Below are positions 1 through 50,124 of a stretch of DNA of 50,124 nt, piece by piece; within the stretch, counting starts at the first letter, position 1; each line of letters opens with the position of its first letter. Position numbers and translations under genes: made by a program. Below the pieces are notes generated by a model, which did not search any database, was not told the DNA's origin, and worked only from the letters and a program-made list of their open reading frames with translations. Source of the DNA: an uncultured Spirochaetia bacterium (lineage in GTDB: Bacteria > Spirochaetota > Brachyspiria > Brachyspirales > Brachyspiraceae); NCBI GenBank assembly GCA_947040945.1, contig CAMRCO010000004.1, forward strand, positions 1-50,124. The letters are read 5' to 3'.

Positions 1-54
1 TTAAAAAGCAAGCATTTCTATAGAAAATTAATAAAATAACTTAAACTACATTAA

Positions 55-1290
55 TTATTTCTTGTTTACTATTACTATTGGATTTTTATCTAATGTCATT
101 ACGTCACTTACAGGCAAATTGTTTTCAATAAGCTGTCTCATAGCTTTCATGTATGGATGTATATGTCTAAAATATTTTTGGTAAGCATCACATAAATAAC
201 TTTTATTATATTCTCCTGACGGAAAAAAATTAAATCTATGACGAGGACATTCACCTCTACAGGCAAAAAAAGCATCACATAATTTACAACTTTCGGGCAA
301 GTTTTTTTCTTTACTCTCACCAAAGTCAACTTGTTTTTGAGACGTCATTAATTTATATACGTCATCATTTACAATATTCCCTAATTTATAATCAGGATAA
401 ACATAATGGTCACAACTGTATATATCTCCATTATGTTCTATGACAGCACATCCCCCACACTTATCACTAAATATACATATAGTATTTGGAAGTAAAAGCC
501 ATGAAGTTAATGCCCATTCAAAGTTCATCACAAATATTTCCCCAACATCATTTTTAACCCATTTGTCAAATATTGATATTAGGAAGTCGCCATACTTTAT
601 AGGGTCTACTGTAAAATCTGTGACATTATTTTGTGTACTATTTGGCATAGAATAATGAAGACCTAGTGTTTGTGATTTTTCATCGGGCAACCTTTCAACC
701 AAAGGTGTAAACTGAATAAACTTAATATTATTCGATTTGAAGAAATCATAAATCTCAAGAGCATAGAGAGACGAGTAAAGTGATACTGAGGCAAGTATAT
801 TATATTCTATGTTATGGCTTTTAAATATTTCAAGTGCATTCATAACTTTATCAAATGTAGGATTAGAATTAGTATCTACTCTATACTTATCATGCACATG
901 CTTTGGTCCATCTAAACTTAAACCAACCATAAAGTTATTATTCTTAAAAAATACCGCCCACTCATCATCCATCAAAATACCATTAGTTTGTATAGAGTTA
1001 GTTATTTTTTTGCCCGCAGAATATTTTTTTTGTAATTCTATAGCTTTTTTATAAAAATCAATACCAATAAGCATAGGCTCACCACCTTGCCACACAAATG
1101 ATATTAAAGGTACATTTTGAGTTTCTATATAATTTTTTACATAAGCTTCAAGGACGTTGTAAGGCATTCTATAATCTTCTTTTTCTTTGAATAAGCTTTT
1201 TTTTTCAAGATAAAAACAGTATTTACAAGCAAGATTACAAACAGCCCCCATAGGTTTAGCCATTAAATGATAGCCATAATTATTATTCAT
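55..1290 (-). CDS. Anaerobic sulfatase-maturating enzyme (radical SAM, SPASM domain)
   Basis: A 411-residue radical-SAM protein. The N-terminus carries the cluster motif CxxxCxxC (Cys18, Cys22, Cys25, in context CNLACKYCFY). The C-terminal third is a cysteine-rich SPASM region with CGGC, SCDHY, CKLC and RGECP, which binds auxiliary Fe-S clusters in this family. Family members oxidise a Cys or Ser in sulfatases to Ca-formylglycine without oxygen, in the cytoplasm before export. It is the last gene of a run with two sulfatases (40 bp gap upstream), both with Ser-type motifs, so its clients are very probably those neighbours. Length is normal for the family. The upstream AGGA lies rather far from the ATG, so translation may depend partly on coupling to the preceding gene. 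Other SPASM enzymes such as peptide-maturation enzymes look similar, but the context favours sulfatase maturation. Confidence 0.92.
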   Translation of the reverse strand: MNNNYGYHLMAKPMGAVCNLACKYCFYLEKKSLFKEKEDYRMPYNVLEAYVKNYIETQNVPLISFVWQGGEPMLIGIDFYKKAIELQKKYSAGKKITNSIQTNGILMDDEWAVFFKNNNFMVGLSLDGPKHVHDKYRVDTNSNPTFDKVMNALEIFKSHNIEYNILASVSLYSSLYALEIYDFFKSNNIKFIQFTPLVERLPDEKSQTLGLHYSMPNSTQNNVTDFTVDPIKYGDFLISIFDKWVKNDVGEIFVMNFEWALTSWLLLPNTICIFSDKCGGCAVIEHNGDIYSCDHYVYPDYKLGNIVNDDVYKLMTSQKQVDFGESKEKNLPESCKLCDAFFACRGECPRHRFNFFPSGEYNKSYLCDAYQKYFRHIHPYMKAMRQLIENNLPVSDVMTLDKNPIVIVNKK

Positions 1291-1310
1291 AAAAAAATAT
1301 AATATCCTAT

Positions 1311-1330
1311 TTTAGTTTAGTTTAGTTTTA
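1311..1330. repeat. Short TTTAG tandem repeat between sulfatase and maturase genes
   Basis: Three perfect TTTAG units followed by a partial one fill half of the 40-bp gap between the second sulfatase and the maturase gene. It reads CTAAA on the coding strand. It could slip in replication and alter the spacing between the two genes, but nothing in the sequence shows that it does. Confidence 0.5.
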
Positions 1331-3622
1331 CTACTTCTTTTTAGGAAAAGCAAAATCATCTTTAGAGTCGATAATAACTTTTTCTAATTCTCCATTATAT
1401 TCAAAATGTCCTTTATTTCTATAGTTAGAGCTTACAGCATCTTGTAAATCACGACCAATACTCATTCCATCTGTAGAGCTTGGAACAAGTGGATAAACAT
1501 TATCTATATATAATTCTCCTGCTTCTTTGTCATTTACGAAAAGTGTTGCCGTGCCACTTTGAGCATTTTCTCTTTCATATACTATAGAAAGTTTAATCTC
1601 ACCTATAGGAACTACTATTTCAGACATTAAAGTAGCAGGTTTCCTATCAAAATTATATTCATAGTGTAGCATATTATCCATTATATAAAAAGTATACCCA
1701 CCAAATCTATTACCAAATGCGATAAGTACACCTTCTTCTGATATGTTTTTTCTGTCTATATAGGCGGTTATTGTATGGCTTCTATTAAATGCTGTTGGAT
1801 AAACAGATATATTAGGATTTATTAAAGAAGTGTTTGGATATAAAGTTATACTGTTTCCAAACTCTGCTATATCTTTTTTAACTTGTGCCATTAGAAGATC
1901 TACATGTCCTCTGTCGTCAAGCGGATATGCAAAGTTTTTTTCTAATTCTTCATCAAGTTTTTTTATCATTAATTTTAATTGTTTTTCATTTTCAGATGAT
2001 ATGTCTGTGAGCTGAGAATAATCTTTACTTAAATCATATAACTTAAAAGTATCATTTTCAAAATCATCACCTTTTTTATGAACCGAAGAAAGAAAATAAT
2101 TATTATAATAAAGTCCTCGATTGCCATAAGTTTCAAAAAATTGTATTTCTCTACCTGTATCAGCTGACGAGTCATTAAAAGTATTTACTAAACTATAGCC
2201 TTGCATCTCAATTTGCGACACCCCATCAACTTCATTAGGCATGTCTAAACCTAACACATCAAACACAGTCATCGCAATATCTGTAACATAAGAAAATTGA
2301 TTGCGTATTTTTCCTTTATTATTTTCATCAATACCATCAGGATAATAAACAATAAGAGGAACACGAATACCTCCCAAATAATCAGCACTTTCTTTATAGT
2401 ATCTAAAAGGTGTAGCACTAACTTGCGACCAACCTGTAGGATAATTTGGAGAAGACTGACCAACTTCATCTATATATTTAATATCCTCCTCTAAAGAAGA
2501 TGTTAAACCGTTTTTAATATTTACACTATTTAATGTACCTGCTGCTTTTCCAGAAGGAGAAGGCCCATTGTCTGATATTAAAAATATTATTGTATTATCA
2601 AGCTCACCCATTTCTTCTAATGCTAAAATTAAATGCCCAATATTTTCATCAGTATGCTCTAAAAATCCTGCATAATTTTTTTGATACTCTACAAACAATT
2701 TTTTTACGTCTTCATCAAGGCTATCCCAAGTGAGAACATTTTCATTCAGTGGTGCTAATGAAGCGTCACTTGGTATCACTCCAAGTTCTTTTTGACTTTC
2801 AAATCTTTGTTTTCTAATTTCATCCCAACCTATGTCATAAACGCCTTCATACCTGTCAGCATATTCTTTTGGAACTTGATGAGGTGAGTGTTGTGCCCCT
2901 GTAGAATAATAAAGCATAAAAGGTTTATCCTCGTCCACACTCTTTACACTTTGAATATAACTTATTGCTTTCTCTGTTATGTCTTCTGTAAGGTGATAAT
3001 CATCTTCATATTCAATTTCTAAATATGCATTACCTTCAACTAGTTCAGGATAATACTGATCAGTTTCGCCATCCATAAACCCATAAAATTGTTCAAAGCC
3101 TTTTGCTAATGCCCAATTGTTAAAAGGTCCACTTGCTGACAATTCCCATGCAGGTGCTAAATGCCATTTACCTACTGCGAGAGTGCTATAACCTGCTTTC
3201 TTTAATATCTTTGGTGTGAACGCCGCTTTCTCGGTAACCTCTCCCATAGCATGAGGCACATCTAGTGAATAGTTAGCAAGCCTCGACATTCCAACTGAAT
3301 GTGAGTTTCTTCCTGTAAGTAATGATGCTCTTGTTGGGCTACTCATAGGGTTTACATGAAAATTATTATATCTAAGACCATTTTCTGCCAATTTATCTAT
3401 ATTAGGTGTGCTAATTTCAGATCCATAAGCTCCAAGGTCTGAAAACCCCATGTCATCTATTACTATATAAATTATATTTGGTGCATCTTCTAATGGCATA
3501 GCCAAACTACTAGGTGTTATATTGTCCTCTTTATTTACATTTTGACTAGATTCTCTAGACTCACAATTAATTAAAGCAAGACTTCCACTAAAAAGCAAGG
3601 TATTTTTTATATATTTATTCAT
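1331..3622 (-). CDS. Lipoprotein sulfatase, Ser-type (arylsulfatase family)
   Basis: A 763-residue sulfatase. A lipoprotein signal peptide ends in the lipobox LINC with Cys20, so the enzyme is exported and lipid-anchored. The sulfatase fold begins around residue 48 with the calcium-binding IVIDDMG motif (Asp56/57). The activation motif is S-S-P-T-R at 94-98, which makes Ser94 the predicted formylglycine. GKWHLAP and SDNGPS supply further conserved active-site residues. The last roughly 170 residues look like a beta-sandwich (LamG/concanavalin-like), which makes it longer than a typical 450-550-residue arylsulfatase. GGAG lies 8 bp before the ATG. It is a paralogue of the upstream gene (31 bp gap) and is followed by the maturase. 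The exact substrate cannot be read from sequence; sulfated glycans such as mucin are an inference. Confidence 0.92.
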   Translation of the reverse strand: MNKYIKNTLLFSGSLALINCESRESSQNVNKEDNITPSSLAMPLEDAPNIIYIVIDDMGFSDLGAYGSEISTPNIDKLAENGLRYNNFHVNPMSSPTRASLLTGRNSHSVGMSRLANYSLDVPHAMGEVTEKAAFTPKILKKAGYSTLAVGKWHLAPAWELSASGPFNNWALAKGFEQFYGFMDGETDQYYPELVEGNAYLEIEYEDDYHLTEDITEKAISYIQSVKSVDEDKPFMLYYSTGAQHSPHQVPKEYADRYEGVYDIGWDEIRKQRFESQKELGVIPSDASLAPLNENVLTWDSLDEDVKKLFVEYQKNYAGFLEHTDENIGHLILALEEMGELDNTIIFLISDNGPSPSGKAAGTLNSVNIKNGLTSSLEEDIKYIDEVGQSSPNYPTGWSQVSATPFRYYKESADYLGGIRVPLIVYYPDGIDENNKGKIRNQFSYVTDIAMTVFDVLGLDMPNEVDGVSQIEMQGYSLVNTFNDSSADTGREIQFFETYGNRGLYYNNYFLSSVHKKGDDFENDTFKLYDLSKDYSQLTDISSENEKQLKLMIKKLDEELEKNFAYPLDDRGHVDLLMAQVKKDIAEFGNSITLYPNTSLINPNISVYPTAFNRSHTITAYIDRKNISEEGVLIAFGNRFGGYTFYIMDNMLHYEYNFDRKPATLMSEIVVPIGEIKLSIVYERENAQSGTATLFVNDKEAGELYIDNVYPLVPSSTDGMSIGRDLQDAVSSNYRNKGHFEYNGELEKVIIDSKDDFAFPKKK

Positions 3623-3653
3623 TTAATAATCTCCATTTAATTAAAGCGTATTC

Positions 3654-6032
3654 TTAAAAATCAAGTAAATCATCTTTAAGACTTATTTTCACACGGCTAA
3701 CTTTTCCATTAAACTCAAAGTCATCAGTATAATCAGAGCTAACCTTAGAGCCTACATCACTACCCATACTAAAGTAATCATAAGAGAGCATTGTAGATAA
3801 CGTTTTTAAACTCTCTTTGCTTGCTACAATTTCTCCATCAACTTTTAAGTTAATATCACCGCTAGACATTGTTTTTTTATTGTACTCTATTTCTATATCA
3901 TGCTTTCCTTTTGTTATGTCTTTAGTAGAAATAACTTTTTGTTTTTCTCCCAAATAATTATATTCATATACTAATTTATTATCTTTAATATATAAAACAT
4001 ATCCACCGTCAATACCGCCATTGGCAAATATTACGCCACTAGGATTTAGAGGTACTTCTATTTCTACATATACATTATGAGATACCACTGCTATATTTGG
4101 AACAACAAGAGAGAAAAAATGTCCTTCATCTTTAGTGTAAATATATTCTTTTTTACTCAAAGGTGATTCAGGGCTTCTATACCAAATAGTTCCAACACCC
4201 GCATAACCTATATCCTCTGGCACAAAAGATAAAAATTTAAGTATTTTAATATATTCGCTTGCCTCTTCTGTTGGAGAAGCACCATTTTCTATGCTATTAA
4301 AAACATCTATTGCAACTTGTCCATAACGTTCAATTATAATTTTTTTGTCTACACCTTGAACTATATCCATGAATAAATTTTCAGAATTATTAAACTCACG
4401 TCTTTCTTTAGTGTTATACTCATTAACCATTTTTTGAAGTATATCAGACATATTTTTAGCTAAATTATTAACTTGAGTAGGATCATTTGCTATATCATAA
4501 AGTTCCCATTCTTGACTATATGGGTTTGTAACTATCATATACCCACTTCCATCAGCATACATTCTATCTAGTAACATCATTAATGCTATTTTTTTACGTG
4601 AGTTTAGCATAGGCTCTTCAGACTCAAAACTTTCTTTAAAAGATATTCCTTGCATAGGCTCTTGTTTAATTCCATTAACAGTTTCTAAATGTTCAACATT
4701 TATAACATCGAGTATGGTTGGACTTATATCAAAAACAGCAACCATCTCATTAACCAAACGCCCTGGATTTTTAATACCATTTGCCCATGACGCAATGAAA
4801 GCTGTTTTGACACCCCCATAATGAGCTTTTGTTTTATAATAACGGAAAGGAGTATTTGAAGTCATCGCCCAACCAATATTATATTGAGTACCATAAAGTT
4901 TATTTCCAAAGTTTTCCATAAGTTCATACTGAGTATCTGTGTCATGAACAAAAAGATTTTCATTAGCATGCGCCATTAAACTTCCTGTTGCCCCACCATT
5001 ATAATTAGCTCCATTATCTGAAACAAATATAAATATTGTATTGTCATACTCATCACGTTCTTTAAGTTCCGCAATAAACTTTCCAATTTCTTTGTCTGTG
5101 TACTCTAAAAATCCTGCATAAGTTTCCATGTGACGTGCAGCTACTGCTTTTTCTTTTTCACTAAGCGTATTCCAAGCTGACACAGATTTATCACGTGGAG
5201 GCACTTTTGTACCTTCAGGCATTATCCCAAGTTCTACTTGACGGGCAAGAATCATTTCACGCTCAATATCCCAACCATGATCAAATTTACCTTTATATGC
5301 GTCTATATATTCTTTAGCCACATTAAAAGGTCCGTGTAAAGCCCCGAGTCCAATATATGCAAAAAATGGTTCATCTTTATCTACTTCATCTATGTATTCT
5401 AAAGTTTTATCAAATATATCTTTTGTTAAGTGATAATCTTCTTTTGATGTATCAGGTATTACATATTCATTTCCCTCAATCATACCACCCGGTTCAAATT
5501 GATTAACTTGACTTGCTATAAACGAATAATTTTCATCAAACCCCTTACCAGAAGGCCAATGATATTTATCCCCATTTGGTCTAAACTCTTCATAAGGACC
5601 TAAATGCCATTTCCCTGTAGCTATGGTTGTATAGCCATTTTCTTTTAATGTATGTGTAACAGGTGCATATTCAGGATATATTCTACCATGAATATTTGGC
5701 ACTCTTTCACCTAAATCAATATCACTTACAACTCCCATTCCTATTTTGTTAGCCTCGCTACCTGTCAGTAAAGATGCCCTACTAGGAGAGCTCAAAGGGC
5801 TTGTAAAGTAATTTATATACTGCAAGCCATTTTTTGCTAGCTCATCTATATTTGGAGTATTTATAGATGACCCATATACACCCAAGTCTCCATACCCCAT
5901 ATCATCTATTACTATATAAACTATATTAGGTTTTTCTACCGCATAATTAACCTCTTCTTCTCCGCTACAACCTGCTAGCATTGAAAGAGAAGTACCTATA
6001 AAAAGTGAAGCTTTTAAATTATTACTTGTCAT
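3654..6032 (-). CDS. Lipoprotein sulfatase, Ser-type (arylsulfatase family)
   Basis: A 792-residue sulfatase and the first gene of the sulfatase-sulfatase-maturase run. The lipobox LAGC places the lipidated Cys at residue 22. The metal-site motif VIDDMGYGDLG covers about residues 41-51. The activation motif S-S-P-S-R at 81-85 predicts Ser81 as the formylglycine precursor. GKWHLGP and SDNGAN contribute the conserved Lys/His and Asp/Asn. A C-terminal domain from about residue 620 (GGYVLYIKDNKLVYEYN and following) looks like a LamG-type beta-sandwich and matches the end of the neighbouring sulfatase. The ATG is preceded by GGAGAG. The two enzymes clearly share ancestry but are well diverged, which suggests different sulfate-ester preferences rather than a recent duplication. 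Confidence 0.93.
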   Translation of the reverse strand: MTSNNLKASLFIGTSLSMLAGCSGEEEVNYAVEKPNIVYIVIDDMGYGDLGVYGSSINTPNIDELAKNGLQYINYFTSPLSSPSRASLLTGSEANKIGMGVVSDIDLGERVPNIHGRIYPEYAPVTHTLKENGYTTIATGKWHLGPYEEFRPNGDKYHWPSGKGFDENYSFIASQVNQFEPGGMIEGNEYVIPDTSKEDYHLTKDIFDKTLEYIDEVDKDEPFFAYIGLGALHGPFNVAKEYIDAYKGKFDHGWDIEREMILARQVELGIMPEGTKVPPRDKSVSAWNTLSEKEKAVAARHMETYAGFLEYTDKEIGKFIAELKERDEYDNTIFIFVSDNGANYNGGATGSLMAHANENLFVHDTDTQYELMENFGNKLYGTQYNIGWAMTSNTPFRYYKTKAHYGGVKTAFIASWANGIKNPGRLVNEMVAVFDISPTILDVINVEHLETVNGIKQEPMQGISFKESFESEEPMLNSRKKIALMMLLDRMYADGSGYMIVTNPYSQEWELYDIANDPTQVNNLAKNMSDILQKMVNEYNTKERREFNNSENLFMDIVQGVDKKIIIERYGQVAIDVFNSIENGASPTEEASEYIKILKFLSFVPEDIGYAGVGTIWYRSPESPLSKKEYIYTKDEGHFFSLVVPNIAVVSHNVYVEIEVPLNPSGVIFANGGIDGGYVLYIKDNKLVYEYNYLGEKQKVISTKDITKGKHDIEIEYNKKTMSSGDINLKVDGEIVASKESLKTLSTMLSYDYFSMGSDVGSKVSSDYTDDFEFNGKVSRVKISLKDDLLDF

Positions 6033-6068
6033 TTTTATCTCTCCAAATAAAATTTTGAAATTATTTTT

Positions 6069-6117
6069 GAAATTAATTTCTTAAATCGAGTTTAATACAT
6101 AAAAATTAAATTGTCAA
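6069..6117 (-). promoter_or_regulatory. Candidate promoter and operator of the sulfatase operon
   Basis: On the minus strand a perfect -35 box TTGACA (6117-6112) is followed after 17 bp by TAAACT (6094-6089), a weak -10. An alternative -10, TATTAA, lies closer at a poor spacing. A perfect 12-bp palindrome GAAATTAATTTC (6069-6080) falls about where transcription would start and could be the operator for the SorC-type regulator encoded just upstream. In DNA this AT-rich the palindrome may be chance. Confidence 0.4.
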
Positions 6118-6254
6118 TACAAATACAAAATAAAGTTGATTTTTTTTTTTACTATACTTAATAAATAAAAATTTACTGAAAAGCTCGTGGTGAGTTTAAT
6201 ATATTAGTGGGAAATATTTTTTAGAATTATTATTCCTAAAATATAGAGAACAAT

Positions 6255-7193
6255 TTAATTTTTTTCTAAATAAGACAAAATAGACTTTATTGTTATTTCA
6301 TCTGTAATAAGAGTATTATAATATTTATGCTTGGCAGCAAATACAAGTGCTTCTGCCATTTTAATACCTGTAGAAACAGCTATTACATTATCAATGTTTT
6401 TTAATGTTTTTATACTTATTGAATTTACATAATAATTTTCAGGGAATTCAAACTCGCTACCATCTTTAAAAAAGAATGAGCCCAAAATACCACAACAAAT
6501 ATTTTTAAAGTCAATATTAAATTCTTTTATAACAGGTAACTCTTTAACATAAATATTATCTAAATCAAACTTACCATCTACCCATATTATAGCACAATCT
6601 AAGTTACTCCAAGATCTTTCTATTTGCATTAAATCAACCAAGGCATGATCACTAATTGTACTTTTTTCCATTAGAACTGGATATATATTATAATATGCTC
6701 TTGACCTAAACTTTTCAGCGAATCTATCTACTATGCTATTTACTTGCAGATAAGGGTTGGTTACACCAATACTGCCAACCAACGGATAAAATGTCATCTC
6801 CAATTCTTCTTGCGTATGTAATAAATTTAGGGCTATATTATATAAACATTTATTCCACCCTATACCAATATTTTTATACTTCAGAATATTGTTACATAAG
6901 TAGTCCCCTGAAATAGAATATAGCATATTATTATCTTTTGAATATGGAGCGACTATTACGTCTTTAAGATTTAATTCTTTTTTTATATCTTTAACCATGT
7001 TGTCTAAGTTCATATCTAAAGGCATATTAACTTTTATTTCTATAATACCAATTTCTCTTGCTTTTTTTAGTATTCTCGATATTTGTGGTTTAGATATATT
7101 AGTTTTCTTAAATATCTCTGCTTGTGATAAATTATCTATATAATAATATTTTGCAACTTTATAGACCAAAGAAATATCATCTAGTATATTCAT
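6255..7193 (-). CDS. SorC-family sugar-binding transcriptional regulator
   Basis: A 312-residue DNA-binding regulator. The N-terminal helix-turn-helix (about residues 10-55, with LSQAEIFKKTNISKPQISRILKKA) is typical of SorC/DeoR-like regulators. The remainder is a SorC sugar-phosphate sensor domain, recognisable by GIGWNKCLYNIA near residue 105 and by the C-terminal pattern AVSTGIKMAEALVFAAKHKYYNTLITDE. Family members are tetrameric repressors or activators released by a phosphorylated sugar. It lies 222 bp upstream of the sulfatase genes on the same strand and is divergent from ahpC, so it most plausibly controls the sulfatase operon in response to a sugar released from sulfated glycans (inference). 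No strong ribosome binding site is visible: GGGG lies about 16 bp before the ATG. Confidence 0.87.
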   Translation of the reverse strand: MNILDDISLVYKVAKYYYIDNLSQAEIFKKTNISKPQISRILKKAREIGIIEIKVNMPLDMNLDNMVKDIKKELNLKDVIVAPYSKDNNMLYSISGDYLCNNILKYKNIGIGWNKCLYNIALNLLHTQEELEMTFYPLVGSIGVTNPYLQVNSIVDRFAEKFRSRAYYNIYPVLMEKSTISDHALVDLMQIERSWSNLDCAIIWVDGKFDLDNIYVKELPVIKEFNIDFKNICCGILGSFFFKDGSEFEFPENYYVNSISIKTLKNIDNVIAVSTGIKMAEALVFAAKHKYYNTLITDEITIKSILSYLEKN

Positions 7194-7289
7194 ATTATTT
7201 TATTAATACCCCTATTTTTTAATTTGATAATAGCATATTTATATTTTAATTCAATAGACTTTAATTTTTTTATTAATAGTAAAAATTAT

Positions 7290-7302
7290 TAGTTAGTAAC
7301 TA
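7290..7302. promoter_or_regulatory. 13-bp palindrome abutting the ahpC -35 box
   Basis: TAGTTA-G-TAACTA is a perfect 6-1-6 inverted repeat ending one base before the -35 hexamer of the ahpC promoter. The layout resembles a Fur/PerR-family box (inverted halves around one central base). A second, looser inverted pair, TGTTA...TAACA, lies near the start of transcription (about 7341-7357). A peroxide-responsive repressor would be a sensible ligand, but no such regulator is in the window. Confidence 0.5.
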
Positions 7303-7331
7303 TTGACATTTAATATTAAGAACTATAGAAT
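7303..7331 (+). promoter_or_regulatory. Sigma-70-type promoter of ahpC
   Basis: TTGACA (7303-7308), a 17-bp spacer and TAGAAT (7326-7331, five of six matches) form a near-consensus promoter. Predicted transcription start is about 7338, giving a leader of about 45 nt with AGGAG placed 8 bp before the ahpC ATG. Confidence 0.72.
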
Positions 7332-7383
7332 ACAGGAAGTTGTTACTTATACTAACATACAAAAAAAAATTTAGGAGTATATT

Positions 7384-7947
7384 ATGTCACTTATAGGAAA
7401 AGAAATTGCTAGTTTTACAGTACAATCTTATCATAACGATAAATTTGTAGAGGTTTCAAAAAAAAGTATAGAAGGTAAATGGAGTGTATTCTTCTTTTAT
7501 CCAGCAGATTTCACATTTATTTGCCCAACAGAGCTTGAAGACTTAGCAAACAAATATGAAGAGTTTAAGAAAGCGGGTTGTGAAGTATATGGAGTTTCAT
7601 GTGATACTCATTTTGTACACAAAGCATGGCATGATGCTTCACCAACAATTAAGAAAATTAATTACCCACTTTTAGCTGACCCTACTCATGCATTAGCACG
7701 TGATTTTGAAGTTTTAATTGAATCATCTGGAATGGCAGAAAGAGGAACTTTTATAGTAAATCCTGATTGCAAAATTGTAGCTTATGAAGTTACTGATGGA
7801 AACATTGGACGTGATGCTGATGACCTACTCCGAAAACTACAGGCAGCTCAATTTGTAGCTAAAAATGGCGATCAAGTTTGCCCAGCTAAATGGACACCAG
7901 GAAAAGACACTCTTAAGCCTAGTCTAGATTTAGTTGGACAATTATAA
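7384..7947 (+). CDS. ahpC: Alkyl hydroperoxide reductase subunit C (2-Cys peroxiredoxin)
   Basis: A 187-residue typical 2-Cys peroxiredoxin that reduces H2O2, organic peroxides and peroxynitrite in the cytoplasm. The peroxidatic Cys47 sits in DFTFICPTE. The resolving Cys166 sits in DQVCPAKW near the C-terminus. Both positions match the numbering of the well-studied AhpC enzymes. Length is standard. The downstream gene, 17 bp away, encodes its likely flavoprotein reductase, so the pair forms an NAD(P)H-dependent peroxidase. Expression is expected to be high given the near-consensus promoter. Confidence 0.96.
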   Translation: MSLIGKEIASFTVQSYHNDKFVEVSKKSIEGKWSVFFFYPADFTFICPTELEDLANKYEEFKKAGCEVYGVSCDTHFVHKAWHDASPTIKKINYPLLADPTHALARDFEVLIESSGMAERGTFIVNPDCKIVAYEVTDGNIGRDADDLLRKLQAAQFVAKNGDQVCPAKWTPGKDTLKPSLDLVGQL

Positions 7948-7964
7948 TTAATAGGAATTATTAA

Positions 7965-9623
7965 ATGAATAGCTCTAAGAATAATTTTTATGATATTATT
8001 ATAATCGGCGGTGGACCTTCGGGTCTTACCGCTGCTTTATATGCCGCACGTGCAAGATATAAAGTATTGCTCATTGAAAAAGGAAATTTTGGTGGACAAA
8101 TATCTATAACCTCAGACGTTGTTAATTATCCTGGAATAATACAAACTAGTGGTTCTGAACTATCAAACACGATGCGTAAACAAGCTGAAAATTTTGGTGC
8201 TGAGTTTTTAACATCAAATGTTCATAGTTTCGACCTCACTTCAGAAACGAAAACTATTAAAACTGATAAAGGCGACTATACAGCATTTGGTGTGATTATA
8301 GCAACAGGTGCTAATCCTAAAACAATAGGATTTAAAGGCGAGTCAGAGTTTAGAGGGCGTGGAGTTGGATATTGTGCTACTTGCGATGGTGAATTTTTTA
8401 CAGGTCTTGACATATTTGTTATTGGTGGCGGATTTGCTGCCGCTGAAGAGGCTTTATTTTTAACAACTTATGCTAAAAGTGTAAAGATACTTGTTAGAAA
8501 AGACAAATTTAGATGTGCTGATTCTGTTGTTGAGCATTTATCTAAAAACGAAAAAATAGAAATATACTATAACACAGAACTTCTTGAGGCAGGTGGAGAC
8601 GGTATGCTTTCATTTGCTAAAATAAAGAATAACAAAACAGGTGAGACTTGGGAATATAATGCTGAGAAAGGCTCTACTTTTGGTATATTCGTTTTTGCAG
8701 GTTATGATCCTGCAACTGAAATGTTTAAGGGTATAATTGACCTTAATGAACAAGGTTATGTTATAACTGACATAAATCAGAAAACTAATATTGACGGAGT
8801 ATATGCAGGAGGAGACGTTTGCATTAAACCACTAAGACAAGTTGTTACAGCGGTGTCTGATGGTGCAATTGCCGCAACTTCACTTGAAAAATATGTATCT
8901 GAACAATATGACAGACTTAATTTAGAAAGAACACCAATTGAAGTAGCAAAACAATCAAGCAATGATACTCCCACTACTATTAATCACAGTAGTAAAGATG
9001 ATGAGTCTCAAGGCTTCATCAGCGACGACATAAAGAGAGACCTTGCTCCAATATTTGAAAAGTTTGAATCAAATATTACAATTAAGGCATATCTTGATAA
9101 TGGAAAACCATCAGAGGATGTCCGTAATTTTTTGAATGAGTTTAAGCCATTAACAAACAAGATTAATATAGAAGTAATAAAAGAGACAGAGGGTGAATAT
9201 ATACCATCTATGAAGTTTTACAATTCTAGTGGTGAGTATACTGGTGTTTCTTTTAATGCATTACCCGGTGGGCATGAGTTTAACTCATTCATACTTGCTT
9301 TATATAATGCAGCAGGCCCAGGGCAGCCACTTGAAAGTGCCGTAATTGAGCAAATAAAGAGTATTGAAAAAAAAGTTAATATTAAGGTTATAATATCTCT
9401 TGAATGCACAATGTGTCCTGATTTAGTTGTTGCATCTCACAGACTTGCTCTACTAAACAAAAACATTGAGGCACAAACATTTGATGTATACTACTTCCCT
9501 TCTTTTAGGGATAAGTATAAAATTATGAGTGTTCCTTGCCTTGTCCTTAATGATGAGATAGTTGAGTTTGGAAAGAAAACTATACCTGAACTTATAAGCA
9601 TTATTAATGAAAAGATAGTTTAG
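7965..9623 (+). CDS. AhpF-like reductase: thioredoxin reductase with C-terminal thioredoxin-fold domains
   Basis: A 552-residue FAD/NAD(P)H oxidoreductase. Residues 8-310 form a thioredoxin-reductase module: the FAD motif GGGPSG at 15-20, the redox pair Cys137-Ala-Thr-Cys140, the second nucleotide-binding GGGFAAAEEA, and GVYAGGDV near the end. After a linker (about 315-350) comes a tandem thioredoxin-fold region with the disulfide CTMC (Cys481/Cys484) followed by PD, as in the N-terminal domain of classical AhpF. The domain order is therefore reversed relative to E. coli AhpF. This arrangement is known as the AhpF-homologue family (TIGR03143, from memory) found beside lone ahpC genes. Its role is to pass electrons from NAD(P)H via CATC and CTMC to AhpC. 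It is co-transcribed with ahpC. Confidence 0.9.
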   Translation: MNSSKNNFYDIIIIGGGPSGLTAALYAARARYKVLLIEKGNFGGQISITSDVVNYPGIIQTSGSELSNTMRKQAENFGAEFLTSNVHSFDLTSETKTIKTDKGDYTAFGVIIATGANPKTIGFKGESEFRGRGVGYCATCDGEFFTGLDIFVIGGGFAAAEEALFLTTYAKSVKILVRKDKFRCADSVVEHLSKNEKIEIYYNTELLEAGGDGMLSFAKIKNNKTGETWEYNAEKGSTFGIFVFAGYDPATEMFKGIIDLNEQGYVITDINQKTNIDGVYAGGDVCIKPLRQVVTAVSDGAIAATSLEKYVSEQYDRLNLERTPIEVAKQSSNDTPTTINHSSKDDESQGFISDDIKRDLAPIFEKFESNITIKAYLDNGKPSEDVRNFLNEFKPLTNKINIEVIKETEGEYIPSMKFYNSSGEYTGVSFNALPGGHEFNSFILALYNAAGPGQPLESAVIEQIKSIEKKVNIKVIISLECTMCPDLVVASHRLALLNKNIEAQTFDVYYFPSFRDKYKIMSVPCLVLNDEIVEFGKKTIPELISIINEKIV

Positions 9624-9646
9624 TATTTTAAGAATAAGTATATATA

Positions 9647-9687
9647 AAAATAGGTAGCATTATAATATATATAGTGCTACCTATTTT
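9647..9687. terminator. Bidirectional intrinsic terminator
   Basis: A 13-bp perfect stem, AAAATAGGTAGCA paired with TGCTACCTATTTT, around a 15-nt AT loop. It lies between the convergent ahpC-reductase operon (plus) and the small lipoprotein gene (minus). The flanking A and T runs provide U-tracts on both strands. Confidence 0.85.
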
Positions 9688-9704
9688 GTTTTATTATTAA
9701 ATAT

Positions 9705-10262
9705 TTAAGCCTTTACAATGATTGTTATAAAAAGATATCTATTACCTTCGATTCTTATACCGTTTTTTAATGGAATTGAAACACTAATAGTAAGTTCATC
9801 GCCACTTTCTATTTTTTTACTATCATAAAGTATAGAACCAACATAGTTTTTTATTGTAATATCTCTACTCAGTATATTTCTAGAAATATACCTATCAGTA
9901 TCAAGAACAGCTCTTCCTGACGAAACTGGGTATAAAGTTTTAAAAGCATCAAGAACAGCCTCTCTAAGAACCCCTACACTAGCAGTAGCTATACCAGATG
10001 TTCCAGAAACAGTTGCTTTAATATTATTACCACGTTCTAAACTAGAAAGTTTAATTTTTGTTATTACTGAATCAGCAACAGTTACCACTTTCAAAATAGG
10101 CTCTCCCTTAATACCGAACCCATCAATCTTGAAATAAAGTATATCCTCATCATAATCATAATCCTCATCATAATCATAATCAGGATCTAAATCCGTAAAA
10201 TAACATGAAGTAGCAAAAACCATTAACATTAGAAGAAATATCAGTGAAGTCCATTTTTTCAT
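9705..10262 (-). CDS. Small lipoprotein with Asp/Tyr-rich linker, unknown function
   Basis: 185 residues. The signal peptide ends in the lipobox ATSC (Cys20). Directly after it is an acidic linker made of two exact YDYDED units, encoded by two adjacent 18-bp repeats at 10144-10179. The remaining 140 residues are beta-rich with hydrophobic-alternating strands, suggesting a beta-sandwich, but I recognise no family. It stands alone on the minus strand, divergent from the LCP-like gene. The ATG has GGAGG a few bases upstream. Probably a surface or periplasmic lipoprotein. Confidence 0.75.
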   Translation of the reverse strand: MKKWTSLIFLLMLMVFATSCYFTDLDPDYDYDEDYDYDEDILYFKIDGFGIKGEPILKVVTVADSVITKIKLSSLERGNNIKATVSGTSGIATASVGVLREAVLDAFKTLYPVSSGRAVLDTDRYISRNILSRDITIKNYVGSILYDSKKIESGDELTISVSIPLKNGIRIEGNRYLFITIIVKA

Positions 10263-10375
10263 TTTATACCTCCAAAAAATTATTTAAATATACTAGTAAA
10301 CATAATACTTGAATTATCATAAAAACAAACTTATTATAGAATACATTATTAATTTAAATATATCAAGAATAAAAT

Positions 10376-10403
10376 TTGACAATTAACACAATTACTGTAT
10401 TAT
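10376..10403 (+). promoter_or_regulatory. Promoter of the LCP-like gene and rsfS
   Basis: TTGACA (10376-10381), a 16-bp spacer and TATTAT (10398-10403, five of six). Transcription would begin around 10410, only about two bases before the ATG at 10412. An in-frame TTG at 10376 is the first part of the -35 box and so is not a credible start codon. Confidence 0.6.
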
Positions 10404-10411
10404 GTAGTTGT

Positions 10412-11617
10412 ATGAGAGGAAAACAAGAAACTATAAACTCTATAAAAACTACTAATAGAAAAGCTACTATAGTTGTATTAATTATATTTCTAGCTTTTTT
10501 ATCATCTTTATTTTTTGCTCACTGGTATTTTTTTACAACTGAGATTAATAAAAGTAAAAGTAAAGATGAGCCTTTATATTTTTCAATACTGTTTATAGAT
10601 GAAAATGATGAAAGTTATGGTGCTTTTATTGGAGTATTATCTAGTCTTCACAGTAGAGTAAGTTTTATTGGAATTCCAAATAATATGGGGCTTTGGAAAA
10701 ATAAAAACAACCTGCCTATTTCTTTAGCTGATCATTATAAAACAGCTGGACAAAGAGACGTGTTCTCGGCAATAGAAAATACATTTGAAAAAAAACTCAC
10801 TTATAAAATAACGATTAATAATGAAGGAATTGCTAATATTATTGATCTTTTAGGTGGAATTAGAATGTATATTGAAGAACCTATAAACTATGTAAATGAA
10901 GAGAAATCACACTATTTACAAGTAGATATAGGGGAATATTTTTTTACAAGTGATAAGGTTCTAGCCTATATAAATTATCTCACAATGGAAGGCTATAAAG
11001 CAAGAGAAACACTTTATAAACTAGAAGATATACTTATGAATACTTTTATAAAGTTTATACAAGAACCTACACTTAGAGAAGCAATAATTTCAAATGGATT
11101 ACTTAAAAAAATGAGTGAAAGCATAGACAGTAATTTGAGACTTATTGATCTAAAAGCTATTGCTAAAATTATGTCACTTTCAACTCAAAGTTCTTTTATT
11201 ATAGAATCTTTAGATGGAAACATCAACAATTATGGTGTTCTTGAACCTATTTTAGAAGGAAGAGTAGCTATCAGACAAATTGATGAACTTGCACTTTATA
11301 CTGGTCTTAAAACAGAAAAAAGTAGGGTCTCAAATGAAGATGTGAACCTTATAGTTCTTAATGCTACAGGTATTGGTGGGCTTGCTGATAGTATAAATAT
11401 TAGAATGCGTTATAGAGGATTTTTAGCAGGAGAGTATGGTAACTTTCCAGTCAATATTCCTAATAGCGTAGTTTTAGTTAGAGGTGGACAACTAGAAAAA
11501 TCTTTCCTAGTTGCAAACGAAGGAAAAATAACACGTATTTACTCGAAAACAGATAGAAGAGTATTAAACGATACTGTAATGATACTAGGAGATGATTATT
11601 ATGAAATTAAACGATAA
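10412..11617 (+). CDS. LCP/LytR-type membrane protein, degenerate, with LytR C-terminal domain
   Basis: 401 residues from the ATG at 10412; a longer reading frame opens with TTG at 10376 but overlaps the promoter. A single membrane helix near residues 20-40 is followed by a region resembling an LCP (LytR-CpsA-Psr) domain: FSILFIDEN, FIGIPNN, and IANIIDLLGGIRMYIEEPI. The C-terminal 80 residues match a LytR C-terminal domain (IVLNATGIGGLADSI and following). The family normally transfers polymers onto the cell wall. Here the usual IPRD motif reads IPNN and other charged phosphate-binding residues are not evident, so catalysis is doubtful. The following rsfS gene overlaps it by 17 bp; a lytR-rsfS neighbourhood is known from other spirochaetes. 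Confidence 0.72.
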   Translation: MRGKQETINSIKTTNRKATIVVLIIFLAFLSSLFFAHWYFFTTEINKSKSKDEPLYFSILFIDENDESYGAFIGVLSSLHSRVSFIGIPNNMGLWKNKNNLPISLADHYKTAGQRDVFSAIENTFEKKLTYKITINNEGIANIIDLLGGIRMYIEEPINYVNEEKSHYLQVDIGEYFFTSDKVLAYINYLTMEGYKARETLYKLEDILMNTFIKFIQEPTLREAIISNGLLKKMSESIDSNLRLIDLKAIAKIMSLSTQSSFIIESLDGNINNYGVLEPILEGRVAIRQIDELALYTGLKTEKSRVSNEDVNLIVLNATGIGGLADSINIRMRYRGFLAGEYGNFPVNIPNSVVLVRGGQLEKSFLVANEGKITRIYSKTDRRVLNDTVMILGDDYYEIKR

Positions 11618-11960
11618 AAGTATTTTAGATTTATGTAAAGGGGCTACGAAAACTATAGATGATAAAAAGCTAGAGAATATTGTATTACTTAACCTTAAAG
11701 AAAAATCCTCGATAGCTGATTTTTTTATTATAGCTACAGCATCATCAGGTCCACAAATGAGAGCAGGAATAGATTATGTCTATAGGTATTTTAAGGATAA
11801 TGGTATCACACCTTATGGAAATAATGACAACAAGTCCTCTGACTCTCTTTGGGCATTAATTGATTATGGATTTCTAGTAGTACATATTTTCACAGAAGAA
11901 GGTCGGGAGTACTACAATTTAGACGAACTTTTCTCTGATGCAGAAAAAATTAACTTTTAG
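11601..11960 (+). CDS. rsfS: Ribosomal silencing factor RsfS
   Basis: 119 residues of the RsfS/Iojap family. It binds ribosomal protein uL14 on the large subunit and blocks subunit joining when nutrients are scarce. Diagnostic segments are the N-terminal helix, SIADFFIIATASSGPQ, and the C-terminal SLWALIDYGFLVVHIFTEEGREYYNLDELF. I place the start at 11601 because AGGAG (11587-11591) has 9-bp spacing to it, while the in-frame ATG at 11592 would touch the Shine-Dalgarno. It overlaps the LCP-like gene, so the two are translationally coupled. Confidence 0.92.
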   Translation: MKLNDKSILDLCKGATKTIDDKKLENIVLLNLKEKSSIADFFIIATASSGPQMRAGIDYVYRYFKDNGITPYGNNDNKSSDSLWALIDYGFLVVHIFTEEGREYYNLDELFSDAEKINF

Positions 11961-12061
11961 CTATTCTTGTTAACATACTAAGTAAATTATAAACAACATT
12001 TATTCGATAATGCTATAACACATTTCAAGAAATGTTTGCACATATAAAGGTTTACTATATA

Positions 12062-12991
12062 ATGATAAGAAATGATAGCTCAAACGTTTTTCCTATAAAT
12101 AATATTGATACAATACTACACATGTTCGGCGAGCATTTAGAACAATTAGGTTATGCGGTTCACACCATTAGCAGTTACACAAAAGATTTAAAAGATTATA
12201 TCGATTTTGCTCATAAAAACAATGGCGACTTTAATAGTGCTGACCAGACTACTGTAAGGTCATATTTAGAATTACTTAAAAGCCGTAATCTTAAAAACAT
12301 AACTCTTTCAAGACATTTATCATCAATAAAAAAGTTTTATAAATATCTTATACGAAATGAAATATCTGACAAAACTGCCATAATAGAAATGAGTAATCCT
12401 AAAAGCGAAGAATATCTTGCAAGATTTCTAACACTTTCTGAAGTTGACCAAATATTAAACATAGAAACAAAAGAAAATGACTTCACAGTTTTTAGAGATA
12501 AAATTATGTTTCTTTTTATTTATGCTATAGGTCTTAGAGTGTCAGAGCTTGTATCTATCACTACAAGCATGATAAATAAATCATCTAAAGTTATACGTAT
12601 TACTGGAAAAGGCTCTAAGGTTAGAGAAGTACCGCTTCTAAGTGTTGTCTTTGATAATTGGGATGAGTATATGATAAAAAGAGAAGTTATTATGAAAGAG
12701 CATAATGAAAGTCATAAAAGCATATTCATAAATAGATTTGGCTCTGCTATTAGTGATAGGGCGGTAAGAGATTCTATGAAGAGATTAATATTAAACAGCA
12801 ATCTTGGCACAGACTTCTCGCCTCACACAGTAAGACACACTTTCGCAACTCATTTACTCTCTAATGATGCTGAAATAAGGGCTATTCAAGAACTTTTAGG
12901 GCATTCATCTATATCCACTACTCAAAAGTATACACATGTAACAAATAAAAGACTTTTTGAAGTTTACAATAAATGTCATCCTCATTCTTAA
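12062..12991 (+). CDS. xerC: Tyrosine recombinase, XerC/XerD-like
   Basis: 309 residues (10 more if the ATG at 12032 is used; AAAGG about 10 bp upstream favours 12062). It has an N-terminal core-binding SAM-like domain (about 15-105) and a C-terminal catalytic domain. All catalytic residues are present: Arg159 (GLRVSEL), Lys183 (TGKGSK), His255 and Arg258 (HTVRHTFATHLL), His281 (LLGHSSI) and the nucleophile Tyr290 (QKYTHV). Size and motifs match chromosomal Xer recombinases that resolve chromosome dimers at dif. No dif-like site, excisionase or other integration genes lie nearby, so a housekeeping role is more likely than a mobile-element integrase. XerC versus XerD cannot be decided here. 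Confidence 0.85.
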   Translation: MIRNDSSNVFPINNIDTILHMFGEHLEQLGYAVHTISSYTKDLKDYIDFAHKNNGDFNSADQTTVRSYLELLKSRNLKNITLSRHLSSIKKFYKYLIRNEISDKTAIIEMSNPKSEEYLARFLTLSEVDQILNIETKENDFTVFRDKIMFLFIYAIGLRVSELVSITTSMINKSSKVIRITGKGSKVREVPLLSVVFDNWDEYMIKREVIMKEHNESHKSIFINRFGSAISDRAVRDSMKRLILNSNLGTDFSPHTVRHTFATHLLSNDAEIRAIQELLGHSSISTTQKYTHVTNKRLFEVYNKCHPHS

Positions 12992-13004
12992 AAATAAATA
13001 AAGT

Positions 13005-14678
13005 TTATTTTTTTTGAATATATTTTTTAATAAAGCGACCAATAATCATTGCGATGCCAAATATTCCAGACACAGCAAAACCTATCATACCTATAATTGG
13101 TACTCCATAAAAAAATGGAGGTGATTTTGATGCTATTATTAAACTGCTTGCGATAATAAGTGATGCTAGAACTATAGAATAACTAAGCCTGTCGCCAAGA
13201 CTGTCAAGGGTTTTAGAGAATGCATTTAATCCTTTATGTTCTAAAACGATTTTCATGCGCCCTTTTTTTGTCATAGCAATTATATCGCTTATGTCGGCGG
13301 GAATACTTTTAAGAACTGTATTATAATCTAAAACTATATCCTTAAACTCTTTTACAATACCTTGAGGTGTTATTTTATCTTTTAAGTATCTTTTTAATAA
13401 TGGATTTAAATGATCAATTACAGTAAAATCTTTATCAAGCATTCTACCGACCCCTTCAAGAACGACAGCAGACTTAACCATCATCATAAAATAAGGAGAT
13501 ACTGATAAATCAAATTCTTTCAATGTTGATATAATTTCATTGAATATTTGCTCTATACTAATATCAGAAATTGGTATATCTATATAATTATTTATAAACA
13601 AAAATATACGAGAATTAAATCCATCAAAATCAGATAACTTTTTATTATCACACAATTCAAGTATTGAGTGAGACAATTTTGTAAAGTTTGCAGTATGTAT
13701 TGAATACATAATATTTACTAAAGCTGACTTAAGTGATGGAGGAATAACTCCTACCATTCCAAAATCAAGATAGCATACTACATTATTTTCTAATATTAAG
13801 ATATTACCCGGATGAGGGTCTGCATGAAAAAAGTTTATCATAAAAATTTGATCAAGCATACTGTCAGCTATTTTTGAAACTATAAGTTTATTATCAAATT
13901 TATATTGATGATTCGCTATGTCAGTTAATTTCACTCCATCTATAAACTCCATAGTGAGTATGTTTTTTGTAGAATACTCTTTATAGACTTTAGGAATTTT
14001 AATATGTTCATCATCCTTAAAATAATTTAAGAATCTTGTCAGATTATTTTTCTCATAGGTGAAGTTTAATTCTTTTTGAAGTTGCTCACTAAATGCTCTT
14101 AAAAAAACTTTAGGATTTAATATAGCAATCTCTTCCACATGTCTTTCAAGCAAGTCTACTATCCACAACATAATTTCAATATCAACAAATATTTTAGACT
14201 CTATATTTGGGCGTTTAACCTTTATAGCAAGCACTTCTCCACTATGAAGTACCGCCTTATGCACTTGTGAAATCGAAGCACTCGCTACAGGTTTATACTC
14301 AAAATACTTAAAAACAGAATCTATAGTGTCGCCTATTTCTTCTTCTATAATAGCCACTGATTCTATTTCAGAAAAAGGTTCAACTTTATTCTGTAATTTG
14401 CTAAGTTCATATATTATATCATCTGGAATTAAATCCTTTCTACTTGAAAGTATTTGTCCAAGTTTTATAAATGTCGTTCCAAGCTCCTGAAATGCTAGCC
14501 TTATCTTAGCCCCTCTTGTAAGCTCTTCTTTATTTTTTTTCTTAAACTTAGCTAATGGTTCACCTATAATTTTAAGTATTGGAGTTGCCGCCAATATATC
14601 AGTAAATCCATAATACATTAAAATACGCACTATTTCTCTAGTGCGTTTTATTTTAGAGTATTTTTTATTTTGTTTCAA
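13005..14678 (-). CDS. ABC1/UbiB/AarF-family protein-kinase-like ATPase
   Basis: 557 residues. It carries the UbiB-specific KxGQ motif (KLGQ at 72-75), the Ala-rich loop ASASISQVHKA near residue 132, the lysine strand LAIKVKRP near 150, HADPHPGNIL near 285 and the metal-binding DFG in YLDFGMVG near 303. Two membrane helices close the C-terminus. In other bacteria this family supports coenzyme Q or membrane-lipid metabolism as an atypical ATPase. Its client in a fermentative spirochaete is unclear. The gene 16 bp upstream encodes a phasin-like protein, a pairing I recall from other bacteria, so they probably work together at a membrane or lipid surface. Confidence 0.9.
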   Translation of the reverse strand: MKQNKKYSKIKRTREIVRILMYYGFTDILAATPILKIIGEPLAKFKKKNKEELTRGAKIRLAFQELGTTFIKLGQILSSRKDLIPDDIIYELSKLQNKVEPFSEIESVAIIEEEIGDTIDSVFKYFEYKPVASASISQVHKAVLHSGEVLAIKVKRPNIESKIFVDIEIMLWIVDLLERHVEEIAILNPKVFLRAFSEQLQKELNFTYEKNNLTRFLNYFKDDEHIKIPKVYKEYSTKNILTMEFIDGVKLTDIANHQYKFDNKLIVSKIADSMLDQIFMINFFHADPHPGNILILENNVVCYLDFGMVGVIPPSLKSALVNIMYSIHTANFTKLSHSILELCDNKKLSDFDGFNSRIFLFINNYIDIPISDISIEQIFNEIISTLKEFDLSVSPYFMMMVKSAVVLEGVGRMLDKDFTVIDHLNPLLKRYLKDKITPQGIVKEFKDIVLDYNTVLKSIPADISDIIAMTKKGRMKIVLEHKGLNAFSKTLDSLGDRLSYSIVLASLIIASSLIIASKSPPFFYGVPIIGMIGFAVSGIFGIAMIIGRFIKKYIQKK

Positions 14679-14694
14679 AACTATGCCTAAATAA

Positions 14695-15006
14695 TTATTT
14701 TTGAATACTTTTTACTTTCGCTTCAAGCTCATCGTATTTCTTTTTAAGCTCTTCATATTCAGTTTTTTTTACAAAGTTCATTTTTTCAACTACTTTATCT
14801 ACTTTGTCCTCAACAAACTTTTCAAGATCATTTTTAGCTTCGGTTGCTTTATTAACAGCATCTTTCACAAACTTCTCTCCATCTTCAGCAGCAAGTTGAT
14901 TGTCCTTAGCAAACTCACGAGCAGCCTCTTCTATTTTTTCTTTCCCATTAATAAAAACTCCAATACCTGAATAAAAAGCACCTTTGAAATCATCTTTTAT
15001 AGACAT
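14695..15006 (-). CDS. Phasin-like small coiled-coil protein
   Basis: 103 residues from the ATG at 15006, chosen because AAGGAGG lies about 7 bp upstream; the reading frame opens 60 bp earlier with a non-credible hydrophobic leader. The protein is almost entirely helical and charged: MSIKDDFKGAFYSGIG, then amphipathic repeats (KFVKDAVNKATEAKNDLEKFV) and a terminal short coiled coil (YEELKKKYDELEAKVKSI). This matches the phasin / polyhydroxyalkanoate-granule-associated superfamily in layout. No PHA synthase is in view, so granule binding should not be assumed. It is co-directional with the UbiB-family gene. Confidence 0.68.
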   Translation of the reverse strand: MSIKDDFKGAFYSGIGVFINGKEKIEEAAREFAKDNQLAAEDGEKFVKDAVNKATEAKNDLEKFVEDKVDKVVEKMNFVKKTEYEELKKKYDELEAKVKSIQK

Positions 15007-15092
15007 AAATATCCTCCTTCTTAAAATGTAATAAAAGTATATTAAATCAGTTTGTATAAAAAGCAATACATTATATGTTGATTAACACTTTA

Positions 15093-15536
15093 TTACTTCT
15101 CTTTTACAAAATTAAAGCTACTATCAAAAAATAATTTCTTTTTATTACCAAGCTTAATCTCATACATATCTTTTTTTATTCCATAATAAGTTATAGAAAC
15201 ATTATTATACATTTTATTTATATAAGTCAAAATTTTATTATCTATAAAAGAAGTTACAGGAATAGAACTAGCATACACACTTTTTAAATTCCCTTTAGAG
15301 TCAAATTTAATTGTAATACTCCCTTTAAGCATAACTGTATAATTACCATCAAAACGAGCATGTGCTACAGAATAAGACTCAAAATATTTGTCTAAAAACT
15401 CCAAACAGTTCTCGGGTAAAGATTCAGAGTTCACATAAAGAAAACGTTTATCGGACATATCTGCAGACAAGGAGCTCGCGTATACAAAAGAAAATGAAGT
15501 AACTAAAAGTAAAAGCGATACATATTTTTTTATCAT
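15093..15536 (-). CDS. Periplasmic PepSY-like domain protein
   Basis: 147 residues from the ATG at 15536 (AAGGAA about 9 bp upstream; the frame runs 48 bp further without a better start). An N-terminal signal peptide with hydrophobic core LLLLVTSFSF probably ends near YASSLSA. The mature part shows the PepSY-like pattern: a strand with ITIKFDSKGNLKSVYASSIP, then a helix beginning FIDNKILTYINKMY, then YEIKLGNKKKLFFDSS. Such small secreted proteins are common in gut anaerobes; their function is unknown. It is alone on its strand, with a divergent lipoprotein gene upstream. Confidence 0.65.
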   Translation of the reverse strand: MIKKYVSLLLLVTSFSFVYASSLSADMSDKRFLYVNSESLPENCLEFLDKYFESYSVAHARFDGNYTVMLKGSITIKFDSKGNLKSVYASSIPVTSFIDNKILTYINKMYNNVSITYYGIKKDMYEIKLGNKKKLFFDSSFNFVKEK

Positions 15537-15704
15537 TATGAAATTCCTTAAATATATAAAAATTACTAAAAACCAATATATCAAACTAAATTATAAATTA
15601 TTTATAGAATAAATCAAACATATATAAACATTAAATTATACATCTTAATAAATAGGTATAGTTTAAGAACTTGATTTTAAGACAAATTTATAGTATCATT
15701 AACT

Positions 15705-16538
15705 ATGATGTTTACTATTAAAAGAATATTTTTTATATTCAGTATAGCTTTTTTATTTCTGTCATGTGGACTTCCTGACGCAAGTACAATAGCTCTTAAT
15801 TTAAATCAACCTTTTATTACGAGAGCCATACCGGGAGAAAATAGCGTAACAATTGAGTTTGAATCTCAAAATGACGAACCTGCTTTTAGTGGATATAATG
15901 TATATTTTGGAGATGATGTTAACCCTCGCCTCTACAGAATATATAATGAGCAACAACAACTTCCTACAATAAGTGTCAATAGGTCAGCTAATATTAGAAA
16001 ACATAGATTCACCATAGAAAAAAAATTATACGCCACTAAACAAGGAGAAGAAGGAGTAAATGAACTTGATACTAGTGACCTAGCAAATGGGCTGCCTATG
16101 TATATTTGGGTGTCATCATATCAAATTGCACCAACAAGAGAAAGCTCTTTTACTGATGATGACTTTCATATAGCAGAAGGTATTACTCCAAGATATGAAG
16201 TTATAGAAGAAACTGTTACTGTTAATGGAACTATGGAAATTCAAACACATGATATGGCAACACTCGTAAATACTGGTGGTACACTTTATTTAAGAAATGC
16301 TAGTAGCACTATGCAAATGAGAACCGCCACTAGCTTAACTGATATTAATACTGCTCCTGAAAGTGGTTATACAACAGGTGATTTACAAGTATCCGCTGGT
16401 AGACTATACTTAATAAGAAAAAATGTTAGCGGTGACATTTTGCATGGTAAAATATTTGTGAAGTCTGTGAATACAACAACCTCTACTATAGTAGTTGATT
16501 ACTGCTTACAAACAGCTAATGATATATTGAGCTATTAG
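15705..16538 (+). CDS. Lipoprotein with FN3-like fold, paralogue of the next gene
   Basis: 277 residues. A short signal peptide ends in the lipobox FLSC (Cys21). Residues 35-140 contain a pattern like a fibronectin type III domain (ITRAIPGENSVTIEFESQ, then FSGYNVYF, then LPMYIWVSSYQ). The second half is beta-rich without a recognisable family. The next gene begins 8 bp downstream and has the same layout (lipobox, FN3-like domain, beta-rich C-terminal domain), so they are an ancient tandem pair and surely co-transcribed. Two adjacent ATGs (15705, 15708) are possible starts. Likely exposed in the periplasm or on the surface; function unknown. Confidence 0.75.
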   Translation: MMFTIKRIFFIFSIAFLFLSCGLPDASTIALNLNQPFITRAIPGENSVTIEFESQNDEPAFSGYNVYFGDDVNPRLYRIYNEQQQLPTISVNRSANIRKHRFTIEKKLYATKQGEEGVNELDTSDLANGLPMYIWVSSYQIAPTRESSFTDDDFHIAEGITPRYEVIEETVTVNGTMEIQTHDMATLVNTGGTLYLRNASSTMQMRTATSLTDINTAPESGYTTGDLQVSAGRLYLIRKNVSGDILHGKIFVKSVNTTTSTIVVDYCLQTANDILSY

Positions 16539-16546
16539 GACTTTTT

Positions 16547-17290
16547 ATGAATAGAATTTTTATCATTTTATTACTTTCTTTTCTATTTTATAGTTGCGAA
16601 AGTGATTTAATTACCATACTTGATGAGTATAACCCACCATACGAGATAGTAGCAGTACCTAGGAACGGTGGAATTACTGTTAATTTTATATCAGGTATTC
16701 TTGCCTCAGACTTTGCTGGTTTTAATATTTATGTAGACAATTTTTCACAACCGACAGATGCAAAACTTGGAACTGATGGAGCATTACCAACTGTAAGGTA
16801 TGAAAACCATGTTAGAGAGCTTTTCTATTTACCTGCACCGGGTACTTATGTGAATGGAACTCTATATACTATAGCTTTAACGGCTTACGGCACTAATGAT
16901 CTTGCTGATAATGGCTATATTGAAACTAAAATAAACGCTACATACACAGTTGTACCAAGACTCGAAGGAACTATAACAGACACTTCTATTAATATACCTG
17001 CTACAGGTGTTATAGCAAACATCACTGGCAGTAATATTCAACCTGCAGGTGCTTATAAAATACAGTATTTTGGCACTCAATCGAGTTTTACAAATATTAC
17101 AATAATAACAAATAATAATTATGCAACTGACTTTGACTCAAGTGCTATACCTGCTATAGCAAACGGAGTATATGTTCTTAAAGATAACACCAATAATTTT
17201 GTAAAAATATGGATAAAATCTATAAGTGGTGCTAACATTACTTTCGATTGGGCACATCGTAACGACACTCACCCATCTAACTCTATTTAA
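16547..17290 (+). CDS. Lipoprotein with FN3-like fold, second of the tandem pair
   Basis: 247 residues with a very short signal peptide and lipobox FYSC (Cys17). An FN3-like domain covers about residues 30-130 (EIVAVPRNGGITVNFISG, then FAGFNIYVDN, then LYTIALTAYGTND). The C-terminal 110 residues share the plan of the preceding protein, ending in a stretch like VYVLKDNTNNFVKIWIKSI. Sequence identity to its neighbour is low but the order of segments is the same. Followed by a strong terminator, so the pair is a two-gene operon. Confidence 0.75.
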   Translation: MNRIFIILLLSFLFYSCESDLITILDEYNPPYEIVAVPRNGGITVNFISGILASDFAGFNIYVDNFSQPTDAKLGTDGALPTVRYENHVRELFYLPAPGTYVNGTLYTIALTAYGTNDLADNGYIETKINATYTVVPRLEGTITDTSINIPATGVIANITGSNIQPAGAYKIQYFGTQSSFTNITIITNNNYATDFDSSAIPAIANGVYVLKDNTNNFVKIWIKSISGANITFDWAHRNDTHPSNSI

Positions 17291-17302
17291 TAACACAATA
17301 AA

Positions 17303-17337
17303 AAAGCCTAAAATAAATAATACTTATTCTAGGCTTT
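17303..17337. terminator. Bidirectional intrinsic terminator
   Basis: AAAGCCTA pairs with TAGGCTTT, extended inward by AT pairs with one mismatch. It separates the convergent lipoprotein pair (plus) and the giant coiled-coil gene (minus), and has A/T tracts at the ends. Confidence 0.8.
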
Positions 17338-17353
17338 ATACTTTTATACACTC

Positions 17354-20300
17354 TTATTGATTATTCGAGCTTTTTCGTTTCCAACCATTAATGGTCGCCT
17401 CAACATCCTCACGAGAATAATTATTATGAGACACAATTTGGTCAACTGTCCAACCTGTTTTATATAAATCGACTATAAGTTTTTCTTTTTTAGAATCAGC
17501 CCCTTTATATTGTACTTTTTTATTAGTAGGTTTAACCAAAGGTATACCATCTTCAAAAAGATATTGATCAACATTTTTGAGTAATGCCTCTAATGAATTA
17601 ATAGCATAATCAGCACGCTCTAAATTATTTTCAACTTTACTATCTTGGTCTTGATAATAAGTTTTCATTTTCATCAAAGTATCACGCTGATTTCCTATCT
17701 CGTCTATTAAAACCTCAAGTTGCTCAATACGGCTTATAAGTGTTTGTATTTTCTTATCATTCTTATGAAGCTTAGCTGCATCTTGCTCTACAGTTTGTAA
17801 CTTATCCATTAATATATTTCTGTTATCCTCAACATCATTTAATTTATGCTGTATATCATTAATTTTTGAGAATATATCAAATGTTTGTTTTTCAATAGTT
17901 TCAACATTATCCAATGTCGCTACTATTACTGTTTCTTTATCCTTTAATGAAGAAAGCTTATCTTCAATATCATTTGACAGATCAAGTACTGCTTTAACTC
18001 CTAATTCAGTTGTCTCTATCTTAGAATTATATTCAGCTATTGAAGTAAACTTTTCTTTCATATCATCTGAAAGTTCAATAAGCATTTTAACTTTTTCTTC
18101 AGTGTCCTCTATTTCTGCTTTTTCATTTTTAATATTATTAGCATATTCTAGTATCTCTGTATGCATATCTTTAAGAGAGCTAAACTCAGCCACTGTTTGG
18201 GTAATGCTTTCTTTACCTTCATTAGTCTCACTTAATAGAACTCGTAAATTTTCTATTTCGTTTTTAATATTCTCAGTCATAGCATCAGCATTATCAAACA
18301 CTTTCATGTCTGACAAATATGAATCAACTTTATAAGCTATAGAGTCTATTTTCTCTTTTAAAGAATCATACTCTGACTCAATATTATTTTTATTATCCTT
18401 AGATAATGTATTAATAGATTCTATAACACCTGTAACTTGTTCATTTATGTCCTCTGTCTTTTTAGCTAAATCATTCATCAAGATATTTGTTTTATCTTTA
18501 ATATCAATATCTAAAGCTTGTAATCTATACTCTGAGTTTTGACCATATTCCTCAAGTGTTTTTTCTAGGTTCGACACAATATTAGTCATATCAGATAATT
18601 TTTCTCCAGTCTCAATTAAGTCATTCTTGCTATCTTTTAATATTGACTCTTTAGCCTCATGTATATATTCCTTAGCATCTTTCATTAAAATTGATAATGT
18701 CTGCTCTAGGTTAGAGTTTAATCTTTCTATATACTTTTCATATTTTTCTTCAGATTTACTTTCTATACCAGCAACACCTTCATCAATAATATCATTCGCT
18801 TCAGTTATTCTATTATTGATAGCCTCAGTTATGGACTCACGTAATGCTTCTAATGAATCAGACATACCTTCATAATGAGCTTTTAGTGCATCAAACTGTG
18901 ATGACTTTTCATCTAACACAGCATCAACTCTAGAACTTATTTCATCAATAGACTTAGTAGATTTAAGATTAGTATCTTCTATAATATCATCAACTTTCTT
19001 TAAGCGCTCATTAAATGATTCTAAGAACTTTGAATTAATATCCTTCAAGTTTTCCTTAAACTCTTTACCACCTGTCTCAACTTTAGTTTTAGCCTCATCC
19101 ATTTGCTCATATATATTATCAATTTTTTCTTTTATAATATTTTCAAGTTTTTGAATAGAAGGTTCAAGCTCATTTTCTACAGTCTTTATTCTAGCTTCAA
19201 TTTTTTCAACATCTTTTTGATTCTCTTCAATTCCATCAATAAACATATCTTTCAATGTCAATGCCTGTTGTAAATCTGCTATAGTGTCTTCTACCGATGA
19301 AACTATATTATTTTTAGTCATATTAATTTCATTTGTAAAAGATTCTATTTTATTTTTATAATCATCTTCCACATTAGAGAAAATATTATGTAAACTGTTT
19401 AATTTCTCATTATGTTTTTCAGAATAAGAGCGTTCAGAGTTCTCATAAAATACTTTAAGATTAGCTAAGCTATCATTTTGTAATGTCTCCATTTTATCTT
19501 TTGAGTTTTCAGTTTCAATATTTAGTGAATTGTTAAACTCATCTAATAAAATATTTTGATAATCAGATAAACGAACTTCAATATCTTTCATATTTTTAGA
19601 TACTTTATCTTCTGTTAGAGTAAACATATCATCAATTTTTTGAACAAGTAAATTTTCAAGTTTTTCTACAGCAGCCTTAGCATCAGTAAAATCCTTAAAT
19701 GAATCAAGCTCTTCTCTCAAGAAATCATTAACTAATTTTTCAATATTAGGTTTTAAGTCCACAATTTCACGACTAACCTCATCATTAAATGTATTAAGCA
19801 AGTCATCAATTTTATTTCTTGACTCCTCTAAATGCAGTTGATGTGCTGAAGTAAGTTTAGATTCTATACTTAATAAATACCTTTCAGTTTCCTCTACTCT
19901 TGAAGCCAATTCATTTTCTTTTTCATTAATTCGTTCTTGAGCTATATCAGTTGCCACAACAATTTTATCTGTAAGTTTATCAATTTGTAATTTAATATCA
20001 CCTTCACTATTGTCTATAAACTTAACTAAATCTTGTCTTTCTTTTCTGATATCATCTATCTCAGTTTTTATTCCTTTCTGTATCTCTATAAGATTTTTAA
20101 TTTCAGATTCTTGATTTACAATATCTTCCTTAATAGTCTCAATAAAAGTAGTAACATTCTCACGTGCCTCATCAACTCGACTTACAATGTCTTTTATTTT
20201 TTCATTCTCTATCTTATCAAGTTCTTCACGAGCATTATCCATCTTCTCATGTAATGATTCTAAACTAGAGTTCGCTTGCTCCCGTAAACTTAAAACTTCC

Positions 20301-23300
20301 TCTGTTACAGCATCTCTATAAAAATCTTTTATTTGAGAAGCATCAGAAAAAGAATCTTCAAAATGTTCTACTCGTTTCTCAATTCTGTCCTTAAATAAAT
20401 TATTAGACTCTTCAAATAAAGATACAACGTCTCCTTTAAAAGTCTCGGCAAGGGATGCCAAGTCAGGTGTATTATTTAGAATCTCTTTTTTAAGATTATC
20501 AAAAATATTATTTACATCTGTTTCTTGTTCTTCAAAGAAATTTACTATTTCATCTTTCTTAAAATAATTTAAGCCAAGATCATTTTTAAGTGCTTCAATG
20601 CTGTCAAGTAATTTCTCTCGCTCGTCTTCAACCAAACTTAAACTATTACTTTGGTCTTTAGCTAAACTTAAAATAGATTCCTTAAAGTCTTCCATACCAA
20701 CTAAAATATCTTCTTTCTCACTTTGTATCATAGAATAAACGTCTTCACTAGATACTTTATCATCATTTATGCTGTGACGTAAAACTTCAATATCATTCAA
20801 TATTTTTTCTTTATCATTTTCAAGCTCTTCTGTTTTCTCGTTCACAAACTCTACTCGCATAGAAATTGTGTCCTTGAAAGACGTTAATTCATTTTCAATA
20901 CTATCTCTTTTCTCATCAACACTATCTCTAAAACCTGACATAATAGAATCAATCTCTTCTTGAAGTTCCTCTTTTATAGCAGGCATCTTTGATAAAATAT
21001 CTTCTCTAAAATTATCAAACTGCACCTGTACTTTATCTTCACCCTCAATTAAAAACTTGCTTATGTCTTCTAAATTAGGCATATCTTTAAGTAAAGCGTC
21101 TTTTAAAGAATTAAACTTTTCACTTAAACCATTTTGCTCTTCAGAAAATAATAAAGAAATATTATCTACACTTGAAAATGTTTTTGCAATATCCTCTTTA
21201 AATAATTCTAAGTTAGATAAAATATCTGCTTTCTCTTTATTTATTAAATCAACTAAGTCTTCGCTAGAAGGTTTGTTCATATTCTCTAATATAGAATTAA
21301 TTTTCTCTTCAAATAAAACTTTTTCATTAGCGACTTTTTCTGAAACAATATCGTTCACAGAACTGTCATTACTTGATATTTTTTCATTAAAAGAATTAAC
21401 TTTTTCCATCAAACTATCAAAACCTTCTGTCCAATTCTTTTTCTCTTCATTCAAAATATCTTTATATCTGCTTTCAATATTATTAATAAGCAAAGAAGTT
21501 TTGTCATCAAACCCTAAAGTTTCCGCTCTAATTATTGACTTGAAATTATCTAAGTCTTCAATAAACTTATTTTTCTCATCTTCAAATATTGATTCAAACT
21601 TTTTACTATCTTCTAAATCCTCTTTCATCTTATCTAAGTCTTCATACATAGATTCTTTTTCTGTTTCAAATAAAGTAGCAATGTCACTCATGCTTGGAAT
21701 AGATTCGACTATCTCTTCTTTTAAACTAACAAGTTTTTTATCTATTTCATTTTCTTTTGAGTCAAAGCTATCTTTCACACTTTCAAGTACATCAGACCTA
21801 AGTACATCTAAAAGATCCATTAAATGATTTTGCTCATCTGTAAGTAAACCAGTTTTACTTTCTAATTTCTCTATACTTGAAATAAAGTTTTCTCGTAGCT
21901 CATTAATTTTTTCAAATATATCATTCTCATCAATATTATCATTATTCGCTTCAATATAATTCTTAAGTGAATTAATTTCAGTTTCAAAAACGCTACTACT
22001 TTCAGAGGCTATTTTATTAATATCCATTTCTATAGATTTAATTTTCTCTTCAAGTGAAGCTTCATAATCTAAAATCAAAGAGTCCATAGACGCTTTGTAA
22101 TTAGAAATATCTGAATCACTTCTAACCAATGCCTCATTAACTTTATCGAATCGCTCATCAATATTTTTCGCAAGTGAATCTTGTTTCTCATCAACTGCTA
22201 AAATCCTATCAACAATATCCTCAATACCATCATCATTTTTATCACTTAAAACGCTAACAGATTCCTCAACAGCAACTATTTTTTCATCAACATAATTATG
22301 TAACCCAGAGTCAAGTTCTGAAATCTCTAGTTTTATTTTATCAAGCATCGATTCTAAAACTTCTGGATTATCGCTTTCTAAGTTGCTAGCAAAATTATTA
22401 AACTCAGTTTCCATAGCATTAAGTCGTTCAACTACTTCTTTAATTTTTTTCGACTGCTCTTCCCCAATAGAATTGTTCGCTATAAACGCTTCTTGGTTTG
22501 CTAAACTTTCTTTTATTTCCTCTATTACAGAATCAGTTTCTACTGACCTATGATGTTCAAGCTCTGAAATCTCATCTTTATATCTCGCAATAGCACCATC
22601 GACTAAACCTCGTAGCTCTGTTATATTACTTGAAACATCATCTTCTAATTTTGAAAGTATCTCACTAGTTTTATTATTAGCATCCTCTTTTACAGATTCT
22701 ATAAGATTTTTAATTTCAGATTCTTGATTTACAATATCTTCCTTAATAGTCTCAATAAAAGTAGTAACATTCTCACGTGCCTCATCAACTCGACTTACAA
22801 TGTCTTTTATTTTTTCATTCTCTATCTTATCAAGTTCTTCACGAGCATTATCCATCTTCTCATGTAATGATTCTAAACTAGAGTTCGCTTGCTCCCGTAA
22901 ACTTAAAACTTCCTCTGTTACAGCATCTCTATAAAAATCTTTTATTTGAGAAGCATCAGAAAAAGAATCTTCAAAATGTTCTACTCGTTTCTCAATTCTG
23001 TCCTTAAATAAATTATTAGACTCTTCAAATAAAGATACAACGTCTCCTTTAAAAGTCTCGGCAAGGGATGCCAAGTCAGGTGTATTATTTAGAATCTCTT
23101 TTTTAAGATTATCAAAAATATTATTTACATCTGTTTCTTGTTCTTCAAAGAAATTTACTATTTCATCTTTCTTAAAATAATTTAAGCCAAGATCATTTTT
23201 AAGTGCTTCAATGCTGTCAAGTAATTTCTCTCGCTCGTCTTCAACCAAACTTAAACTATTACTTTGGTCTTTAGCTAAACTTAAAATAGATTCCTTAAAG

Positions 23301-26300
23301 TCTTCCATACCAACTAAAATATCTTCTTTCTCACTTTGTATCATAGAATAAACGTCTTCACTAGATACTTTATCATCATTTATGCTGTGACGTAAAACTT
23401 CAATATCATTCAATATTTTTTCTTTATCATTTTCAAGCTCTTCTGTTTTCTCGTTCACAAACTCTACTCGCATAGAAATTGTGTCCTTGAAAGACGTTAA
23501 TTCATTTTCAATACTATCTCTTTTCTCATCAACACTATCTCTAAAACCTGACATAATAGAATCAATCTCTTCTTGAAGTTCCTCTTTTATAGCAGGCATC
23601 TTTGATAAAATATCTTCTCTAAAATTATCAAACTGCACCTGTACTTTATCTTCACCCTCAATTAAAAACTTGCTTATGTCTTCTAAATTAGGCATATCTT
23701 TAAGTAAAGCGTCTTTTAAAGAATTAAACTTTTCACTTAAACCATTTTGCTCTTCAGAAAATAATAAAGAAATATTATCTACACTTGAAAATGTTTTTGC
23801 AATATCCTCTTTAAATAATTCTAAGTTAGATAAAATATCTGCTTTCTCTTTATTTATTAAATCAACTAAGTCTTCGCTAGAAGGTTTGTTCATATTCTCT
23901 AATATAGAATTAATTTTCTCTTCAAATAAAACTTTTTCATTAGCGACTTTTTCTGAAACAATATCGTTCACAGAACTGTCATTACTTGATATTTTTTCAT
24001 TAAAAGAATTAACTTTTTCCATCAAACTATCAAAACCTTCTGTCCAATTCTTTTTCTCTTCATTCAAAATATCTTTATATCTGCTTTCAATATTATTAAT
24101 AAGCAAAGAAGTTTTGTCATCAAACCCTAAAGTTTCCGCTCTAATTATTGACTTGAAATTATCTAAGTCTTCAATAAACTTATTTTTCTCATCTTCAAAT
24201 ATTGATTCAAACTTTTTACTATCTTCTAAATCCTCTTTCATCTTATCTAAGTCTTCATACATAGATTCTTTTTCTGTTTCAAATAAAGTAGCAATGTCAC
24301 TCATGCTTGGAATAGATTCGACTATCTCTTCTTTTAAACTAACAAGTTTTTTATCTATTTCATTTTCTTTTGAGTCAAAGCTATCTTTCACACTTTCAAG
24401 TACATCAGACCTAAGTACATCTAAAAGATCCATTAAATGATTTTGCTCATCTGTAAGTAAACCAGTTTTACTTTCTAATTTCTCTATACTTGAAATAAAG
24501 TTTTCTCGTAGCTCATTAATTTTTTCAAATATATCATTCTCATCAATATTATCATTATTCGCTTCAATATAATTCTTAAGTGAATTAATTTCAGTTTCAA
24601 AAACGCTACTACTTTCAGAGGCTATTTTATTAATATCCATTTCTATAGATTTAATTTTCTCTTCAAGTGAAGCTTCATAATCTAAAATCAAAGAGTCCAT
24701 AGACGCTTTGTAATTAGAAATATCTGAATCACTTCTAACCAATGCCTCATTAACTTTATCGAATCGCTCATCAATATTTTTCGCAAGTGAATCTTGTTTC
24801 TCATCAACTGCTAAAATCCTATCAACAATATCCTCAATACCATCATCATTTTTATCACTTAAAACGCTAACAGATTCCTCAACAGCAACTATTTTTTCAT
24901 CAACATAATTATGTAACCCAGAGTCAAGTTCTGAAATCTCTAGTTTTATTTTATCAAGCATCGATTCTAAAACTTCTGGATTATCGCTTTCTAAGTTGCT
25001 AGCAAAATTATTAAACTCAGTTTCCATAGCATTAAGTCGTTCAACTACTTCTTTAATTTTTTTCGACTGCTCTTCCCCAATAGAATTGTTCGCTATAAAC
25101 GCTTCTTGGTTTGCTAAACTTTCTTTTATTTCCTCTATTACAGAATCAGTTTCTACTGACCTATGATGTTCAAGCTCTGAAATCTCATCTTTATATCTCG
25201 CAATAGCACCATCGACTAAACCTCGTAGCTCTGTTATATTATTGAAAACATTGTCTTCTACTCGCATAAACATATCGCTAGCTTTAATGCTTATATCTTC
25301 TTTTACAGATTCTATTTCAGAATCAAGAGAATCAACTTTATTTTGAACCTCATCCGCTTTCTTAGATAATGATTCATTCATAGCTTCAAATTTTTCAAAA
25401 TCATTCTGTAGATTAATTGTATTATTATTTATAGTTTCAAATTGAGTGTCTATTAATTCTTTAATGTTTGACGCATCATTATTTAAGCCCTCAATTCGTT
25501 TACCCATAGAATCTAACTTTTCTTTATAATCATCAGATAAATTATTAGAGTCAGCTTTAAGAGAAGCAAATTGATCCATTAAATTTTTAGACGTATTTTC
25601 AAACATAGAATGATAACTAGAATTAAGATCATTTATATGTTCTTTTTTCTCTTTCAATATATCTTCTAATGAATGCTCTAATATTAAATATTTTTCTTCT
25701 ACACTTGAAAGTAATTCTTTTTCTTTCTTTTCTACAACATCATAAACATTCTGCATATTCTTTTCAAAAACTTCTTTTCCACTTTCAGCTCTATGAGAAA
25801 CATCCTCAAGTTCACCTTTTAATATATTCATCTCATCACGCTTTAAGTTAAGCATATTATCAAAATCTAATGTAGCATTTTTTAATTCAGTACCAAGTAA
25901 ATCTAATATAGATTTTTTATTAGCATCAGATTCATTTTTTGTATCTTCTAAAAGACCCTGCATTTCATTTTGTAAGTCAGTAAAGTTTTTAGATAATATA
26001 TTTTGAACATCATCACATCTTTTTTCTGTAAGCTCAATTCTGCCTATAACAGAATCCATATCCTCTACTATCTCTTTTACTTGAGTATCTTTATAGTTAT
26101 CAAACATATTGTCAAGTTCAGATTTTATTTGCCCAACATAATTAAGCCCATAACTTTCAATCTCATTTTTAAATGTATCGATATTATTATATGCTTCCAT
26201 TGTTTTAGAGGCAAACTCAGAATTAATATCATGAACATCTTTTTCAAGCTCATAAGTTATAGTTTCAAGTAAGTCTATTTTTTTCTCAAGCTTTTCTTTT

Positions 26301-28108
26301 ATATTACCTTCTGTATCTGCTAATAATTTATCTATTTCATCATTAGTGCTATTAAACTTATTTTCAATATCACTCATTTTCTCTTCAGCAAGAAGTATAT
26401 CTTTAGTAGTTTTTTCTATATATAAATCTATATCTTCGCAAACAGTAGCACGCATAGAATTAAATTCATCTTCAAGCTTAGCCAAATGCCCATTAGAATG
26501 CTCTTCTAAATCTTTATATACATACTCTTTTTCTAATTTAATTTCATCTAATATTTTTTCTTTTTTATTCTCTAAAATAGAAAGTATTTCATTAGTTTGG
26601 AAATTAGTTTCGCCTATTTTTTCTTTAAGTAAATCACTTTCATTTTCAATATCTTTATTCAAGTCGTTTATACTATTAATAATTGAAGTTCTAGTTTTAT
26701 CTAAAGCATTATCAAGATCATCTTGAGCTTTAATAACTGCATCGTCTCTTAAAACATTTATCTCAACAATAATATCGTCAAATCTAGCATTTGCCTTGCT
26801 TAAAGTATCCCTACTCATATCATCAATTTTATCTGTAAGCTCATTTAGCTCTTTAGTTTTTTGATTATATATTGTTACAACACCTGTACTTTCATTTTCA
26901 AGTACATCTTTTATATGATCTGAAAACACAACTATTTCTTTTGATACCCTATCATTTATGTCAGTTTTAAGTTCATTGAAAGTAGCTTCAATTTCTGTTG
27001 CTTTTGCGATATAGTCTTCATCCAGTTTATGTGATCTTTCTTTCATAGAATCTAAATCTTTTTCAAGTATAGATGCTTTCTCATCTATAGAATCTAAGAA
27101 CTCATCACGCTCTAGTCCAAGTTTCTCAACCTCTTCTTTAAGTGAAGCAAGCAATGTGTCTTTAGTTTTCTGCATTTCAGTCTTAAACTCTAATGTGCTT
27201 GTTTCTGTTATATTATTTAGTCTATCTCTTATTGATGAACGTAGGTCATAAAGTTCCTCTTCTAATGTAATTCCAGACTTATTTAAGTCCTCATACCTAT
27301 TCTCTATTCCAACAGATTTTAAGTTAACCTCATCAGCAAACTGATCATACCTAACAAATAATTCTTCTCTACTTTTTTCAAATAATCCAGAAAGCTGTTC
27401 TATATTATTACGAGCAGCTCTTTCAGCAAGGGAAGTAAGCTGATTCGTAAACATTTCTTCTTTTTTTGAAACATGATTCTTAAAGTCTTCAGTAAGCTCT
27501 GAAATTTTTTCTTTTTCTTGTTCTGCTATCGAACTATAATGAGCATCACGAGCAAGCAAATTACTTGTAAGCAAATCAAATCTCTTATAAAGTTCTCCCT
27601 CAAACTCATCAAATTTATCTCTATATGACTTAACAAGATTGTCCTGTATTAATCCAACACTTCCTTCAAGTTCTAAAACCTTTGTTTTTACGTCAGATAT
27701 ACGTTTGTATGTTTTATCAATTGTATGACGTTCTTTAAGAATAGTATCTACTCTATTAAGTATTTCAAGATAAGCGTCTTCTAAAACTTCAACTTGCCCT
27801 TGATATTGGGAAATTGCCGCCTCATAATCTTTATATGATTCTATTCTAGGTGTTAATTTTGCTAAATCCTCTTCTATTGCTTTACTTATAATACCTGCTC
27901 TTTTTACAGCTATTTCTAAATCTATAGCATTATCTTTAACTTCAGATATTTTTTCATCAACAATACCAGCAAGAGCTTGTTGCTTTTCTACAAACAAGTC
28001 TTCAAAGTTATTGCCTAAGCCTCTTTCTTTTTTCTCAAATACTTTAGATAAAGTAACGACTATAATAGGTATAACTATAATCAATATAATGTTCAACAAA
28101 GGTGTCAT
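17354..28108 (-). CDS. Giant membrane-anchored coiled-coil protein (SpiroCoCo type) with internal 848-residue duplication
   Basis: 3584 residues. I place the start at ATG 28108: GGAG lies 8 bp upstream, and a perfect promoter (28140-28168) would start transcription near 28133, downstream of the in-frame ATG at 28138. Architecture: an N-terminal membrane helix (about residues 3-22, LLNIILIIVIPIIVVTL); roughly 3500 residues of almost unbroken, acidic, heptad-like coiled coil rich in Glu, Lys, Asp, Ser, Leu and Ile; and a C-terminal helix-turn-helix-like tail (VDLYKTGWTVDQIVSHNNYSREDVEATINGWKR). Residues about 957-1804 and 1828-2675 are identical. Each block contains about eight degenerate 30-33-residue modules. 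The layout matches the SpiroCoCo coiled-coil family of spirochaetes. The cellular role is unknown; a cytoplasmic filament or envelope-tethered scaffold is my inference. Confidence 0.9.
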   Translation of the reverse strand: MTPLLNIILIIVIPIIVVTLSKVFEKKERGLGNNFEDLFVEKQQALAGIVDEKISEVKDNAIDLEIAVKRAGIISKAIEEDLAKLTPRIESYKDYEAAISQYQGQVEVLEDAYLEILNRVDTILKERHTIDKTYKRISDVKTKVLELEGSVGLIQDNLVKSYRDKFDEFEGELYKRFDLLTSNLLARDAHYSSIAEQEKEKISELTEDFKNHVSKKEEMFTNQLTSLAERAARNNIEQLSGLFEKSREELFVRYDQFADEVNLKSVGIENRYEDLNKSGITLEEELYDLRSSIRDRLNNITETSTLEFKTEMQKTKDTLLASLKEEVEKLGLERDEFLDSIDEKASILEKDLDSMKERSHKLDEDYIAKATEIEATFNELKTDINDRVSKEIVVFSDHIKDVLENESTGVVTIYNQKTKELNELTDKIDDMSRDTLSKANARFDDIIVEINVLRDDAVIKAQDDLDNALDKTRTSIINSINDLNKDIENESDLLKEKIGETNFQTNEILSILENKKEKILDEIKLEKEYVYKDLEEHSNGHLAKLEDEFNSMRATVCEDIDLYIEKTTKDILLAEEKMSDIENKFNSTNDEIDKLLADTEGNIKEKLEKKIDLLETITYELEKDVHDINSEFASKTMEAYNNIDTFKNEIESYGLNYVGQIKSELDNMFDNYKDTQVKEIVEDMDSVIGRIELTEKRCDDVQNILSKNFTDLQNEMQGLLEDTKNESDANKKSILDLLGTELKNATLDFDNMLNLKRDEMNILKGELEDVSHRAESGKEVFEKNMQNVYDVVEKKEKELLSSVEEKYLILEHSLEDILKEKKEHINDLNSSYHSMFENTSKNLMDQFASLKADSNNLSDDYKEKLDSMGKRIEGLNNDASNIKELIDTQFETINNNTINLQNDFEKFEAMNESLSKKADEVQNKVDSLDSEIESVKEDISIKASDMFMRVEDNVFNNITELRGLVDGAIARYKDEISELEHHRSVETDSVIEEIKESLANQEAFIANNSIGEEQSKKIKEVVERLNAMETEFNNFASNLESDNPEVLESMLDKIKLEISELDSGLHNYVDEKIVAVEESVSVLSDKNDDGIEDIVDRILAVDEKQDSLAKNIDERFDKVNEALVRSDSDISNYKASMDSLILDYEASLEEKIKSIEMDINKIASESSSVFETEINSLKNYIEANNDNIDENDIFEKINELRENFISSIEKLESKTGLLTDEQNHLMDLLDVLRSDVLESVKDSFDSKENEIDKKLVSLKEEIVESIPSMSDIATLFETEKESMYEDLDKMKEDLEDSKKFESIFEDEKNKFIEDLDNFKSIIRAETLGFDDKTSLLINNIESRYKDILNEEKKNWTEGFDSLMEKVNSFNEKISSNDSSVNDIVSEKVANEKVLFEEKINSILENMNKPSSEDLVDLINKEKADILSNLELFKEDIAKTFSSVDNISLLFSEEQNGLSEKFNSLKDALLKDMPNLEDISKFLIEGEDKVQVQFDNFREDILSKMPAIKEELQEEIDSIMSGFRDSVDEKRDSIENELTSFKDTISMRVEFVNEKTEELENDKEKILNDIEVLRHSINDDKVSSEDVYSMIQSEKEDILVGMEDFKESILSLAKDQSNSLSLVEDEREKLLDSIEALKNDLGLNYFKKDEIVNFFEEQETDVNNIFDNLKKEILNNTPDLASLAETFKGDVVSLFEESNNLFKDRIEKRVEHFEDSFSDASQIKDFYRDAVTEEVLSLREQANSSLESLHEKMDNAREELDKIENEKIKDIVSRVDEARENVTTFIETIKEDIVNQESEIKNLIESVKEDANNKTSEILSKLEDDVSSNITELRGLVDGAIARYKDEISELEHHRSVETDSVIEEIKESLANQEAFIANNSIGEEQSKKIKEVVERLNAMETEFNNFASNLESDNPEVLESMLDKIKLEISELDSGLHNYVDEKIVAVEESVSVLSDKNDDGIEDIVDRILAVDEKQDSLAKNIDERFDKVNEALVRSDSDISNYKASMDSLILDYEASLEEKIKSIEMDINKIASESSSVFETEINSLKNYIEANNDNIDENDIFEKINELRENFISSIEKLESKTGLLTDEQNHLMDLLDVLRSDVLESVKDSFDSKENEIDKKLVSLKEEIVESIPSMSDIATLFETEKESMYEDLDKMKEDLEDSKKFESIFEDEKNKFIEDLDNFKSIIRAETLGFDDKTSLLINNIESRYKDILNEEKKNWTEGFDSLMEKVNSFNEKISSNDSSVNDIVSEKVANEKVLFEEKINSILENMNKPSSEDLVDLINKEKADILSNLELFKEDIAKTFSSVDNISLLFSEEQNGLSEKFNSLKDALLKDMPNLEDISKFLIEGEDKVQVQFDNFREDILSKMPAIKEELQEEIDSIMSGFRDSVDEKRDSIENELTSFKDTISMRVEFVNEKTEELENDKEKILNDIEVLRHSINDDKVSSEDVYSMIQSEKEDILVGMEDFKESILSLAKDQSNSLSLVEDEREKLLDSIEALKNDLGLNYFKKDEIVNFFEEQETDVNNIFDNLKKEILNNTPDLASLAETFKGDVVSLFEESNNLFKDRIEKRVEHFEDSFSDASQIKDFYRDAVTEEVLSLREQANSSLESLHEKMDNAREELDKIENEKIKDIVSRVDEARENVTTFIETIKEDIVNQESEIKNLIEIQKGIKTEIDDIRKERQDLVKFIDNSEGDIKLQIDKLTDKIVVATDIAQERINEKENELASRVEETERYLLSIESKLTSAHQLHLEESRNKIDDLLNTFNDEVSREIVDLKPNIEKLVNDFLREELDSFKDFTDAKAAVEKLENLLVQKIDDMFTLTEDKVSKNMKDIEVRLSDYQNILLDEFNNSLNIETENSKDKMETLQNDSLANLKVFYENSERSYSEKHNEKLNSLHNIFSNVEDDYKNKIESFTNEINMTKNNIVSSVEDTIADLQQALTLKDMFIDGIEENQKDVEKIEARIKTVENELEPSIQKLENIIKEKIDNIYEQMDEAKTKVETGGKEFKENLKDINSKFLESFNERLKKVDDIIEDTNLKSTKSIDEISSRVDAVLDEKSSQFDALKAHYEGMSDSLEALRESITEAINNRITEANDIIDEGVAGIESKSEEKYEKYIERLNSNLEQTLSILMKDAKEYIHEAKESILKDSKNDLIETGEKLSDMTNIVSNLEKTLEEYGQNSEYRLQALDIDIKDKTNILMNDLAKKTEDINEQVTGVIESINTLSKDNKNNIESEYDSLKEKIDSIAYKVDSYLSDMKVFDNADAMTENIKNEIENLRVLLSETNEGKESITQTVAEFSSLKDMHTEILEYANNIKNEKAEIEDTEEKVKMLIELSDDMKEKFTSIAEYNSKIETTELGVKAVLDLSNDIEDKLSSLKDKETVIVATLDNVETIEKQTFDIFSKINDIQHKLNDVEDNRNILMDKLQTVEQDAAKLHKNDKKIQTLISRIEQLEVLIDEIGNQRDTLMKMKTYYQDQDSKVENNLERADYAINSLEALLKNVDQYLFEDGIPLVKPTNKKVQYKGADSKKEKLIVDLYKTGWTVDQIVSHNNYSREDVEATINGWKRKSSNNQ
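20085..22628 (-). repeat. Long in-frame direct repeat, second (C-terminal) copy
   Basis: A 2544-bp direct repeat, offset by exactly 2613 bp (871 codons) from the first copy. The encoded 848 residues are the same in both copies, and every nucleotide stretch I compared, including third codon positions, is identical. Identity stops sharply at 20084 (c against t) and at 22629 (c against t). Confidence 0.93.
22698..25241 (-). repeat. Long in-frame direct repeat, first (N-terminal) copy
   Basis: Partner of the copy at 20085-22628. The 69 bp between the copies (22629-22697) encode a 23-residue spacer that is related to, but clearly diverged from, the 69 bp flanking this copy at 25242-25310. Both flanks share TTTACAGATTCTAT and encode ESVKED near their start. 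Confidence 0.93.
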
Positions 28109-28139
28109 AGAAAAACTCCAAAAAATACTAGTTATCATA

Positions 28140-28168
28140 ATTATAAGTTATGTTAAGTGATATGTCAA
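28140..28168 (-). promoter_or_regulatory. Perfect-consensus sigma-70-type promoter of the giant coiled-coil gene
   Basis: On the minus strand TTGACA (28168-28163), exactly 17 bp, then TATAAT (28145-28140). Both hexamers and the spacing are the textbook consensus. Predicted start of transcription near 28133 gives a leader of about 25 nt carrying GGAG. Confidence 0.85.
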
Positions 28169-28206
28169 TACAAGTATAGTAAACATATTAAGTAGTATTT
28201 GATATA

Positions 28207-28242
28207 AAAAAGGATTAAAGCTTATACACTTTAACCCTTTTT
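28207..28242 (-). terminator. Intrinsic terminator of the efflux operon
   Basis: AAAAAGGATTAAAG pairs with CTTTAACCCTTTTT (one A-C mismatch) around an 8-nt loop, 20 bp after the permease stop codon, with a T-run on the minus strand. It insulates the efflux operon from the promoter of the coiled-coil gene. Confidence 0.8.
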
Positions 28243-28262
28243 GTTTTATCTTTTTATAGACA

Positions 28263-31200
28263 CTATTCTTCTATCGATACTGTATCTTTTTTATCATGAT
28301 GCTTAAATGTAGTTCCTATACTTTCTTTGTCTTTTTCATCATAACTTTTTAGCTTAAATTTATTTCTTATAGAAGAATAAATAATAGGAATTATTATAAG
28401 AGTAAATATAGTAGATACTGAAAGACCTCCCAAAACAGATAATGCAACAGGTTTGAAAAGCTCACTACCCTCACCAGAACTTAAAGCCATAGGAAAAAGT
28501 CCAAATATAGTAGTAAGTGTAGTCATCATAACAGGACGCATACGTCTAGTGCCTGCTTCTATGGCAGCCTTATCAGGAGAAAACTTCTCCCCATGCTTAC
28601 CTAAAATAAGTTGATTCATATAATCAATAAGCACAATACCATTATTTATAACTATACCAACAAGCATAATAATACCAACCCCACCATAAACACTTAAAGT
28701 TTCTCCTCCAACAAATAGACCAAATAAAGCACCAACAACACCAAACGGTAAAGAAAGTGCTATAACAAATGGACCTACCAATGATTCAAACTGGCTTGCC
28801 ATAATGGCATATACTAAAACGATAGCAAGTATTAAAGCTTGTAAAAGTTGCCCAAATGCTTCTTCCATATCCTCATTTGATCCTGAATAATTTAGAATAA
28901 CTTCAGGTGGTATATAAACATCCTTTGCTATAGCTCCTTTTATTTTATCCATTGCTTTATCAAGAGACTCTCCAAAAATAGACACAGTAATCGTAAGTAG
29001 TCTTTTATTATCTTTTCTTTCTATAACACTAGGTCCATAATCTTTTGAAACTTCAGCTATAGATGCTACAGGAACCATCCCATAAGGAGTAGTTATCATC
29101 ATACTACCCACATTATTTATGCTTTGTCTGTCCTCTTCATTAAGCCTCACAGTAACATCTATATCAGTACTTGCTGACCCTGCAGGTGTTATTCTAGTAG
29201 CAGTAGCACCTGCGAAAGCCGTTTCAATAGCCTTTGCTACTGTGTATGTACTTAGTCCCATTTTTGATGCTAAGTCTCTATTAATCTTTATTTTAACTTC
29301 AGGATTTGAATCTTCCCGAGTAAATCTAATATCTCTTAAAGAATCAACATTTTCTAAAGACGCTATAATATTATTTCCAATTTCCTCTGCTCTATCAAGG
29401 TCATCTCCAATAATTTCAATATTAACATCCCCTGAATCACCACCACCACTTCCGGGTCCACCACTAGTAATTTCACGAATGCTTATACGTCCAGGATACC
29501 CTTTAAGGCGTTGTCTTACCTCTTCAATATAATAGTCAATAGGCTTTCTAGTTTTCAGGTCAGTAAGCTTAACTCTTATACTAGCTCTGTGATCAGTGCC
29601 TCTATGCTTTACAGTAGCCTGTATTCTTTCGAGTTTATCCCCAAGAACATTTTTAATATCACTTTCCATACGAAGCACAAAAGAATCAGTTTGTTCAGCA
29701 CGTGTACCTGCTGGAAGTCTTAAAGATATTTGAAACTCTCCTTGGTCAGTTGTAGGAAAGCCTTCCTTCCCTATAAATAATAAACCCACAATAAGAGAAA
29801 CAATAACAACAGCAAAAGTAGAAATAATTGCTTTCTTTTTATTTCTTATAGACTTTTTTAATATTTCAATATAAAAAACATCTATTTTAGTCAAAATTTT
29901 ATTTGTAAACTCATCAAAAGATTTAATATGTTTATTATGCTCAGTCGATATCATTCTAGCACTTAGTGTTGGTACTATTGTAAGCGCTGTTACTAAAGAA
30001 GTTAAAAGCGATATTGTTACAGTAAGACATAAATCTCTAAACATTTCACCTGTCATACCCTCTACAAATATGAACGGAAGAAAAACAGCAATTGTAGTAA
30101 AAGTAGACGCTGAAATCGCAAGAGCAACATCAGCCGTTCCTTGAATAGCTGCCGTATATTTACCTTTTCCTATTTGCCTATAATAAAAAATATTTTCAAG
30201 TACTACTATAGAGTTATCAACCATCATACCTATACCCAATGTAAGACCTGATAATGAAATAACATTAAGAGTAATATCCATAAAATACATTAAAGTAAAT
30301 GTTGCTATAATTGATATAGGAATTGAAAAAGTTATAATACCAACTGTTCTAAAGTTTGATAAATAAATCATTAATATAACAACAGCAAATAAACCACCTT
30401 GCCAAGCAGCACTCACAACACTATCAATAGATGACCTAATACTATCAGCTGTGTTATATATTATCTCATATTCCACACCTTCTGGGAGAGTTAAATCCTT
30501 AAGCTCCTTTTCTATAGCATCAGCCACCTGAACTGTATTTTTACCTGATTCTTTATTAATCTCAATAGAAACAGAAGGGCTTCCATTTACACGAACAATA
30601 CTAGTGTCGTCATCATAACCTTCATAAACAGTTGCAACATCTCTAAGTCTTACAGGCACTCTATCGCTTATTGAAACAACAACATTACGAATATCATCCA
30701 AATTTTCAAACTCGCCTGTAGTCCTTAAAATATATTTATAAACCCCTTCATAAGCATTTCCACCAGCAATATTTTGGTTTTCCATAGACAAAGTACTCAC
30801 TATATCATTAATAGAAAGCCCATAAGCCTGAAGCCTGTTTAGATCAATATCTACCATAATTTCAGTTTTAAGTCCACCACCAATTTCTGCTTGAGCAACA
30901 CCAGGGACTTGCTCTATTTTTCCAAGAACTGTATTATCTGCTAAATCATATAATGCGGCTAAGTTGTCGCTTCCATAAAAAGCTAGCCCCATAACTGGTA
31001 TATCATCAGTTGAAAACTTAAATATCATAGGAGATTCAGCTTCATCAGGAAGAATACTTCTTATTCTATCTATTGCCTCTCTAACATCACTAGTTGCTGC
31101 ATCTAAATCAGCACCCCAAGCAAACTCTATAATAACCCTAGAAACTCCTTCTTCAGAACTAGATGTAATAGTATCAACATCACTTACAGTAGCAATAGCA

Positions 31201-31409
31201 GTCTCTACCATTCTTGTAACAGATTTCTCAACCTCTTCAGGACCTGCACCCTCATACTCTGTACGTATCATAATAATAGGTATTTCCATGCTAGGCAGTA
31301 AGTCTACAGCAAGCCTACTTAAACTTATAATTCCAAGTATCATAATGGCTACAACTGCCATAAAAACGGTCACAGGTTTTTTTACAGATAAATCTATTAA
31401 ATTATTCAT
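28263..31409 (-). CDS. RND-family efflux permease (AcrB/HAE1-like)
   Basis: 1048 residues, the usual length for an RND pump. Helix 1 is at 13-30 (VFMAVVAIMILGIISLSRLAV), followed by the first periplasmic porter domain (LPSMEIPIIMIRTEYEGAGPEEVE), helices 2-6 around 335-490, a second porter domain to about 850, and helices 8-12. TM4 has GMMVDNSIVVLEN, keeping one of the two proton-relay Asp residues of AcrB (the second is Asn). TM10 has VINNGIVLIDYMN where AcrB has its Lys. These variants are common in this sub-branch. It exports hydrophobic or amphiphilic compounds by proton antiport together with the two upstream-encoded partners. Substrate unknown; the sequence is drug-type rather than metal-type. 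Confidence 0.93.
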   Translation of the reverse strand: MNNLIDLSVKKPVTVFMAVVAIMILGIISLSRLAVDLLPSMEIPIIMIRTEYEGAGPEEVEKSVTRMVETAIATVSDVDTITSSSEEGVSRVIIEFAWGADLDAATSDVREAIDRIRSILPDEAESPMIFKFSTDDIPVMGLAFYGSDNLAALYDLADNTVLGKIEQVPGVAQAEIGGGLKTEIMVDIDLNRLQAYGLSINDIVSTLSMENQNIAGGNAYEGVYKYILRTTGEFENLDDIRNVVVSISDRVPVRLRDVATVYEGYDDDTSIVRVNGSPSVSIEINKESGKNTVQVADAIEKELKDLTLPEGVEYEIIYNTADSIRSSIDSVVSAAWQGGLFAVVILMIYLSNFRTVGIITFSIPISIIATFTLMYFMDITLNVISLSGLTLGIGMMVDNSIVVLENIFYYRQIGKGKYTAAIQGTADVALAISASTFTTIAVFLPFIFVEGMTGEMFRDLCLTVTISLLTSLVTALTIVPTLSARMISTEHNKHIKSFDEFTNKILTKIDVFYIEILKKSIRNKKKAIISTFAVVIVSLIVGLLFIGKEGFPTTDQGEFQISLRLPAGTRAEQTDSFVLRMESDIKNVLGDKLERIQATVKHRGTDHRASIRVKLTDLKTRKPIDYYIEEVRQRLKGYPGRISIREITSGGPGSGGGDSGDVNIEIIGDDLDRAEEIGNNIIASLENVDSLRDIRFTREDSNPEVKIKINRDLASKMGLSTYTVAKAIETAFAGATATRITPAGSASTDIDVTVRLNEEDRQSINNVGSMMITTPYGMVPVASIAEVSKDYGPSVIERKDNKRLLTITVSIFGESLDKAMDKIKGAIAKDVYIPPEVILNYSGSNEDMEEAFGQLLQALILAIVLVYAIMASQFESLVGPFVIALSLPFGVVGALFGLFVGGETLSVYGGVGIIMLVGIVINNGIVLIDYMNQLILGKHGEKFSPDKAAIEAGTRRMRPVMMTTLTTIFGLFPMALSSGEGSELFKPVALSVLGGLSVSTIFTLIIIPIIYSSIRNKFKLKSYDEKDKESIGTTFKHHDKKDTVSIEE

Positions 31410-31434
31410 TACTTATTAAATCCTTTTAAACAAC

Positions 31435-32628
31435 TTAATTTGCTTCAGGCTCTACATTATTATTAGTATCTACAGCTTTAGTACCCACAGCTTTAGTATC
31501 TACAGCTTTAGTATCTACAGCTTTAGTATCCACAGCTTTAGTATCCACAGCTTTAGTATCCACAGCTTTAGTATCCACATTATTAGTGTTCATACTATTG
31601 GTATCCATATTATTAGTTTGAGTCCCAATATACCCAGCAATAGAGCTATCATTTCTAATTGGGTTTACTAAAGAACCCTCATTAAGAAACTCACGACCAA
31701 ACATAACAATCTCTTCTCCATCTTCTAAACCACCACTTAAAGCAAGTTTATCATCAGATGCAAATAGGACGTTTATCTCTCTTTGATACGCTCTATACAA
31801 TGCTTGATTCCCCTTGCTCTCATTCTTATCTTTATCCTTCTCTACAATACCAGAATCAGCAACACTAGGAGTCTCTTCTCTTATTACATAAAGATAATTT
31901 TTACCATCATCCCCAATAAAAACTGAGCTATTAGGTACAACTATAACATTTTTAGCTTCATTTATGAGTATCGAAACATCTGAAAACATACCGGGAAGAA
32001 GCACACTATTTCTATTATCTATTGCCCCTTTAACCATTAAAGTTCTTGTATTAGTACTTACAACAAAATCTCTTTTAGTAATAATAGCTTCAATTTCTTT
32101 ATCTGGAGAAGAAGGCACTCTTATAAAAAGTTTTTGACCTAAGTTTATCGATTCAACATAACGTTCAGGAACAGCAATTTGCACCTCAAGACGAGTTATG
32201 TCGGCAACATTAGCTATTGGAGTTCCCGCACTTACAGATGAACCTATAGGTAAATATGTTGTTGTAACATAGCCAGAAATTGGGCTACGAGCATGAGCAT
32301 AAGTATAATTAGCACCTACAACAAATCTATCAACAAGAGCAATAGTATCACCATATCTTACAAATGAGCCTTCATATTTTTTTATATCAACTATTTTACC
32401 CGGAACATCAGATGATATATCAACTTCTTTAACTGGTTTAATTTCTGCAGAAAGGTCTAAAAAAGCCTCAATATCACGTCTTAAAGGGATACCTGACAAA
32501 ACACTTATAGAAGTTTCTCCACGATCTTTAACATCTTTCTTACAAGAAGTCAGAATAAAAAAAGAAAGTATCAAAACAAAAAGTATTTTTTTATTAAAAA
32601 TTCCATATTTATAAAATTTAGTAGGCAT
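31435..32628 (-). CDS. RND efflux periplasmic adaptor lipoprotein (membrane fusion protein)
   Basis: 397 residues. Lipobox ILTSC (Cys29) anchors it in the inner membrane. The lipoyl/barrel-sandwich halves (VPGKIVDIKKYEGSFVRYGD and ARSPISGYVTTTYLPIGSSV) follow each other with almost no alpha-hairpin between them, so the hairpin is very short. Beta-barrel and membrane-proximal domains follow (LEVQIAVPERYVESI; VIVVPNSSVFIGDDG). The last 55 residues are an unusual Asn/Thr/Asp tail with seven 15-bp repeats. Its ATG overlaps the stop codon of the upstream channel gene by one base, and AGGAG lies 7 bp upstream. It connects the permease and the outer-membrane channel. Confidence 0.92.
   Translation of the reverse strand: MPTKFYKYGIFNKKILFVLILSFFILTSCKKDVKDRGETSISVLSGIPLRRDIEAFLDLSAEIKPVKEVDISSDVPGKIVDIKKYEGSFVRYGDTIALVDRFVVGANYTYAHARSPISGYVTTTYLPIGSSVSAGTPIANVADITRLEVQIAVPERYVESINLGQKLFIRVPSSPDKEIEAIITKRDFVVSTNTRTLMVKGAIDNRNSVLLPGMFSDVSILINEAKNVIVVPNSSVFIGDDGKNYLYVIREETPSVADSGIVEKDKDKNESKGNQALYRAYQREINVLFASDDKLALSGGLEDGEEIVMFGREFLNEGSLVNPIRNDSSIAGYIGTQTNNMDTNSMNTNNVDTKAVDTKAVDTKAVDTKAVDTKAVDTKAVGTKAVDTNNNVEPEAN
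31472..31576 (-). repeat. Seven tandem 15-bp repeats in the adaptor gene
   Basis: Seven consecutive 15-mers of the form ACAGCTTTAGTATCY (one variant reads GTACCC) encode AVDTK-type pentapeptides at the extreme C-terminus of the adaptor. The unit is a multiple of three, so slippage would change length without breaking the frame. Confidence 0.95.
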
Positions 32629-33992
32629 TAATTATCTCCTCTTCTATTAAGTAGCTTCATTATCTGTAGAGTACTTGAGTAGTACTCGAAAATTGATTGT
32701 ATAAATGAAAGTTGAGCATTAAGATATACTATTTCAGCATCATTAACTTCAAGTAACGATATAGTTCCACCTTGATATTGCCTCACTGCCATATTGTAAG
32801 CATGCTCTGCTGTAGTAACATTTTCTGACTGTGATAAAAGCATTAACGACTTCGACCTTGATGTTGCTATTAAATCACGACTAAAAACCTCTATAGTGTC
32901 TCTAAGCTCATCATACGTAACTTCTAGCTTCTGAATATTTATCTTGACCTCTTCAGCTTGTTTTGCAGGAGCTGAAAATGGAAATAAGCTATCAAGTGAA
33001 TATGACAGACTAACTCCTACATTAAAGTCAGGCTCCCATTCTCTTTCTAAAGCAAAATTAACCCCATTTTGAATTACTTTATCATTAAACCCGTATGAAC
33101 CACCTAAAGAAGCACTAATATTAGGCCAAAAATAACTTTGAGCTATCTTTTTATTATATTCAAGTATTTCAATACTACTTTCCATATTTTTTAATTCTAT
33201 ATTATTTTGCATTATAATCCCAAGCATTTCATCATACTCTATATCAGGGACTACTATATTTGTAGCATTGAAAAGGTCTCCAACAATTTCAACCTCATCA
33301 ACATTATTTGTAACACCTATAGACCTTAAAAAAGATAATTTTTGACTTTGATAATTATTACTTAATGTAGATAAATTAGGTTTTGTATTTTCAAACTGAA
33401 CTTTAGCATTTAAATATTCATATTCTGAAACCAGTCCATTTCTATATTGAATATATGTAAAACTCATCCTATTACTTAAAGCTTTTTGCGAACTTAAATA
33501 TACTAAATAATTTTCACGAATAACAAATGTATTATAAAATGATATTTGAGTATTAAGTGATAAATCTTTTAAAGCTTCGTCATATTGTTCTTCAAGCATT
33601 TGTAAATTTACTTTCTGTCTTTCATTAGCATTCCAATTTCTTAGACCTGTAAAAATAACTTTTGATAACTTAGCATCAAAAAGATATTGGTCAGAGCTTG
33701 ACTTAAGCCCACCTGTAAGTTCTCTACTTTTAATAAATGCGACTGAACCACCAACTGTAAGCGAGGGGACAACTAAATCAGCAAATGTTTTATCTTTTTG
33801 CACTTTTGCTATTTCTAAATCATAAAATGACTGCTTAAGTATTCTATTATTTTCTAAAGCAAGATTTAAGGATTCTTCAATTGTTATTTGTATTTTTTCA
33901 TTTACAACAGGATTTGTATTTTCTATACTACCAGCATCTTGACCATAAATAAGTACGCTAATAAGTAAAAATATACTTAGCACTTTCTTCAT
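32628..33992 (-). CDS. TolC-family outer-membrane efflux channel
   Basis: 454 residues with an N-terminal signal peptide (hydrophobic core VLSIFLLISVLIYG). It shows the TolC repeat pattern: two long helical hairpin halves, each starting with a motif like ITIEESLNLALENNRILKQ and ending in an amphipathic helix (LLEVNDAEIVYLNAQLSFIQSI near residue 420), plus beta segments for the trimeric outer-membrane barrel (LGGSYGFN; NVGVSLSYSLDSLFPF). First gene of the three-gene efflux operon. RBS GAGAGGT precedes the ATG. Together with the adaptor and permease it forms a tripartite pump spanning both membranes, which is direct evidence for a diderm envelope. Confidence 0.92.
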   Translation of the reverse strand: MKKVLSIFLLISVLIYGQDAGSIENTNPVVNEKIQITIEESLNLALENNRILKQSFYDLEIAKVQKDKTFADLVVPSLTVGGSVAFIKSRELTGGLKSSSDQYLFDAKLSKVIFTGLRNWNANERQKVNLQMLEEQYDEALKDLSLNTQISFYNTFVIRENYLVYLSSQKALSNRMSFTYIQYRNGLVSEYEYLNAKVQFENTKPNLSTLSNNYQSQKLSFLRSIGVTNNVDEVEIVGDLFNATNIVVPDIEYDEMLGIIMQNNIELKNMESSIEILEYNKKIAQSYFWPNISASLGGSYGFNDKVIQNGVNFALEREWEPDFNVGVSLSYSLDSLFPFSAPAKQAEEVKINIQKLEVTYDELRDTIEVFSRDLIATSRSKSLMLLSQSENVTTAEHAYNMAVRQYQGGTISLLEVNDAEIVYLNAQLSFIQSIFEYYSSTLQIMKLLNRRGDN

Positions 33993-34023
33993 ATTGTACT
34001 ATACCTCTCTAATTAATAATCTC

Positions 34024-34053
34024 AATATACTTATAATTATGAGAACACGCCAA
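34024..34053 (-). promoter_or_regulatory. Possible promoter of the efflux operon
   Basis: Minus strand TTGGCG (34053-34048), 18 bp, TATATT (34029-34024). Hexamers match four and five of six. Position, about 30-60 bp before the channel gene, is suitable. No convincing operator was seen. Confidence 0.3.
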
Positions 34054-34122
34054 GTTTATCATAGTATTCTACACTAATATAACATATTCATAATAAAGTA
34101 AAAAAAGCTTAATAAATACTAT

Positions 34123-35757
34123 TTATGACTTTCTACGCAAAAACCATATCAATATGCCAAGTATACCAAATATACAAGGCAACCCTATTTGAGTAACATA
34201 CCTAATAAAATTAGCTTGAGTAGTTGTTATAGAAAGATTTCTAATATTTGTTTCTTTTGGTCTTATTGTGATTTTTTCTCTTGCATCAAGTAAATACGCC
34301 ACACTATTCATAAATAAATCTTTATTTCCTGAAAAAGCCACATCCACTGATCTCCCTTCTTCAGGACTTATATAAGCATTAAGAGAAAATGTAGCATCTC
34401 CAAATATAATTATTTTACCAAAAAGGTCTTCTCTTCCTTCAACAGGATATGAGCCCTCTATACCAAGTGAAATAGGTCCTGCTAAATCTGTACGAGGATT
34501 AAAGCGAGCTCTTGACAAGTCAAATGTGGGATCCATTTTTCCATAACCTTGTGGAGTTGTCTCTACAATTGTCCTAAAAGTTCCTTCATGTTTTGGTGTA
34601 ATATTTGATAAACTTCTTGCTATAATTAAAGAAGCAAAAACATTACCTTCCTCAAGTGTCCTAGTTATAGGATGATCTCTATACTGTGGAACAATGTTTA
34701 CAGGTATTATAACACTAGAAACAGGGTCTATTACATAATCACCTCGCACACCAAATCCCCACTCAGAAAGCCATATATCTAAATTAGAATTAAAGTCTCT
34801 TCTATCAAGTACACTGTCATATAAAAGTAAAATTCGCCCACCAATACTCACATAGTTACTTAATTTCTTAAACTCATAATCTGAAAATTGCTCCATAGGG
34901 GACACTATAACAATAAGCGAAGCATCAGTTGGTATATCTTCTAATATAATATTAAGCTCACCTACTCTATAGTTTTCATTTTCTAAAAAAGTTCTAACAT
35001 AAGACAAACCTTCGCCACCCTTGTCTCTAATTTGTCTCTCTCCATGCCCTACTGTAAAATATACAGAATTCGATTTATCTTCAAGTAATGAGTATATAGT
35101 CTGAGTAAATTTCTCCTCCCCAACAAATAACACACTATTCTCAGTAGATGGGGCAGTTAAATCACTTCTATAAACTCTAACCTGTTTATTATTACCATAT
35201 ATAAAAATTATTTCTCCAAGCTGTGTCATATTATATTTCGTTTTAACAGAAGGTTGCTCAATAGGATTTATATATTGCAATTCTACATTTTTATTTAATC
35301 TTGCATATTGTTTAAGTAACAAATCAGCTCTCCAATCAGCCGAAGTTGGATCTGAACTTTTATTTCTTAAAACCACAATAGATAAAGGTTCCACTATACG
35401 TGAAAGTATATCAGTTGTCTGCTTCGACACCGTATATGACTTATTTTGTGTCATATCAAATTGCATTGGAAAGTTTATAGATATAACAAATATACCTAAA
35501 AGTATTCCTAGAACTATAAAAAGAGATACGACACCTAAAAGTGCTCTATGCACAATACGTGACTTCAAAAAACCTATTATTGATTTTTTATCTACAATAA
35601 GCAATAGAGTAGCATTTATCAAAGTTATAAATAAAGCTATCCAAAATATTATAGTAGGGCGAGCTGGTACTATATAAAAGAATATCCAAGCAAAAAAAAG
35701 TATTGCTAAAGATACCAACATTCCAATTCTTAAGTGCACTTGACTGTTTTTTAACAT
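34123..35757 (-). CDS. GldG-like membrane protein (ABC-associated, no partner genes here)
   Basis: 544 residues. Three N-terminal helices (about 12-30, 36-54 and 74-95) are followed by the hallmark FDMTQNKSYTVSKQT at about 100-115, comparable to FDLTxxkryTLS in GldG-type proteins. A large periplasmic GATase-like region (VYFTVGHGERQ, SLIVIVSPMEQFSDYEFKKLSNYVSIGGRILLLYD, split over residues 240-320) and one C-terminal helix complete it. Such proteins normally sit beside an ABC ATPase and a permease (gliding or exporter-like ABC systems). Neither gene is adjacent here, so partners must lie elsewhere or be absent. It is bracketed by the efflux operon and a lipoprotein gene on the same strand. Confidence 0.8.
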   Translation of the reverse strand: MLKNSQVHLRIGMLVSLAILFFAWIFFYIVPARPTIIFWIALFITLINATLLLIVDKKSIIGFLKSRIVHRALLGVVSLFIVLGILLGIFVISINFPMQFDMTQNKSYTVSKQTTDILSRIVEPLSIVVLRNKSSDPTSADWRADLLLKQYARLNKNVELQYINPIEQPSVKTKYNMTQLGEIIFIYGNNKQVRVYRSDLTAPSTENSVLFVGEEKFTQTIYSLLEDKSNSVYFTVGHGERQIRDKGGEGLSYVRTFLENENYRVGELNIILEDIPTDASLIVIVSPMEQFSDYEFKKLSNYVSIGGRILLLYDSVLDRRDFNSNLDIWLSEWGFGVRGDYVIDPVSSVIIPVNIVPQYRDHPITRTLEEGNVFASLIIARSLSNITPKHEGTFRTIVETTPQGYGKMDPTFDLSRARFNPRTDLAGPISLGIEGSYPVEGREDLFGKIIIFGDATFSLNAYISPEEGRSVDVAFSGNKDLFMNSVAYLLDAREKITIRPKETNIRNLSITTTQANFIRYVTQIGLPCIFGILGILIWFLRRKS

Positions 35758-35856
35758 CTAATAACATCCAGTTGTTTCATTTTAATATTCTTAAGTATTA
35801 TATTTTCAATAGCAGAAAATTTCAAGTAGATAGCTACTGTAATTTAATATTTCTAA

Positions 35857-37059
35857 TTATTTATCAATCAATTGAAGGACAGATGTACTTTTTGAAAATG
35901 AAGTACCCTTAGAAATCAATATAACAGGTACATCTCTACTATCAATTTCCATGCTTATAGGAGTACCAGTCTCAAGTATACTAGACTCTATTCTAGCTCT
36001 ACCAAGCACTTGCCATTTTTTATCTTTAAAAATATACACACTGGCAATATCATCCCTTGATGGTGCTGATAAATCTCTCACCGCTAAAATTGGCATTCCA
36101 TCTTTATTTACTTTCAAAGAAGGAGCCGAAGCAAAATTTAAATATGGATATGAGCTCCAAGTTTTACTTTTATAATTAAAGACATCTACAGCAACAGCAT
36201 TATAATGCTCCCAATCTTCATATGCTACATATATATTACCATTAGAGGATGACGCCAAAGATATTCCAGATATTGTTTTAGTAGTGGCAGATAAGTCTAA
36301 AGCAGCCCCTTTTCCAAGCTTGCTCCAAGTTAATCCATTCCAAACTTTAACAAAAAGTCCATCATCATTAGCATAAGCTATTACAGGGCTATCATTTGAA
36401 TCAATCAAAAAGTCGGCAGAATAAACTCCATCAAAAGCGCCCCCTAAAACCTCAAATGCCTCGTCAACTTTGCCTTTATAAACAACTGCGTTACTAGCAG
36501 TTCCATTCAAGTAATAAAGGAATCTATTACCACTTTTATCTACTTTTACAACAATATCAAGCACAGTCCCTGTGTCAATAGAACTATCTGGCGTCCAAGA
36601 ACCACCTTTATCAATATATCCAGTTTCTATTTTATTTGCATTAGAATTATATGCTAAAAATAATCCACTGCTTCCACTAGATGCAATTGATATAAAACCA
36701 TCACCATCCATACTTCCACTAGTGCCATGTTCGCGCCAAGAATAACCATCAAACTTTTTCACATACACTTTACCATCGGATTTTCTGTGTGCTAAGAACT
36801 TGTTATCATTATTATCCAAAGCTAAAGCAGGAAGTTCAGCGTCATAAATAGTACCTCCAAGGTTCTCCCAGTCATAATTATTAAAAACACTATCTACAGG
36901 ATTAAACCCACTACCTGTACCACATGAAACAAATGAGAAAAATATAATTAATAGAAATATTAATTTAGATGTTTTTATAATTGTGCTTTTAAACTTACTA
37001 CTCCTAAAACTTGATACTCTAATATAATAATAAATTAATAAAATATCAACTGCATACAA
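35857..37059 (-). CDS. Lipoprotein with beta-propeller-like repeats, unknown function
   Basis: 400 residues in the open frame. The lipobox is FVSC (Cys46), but the only upstream ATG gives an unusually long 30-residue leader before the hydrophobic core (LIFLLIIFFSF). A good AGGAG (about 37003) has no in-frame ATG, GTG or TTG after it, so the true start is uncertain. The mature part is a series of repeats such as PALALDNNDNKFLAHRKSDGKVYVKKFDGYSW, split here into DNNDNKFLAHRKSDGKVYV and KKFDGYSW, resembling sialidase- or propeller-like blades of 45-55 residues. No catalytic Asp-box or RIP motif is evident. Probably a surface or periplasmic lipoprotein. Confidence 0.65.
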   Translation of the reverse strand: MYAVDILLIYYYIRVSSFRSSKFKSTIIKTSKLIFLLIIFFSFVSCGTGSGFNPVDSVFNNYDWENLGGTIYDAELPALALDNNDNKFLAHRKSDGKVYVKKFDGYSWREHGTSGSMDGDGFISIASSGSSGLFLAYNSNANKIETGYIDKGGSWTPDSSIDTGTVLDIVVKVDKSGNRFLYYLNGTASNAVVYKGKVDEAFEVLGGAFDGVYSADFLIDSNDSPVIAYANDDGLFVKVWNGLTWSKLGKGAALDLSATTKTISGISLASSSNGNIYVAYEDWEHYNAVAVDVFNYKSKTWSSYPYLNFASAPSLKVNKDGMPILAVRDLSAPSRDDIASVYIFKDKKWQVLGRARIESSILETGTPISMEIDSRDVPVILISKGTSFSKSTSVLQLIDK

Positions 37060-37168
37060 TAAATTATTATAAAAAAAACAACATTATAAGCAGTTCCAAA
37101 TATATTTTACATACCACTAATAGTAGATATACGGAATTTTATAGCATAAAATTACAACTAATTTAATA

Positions 37169-37825
37169 TTATAATTTAGGACCTATCTTTAAACCTACTA
37201 AAATCCCTAAGTAAAAGTTTTCAGGACTAGCACTTGAATTATTCCCACTAGAATCAAAGTCATACTGAGCACTTAGTCCAAAAACGATAGCTGTTCTAGT
37301 ATCTATAAATAATGAGTAATCCATTTGAAGTTTTAAGTAAGGAGTTGGATTATAGTTTCCATCAACACCTTTTTCAAAAGTTGTTGTCCCACCTAACACC
37401 TTGTTATCACTAGTTTGAATAGAAGACACTTCTATAGGTATCTTAACTCCAACACCTAGCCCAAAAGAAAATCGACTTAAATTAAAAGAAGGCATTAATC
37501 CTAATTGTATGCTATGCACTCTTGTAGTATCTGTAACATCAGTGTTACCCCCGAAATCCTCTAACATATCAATAGAGTAATTATAAGAATAGCCAATATC
37601 TGTAACTAGCGATACACCCACCCCCTTAGATAATCCAAATATATAACCTGTTTGAATAAGACCTGATGCGTTCACAACTAGAGTATCTTCTGAAATATCA
37701 ACAAGACCAAAACCTCCATTGTCTATAAGTGAAAATACAAAGCCACTTTTAGCTTGAGAAAACAAAAGCGAGCTTGATAAAAGCGACAAAAATAATACAG
37801 TAATCAATCTCTTAGTTTTTTTCAT
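37169..37825 (-). CDS. Small outer-membrane beta-barrel protein
   Basis: 218 residues. A clear type-I signal peptide (core LITVLFLSLLSSSLLFS, then QA) is followed by alternating hydrophobic strands separated by short polar turns (LIQTGYIFGLSKGVGVSLV; FGLGVGVKIPIEV; TAIVFGLSAQYDF). The chain ends in FYLGILVGLKIGPKL, close to the C-terminus-as-last-strand pattern of barrel proteins. Size suggests 8-10 strands. AGGAG lies about 10 bp before the ATG. It is divergent from the tamB-bamA operon that would fold such proteins. Ligand or pore function cannot be told. Confidence 0.72.
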   Translation of the reverse strand: MKKTKRLITVLFLSLLSSSLLFSQAKSGFVFSLIDNGGFGLVDISEDTLVVNASGLIQTGYIFGLSKGVGVSLVTDIGYSYNYSIDMLEDFGGNTDVTDTTRVHSIQLGLMPSFNLSRFSFGLGVGVKIPIEVSSIQTSDNKVLGGTTTFEKGVDGNYNPTPYLKLQMDYSLFIDTRTAIVFGLSAQYDFDSSGNNSSASPENFYLGILVGLKIGPKL

Positions 37826-37984
37826 AAATATATAACTCCTATCTAAATAATTAGTTTACGATTAGTATTGTATAACATTAAAATAAAAAGAAAACAAGCT
37901 ATAGATAAAATATAACGCATAAAAACACTATTTCCGATATTAAATTTACAGTGTTTTATATTAATAAATTACAAACTCATTACA

Positions 37985-38013
37985 TTAACTCTATAAATGT
38001 GTTAATGTATAAT
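37985..38013 (+). promoter_or_regulatory. Promoter of the tamB-bamA operon
   Basis: TTAACT (37985-37990, four of six), 17 bp, TATAAT (38008-38013, perfect). A leader of about 80 nt would follow. The 276-bp divergent gap 37826-38101 otherwise contains only the ribosome binding sites of the two flanking genes and AT-rich sequence. Confidence 0.5.
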
Positions 38014-38101
38014 GTAAGCGAAGTATTAGGATTTCAATTTATAAGAAATTAGTATAAAATACCTAATATGAGTTATAATCAATAGTAGGAGTTGCTTATT
38101 T

Positions 38102-41100
38102 GTGAGACTACGTAAATACTCACGACTTAAAATGTACACGGCGACCACACTCTTAGCATTTATCATAACTGCTTTTATTGGTATTATAATCGTATCAGTT
38201 AATCAAGATAAATATTTTGATGTCGTGATAGACTATATAGAAGAAGAAACAGGTATAGGTATATCTATATCAAGTATAAAACTTAGATCTCCTTTTATTG
38301 TCCGTGTTAATGACTTAAAACTATACTCAAAAGAAAGTGACAACCCATTTATAGCAATTTCAGAATCATCCTTTATTATAAACCCTTTTAGGATTTTAAT
38401 AAAAAGAGACCCTCTTTATCTAGTAAGTATAATAAAAGTTAATGATGCTTTTTTATACCCATACTATATCGATAACAGTATGTTTAAATCAAATAATGAT
38501 GAAGCAGATATAAGTGACAAAAAGAAAGAATTAAATGATTTATTCAAAATATTAATTGATAAAAAATTAACCATAAATAATTTTAGAATAAGTCTTTCAG
38601 AAAGTGGCGGAGAGGCAAGCAAGCCTGTAGAGGCAGTTTTTACATTATTTGAAATAAATGGAAACTCTGATAAATATTTAATAAACTCAACTGTTTCTTT
38701 ACCAAGTGATACATTTATTACCCTCGCAATGGAATCAGAACAAAACCTAAATAATCTAGATTTAAACCTAAGAGCATACGACAACAACACTTCCCTATTT
38801 GACTACCAAGCAAAAACAGAGCTTAATGATAGAGACTTTATACTTACAATAAAAGATAAAGTCAAAAAAGAATATACTGGTGAGTTTATATATAATATAG
38901 ACACTGATGACACTAAGTTTAGCATTACCAATGTTTATATTAATAAACAAACATTAAACAAAATATACGACATAGTAGAAGCTTCGTCTCTATTAGAAAA
39001 TGTATTAGAGTCAGATAATGATAGTCAAGCAAACGCTTTAAATTATGTGCTTGAAAGTTTTATAGAAACATCTTTAAGTTTAGAAGGCTCATATAAAAAA
39101 GATAGTCCATTATCTCTTAGTTTCAATATAAATACAAAAGATGAAGACTTTGGCATAGAAGCAAATGGTGGGCTAACAAATAAAAAACTATATATTAACA
39201 ATGCTATCATAAAAACAGAAATAGGTAATATTTTGGGAAAAGGCTATATACCAATAGATGAGCCATTAGCATCTGAGTTTAGTATAGTAACAGATGATCT
39301 TCTAGTATTAAATGAAGTATTAAATATTGACATAAATATAAAGCCTTTATCTTCATCAAAAAATAATGTTCGCTCTATAATTACACTTAATCAACTTAAA
39401 TATAAAGAAGATTTAGACAAAAAACTTAGCTACAGCCTATCTTATAATAAAAAGAATGAAGTATTAAATATAAATTCCATTACAGACAACAAATCTGACT
39501 CACTTAGAGCTTCAGTATATATGAATAGTAAAAGTGAAGATATTGTGTCAGTTAACGGTACAGTGCCTCAAAGTCTTTTTATAGCTTTAGCAGGATATGG
39601 AATAATAGACCCTCTTTCTGATATAGAAATTGACTATACTCTATCAAGAAGTAAAGAGGTAAAAGAAGAAAACACTCATAATATTACTCTTATAACAAAA
39701 AAAATATACACTGAAGACCACGAGTTTTACTTGAATGCTATCCTAAATAAAAATAATATCCTTATAAAAGACTTACTTTATGCTGGAATGAGCATTTATG
39801 GAGAAATTGATTATGACAATGATTTTAATAATATCGATTTAATTGCAAATGTTGAAAGCCCTATAGGAAAATATTTTGTATCTGGCGAGATGAAAAAAAA
39901 CTCTGATGGAGACCGTATACTTTATGCCTCAGCAGATGATGAAAAAATAGTTGCTCAAGGTAGAATAAATGATAATGGAGAATATAATTTTATTTTATCC
40001 ACCACTGAAGATATTGAATTTGATGGGATATATTTCGGAACTAAAATCGAACTTAATAATACAGACAAACCCGACAATGAAATATATTTAAATGGAGTAA
40101 TTACTGCTAAAAACAATAATCTCCCTATATTCTCCGCAAATGCAGGGTTTGAAATGTCAAATAAAACAATAGCATTTACGAATATTATATATGACTATGG
40201 AATAAATACTCTGTCAGGAACAGGAAATCTCTATACAGAAGATACAGCTTTAAAGTTTGACACTATACTTAATGACCGTTATACTGATGGAATATTAGCA
40301 GCTGAACTAGAACTAAATGCTAACAATATGTATGCTACTGTAGTAGTAAAAGATATCCCTCTATATTTAAATATAGCTAATGGAATGTACGGAAATGTAT
40401 CAACAAAAATAACAGTAATAGGAAATATTAAAGACCCTGTTATGTATTTAGATGAAGTAAAAATTAATAACTTCGAGGTACTCGGGCATATTGCTGACGT
40501 TTCACTTACTGGGTATTATCGAAAAAAAGAAATGGAACTTAAAAATATATTAGTTAACTTCAAAGGAATAAACGGAATATATTATCCTGTAACCGAGAGA
40601 CCAAGTATAAAAGTACCAAAAGCATATTTTTCTGAAGACTTACATAGTGCTAAAGTTGAAATTAAAAATGTAGAATATTTAAGTACGTATAATGGAGAAA
40701 TAGACTATAATATGCGTGTACTTGGAAATGGAAATACTGAGTATCGATTAAAAACAAGTAAAATAGGCATAAACAAACGACGTCTTCAAGAGTTTAGCAC
40801 TATAGTTATTGATAGTGGTGAAAATATATCGTTTATAAATCAGAGTTCTCATGGAATTAAGGGATTTATTAACACCTCTGGGAATATTTTATTTAGTGAT
40901 TTAAAATATATTTATGACAATGAGGATTTATTAAATATAACAGGAACAGTTACACACGGAAAAGAAAGTGTTGTTGATATGCTTCTAACATCAAAAGTAC
41001 TTAACCTAGAAATCTTTGAAATATATAATGATATTTTTTCATCAATAGAGGCTGAAAAGTCAAAACCAGCTAAGTTCACAGTAGACCGAGAACAATATGT

Positions 41101-42556
41101 TTTATATACTAAACTTGGCGGCACAACTGATAATGTAACAATAACTGGCAGACTTGTGGGCAATGCACGTAGAGTAGAAACTCCATTTTTCTCAGATGTA
41201 TTTACAACAGGAAATGTAGACTTTATATTCGAAGGCAATAGTGCTAGAATTACTAAGCTTGATTTTTTTACAAAAAACGGGAAAAGCTTAGTACTTACAG
41301 GGGATGCTGAACTTACGCACAACTTTGTAAATTATATAAACTTTGACCTTACTACATCTGATGCAAGTGAAGGATTCTTAAATGCTAATGCCAACTTACA
41401 AGTAATTAAGGCAAAAGGCCCAACCTATGTAGAATTAAATATTGGTGGCGACTTAAGTAATGTTTTAATGACAGGTAAAGCTGTATTAAAAGACACTCAC
41501 ATTGAAATTACAATAAAGCCAGAAAATAGATATACTCCAAAAACATTCTCTAAAGCAAGCCAAATTTATTGGGATTTTAGTGTAGATGCTATGCAAAGGG
41601 TTAATGTTTCTCACAATTTAGTTGGAGACTTTTCTCTTGTTGATGGTGGCAAAATACGTATTTATGATAGCGTAAAAGATGGAATGAAAGTAGAAGGAAG
41701 TGTTGATATAAGCCGTGGCAATATTTACTATTTACAAAATGTATACACTGTAGAGAGAGGAAATGTAACATTTCCAACTGATAACAGTCTTGACCCCATA
41801 ATTAATGCAACAGCATACACACATACAAAATATTATTCGTATAGTTCTCTTACTTCAGTTGACCCTGATATTGGTAGTTATGATGTTACACTTTATATGG
41901 AAATAAATGCTCGTATATCACAACTTCTATTTAATGTTACAGGTGGCATTACTCCTATTAAATTCTACACTATCCCAGCACTAGGGCAGTATCAAGTAAA
42001 TCAGCTTGCTGGAGTTATACAAAATGGAACTTCTGAAGACATAGGCTCTCAAATATATGCAGAAACTACATCATCAAGCATAGCATCCCTCGAAGCTGAC
42101 AGCGATAAAATTCAACAACTTGTTATGTCTTATGGAGATTTAGCATTAAGAAATACTCTACTCAGACCAGTTGAAAGATGGATAAGACAGTTTTTAGGAA
42201 TTGATTATATTAACCTAAATCCTGCTGTTATTGGTAATTTAATAGATATAGATAATGACTTAACTACAGCTTCTGTATTTGATAATACTAGTGTAAGTAT
42301 AGGGAAGTATGTATCAAAAAATCTATTTATAAAGTATGATGTAACGTATAAATTCAATGATCTTACAAAACTGAACACAATATCAGAAACTAAAGATCAT
42401 TATTATTTTGACCATCAATTTGGATTTGAGGTTTCCCTTTTAAATCACTTAAGGGTTGCAAATCTTGTTTTTGAGTATAAAATAAACCCTTTCGAAGTAG
42501 ATAATATAAATAGTATTGGGCAAGAATTTAATTTAATAACTCGTTGGAGATTTTAG
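38102..42556 (+). CDS. tamB: TamB-like translocation and assembly module protein
   Basis: 1484 residues starting at GTG with AGGAG about 10 bp upstream. One N-terminal signal-anchor helix (residues 12-33, TATTLLAFIITAFIGIIIVSV) is followed by more than a thousand residues of short beta-strands, the AsmA/TamB lipid-conduit fold. The conserved C-terminal TamB domain is recognisable: VDISRGNIYYLQNVYTVERG, TFPTDNSLDPIINATA, GGITPIKFYTI, LNPAVIGNL, and the final strand FNLITRWRF. Proteins of this type bridge inner and outer membranes and help lipid transport and outer-membrane protein assembly. The gene overlaps bamA by one base; the same order is known in Borrelia, where TamB works with BamA because spirochaetes lack TamA. 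Confidence 0.92.
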   Translation: MRLRKYSRLKMYTATTLLAFIITAFIGIIIVSVNQDKYFDVVIDYIEEETGIGISISSIKLRSPFIVRVNDLKLYSKESDNPFIAISESSFIINPFRILIKRDPLYLVSIIKVNDAFLYPYYIDNSMFKSNNDEADISDKKKELNDLFKILIDKKLTINNFRISLSESGGEASKPVEAVFTLFEINGNSDKYLINSTVSLPSDTFITLAMESEQNLNNLDLNLRAYDNNTSLFDYQAKTELNDRDFILTIKDKVKKEYTGEFIYNIDTDDTKFSITNVYINKQTLNKIYDIVEASSLLENVLESDNDSQANALNYVLESFIETSLSLEGSYKKDSPLSLSFNINTKDEDFGIEANGGLTNKKLYINNAIIKTEIGNILGKGYIPIDEPLASEFSIVTDDLLVLNEVLNIDINIKPLSSSKNNVRSIITLNQLKYKEDLDKKLSYSLSYNKKNEVLNINSITDNKSDSLRASVYMNSKSEDIVSVNGTVPQSLFIALAGYGIIDPLSDIEIDYTLSRSKEVKEENTHNITLITKKIYTEDHEFYLNAILNKNNILIKDLLYAGMSIYGEIDYDNDFNNIDLIANVESPIGKYFVSGEMKKNSDGDRILYASADDEKIVAQGRINDNGEYNFILSTTEDIEFDGIYFGTKIELNNTDKPDNEIYLNGVITAKNNNLPIFSANAGFEMSNKTIAFTNIIYDYGINTLSGTGNLYTEDTALKFDTILNDRYTDGILAAELELNANNMYATVVVKDIPLYLNIANGMYGNVSTKITVIGNIKDPVMYLDEVKINNFEVLGHIADVSLTGYYRKKEMELKNILVNFKGINGIYYPVTERPSIKVPKAYFSEDLHSAKVEIKNVEYLSTYNGEIDYNMRVLGNGNTEYRLKTSKIGINKRRLQEFSTIVIDSGENISFINQSSHGIKGFINTSGNILFSDLKYIYDNEDLLNITGTVTHGKESVVDMLLTSKVLNLEIFEIYNDIFSSIEAEKSKPAKFTVDREQYVLYTKLGGTTDNVTITGRLVGNARRVETPFFSDVFTTGNVDFIFEGNSARITKLDFFTKNGKSLVLTGDAELTHNFVNYINFDLTTSDASEGFLNANANLQVIKAKGPTYVELNIGGDLSNVLMTGKAVLKDTHIEITIKPENRYTPKTFSKASQIYWDFSVDAMQRVNVSHNLVGDFSLVDGGKIRIYDSVKDGMKVEGSVDISRGNIYYLQNVYTVERGNVTFPTDNSLDPIINATAYTHTKYYSYSSLTSVDPDIGSYDVTLYMEINARISQLLFNVTGGITPIKFYTIPALGQYQVNQLAGVIQNGTSEDIGSQIYAETTSSSIASLEADSDKIQQLVMSYGDLALRNTLLRPVERWIRQFLGIDYINLNPAVIGNLIDIDNDLTTASVFDNTSVSIGKYVSKNLFIKYDVTYKFNDLTKLNTISETKDHYYFDHQFGFEVSLLNHLRVANLVFEYKINPFEVDNINSIGQEFNLITRWRF

Positions 42557-45195
42557 TGATTTCATTTACATTTAAGCGTTTAAAACTTTTTGCTATAGTA
42601 ATTTTATTTTCAACTTTTTTTATGTTTTTAATTGCTGCAGAAAGCGACTTTAATACGTTAACTATGGCTAAAAATTTAGGTAAATATGAAAATAAAAAAA
42701 TAAAAACTATTAATGTAGAAGGAAACTTAGTATTAACTTCTGACCAAGTAAAAGATAATTTTCCAATTAAAGAAAATGCTATCTTTAAAAGAGAGGAAAT
42801 AGACAAAGCTATCAAGGAACTTTTTGACACAGGAAGTTTTGATAGAATAGCAATTGATACTGTCATAGAAGATAACGGAGAATTAATACTAACTATAGTA
42901 ATTTTAGAAAGACCTGTAATAAAAAACATAACATTTATTGGAAATAAAAAACTTAAACGAAGTGCTCTTCTAGATGCTATTGAACCTTATTTAGAAATAG
43001 GCAAACCATACTTAGAGCAAAACTTAAATGATGCTGTAAACTCTATGATAACTAATTATCAAGATAAAGGATACTTAAAAGCTTATGTGAATCCTAAAGT
43101 ATCAAAAGATGCTGATAAATCTTATATTAATATTGAAATGAATGTAGAAGAAGGAAATGAAGTTAAAATTGCCGAAGTCCGTTTTTATGGAAACACACAA
43201 TTTACAGAAAATCAGCTTAAAGGACAAATGTCTACAAAAGAAACTGGTTTTCTATCTTTAGGAAAATTTGAAGACTTTAAGTTTGAAGAGGATAAAGATA
43301 AATTAATTAAGTATTATAAAGACAGAGGTTATTATCATGCCAAAATTGATAGTATAAGGCTTAATTATAAATGGCGAGACCCAAAAAAGAAAGATGACCA
43401 AGACTTAATCATAGATGTATACATAACTGAAGGCGAGAAGTATTATTTTGGAGATATATCATTTAAGGGAAATTATGTAATATCATCTGAAGATATTGAA
43501 AGAGACATTATTGCTAAAAAAGGTAGCTTATATGACTTTACTGAACACATGGTTGATTTTCAGGGCATACAGGCAAAATACTCTGATAGTGGTTATATTT
43601 TTAGACAAGTTATACCTGTAATAACAGTTAATGAAGACATAAAAACTGTATCAATAATGTATGATATTGTAGAAAATGATAAGGCTCACATTGAATCAAT
43701 AATTATAACAGGAAACACTAAGACTAAAGATTTTGTTATAGAAAGATATATTGACATTAAACCAGGGGAGATTTTTAATTCATCAAAAATACAGCGTGTA
43801 CAAGAAAGGCTTAATAATACACAGTTTTTTGAAGATATTCAGATAGGTGTAAAACCCGGAGATGCTGAAGGACTTATGGGGCTGACATTCAACCTCACTG
43901 AAGGGCGAACTGCAATGATATCAGGTGGTGCTGGTTTTTCTACCTCCTCTGGATTTACAGTTTTTGCTGAAATTAGAGAACTTAACTTTTTAGGTCTCGG
44001 CATGCAGCTTGGACTTAATGGAGAGTTTGGAGAGGATCAGAAAGGTATTGGCGTAAACTTTGCAGAGCCCTATTTATTTAATTTACCTATTTACCTTGGT
44101 GCTGATGTTTCTTACTTCCATGAAAATGTAAACACAGGTGTAGAAATAGGTGAAGACCAATTCGGACTTCCTGAATACTCATTTTATACCAGACACGGTT
44201 TTGAGCTTATTTTGCGTACAGGTTATTACTTTTTAGATTATTTTTCAACATTCTTTACATTCAATACCCTATTTATGCAATATCAACAATGGGATGACCA
44301 AGGTGCAAACGAATCAGGACCTAAAAATGTTATATTCGATGTAGCAAGCGACCTTACTCATAGAATACCCGGCAGTGGTAATTTTCCCGCACGTTGGGAA
44401 AGTGATTGGTTCACTACATTTATATTATCGCATAGTATATCAAGAGATAGTAGAAATGACTACTTGAATCCTACAAAGGGTGGTCTTTTAAGGTTTCAAA
44501 CTGATTTATATTTTGGACATACTGAAATCACTAGGATTAATGCGACAGCATTTTGGGCTGTTCCATTAGCAAAATGGATATCACTTGCTTTCTATGGAGA
44601 AATAGGGCAAATATTTAATGGAGCTACTGGAGAGATTAAAAATGATGGAGACATACTTTATTACCTAAATCCATTTGAAGACATTAGAGGCTGGGACACT
44701 TCAATTTATACAAAGTTTAAACAAAATAGAGGTTTCAGTACATACAAAAATATTGATGTTCAAGATGGAGTAACCAATATTAATGACTTCAGTTATGGTA
44801 GAGCACAAGTAAGATTTTTTGCTGAAGCTAGAATACCTATAATACCTAAAACATTAGGATTCGTTACATTTTTAGATGTAGGACAACTTTGGTTACCAGA
44901 CGCAAGCTCTATTTTAGGTCCAAATGGAGAAACTGTTTATCCTTCTGAGTTTATTGGAATTGGAGATATATTTGACCCATCTCAATATATGTACTCTGTT
45001 GGAGCGGGTGTTCGCTTGACTATACCTATTTTTAATATAAGATTTTACGTAGCAAAACGATTCGTATATAATAAAACAGATGTAGGTTTTGGGAAGGGCT
45101 TTCAAGACTTTGAAGGAGATGGTTATTCTCCTCTTGGAAAATGGTTAGGACGTGGATGGAGTATTGCTTTCACAATGAATCATCCATTTTATTAA
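42556..45195 (+). CDS. bamA: Outer-membrane protein assembly factor BamA
   Basis: 879 residues from the GTG at 42556, whose G is the last base of the tamB stop (TAGTG); GGAGA lies 5 bp upstream. A TTG 12 bp earlier is less likely. A signal peptide (core LFAIVILFSTFFMFLIAA) is followed by five POTRA domains (about 40-435): the first begins IKTINVEGNLVLTSDQV and the last IESIIITGNTKTKDFVIERY. The rest is the Omp85 barrel, starting near GGAGFSTSSGFTVF. The conserved loop-6 motif reads IRGW (VRGF in most). The chain ends with an aromatic residue, FTMNHPFY. It inserts beta-barrel proteins into the outer membrane and is essential. Confidence 0.96.
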   Translation: MISFTFKRLKLFAIVILFSTFFMFLIAAESDFNTLTMAKNLGKYENKKIKTINVEGNLVLTSDQVKDNFPIKENAIFKREEIDKAIKELFDTGSFDRIAIDTVIEDNGELILTIVILERPVIKNITFIGNKKLKRSALLDAIEPYLEIGKPYLEQNLNDAVNSMITNYQDKGYLKAYVNPKVSKDADKSYINIEMNVEEGNEVKIAEVRFYGNTQFTENQLKGQMSTKETGFLSLGKFEDFKFEEDKDKLIKYYKDRGYYHAKIDSIRLNYKWRDPKKKDDQDLIIDVYITEGEKYYFGDISFKGNYVISSEDIERDIIAKKGSLYDFTEHMVDFQGIQAKYSDSGYIFRQVIPVITVNEDIKTVSIMYDIVENDKAHIESIIITGNTKTKDFVIERYIDIKPGEIFNSSKIQRVQERLNNTQFFEDIQIGVKPGDAEGLMGLTFNLTEGRTAMISGGAGFSTSSGFTVFAEIRELNFLGLGMQLGLNGEFGEDQKGIGVNFAEPYLFNLPIYLGADVSYFHENVNTGVEIGEDQFGLPEYSFYTRHGFELILRTGYYFLDYFSTFFTFNTLFMQYQQWDDQGANESGPKNVIFDVASDLTHRIPGSGNFPARWESDWFTTFILSHSISRDSRNDYLNPTKGGLLRFQTDLYFGHTEITRINATAFWAVPLAKWISLAFYGEIGQIFNGATGEIKNDGDILYYLNPFEDIRGWDTSIYTKFKQNRGFSTYKNIDVQDGVTNINDFSYGRAQVRFFAEARIPIIPKTLGFVTFLDVGQLWLPDASSILGPNGETVYPSEFIGIGDIFDPSQYMYSVGAGVRLTIPIFNIRFYVAKRFVYNKTDVGFGKGFQDFEGDGYSPLGKWLGRGWSIAFTMNHPFY

Positions 45196-45229
45196 TTTGG
45201 TATTCGATTATTTTAAGGAGAAGTAAATT

Positions 45230-45616
45230 ATGAAAAATATTTTTATTTTGTTTACTATTTTTATGTTGTCTAGCACTATAGTTACAGCACAATCTGCTAG
45301 ATTAACAAAAGTAGGTTACATAGATGTAGATAAAGTTTTTAAGACTATACTAGAAGACGAAGCATTAGAAGAAGCTATACAGGCAATATTTAAAAAAGAA
45401 GCAGAGACTACAGGCGAGAAAGAACGCTCTGGTGCTAAAGAAATTCAAAAAGAAATTAAAAGCCGTATGGCTAGATCTATACTTGTGATAGTAAGGCGTG
45501 AAGGATATACTCTCATCATAGAAAGAACTGAGACTACTATACTTTATGCTGATAAATACTTTGATATAACAACTCAAGTTATAGCACTTGTTAGAGAATC
45601 TATTTTAAGAGGATAA
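45230..45616 (+). CDS. Short Skp/OmpH-family periplasmic chaperone
   Basis: 128 residues. AAGGAG precedes the ATG and a signal peptide ends around VTAQS. Mature-protein landmarks of the OmpH family are VGYIDVDKVFKTI at the start and, near the end, REGYTLIIERTETTILYADKYFDITTQVI. The tentacle helices between them are much shortened (about 45 residues against roughly 80-90 in E. coli Skp). It lies between bamA and lpxD, the classic position of skp, so it should bind unfolded barrel proteins in the periplasm. The cavity of a trimer this short would be small. Confidence 0.85.
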   Translation: MKNIFILFTIFMLSSTIVTAQSARLTKVGYIDVDKVFKTILEDEALEEAIQAIFKKEAETTGEKERSGAKEIQKEIKSRMARSILVIVRREGYTLIIERTETTILYADKYFDITTQVIALVRESILRG

Positions 45617-45622
45617 AAGAAA

Positions 45623-46657
45623 ATGAAAATTAAAGACATAATGAAGCATTTTAATCATCTATCTGTTCGTGGTGATGACAATAAAGAAATTAGCACACTT
45701 TCTTCCCCTGATGACATAGAAGAAGGAAGTATTGTATGTATTGACAATTATAAATATGTAGAAGACGCCTTAGAAAGCAAAGCTGCTTGTTTAGTCTTAA
45801 AAGAGAAACCGAAAACATCTACTGATAAAACTATTATAATTGTAGAAAATGTTAAAGAGACGTTTTATAAACTTCTTGAAATAATGTTTGAAAATAATGT
45901 AATAGAATATGGCACTATAAGAAGTAGTGCTAAAATAGAAAAAAGCTCAAATGTATCGAAAACAGCTTTTATAGGGGAATATGTTGTTATAGGTAAAAAT
46001 AGTAGTGTAGGTGAAAACACAGTGATAGACTCAGCGGTTATCATAGGCAACAATGTTGTTATAGGTGATAATTGCCATATATATGCAAATGTTGTTATTC
46101 ATGATTCTACTGTAATAAAAAATAATGTTATAATAGCGAGTAATTCAGTTATTGGTACTGACGGATTTGGATATCATGTAGTTAATGGTACTCATAAAAA
46201 AATACCTCAAAGGGGAAATGTAGTAATAGAAGATCATTGCGAGCTTGGAGCATCAGTGATGATTGATCGTGCGACATTAGGCTCAACTATAATTAGAAAA
46301 GGCTCTAAAATTGACAATTTAGTACATATTGCTCACAATTGTGACATAGGGGCAAATGCTATTATAGTTGCCCAAACAGGCATCGCAGGAAGCACTACAC
46401 TAGGCAGTCACTGCGTTTTAGCAGGACAAGTAGGAGTGGCGGATCATGTTACTATTGGAGACCAAGTAATTATTGCTGCACAAAGTGGTATTATGCCAAA
46501 TGCAAAAATAGAGTCAAACAAAATACTTTTTGGCTCCCCTGCTCAAGACTTAAACAGAGAAAAATTATCAATCATAGCATATAAAAAACTACCTGAACTT
46601 ATAGAGTTAGTAGAAGAAAAATTTGCTATAAAAATTAAAGCTAAAAAAAATATATAA
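45623..46657 (+). CDS. lpxD: UDP-3-O-acylglucosamine N-acyltransferase LpxD
   Basis: 344 residues, standard for LpxD. The N-terminal uridine-binding domain (1-100) is followed by left-handed beta-helix hexapeptide repeats (about 105-290; for example [20 protein letters not shown]) and a C-terminal helix pair. The signature [20 protein letters not shown] contains His235 and His238, one of which is the catalytic base. It adds the N-linked 3-hydroxyacyl chain to UDP-acyl-glucosamine in lipid A synthesis, so the organism makes a lipid-A-type molecule. It begins 6 bp after the skp-like stop, with AGAGGA overlapping that stop. Confidence 0.94.
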
Positions 46658-46680
46658 TACCTAAGAGTAAGGAATAAAAA

Positions 46681-47565
46681 GTGAAATATATACTTACGGT
46701 CGTCATTGGTTCTATTGTATATGGTTTCCTACCAATTTTTGTTAAAAACCTTCAAATTTTAGGTCTTAATTCTGAAAGTATAATATTCTATAGATTTATT
46801 TTCACAGTTGTAATATCTTTTAGTCTAATATCTATAACTAAAAAATCCTTTGCTATAAGCATGAAGCAATTTAAGGAAATATCTTTTTTTGGAATATTGG
46901 GTCTTGGAGTAACTTCACTTGTTGTCGCTTTGTCACTAGACTATATATCAACAGGGCTTGCCAATATGATATATTTTGGATATCCTGCTGTTGTTATGAT
47001 AATAATGATTACAGTATATAAAGAAAAAGTAAGCCGATATAAACTGCTTTCAGTTATTGTAGCCATTTTAGGAGTTTTCACATTAAGCCAAATTGACACA
47101 GCAGGGTCTGTTAAGGGAGTACTTCTTGCTCTTATTGCAGCATTTCTATACCCTTTATATATCATCTCAAATAAAAGAGCGTCATTTGCTAGCCTAGATA
47201 CTATCGTTGTTGTTTTTTATACTTCAATATCAATCAGTATTTTCTTTTTTATACAAACACAAATTACTGGCACATTACAACCATTAGAAAGCATTTATGT
47301 ATATTATAATTTGCTTGCTTTGGCTTTATGCACAATAATACCTCTTACTTTAGTATTATATGGGGTAAGAAAATTAGGCTCATCAACTGCCGCTGTAATA
47401 AATATGTTTGAACCCACGACAACTGTTATCGCAGGAGTATTTATACACAAAGAAGTTTTCAGCACAAACATACTAATAGGCTCTTCATTAGTTATACTAT
47501 CAACTTTTATTATTGTACTAGAAAAAACAAGAGCAAAAAATATGAACGTTGAAACAAACCTATAA
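46681..47565 (+). CDS. EamA/DMT-family membrane transporter
   Basis: 294 residues starting at GTG with AAGGAA about 8 bp upstream. It has ten predicted membrane helices in two repeated halves of five, each half an EamA domain (first half begins YILTVVIGSIVYGFLPIFVKN; second around VLLALIAAFLYPLYIISNKRA). A conserved pattern near the end, LGSSTAAVINMFEPTTTVIAGVF, is typical of drug/metabolite transporters. The substrate cannot be predicted. Last gene of the envelope operon, 23 bp after lpxD; its link to the other genes may be only positional. Confidence 0.88.
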   Translation: MKYILTVVIGSIVYGFLPIFVKNLQILGLNSESIIFYRFIFTVVISFSLISITKKSFAISMKQFKEISFFGILGLGVTSLVVALSLDYISTGLANMIYFGYPAVVMIIMITVYKEKVSRYKLLSVIVAILGVFTLSQIDTAGSVKGVLLALIAAFLYPLYIISNKRASFASLDTIVVVFYTSISISIFFFIQTQITGTLQPLESIYVYYNLLALALCTIIPLTLVLYGVRKLGSSTAAVINMFEPTTTVIAGVFIHKEVFSTNILIGSSLVILSTFIIVLEKTRAKNMNVETNL

Positions 47566-47585
47566 ACTTTATAGTAAAAAATTAC

Positions 47586-47614
47586 TTGACTTTTTTACTT
47601 TACTATGCTAATAT
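47586..47614 (+). promoter_or_regulatory. tRNA-Val promoter
   Basis: TTGACT (47586-47591), 17 bp, TAATAT (47609-47614) preceded by an extended -10 TGC (47606-47608). The predicted start is near 47621, about 13 nt before the mature tRNA. Confidence 0.65.
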
Positions 47615-47633
47615 ACAGACACTTAAAAAGTAA

Positions 47634-47706
47634 GGGCGATTAGCTCAGTTGGGAGAGCGGGTGCTTTACACGCACTAGGTCGGCGGTTCGAACCCGTCAT
47701 CGCCTA
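47634..47706 (+). tRNA. tRNA-Val (anticodon TAC)
   Basis: A complete 73-nt cloverleaf. Acceptor stem GGGCGAT/ATCGCCT with a G1-U72 wobble at the end; D-arm GCTC...GAGC; anticodon stem GGTGC/GCACT with loop TTTACAC (anticodon TAC, positions 34-36); T-arm GGCGG-TTCGAAC-CCGTC. The discriminator is A. CCA is not encoded and must be added by the CCA-adding enzyme. Confidence 0.97.
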
Positions 47707-47716
47707 AATAAAACAA

Positions 47717-47749
47717 AAAAAAGCTAGGTTATCAGTGCCTAGCTTTTTT
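47717..47749. terminator. Bidirectional intrinsic terminator
   Basis: AAAAAAGCTAGG pairs perfectly with CCTAGCTTTTTT around a 9-nt loop. It ends the tRNA transcript and, on the other strand, the thiol peroxidase gene that stops 7 bp away. Confidence 0.9.
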
Positions 47750-47755
47750 ATATAA

Positions 47756-48253
47756 TTAGCTTAATAACTTAATAGCCTCTCTAATTTTGTCATAATCAGG
47801 CTCTTTCGAAATATCTTTAAGATACTCTAAATGCTTTATATTATTACAAGTATCTAAAACAAAAACAGCCCTTGTAAGGAGCTTTGTTTCATGAATAAGC
47901 AAGCAAGTTTGTTTTGCAAACTCTCTATTTTTATAATCAGAAATAACAATAACCTTATCGATTCCTTCAGCACCACACCAACGTTTTTGTGCAAATGGTA
48001 AGTCTAAAGAAATTGTTATAACACTTACATTATTGAATTCAACCGCATCCCTATTGAACCTTCTTGTCTGTAATTGACATACTGGGGTATCCAAAGATGG
48101 TATAACAGAAATTATTTTAATGCCACGAACATCACTAAGCGACCAATCCACAAAACTCTTAGATACTGCACTAAAATTAAGCATCCTCTCACCAACTCTT
48201 AATTGTTCGCCCCAAACAGTTAAAGGAACTCCATCCCATATTATGTTTAACAT
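47756..48253 (-). CDS. tpx: Thiol peroxidase (atypical 2-Cys peroxiredoxin)
   Basis: 165 residues, the standard Tpx length. The peroxidatic Cys59 is in SLDTPVCQ, and the resolving Cys93 is in RWCGAEGI; both match the Cys61/Cys95 pair of E. coli Tpx. It reduces lipid and other hydroperoxides with electrons from thioredoxin. A third Cys117 (KQTCLL) sits where most homologues have Gly or Tyr and is not catalytic in the family. GAGGTG precedes the ATG. Second peroxidase system in this window besides ahpC, fitting an anaerobe exposed to oxygen at the gut wall. Confidence 0.95.
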   Translation of the reverse strand: MLNIIWDGVPLTVWGEQLRVGERMLNFSAVSKSFVDWSLSDVRGIKIISVIPSLDTPVCQLQTRRFNRDAVEFNNVSVITISLDLPFAQKRWCGAEGIDKVIVISDYKNREFAKQTCLLIHETKLLTRAVFVLDTCNNIKHLEYLKDISKEPDYDKIREAIKLLS

Positions 48254-48291
48254 ATTTGCACACCTCAGATATTTGAATTACTTATTAGATT

Positions 48292-48320
48292 ATTCTATTT
48301 TAAAAATTAATATATAGCAA
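48292..48320 (-). promoter_or_regulatory. Candidate tpx promoter
   Basis: Minus strand TTGCTA (48320-48315), 17 bp, TAGAAT (48297-48292, five of six and the same -10 as ahpC). A leader of about 32 nt follows. The ahpC palindrome is not repeated here. Confidence 0.5.
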
Positions 48321-48432
48321 TAACAGACCTTATATAAAAACCATATGCATTTTTATGTTCCTACAATAACAGAAAATTTACAATTTCTTACTAGTAAAAA
48401 AACTATATATAGAATTAATATACCAGGCTAAG

Positions 48433-49272
48433 CTAATCCTCATCAATACGATTAACTATCTCTTTTGTGCCTATAATTTTCTGATATAAATAAGGTAAAA
48501 AACTTATATCAGCTTGAAACTTTAAGACATAAGACATAACAGAAAAAATATCCCCAGCACTAACATTAGGCTTAGTAGATTCTGAAACTAAAACAAAAAC
48601 TAAAAGACCAAGTACAGCGAAAAGTAGTCCACCATATATTCTAGCCTCTAAATCAGATAAATGTATTTTTCTCTCATTCATCAAATGAAAATATTTAGAA
48701 AAAGACTTATTTTTATTTTTAGTAATGCTATCTATATAACCTTCGTAATTATTATTTAGTTTTCTATTTAAGTGGTAAATACTTTTTGTAGAAAAAGCAC
48801 AAACAATAGTCGCCAATACACAAACAAGTGTCATAGCAATAAAGTATGAAAAACTAAATCTAGATAAAATTATAAATGTACCTATAATTTGAATTGATGC
48901 CTGAACAAACATAGGAATTTCATTATTTAGTGTTACAATAATGTCGGCAGTCATTTCTACTCGAGAAAGTTGCTTATGCCTCTCATCTTCATCATATTCA
49001 TCATCATACATAATAGATTCTGCCATATCAAGATGTATATGAGAGTATGTTCTTGTGTCTATCATTCTTCTAATTGTAGACATTATCAAGCCCATCGCAT
49101 AAAAGAAAATCATAGTCCAAAGTGGAAAAAAGTTTTTAGCTATAACCCCATCTATAGCGTACCCTATAAGTAGTGGCAAAATAAGAAATAAAATATTTTC
49201 AAGTACAAGTATGAAAGTAGTGATAAATATTTTATACTTATGTTTTTTTATAATATTAAATAAAGCACGCAT
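48433..49272 (-). CDS. ABC-exporter six-helix transmembrane domain protein without ATPase domain
   Basis: 279 residues with six membrane helices (about 13-33, 48-68, 122-142, 144-166, 217-235 and a weaker one near 250) in the arrangement of a type-I ABC exporter membrane domain, including the long intracellular loops (IRRMIDTRTYSHIHLDMAES; YIDSITKNKNKSFSKYF). There is no Walker A, signature or Walker B sequence; the frame simply stops. This matches stand-alone ABC_membrane_3-type proteins (PF13748, from memory). It either pairs with a separate ATPase or has lost transport activity. Neighbours give no ATPase. A segment MYDDEYDEDERHKQ in the first coupling region is unusually acidic. Confidence 0.7.
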   Translation of the reverse strand: MRALFNIIKKHKYKIFITTFILVLENILFLILPLLIGYAIDGVIAKNFFPLWTMIFFYAMGLIMSTIRRMIDTRTYSHIHLDMAESIMYDDEYDEDERHKQLSRVEMTADIIVTLNNEIPMFVQASIQIIGTFIILSRFSFSYFIAMTLVCVLATIVCAFSTKSIYHLNRKLNNNYEGYIDSITKNKNKSFSKYFHLMNERKIHLSDLEARIYGGLLFAVLGLLVFVLVSESTKPNVSAGDIFSVMSYVLKFQADISFLPYLYQKIIGTKEIVNRIDED

Positions 49273-49320
49273 AAATATAAAAAAACCTTACTAGTAATAA
49301 TAAATCTATTATATATTATA

Positions 49321-49363
49321 AATGAGAGCCAAGACAAAGTATACCTTTTATCTTACTCTCATT
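49321..49363. terminator. Possible terminator hairpin after the OmpA-domain gene
   Basis: AATGAGAG pairs with CTCTCATT across a 27-nt loop that holds a second small AAAG/CTTT hairpin. It lies 20 bp after the stop codon of the OmpA-domain gene (minus). No strong T-run follows, so termination strength is uncertain. Confidence 0.4.
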
Positions 49364-49383
49364 AATTAATTTATAATTTTATT

Positions 49384-50124
49384 TTAATTTATAACTTTAG
49401 TATTATCCTCAATAAACATATTCTCATCAAACTCTTCATCATTAATCTTTGCTTTACTATCCTCTTTAAACTCCTCATTTTTATTATTTTCAGGAGTAAA
49501 TACTTCTTTAGTAGTACCAGTATTTTTCATTTCAGAATATTTTTGATAATCAGTCATTACTTCATTTTCATCATAATTTAATACTGCTGTATTACTATTC
49601 TCACTTCGAGTGTCAGAAGAATTTCCTTCTTCATAAGCTTTAACTCTTTTAATATAAATACTATAAGTCATATCTGCTTGTGCGTTTACAGTTGAAAAGA
49701 ATTTATTATATCTCATTAAATCATCTTCATTTTCAATTACAACAAACTCATATCTTCTCAAATCTTTTTGCTCAGGATATTCAGGTAAACTTTCACCATA
49801 AGATTTTGTCATAAGCCTTTCAGAGCTTACTCCAAGATTATTCAAGTATTTTTCTCCAACAGCAGAACGCTCAAGTGACAATGAGTAATTATATGGATAT
49901 GACACCCCTTTATTACTAGTATGCGCTTCAAGAACAATTCGTACATTAGGATTATTATCCAAAATATATTTAACAACATCATTAAGCACATAAGAAGCAT
50001 CTTCAGGAAGAGTAGCTTTTCTAAATTCAAATATTATTTTTTTATCAGAAACTAAAATTTTTCCTCTTTCAGTATTTCTTGTAGAAACACCATCAGGTAA
50101 AACAAGCCCTGAATAAACTTTAGG
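49384..50124 (-). CDS. OmpA-domain protein, 3' part (continues beyond the window)
   Basis: The frame is open to the last base of the window (246 codons visible), so the true start lies outside; the GTG at 49989 is internal. Visible residues 20-130 are an OmpA/Pal-type peptidoglycan-binding domain: KIIFEFRKATLPEDASYVL, then VRIVLEAHTSNKG, then NYSLSLERSAVGEKYLNNLG and RLMTKSYGES. The pattern N-x2-LS-x2-R is kept, with its Arg. The usual Asp of HTD is Ser here. After the domain come about 115 residues of acidic, low-complexity tail (EEFKEDSKAKINDEEFDEN) with no predicted fold. The protein would tie the outer membrane or a lipoprotein to the cell wall. Confidence 0.85.
   Translation of the reverse strand, partial: PKVYSGLVLPDGVSTRNTERGKILVSDKKIIFEFRKATLPEDASYVLNDVVKYILDNNPNVRIVLEAHTSNKGVSYPYNYSLSLERSAVGEKYLNNLGVSSERLMTKSYGESLPEYPEQKDLRRYEFVVIENEDDLMRYNKFFSTVNAQADMTYSIYIKRVKAYEEGNSSDTRSENSNTAVLNYDENEVMTDYQKYSEMKNTGTTKEVFTPENNKNEEFKEDSKAKINDEEFDENMFIEDNTKVIN

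Follow-up and report, generated by a model that had tools for sequence, protein, structure and literature searches.

A SpiroCoCo-family gene in a Brachyspiraceae genome with near-identical 871-codon units suggestive of recombination within an intragenic array

The window, a 50,124-nucleotide stretch of contig CAMRCO010000004.1 from an uncultured Spirochaetia bacterium of the family Brachyspiraceae, carries on its reverse strand a long gene whose product matches NCBIfam models near both ends: SpiroCoCo_N with 116.6 bits (1.2e-33; curated cut-off 75 bits) and SpiroCoCo_C with 171.4 bits (2.5e-50; curated cut-off 125 bits). Both scores lie above the cut-offs and, judged by these matches, the gene is a member of the spirochaete SpiroCoCo family of coiled-coil proteins (NF047514 and NF047515, the N-terminal model being the same as that of the LA_3659 family, NF047516), with which it shares the N- and C-terminal domains. 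Pfam gave weak matches alone for this protein, of the kind typical for helical proteins. A literature search found no mention of SpiroCoCo or LA_3659, and the keyword-bearing passages of Brachyspira genome papers do not discuss the gene. Features of the locus are collected in Table 1.

Table 1. Features of the SpiroCoCo-family gene, in reading direction; coordinates are those of the window
Feature	Coordinates	Strand	Residues	Basis or remark
SpiroCoCo-family gene	17354..28138	-	3594 aa	3594 codons; ATG start at 28138; ORF plus NCBIfam matches at both ends
Predicted single membrane helix	28049..28105	-	12-30	followed by KVFEKKER; hydropathy maximum 2.69 at residue 12
SpiroCoCo_N domain	27428..28087	-	18-237	NCBIfam
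Unit-start motif 1	25124..25339	-	934-1005	HMM built from relatives, E 2.9e-21; unit-1 type
Flank F1, diverged part of first unit start	25242..25310	-		46/69 to S; unit-start HMM match
Repeat block U, copy 1 (N-terminal)	22698..25241	-	~967-1814	2544/2544 identical to copy 2
Unit-start motif 2	22511..22723	-	1806-1876	HMM, E 2.2e-22
Spacer S, 23 codons, diverged part of second unit start	22629..22697	-		46/69 to F1, 23/69 to D; unit-start HMM match
Repeat block U, copy 2 (C-terminal)	20085..22628	-	~1838-2685	2544/2544 identical to copy 1; then junction conserved in relatives
Flank D after copy 2, start of conserved C-terminal region	20016..20084	-		junction aligned in relatives
SpiroCoCo_C domain	17393..18382	-	3253-3582	NCBIfam
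Three-helix, HTH-like C-terminal tip	17363..17494	-	3549-3592	AlphaFold2 single-sequence model, pLDDT 82-91 over helices

Directly upstream of the SpiroCoCo gene and on the same strand (28263-33992) lie genes for an AcrB-type pump (Pfam ACR_tran, 9e-241), an adaptor-like protein and a TolC-like protein. An outer-membrane assembly cluster on the forward strand (38102-45616) consists of a 1484-residue TamB-like protein with no Pfam match, a BamA-like protein (five POTRA domains plus Omp85) and an OmpH/Skp-like protein. On the reverse strand at 55-6032, a gene for a radical-SAM protein resembling sulfatase-maturing enzymes has two sulfatase-like genes as neighbors, one of which was tested with Pfam Sulfatase.

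The SpiroCoCo protein has a long alpha-helical middle; it is poor in glycine (2.0%) and proline (0.5%), with a hydrophobic period of about 3.63 through nearly its full length. The 3.5-residue period of a canonical heptad coiled coil is not what was found (power at 3.5 was 0.1 over the whole rod); the last 250 residues alone come near it, at 3.475. The first-pass annotation had given about 129 nm of helix for each 871-residue unit, a figure that becomes an upper bound given six prolines per unit and a period of 3.63 rather than 3.5. Together with the predicted membrane helix near the N-terminus, these properties suggest an inner-membrane-anchored alpha-helical rod, which by the positive-inside rule would be cytoplasmic. 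The structural model of the C-terminal region contains an 87-residue helix, and the last 45 residues are predicted to form a three-helix bundle with a statistically weak resemblance to HTH domains: the top Foldseek matches are response-regulator and resolvase HTH domains (probability 0.9-0.98 but E of at least 0.2), and a profile match was to the Sleeping Beauty PAI subdomain (E 0.0018). Going by this model, the tip might bind DNA.

Read in the direction of the gene, the order of segments is F1, the first copy of block U, S, the second copy of U, and D. Two apparently identical direct repeats 871 codons apart had been reported here from inspection, and a base-by-base comparison of the assembled sequence agrees: there are no differences, synonymous or other, among 2544 bases, and both blocks share one reading frame, offset by 2613 bp. 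A 15-bp repeat aside, other offsets in the window show no long exact repetition. The further observation that the 69-bp spacer is only distantly like the 69 bp flanking the first copy also holds. S matches F1, beside the N-terminal copy, at 46 of 69 positions and D, beyond the C-terminal copy, at 23; across 3570 other in-frame windows of the gene the background for S is 23.8 +- 4.1 with a maximum of 40, so the likeness to F1 is above chance. Thirteen of the 16 codons that differ between S and F1 differ non-synonymously. That proportion, and the fact that S starts exactly where F1 does, both being unit starts, would fit a plain recent tandem duplication of the 871-codon F1-plus-U segment in which S later diverged under selection and no conversion took place. 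Such a history, however, needs an extreme local rate to put 23 differences into 69 bp and none into the adjoining 2544 bp, unless conversion protects U, and a history with conversion protecting U is the model favored below rather than plain duplication, which we find scarcely credible.

A profile HMM of the region spanning S or F1 and the start of U, iterated on relatives, matches the focal gene twice, 871 residues apart, giving two units as assembled. The likeness of S to F1 reflects shared ancestry, each being the start of one of the homologous units. Of 149 spirochaete genomes searched, 147 have SpiroCoCo_C. Outside the Brachyspiraceae the listed SpiroCoCo ORFs run from about 0.7 to 3.0 thousand residues, and within it up to 9127; in the focal genome and Brachyspira an array of units of 600-870 residues enlarges the middle. 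Among Brachyspiraceae relatives, where the gene is an array of units of about 600-730 residues, the HMM counts 2 to 10 units per gene (leaving out an extra match that several have near the C-terminus), the motif being regularly spaced in Brachyspira: eight in each of five genomes (G017, G009, G008, G012 and G013), ten in G006, six in G018, G019 and G007, and two in G005.

In each full-length relative, the best match to U falls at one place, about 885-895 residues before the C-terminus, with 360-389 bits against about 180-209 bits for every other unit. Copy 2 in the focal gene ends 910 residues before the C-terminus, compared with 884-895 in complete relatives, so a distinct last unit is present. 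The junction from the end of U into D can be aligned in relatives at 36-43% amino acid identity, and because this junction is conserved, copy 2 sits in its native place. By these comparisons the body of both copies is the last unit of the array, which is single-copy in Brachyspira relatives. The first 21 residues of U, by contrast with that body, average 10.4 of 21 identities to first-unit starts versus 4.2 to second-unit starts, a comparison of 21 columns alone among species related to each other; U would then be a mosaic, starting like a first unit and continuing as a last one, which points weakly to exchange between units.

In the draft of the only congener, G001, sequence is missing at precisely the position expected of the first unit: the break runs from the N-domain to residue 149 of U (L047 and L133, on contigs C58 and C77), and a repeat node sought from the two contig ends yielded no link. 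Matches in contig C111 belong to an unrelated outer-membrane paralogue. A peptide-pattern scan of genome contigs returned no relatives with the repeat unit as query and three with the N-terminus.

Brachyspira orthologues, such as that of B. pilosicoli P43/6/78T (taken as genome G021), have the N-domain, the unit-start motif, the last unit and the C-terminus in common with the focal gene, and carry lineage-specific homogenized units, as the focal gene may; they differ in having more units (up to 10) of about 540-735 residues, a single-copy last unit, and most units orthologous by position. Orthologous units show about 80-97% nucleotide identity, falling with species distance. Homogenization is episodic rather than constant, since most Brachyspira units are orthologous in this way and those within one genome are typically 65-75% alike. 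For some units of G021 and G006, and partly in G004, paralogues within the genome are closer than orthologues between species: units 2 and 3 of G021 are 94.0% identical to each other versus 86-88% to their orthologues, units 4-6 of G006 reach 85-90% versus about 75%, and units 3-6 of G004 are 79-86% alike. In the focal genome, identity between units may be imposed by the assembler, and the congener draft lacks the first unit. G021, a genome finished with 454 reads and PCR (PMC3587939), shows sharp-edged blocks of 88-100% identity beside edges at 30-50%. Its SpiroCoCo gene (L042/L043) is split by a frame change into frames of 809 and 4791 codons, which may be real or a 454 homopolymer error.

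Unit number differs as well. The genes of G014 and G024, whose N-domains are about 94% identical, encode 4884 and 5588 residues, a difference of 704 or about one unit, G014 being a 110-contig draft in which loss of a unit by collapse is possible. The first-pass annotation had called the locus length-variable, and this is sustained at the level of species, where unit number ranges from 2 to 10 with one genome compared per species.

How far the two copies of U can be taken at face value depends on the assembly. The focal genome is in 130 contigs, the longest of 62 kb and C130 of 3.3 kb. When 24 contig ends were sampled, seven proved to overlap the end of another contig by about 55 bases, in most cases by 55-56 bases at 100%; these overlaps came from searching ends against the whole genome, an all-against-all comparison of 40 contig ends having found none. 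Because contig ends share exact 55-mers, this is a k=55 de Bruijn short-read assembly. The metaSPAdes default is k=55, and the assembler was presumably metaSPAdes itself. A repeat as long as U is represented once in a k=55 graph and then written out twice, and the identity seen belongs to the assembled sequence. The sole branching in the graph of the window is the U-S loop; 2, 3, 5 or 9 copies all give this graph, and a single copy gives another. U-S-U is therefore present in the sample, with two U or more, unless reads are chimeric. Isolated differences placed every 60 bp, 42 in all (1.65%), would show as simple bubbles only. In metaSPAdes, bulge projection turns differences into a consensus, and strain contigs serve to find the path through repeats (PMC8021871), so that slightly diverged copies can be printed as identical. 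At least two near-identical copies are thus established; an exact count of two and perfect identity are not, because the graph is blind to copy number and the consensus masks differences.

The sequence might nevertheless be literally correct, with exactly two copies identical at every base and the second made or converted very recently. It is the sequence as given, no measurement contradicts it, and the assembler could have printed a true identity. We consider this unlikely: a k=55 graph cannot tell two copies from more, masking of the metaSPAdes type would yield the same printed identity from slightly diverged copies, and perfect identity beside 33% spacer divergence is the expected look of collapsed graded similarity. 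At the other extreme, the organism might have a single U, the second coming from mixed strains or a chimeric loop, loops being a known weak point of short-read drafts such as this one of 130 contigs. The graph, however, needs reads that join the end of U to S and S to the start of U, S is scored as a true unit start, several units are seen in finished genomes, and a loop of this kind turns up in an independent genus, all of which makes a single U very improbable.

That second loop occurs in G002, a draft from another genus of the family. Exactly the last 55 bases of contig C36 occur again 2526 bp upstream in that contig, and exactly the first 55 bases of contig C60 are also present in C36. This gives the graph F1-U-S-U-D, with a collapsed U of 2333 bp and an S of 193 bp, and the assembly left the loop unresolved. 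Over most of some 150 bp on its left, this S resembles D, and over the 60 bp adjoining its right edge it is about 80% like F1. The repeat is not of the focal U's unit type and has special kinship to none of the other units compared, focal U included, so the loop lies in a different array unit. The pattern of a collapsed interior with a diverged junction therefore occurs twice, in different units. Contig-break k-mers in six other drafts (G003, G015, G016, G020, G022 and G011) gave no repeat signature, and the pieces in G004 simply overlap, with one mismatch. Breaks or an N gap often fall inside the SpiroCoCo gene in drafts (G001, G002, G003, G004, G010, G015, G016, G020 and G022), even in those with only 10-20 contigs.

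The explanation we favor, and hold to be probable, is an array of at least two units of 871 codons, homogenized by recombination between units, whose interiors were collapsed by a k=55 assembler and written twice. Homologous recombination between neighbors, presumably gene conversion or unequal exchange, would have spread a last-type unit over another unit or duplicated it, since both copies have the body of a last unit that is single-copy in Brachyspira relatives. Unit interiors would be kept nearly identical, with the unit starts at the edges, F1 and S, escaping and staying diverged. The assembly program would then have merged the near-identical interiors into one path and printed that path twice, which would explain why the printed copies are perfectly identical and number two; the real copies of U may differ slightly. 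Gene conversion, or expansion and contraction of an array, had been proposed from inspection of the repeats. Recombination between units is well supported by the differing unit numbers and homogenized units of relatives, with a weaker sign from the mosaic block, as are the array itself, its change by such exchange and the presence of at least two near-identical copies; perfect identity and a count of two go beyond a k=55 assembly.

Near-identical interiors, diverged edges and whole-unit length changes are common to this array and to intragenic tandem repeats under concerted evolution in general. The focal unit differs in being very long (2.6 kb), its units are few, and the comparison here is between species. 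In Brachyspira and its relatives, one of the largest genes thus changes by whole modules of 2-2.6 kb. In draft genomes this locus can be broken, collapsed or made to look falsely perfect, and the length or identity of a SpiroCoCo gene taken from short-read genomes could mislead users. If unit number also varies within species, a cell-scale rod would here be resized in an unusual manner. A more far-reaching idea, which we regard as a long shot, is that the Brachyspiraceae protein is a membrane-anchored rod with a DNA-binding tip whose length is reset by recombination, via unit number, over about 0.5 to more than 1 micrometre, serving as an evolvable cell-scale tether or ruler from inner membrane to nucleoid.

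On a smaller scale, the gene for the membrane fusion protein of the RND efflux operon (31435-32628, reverse strand) encodes a C-terminus with a 15-bp tandem repeat, (VDTKA)n, which is likely a length-variable tract.
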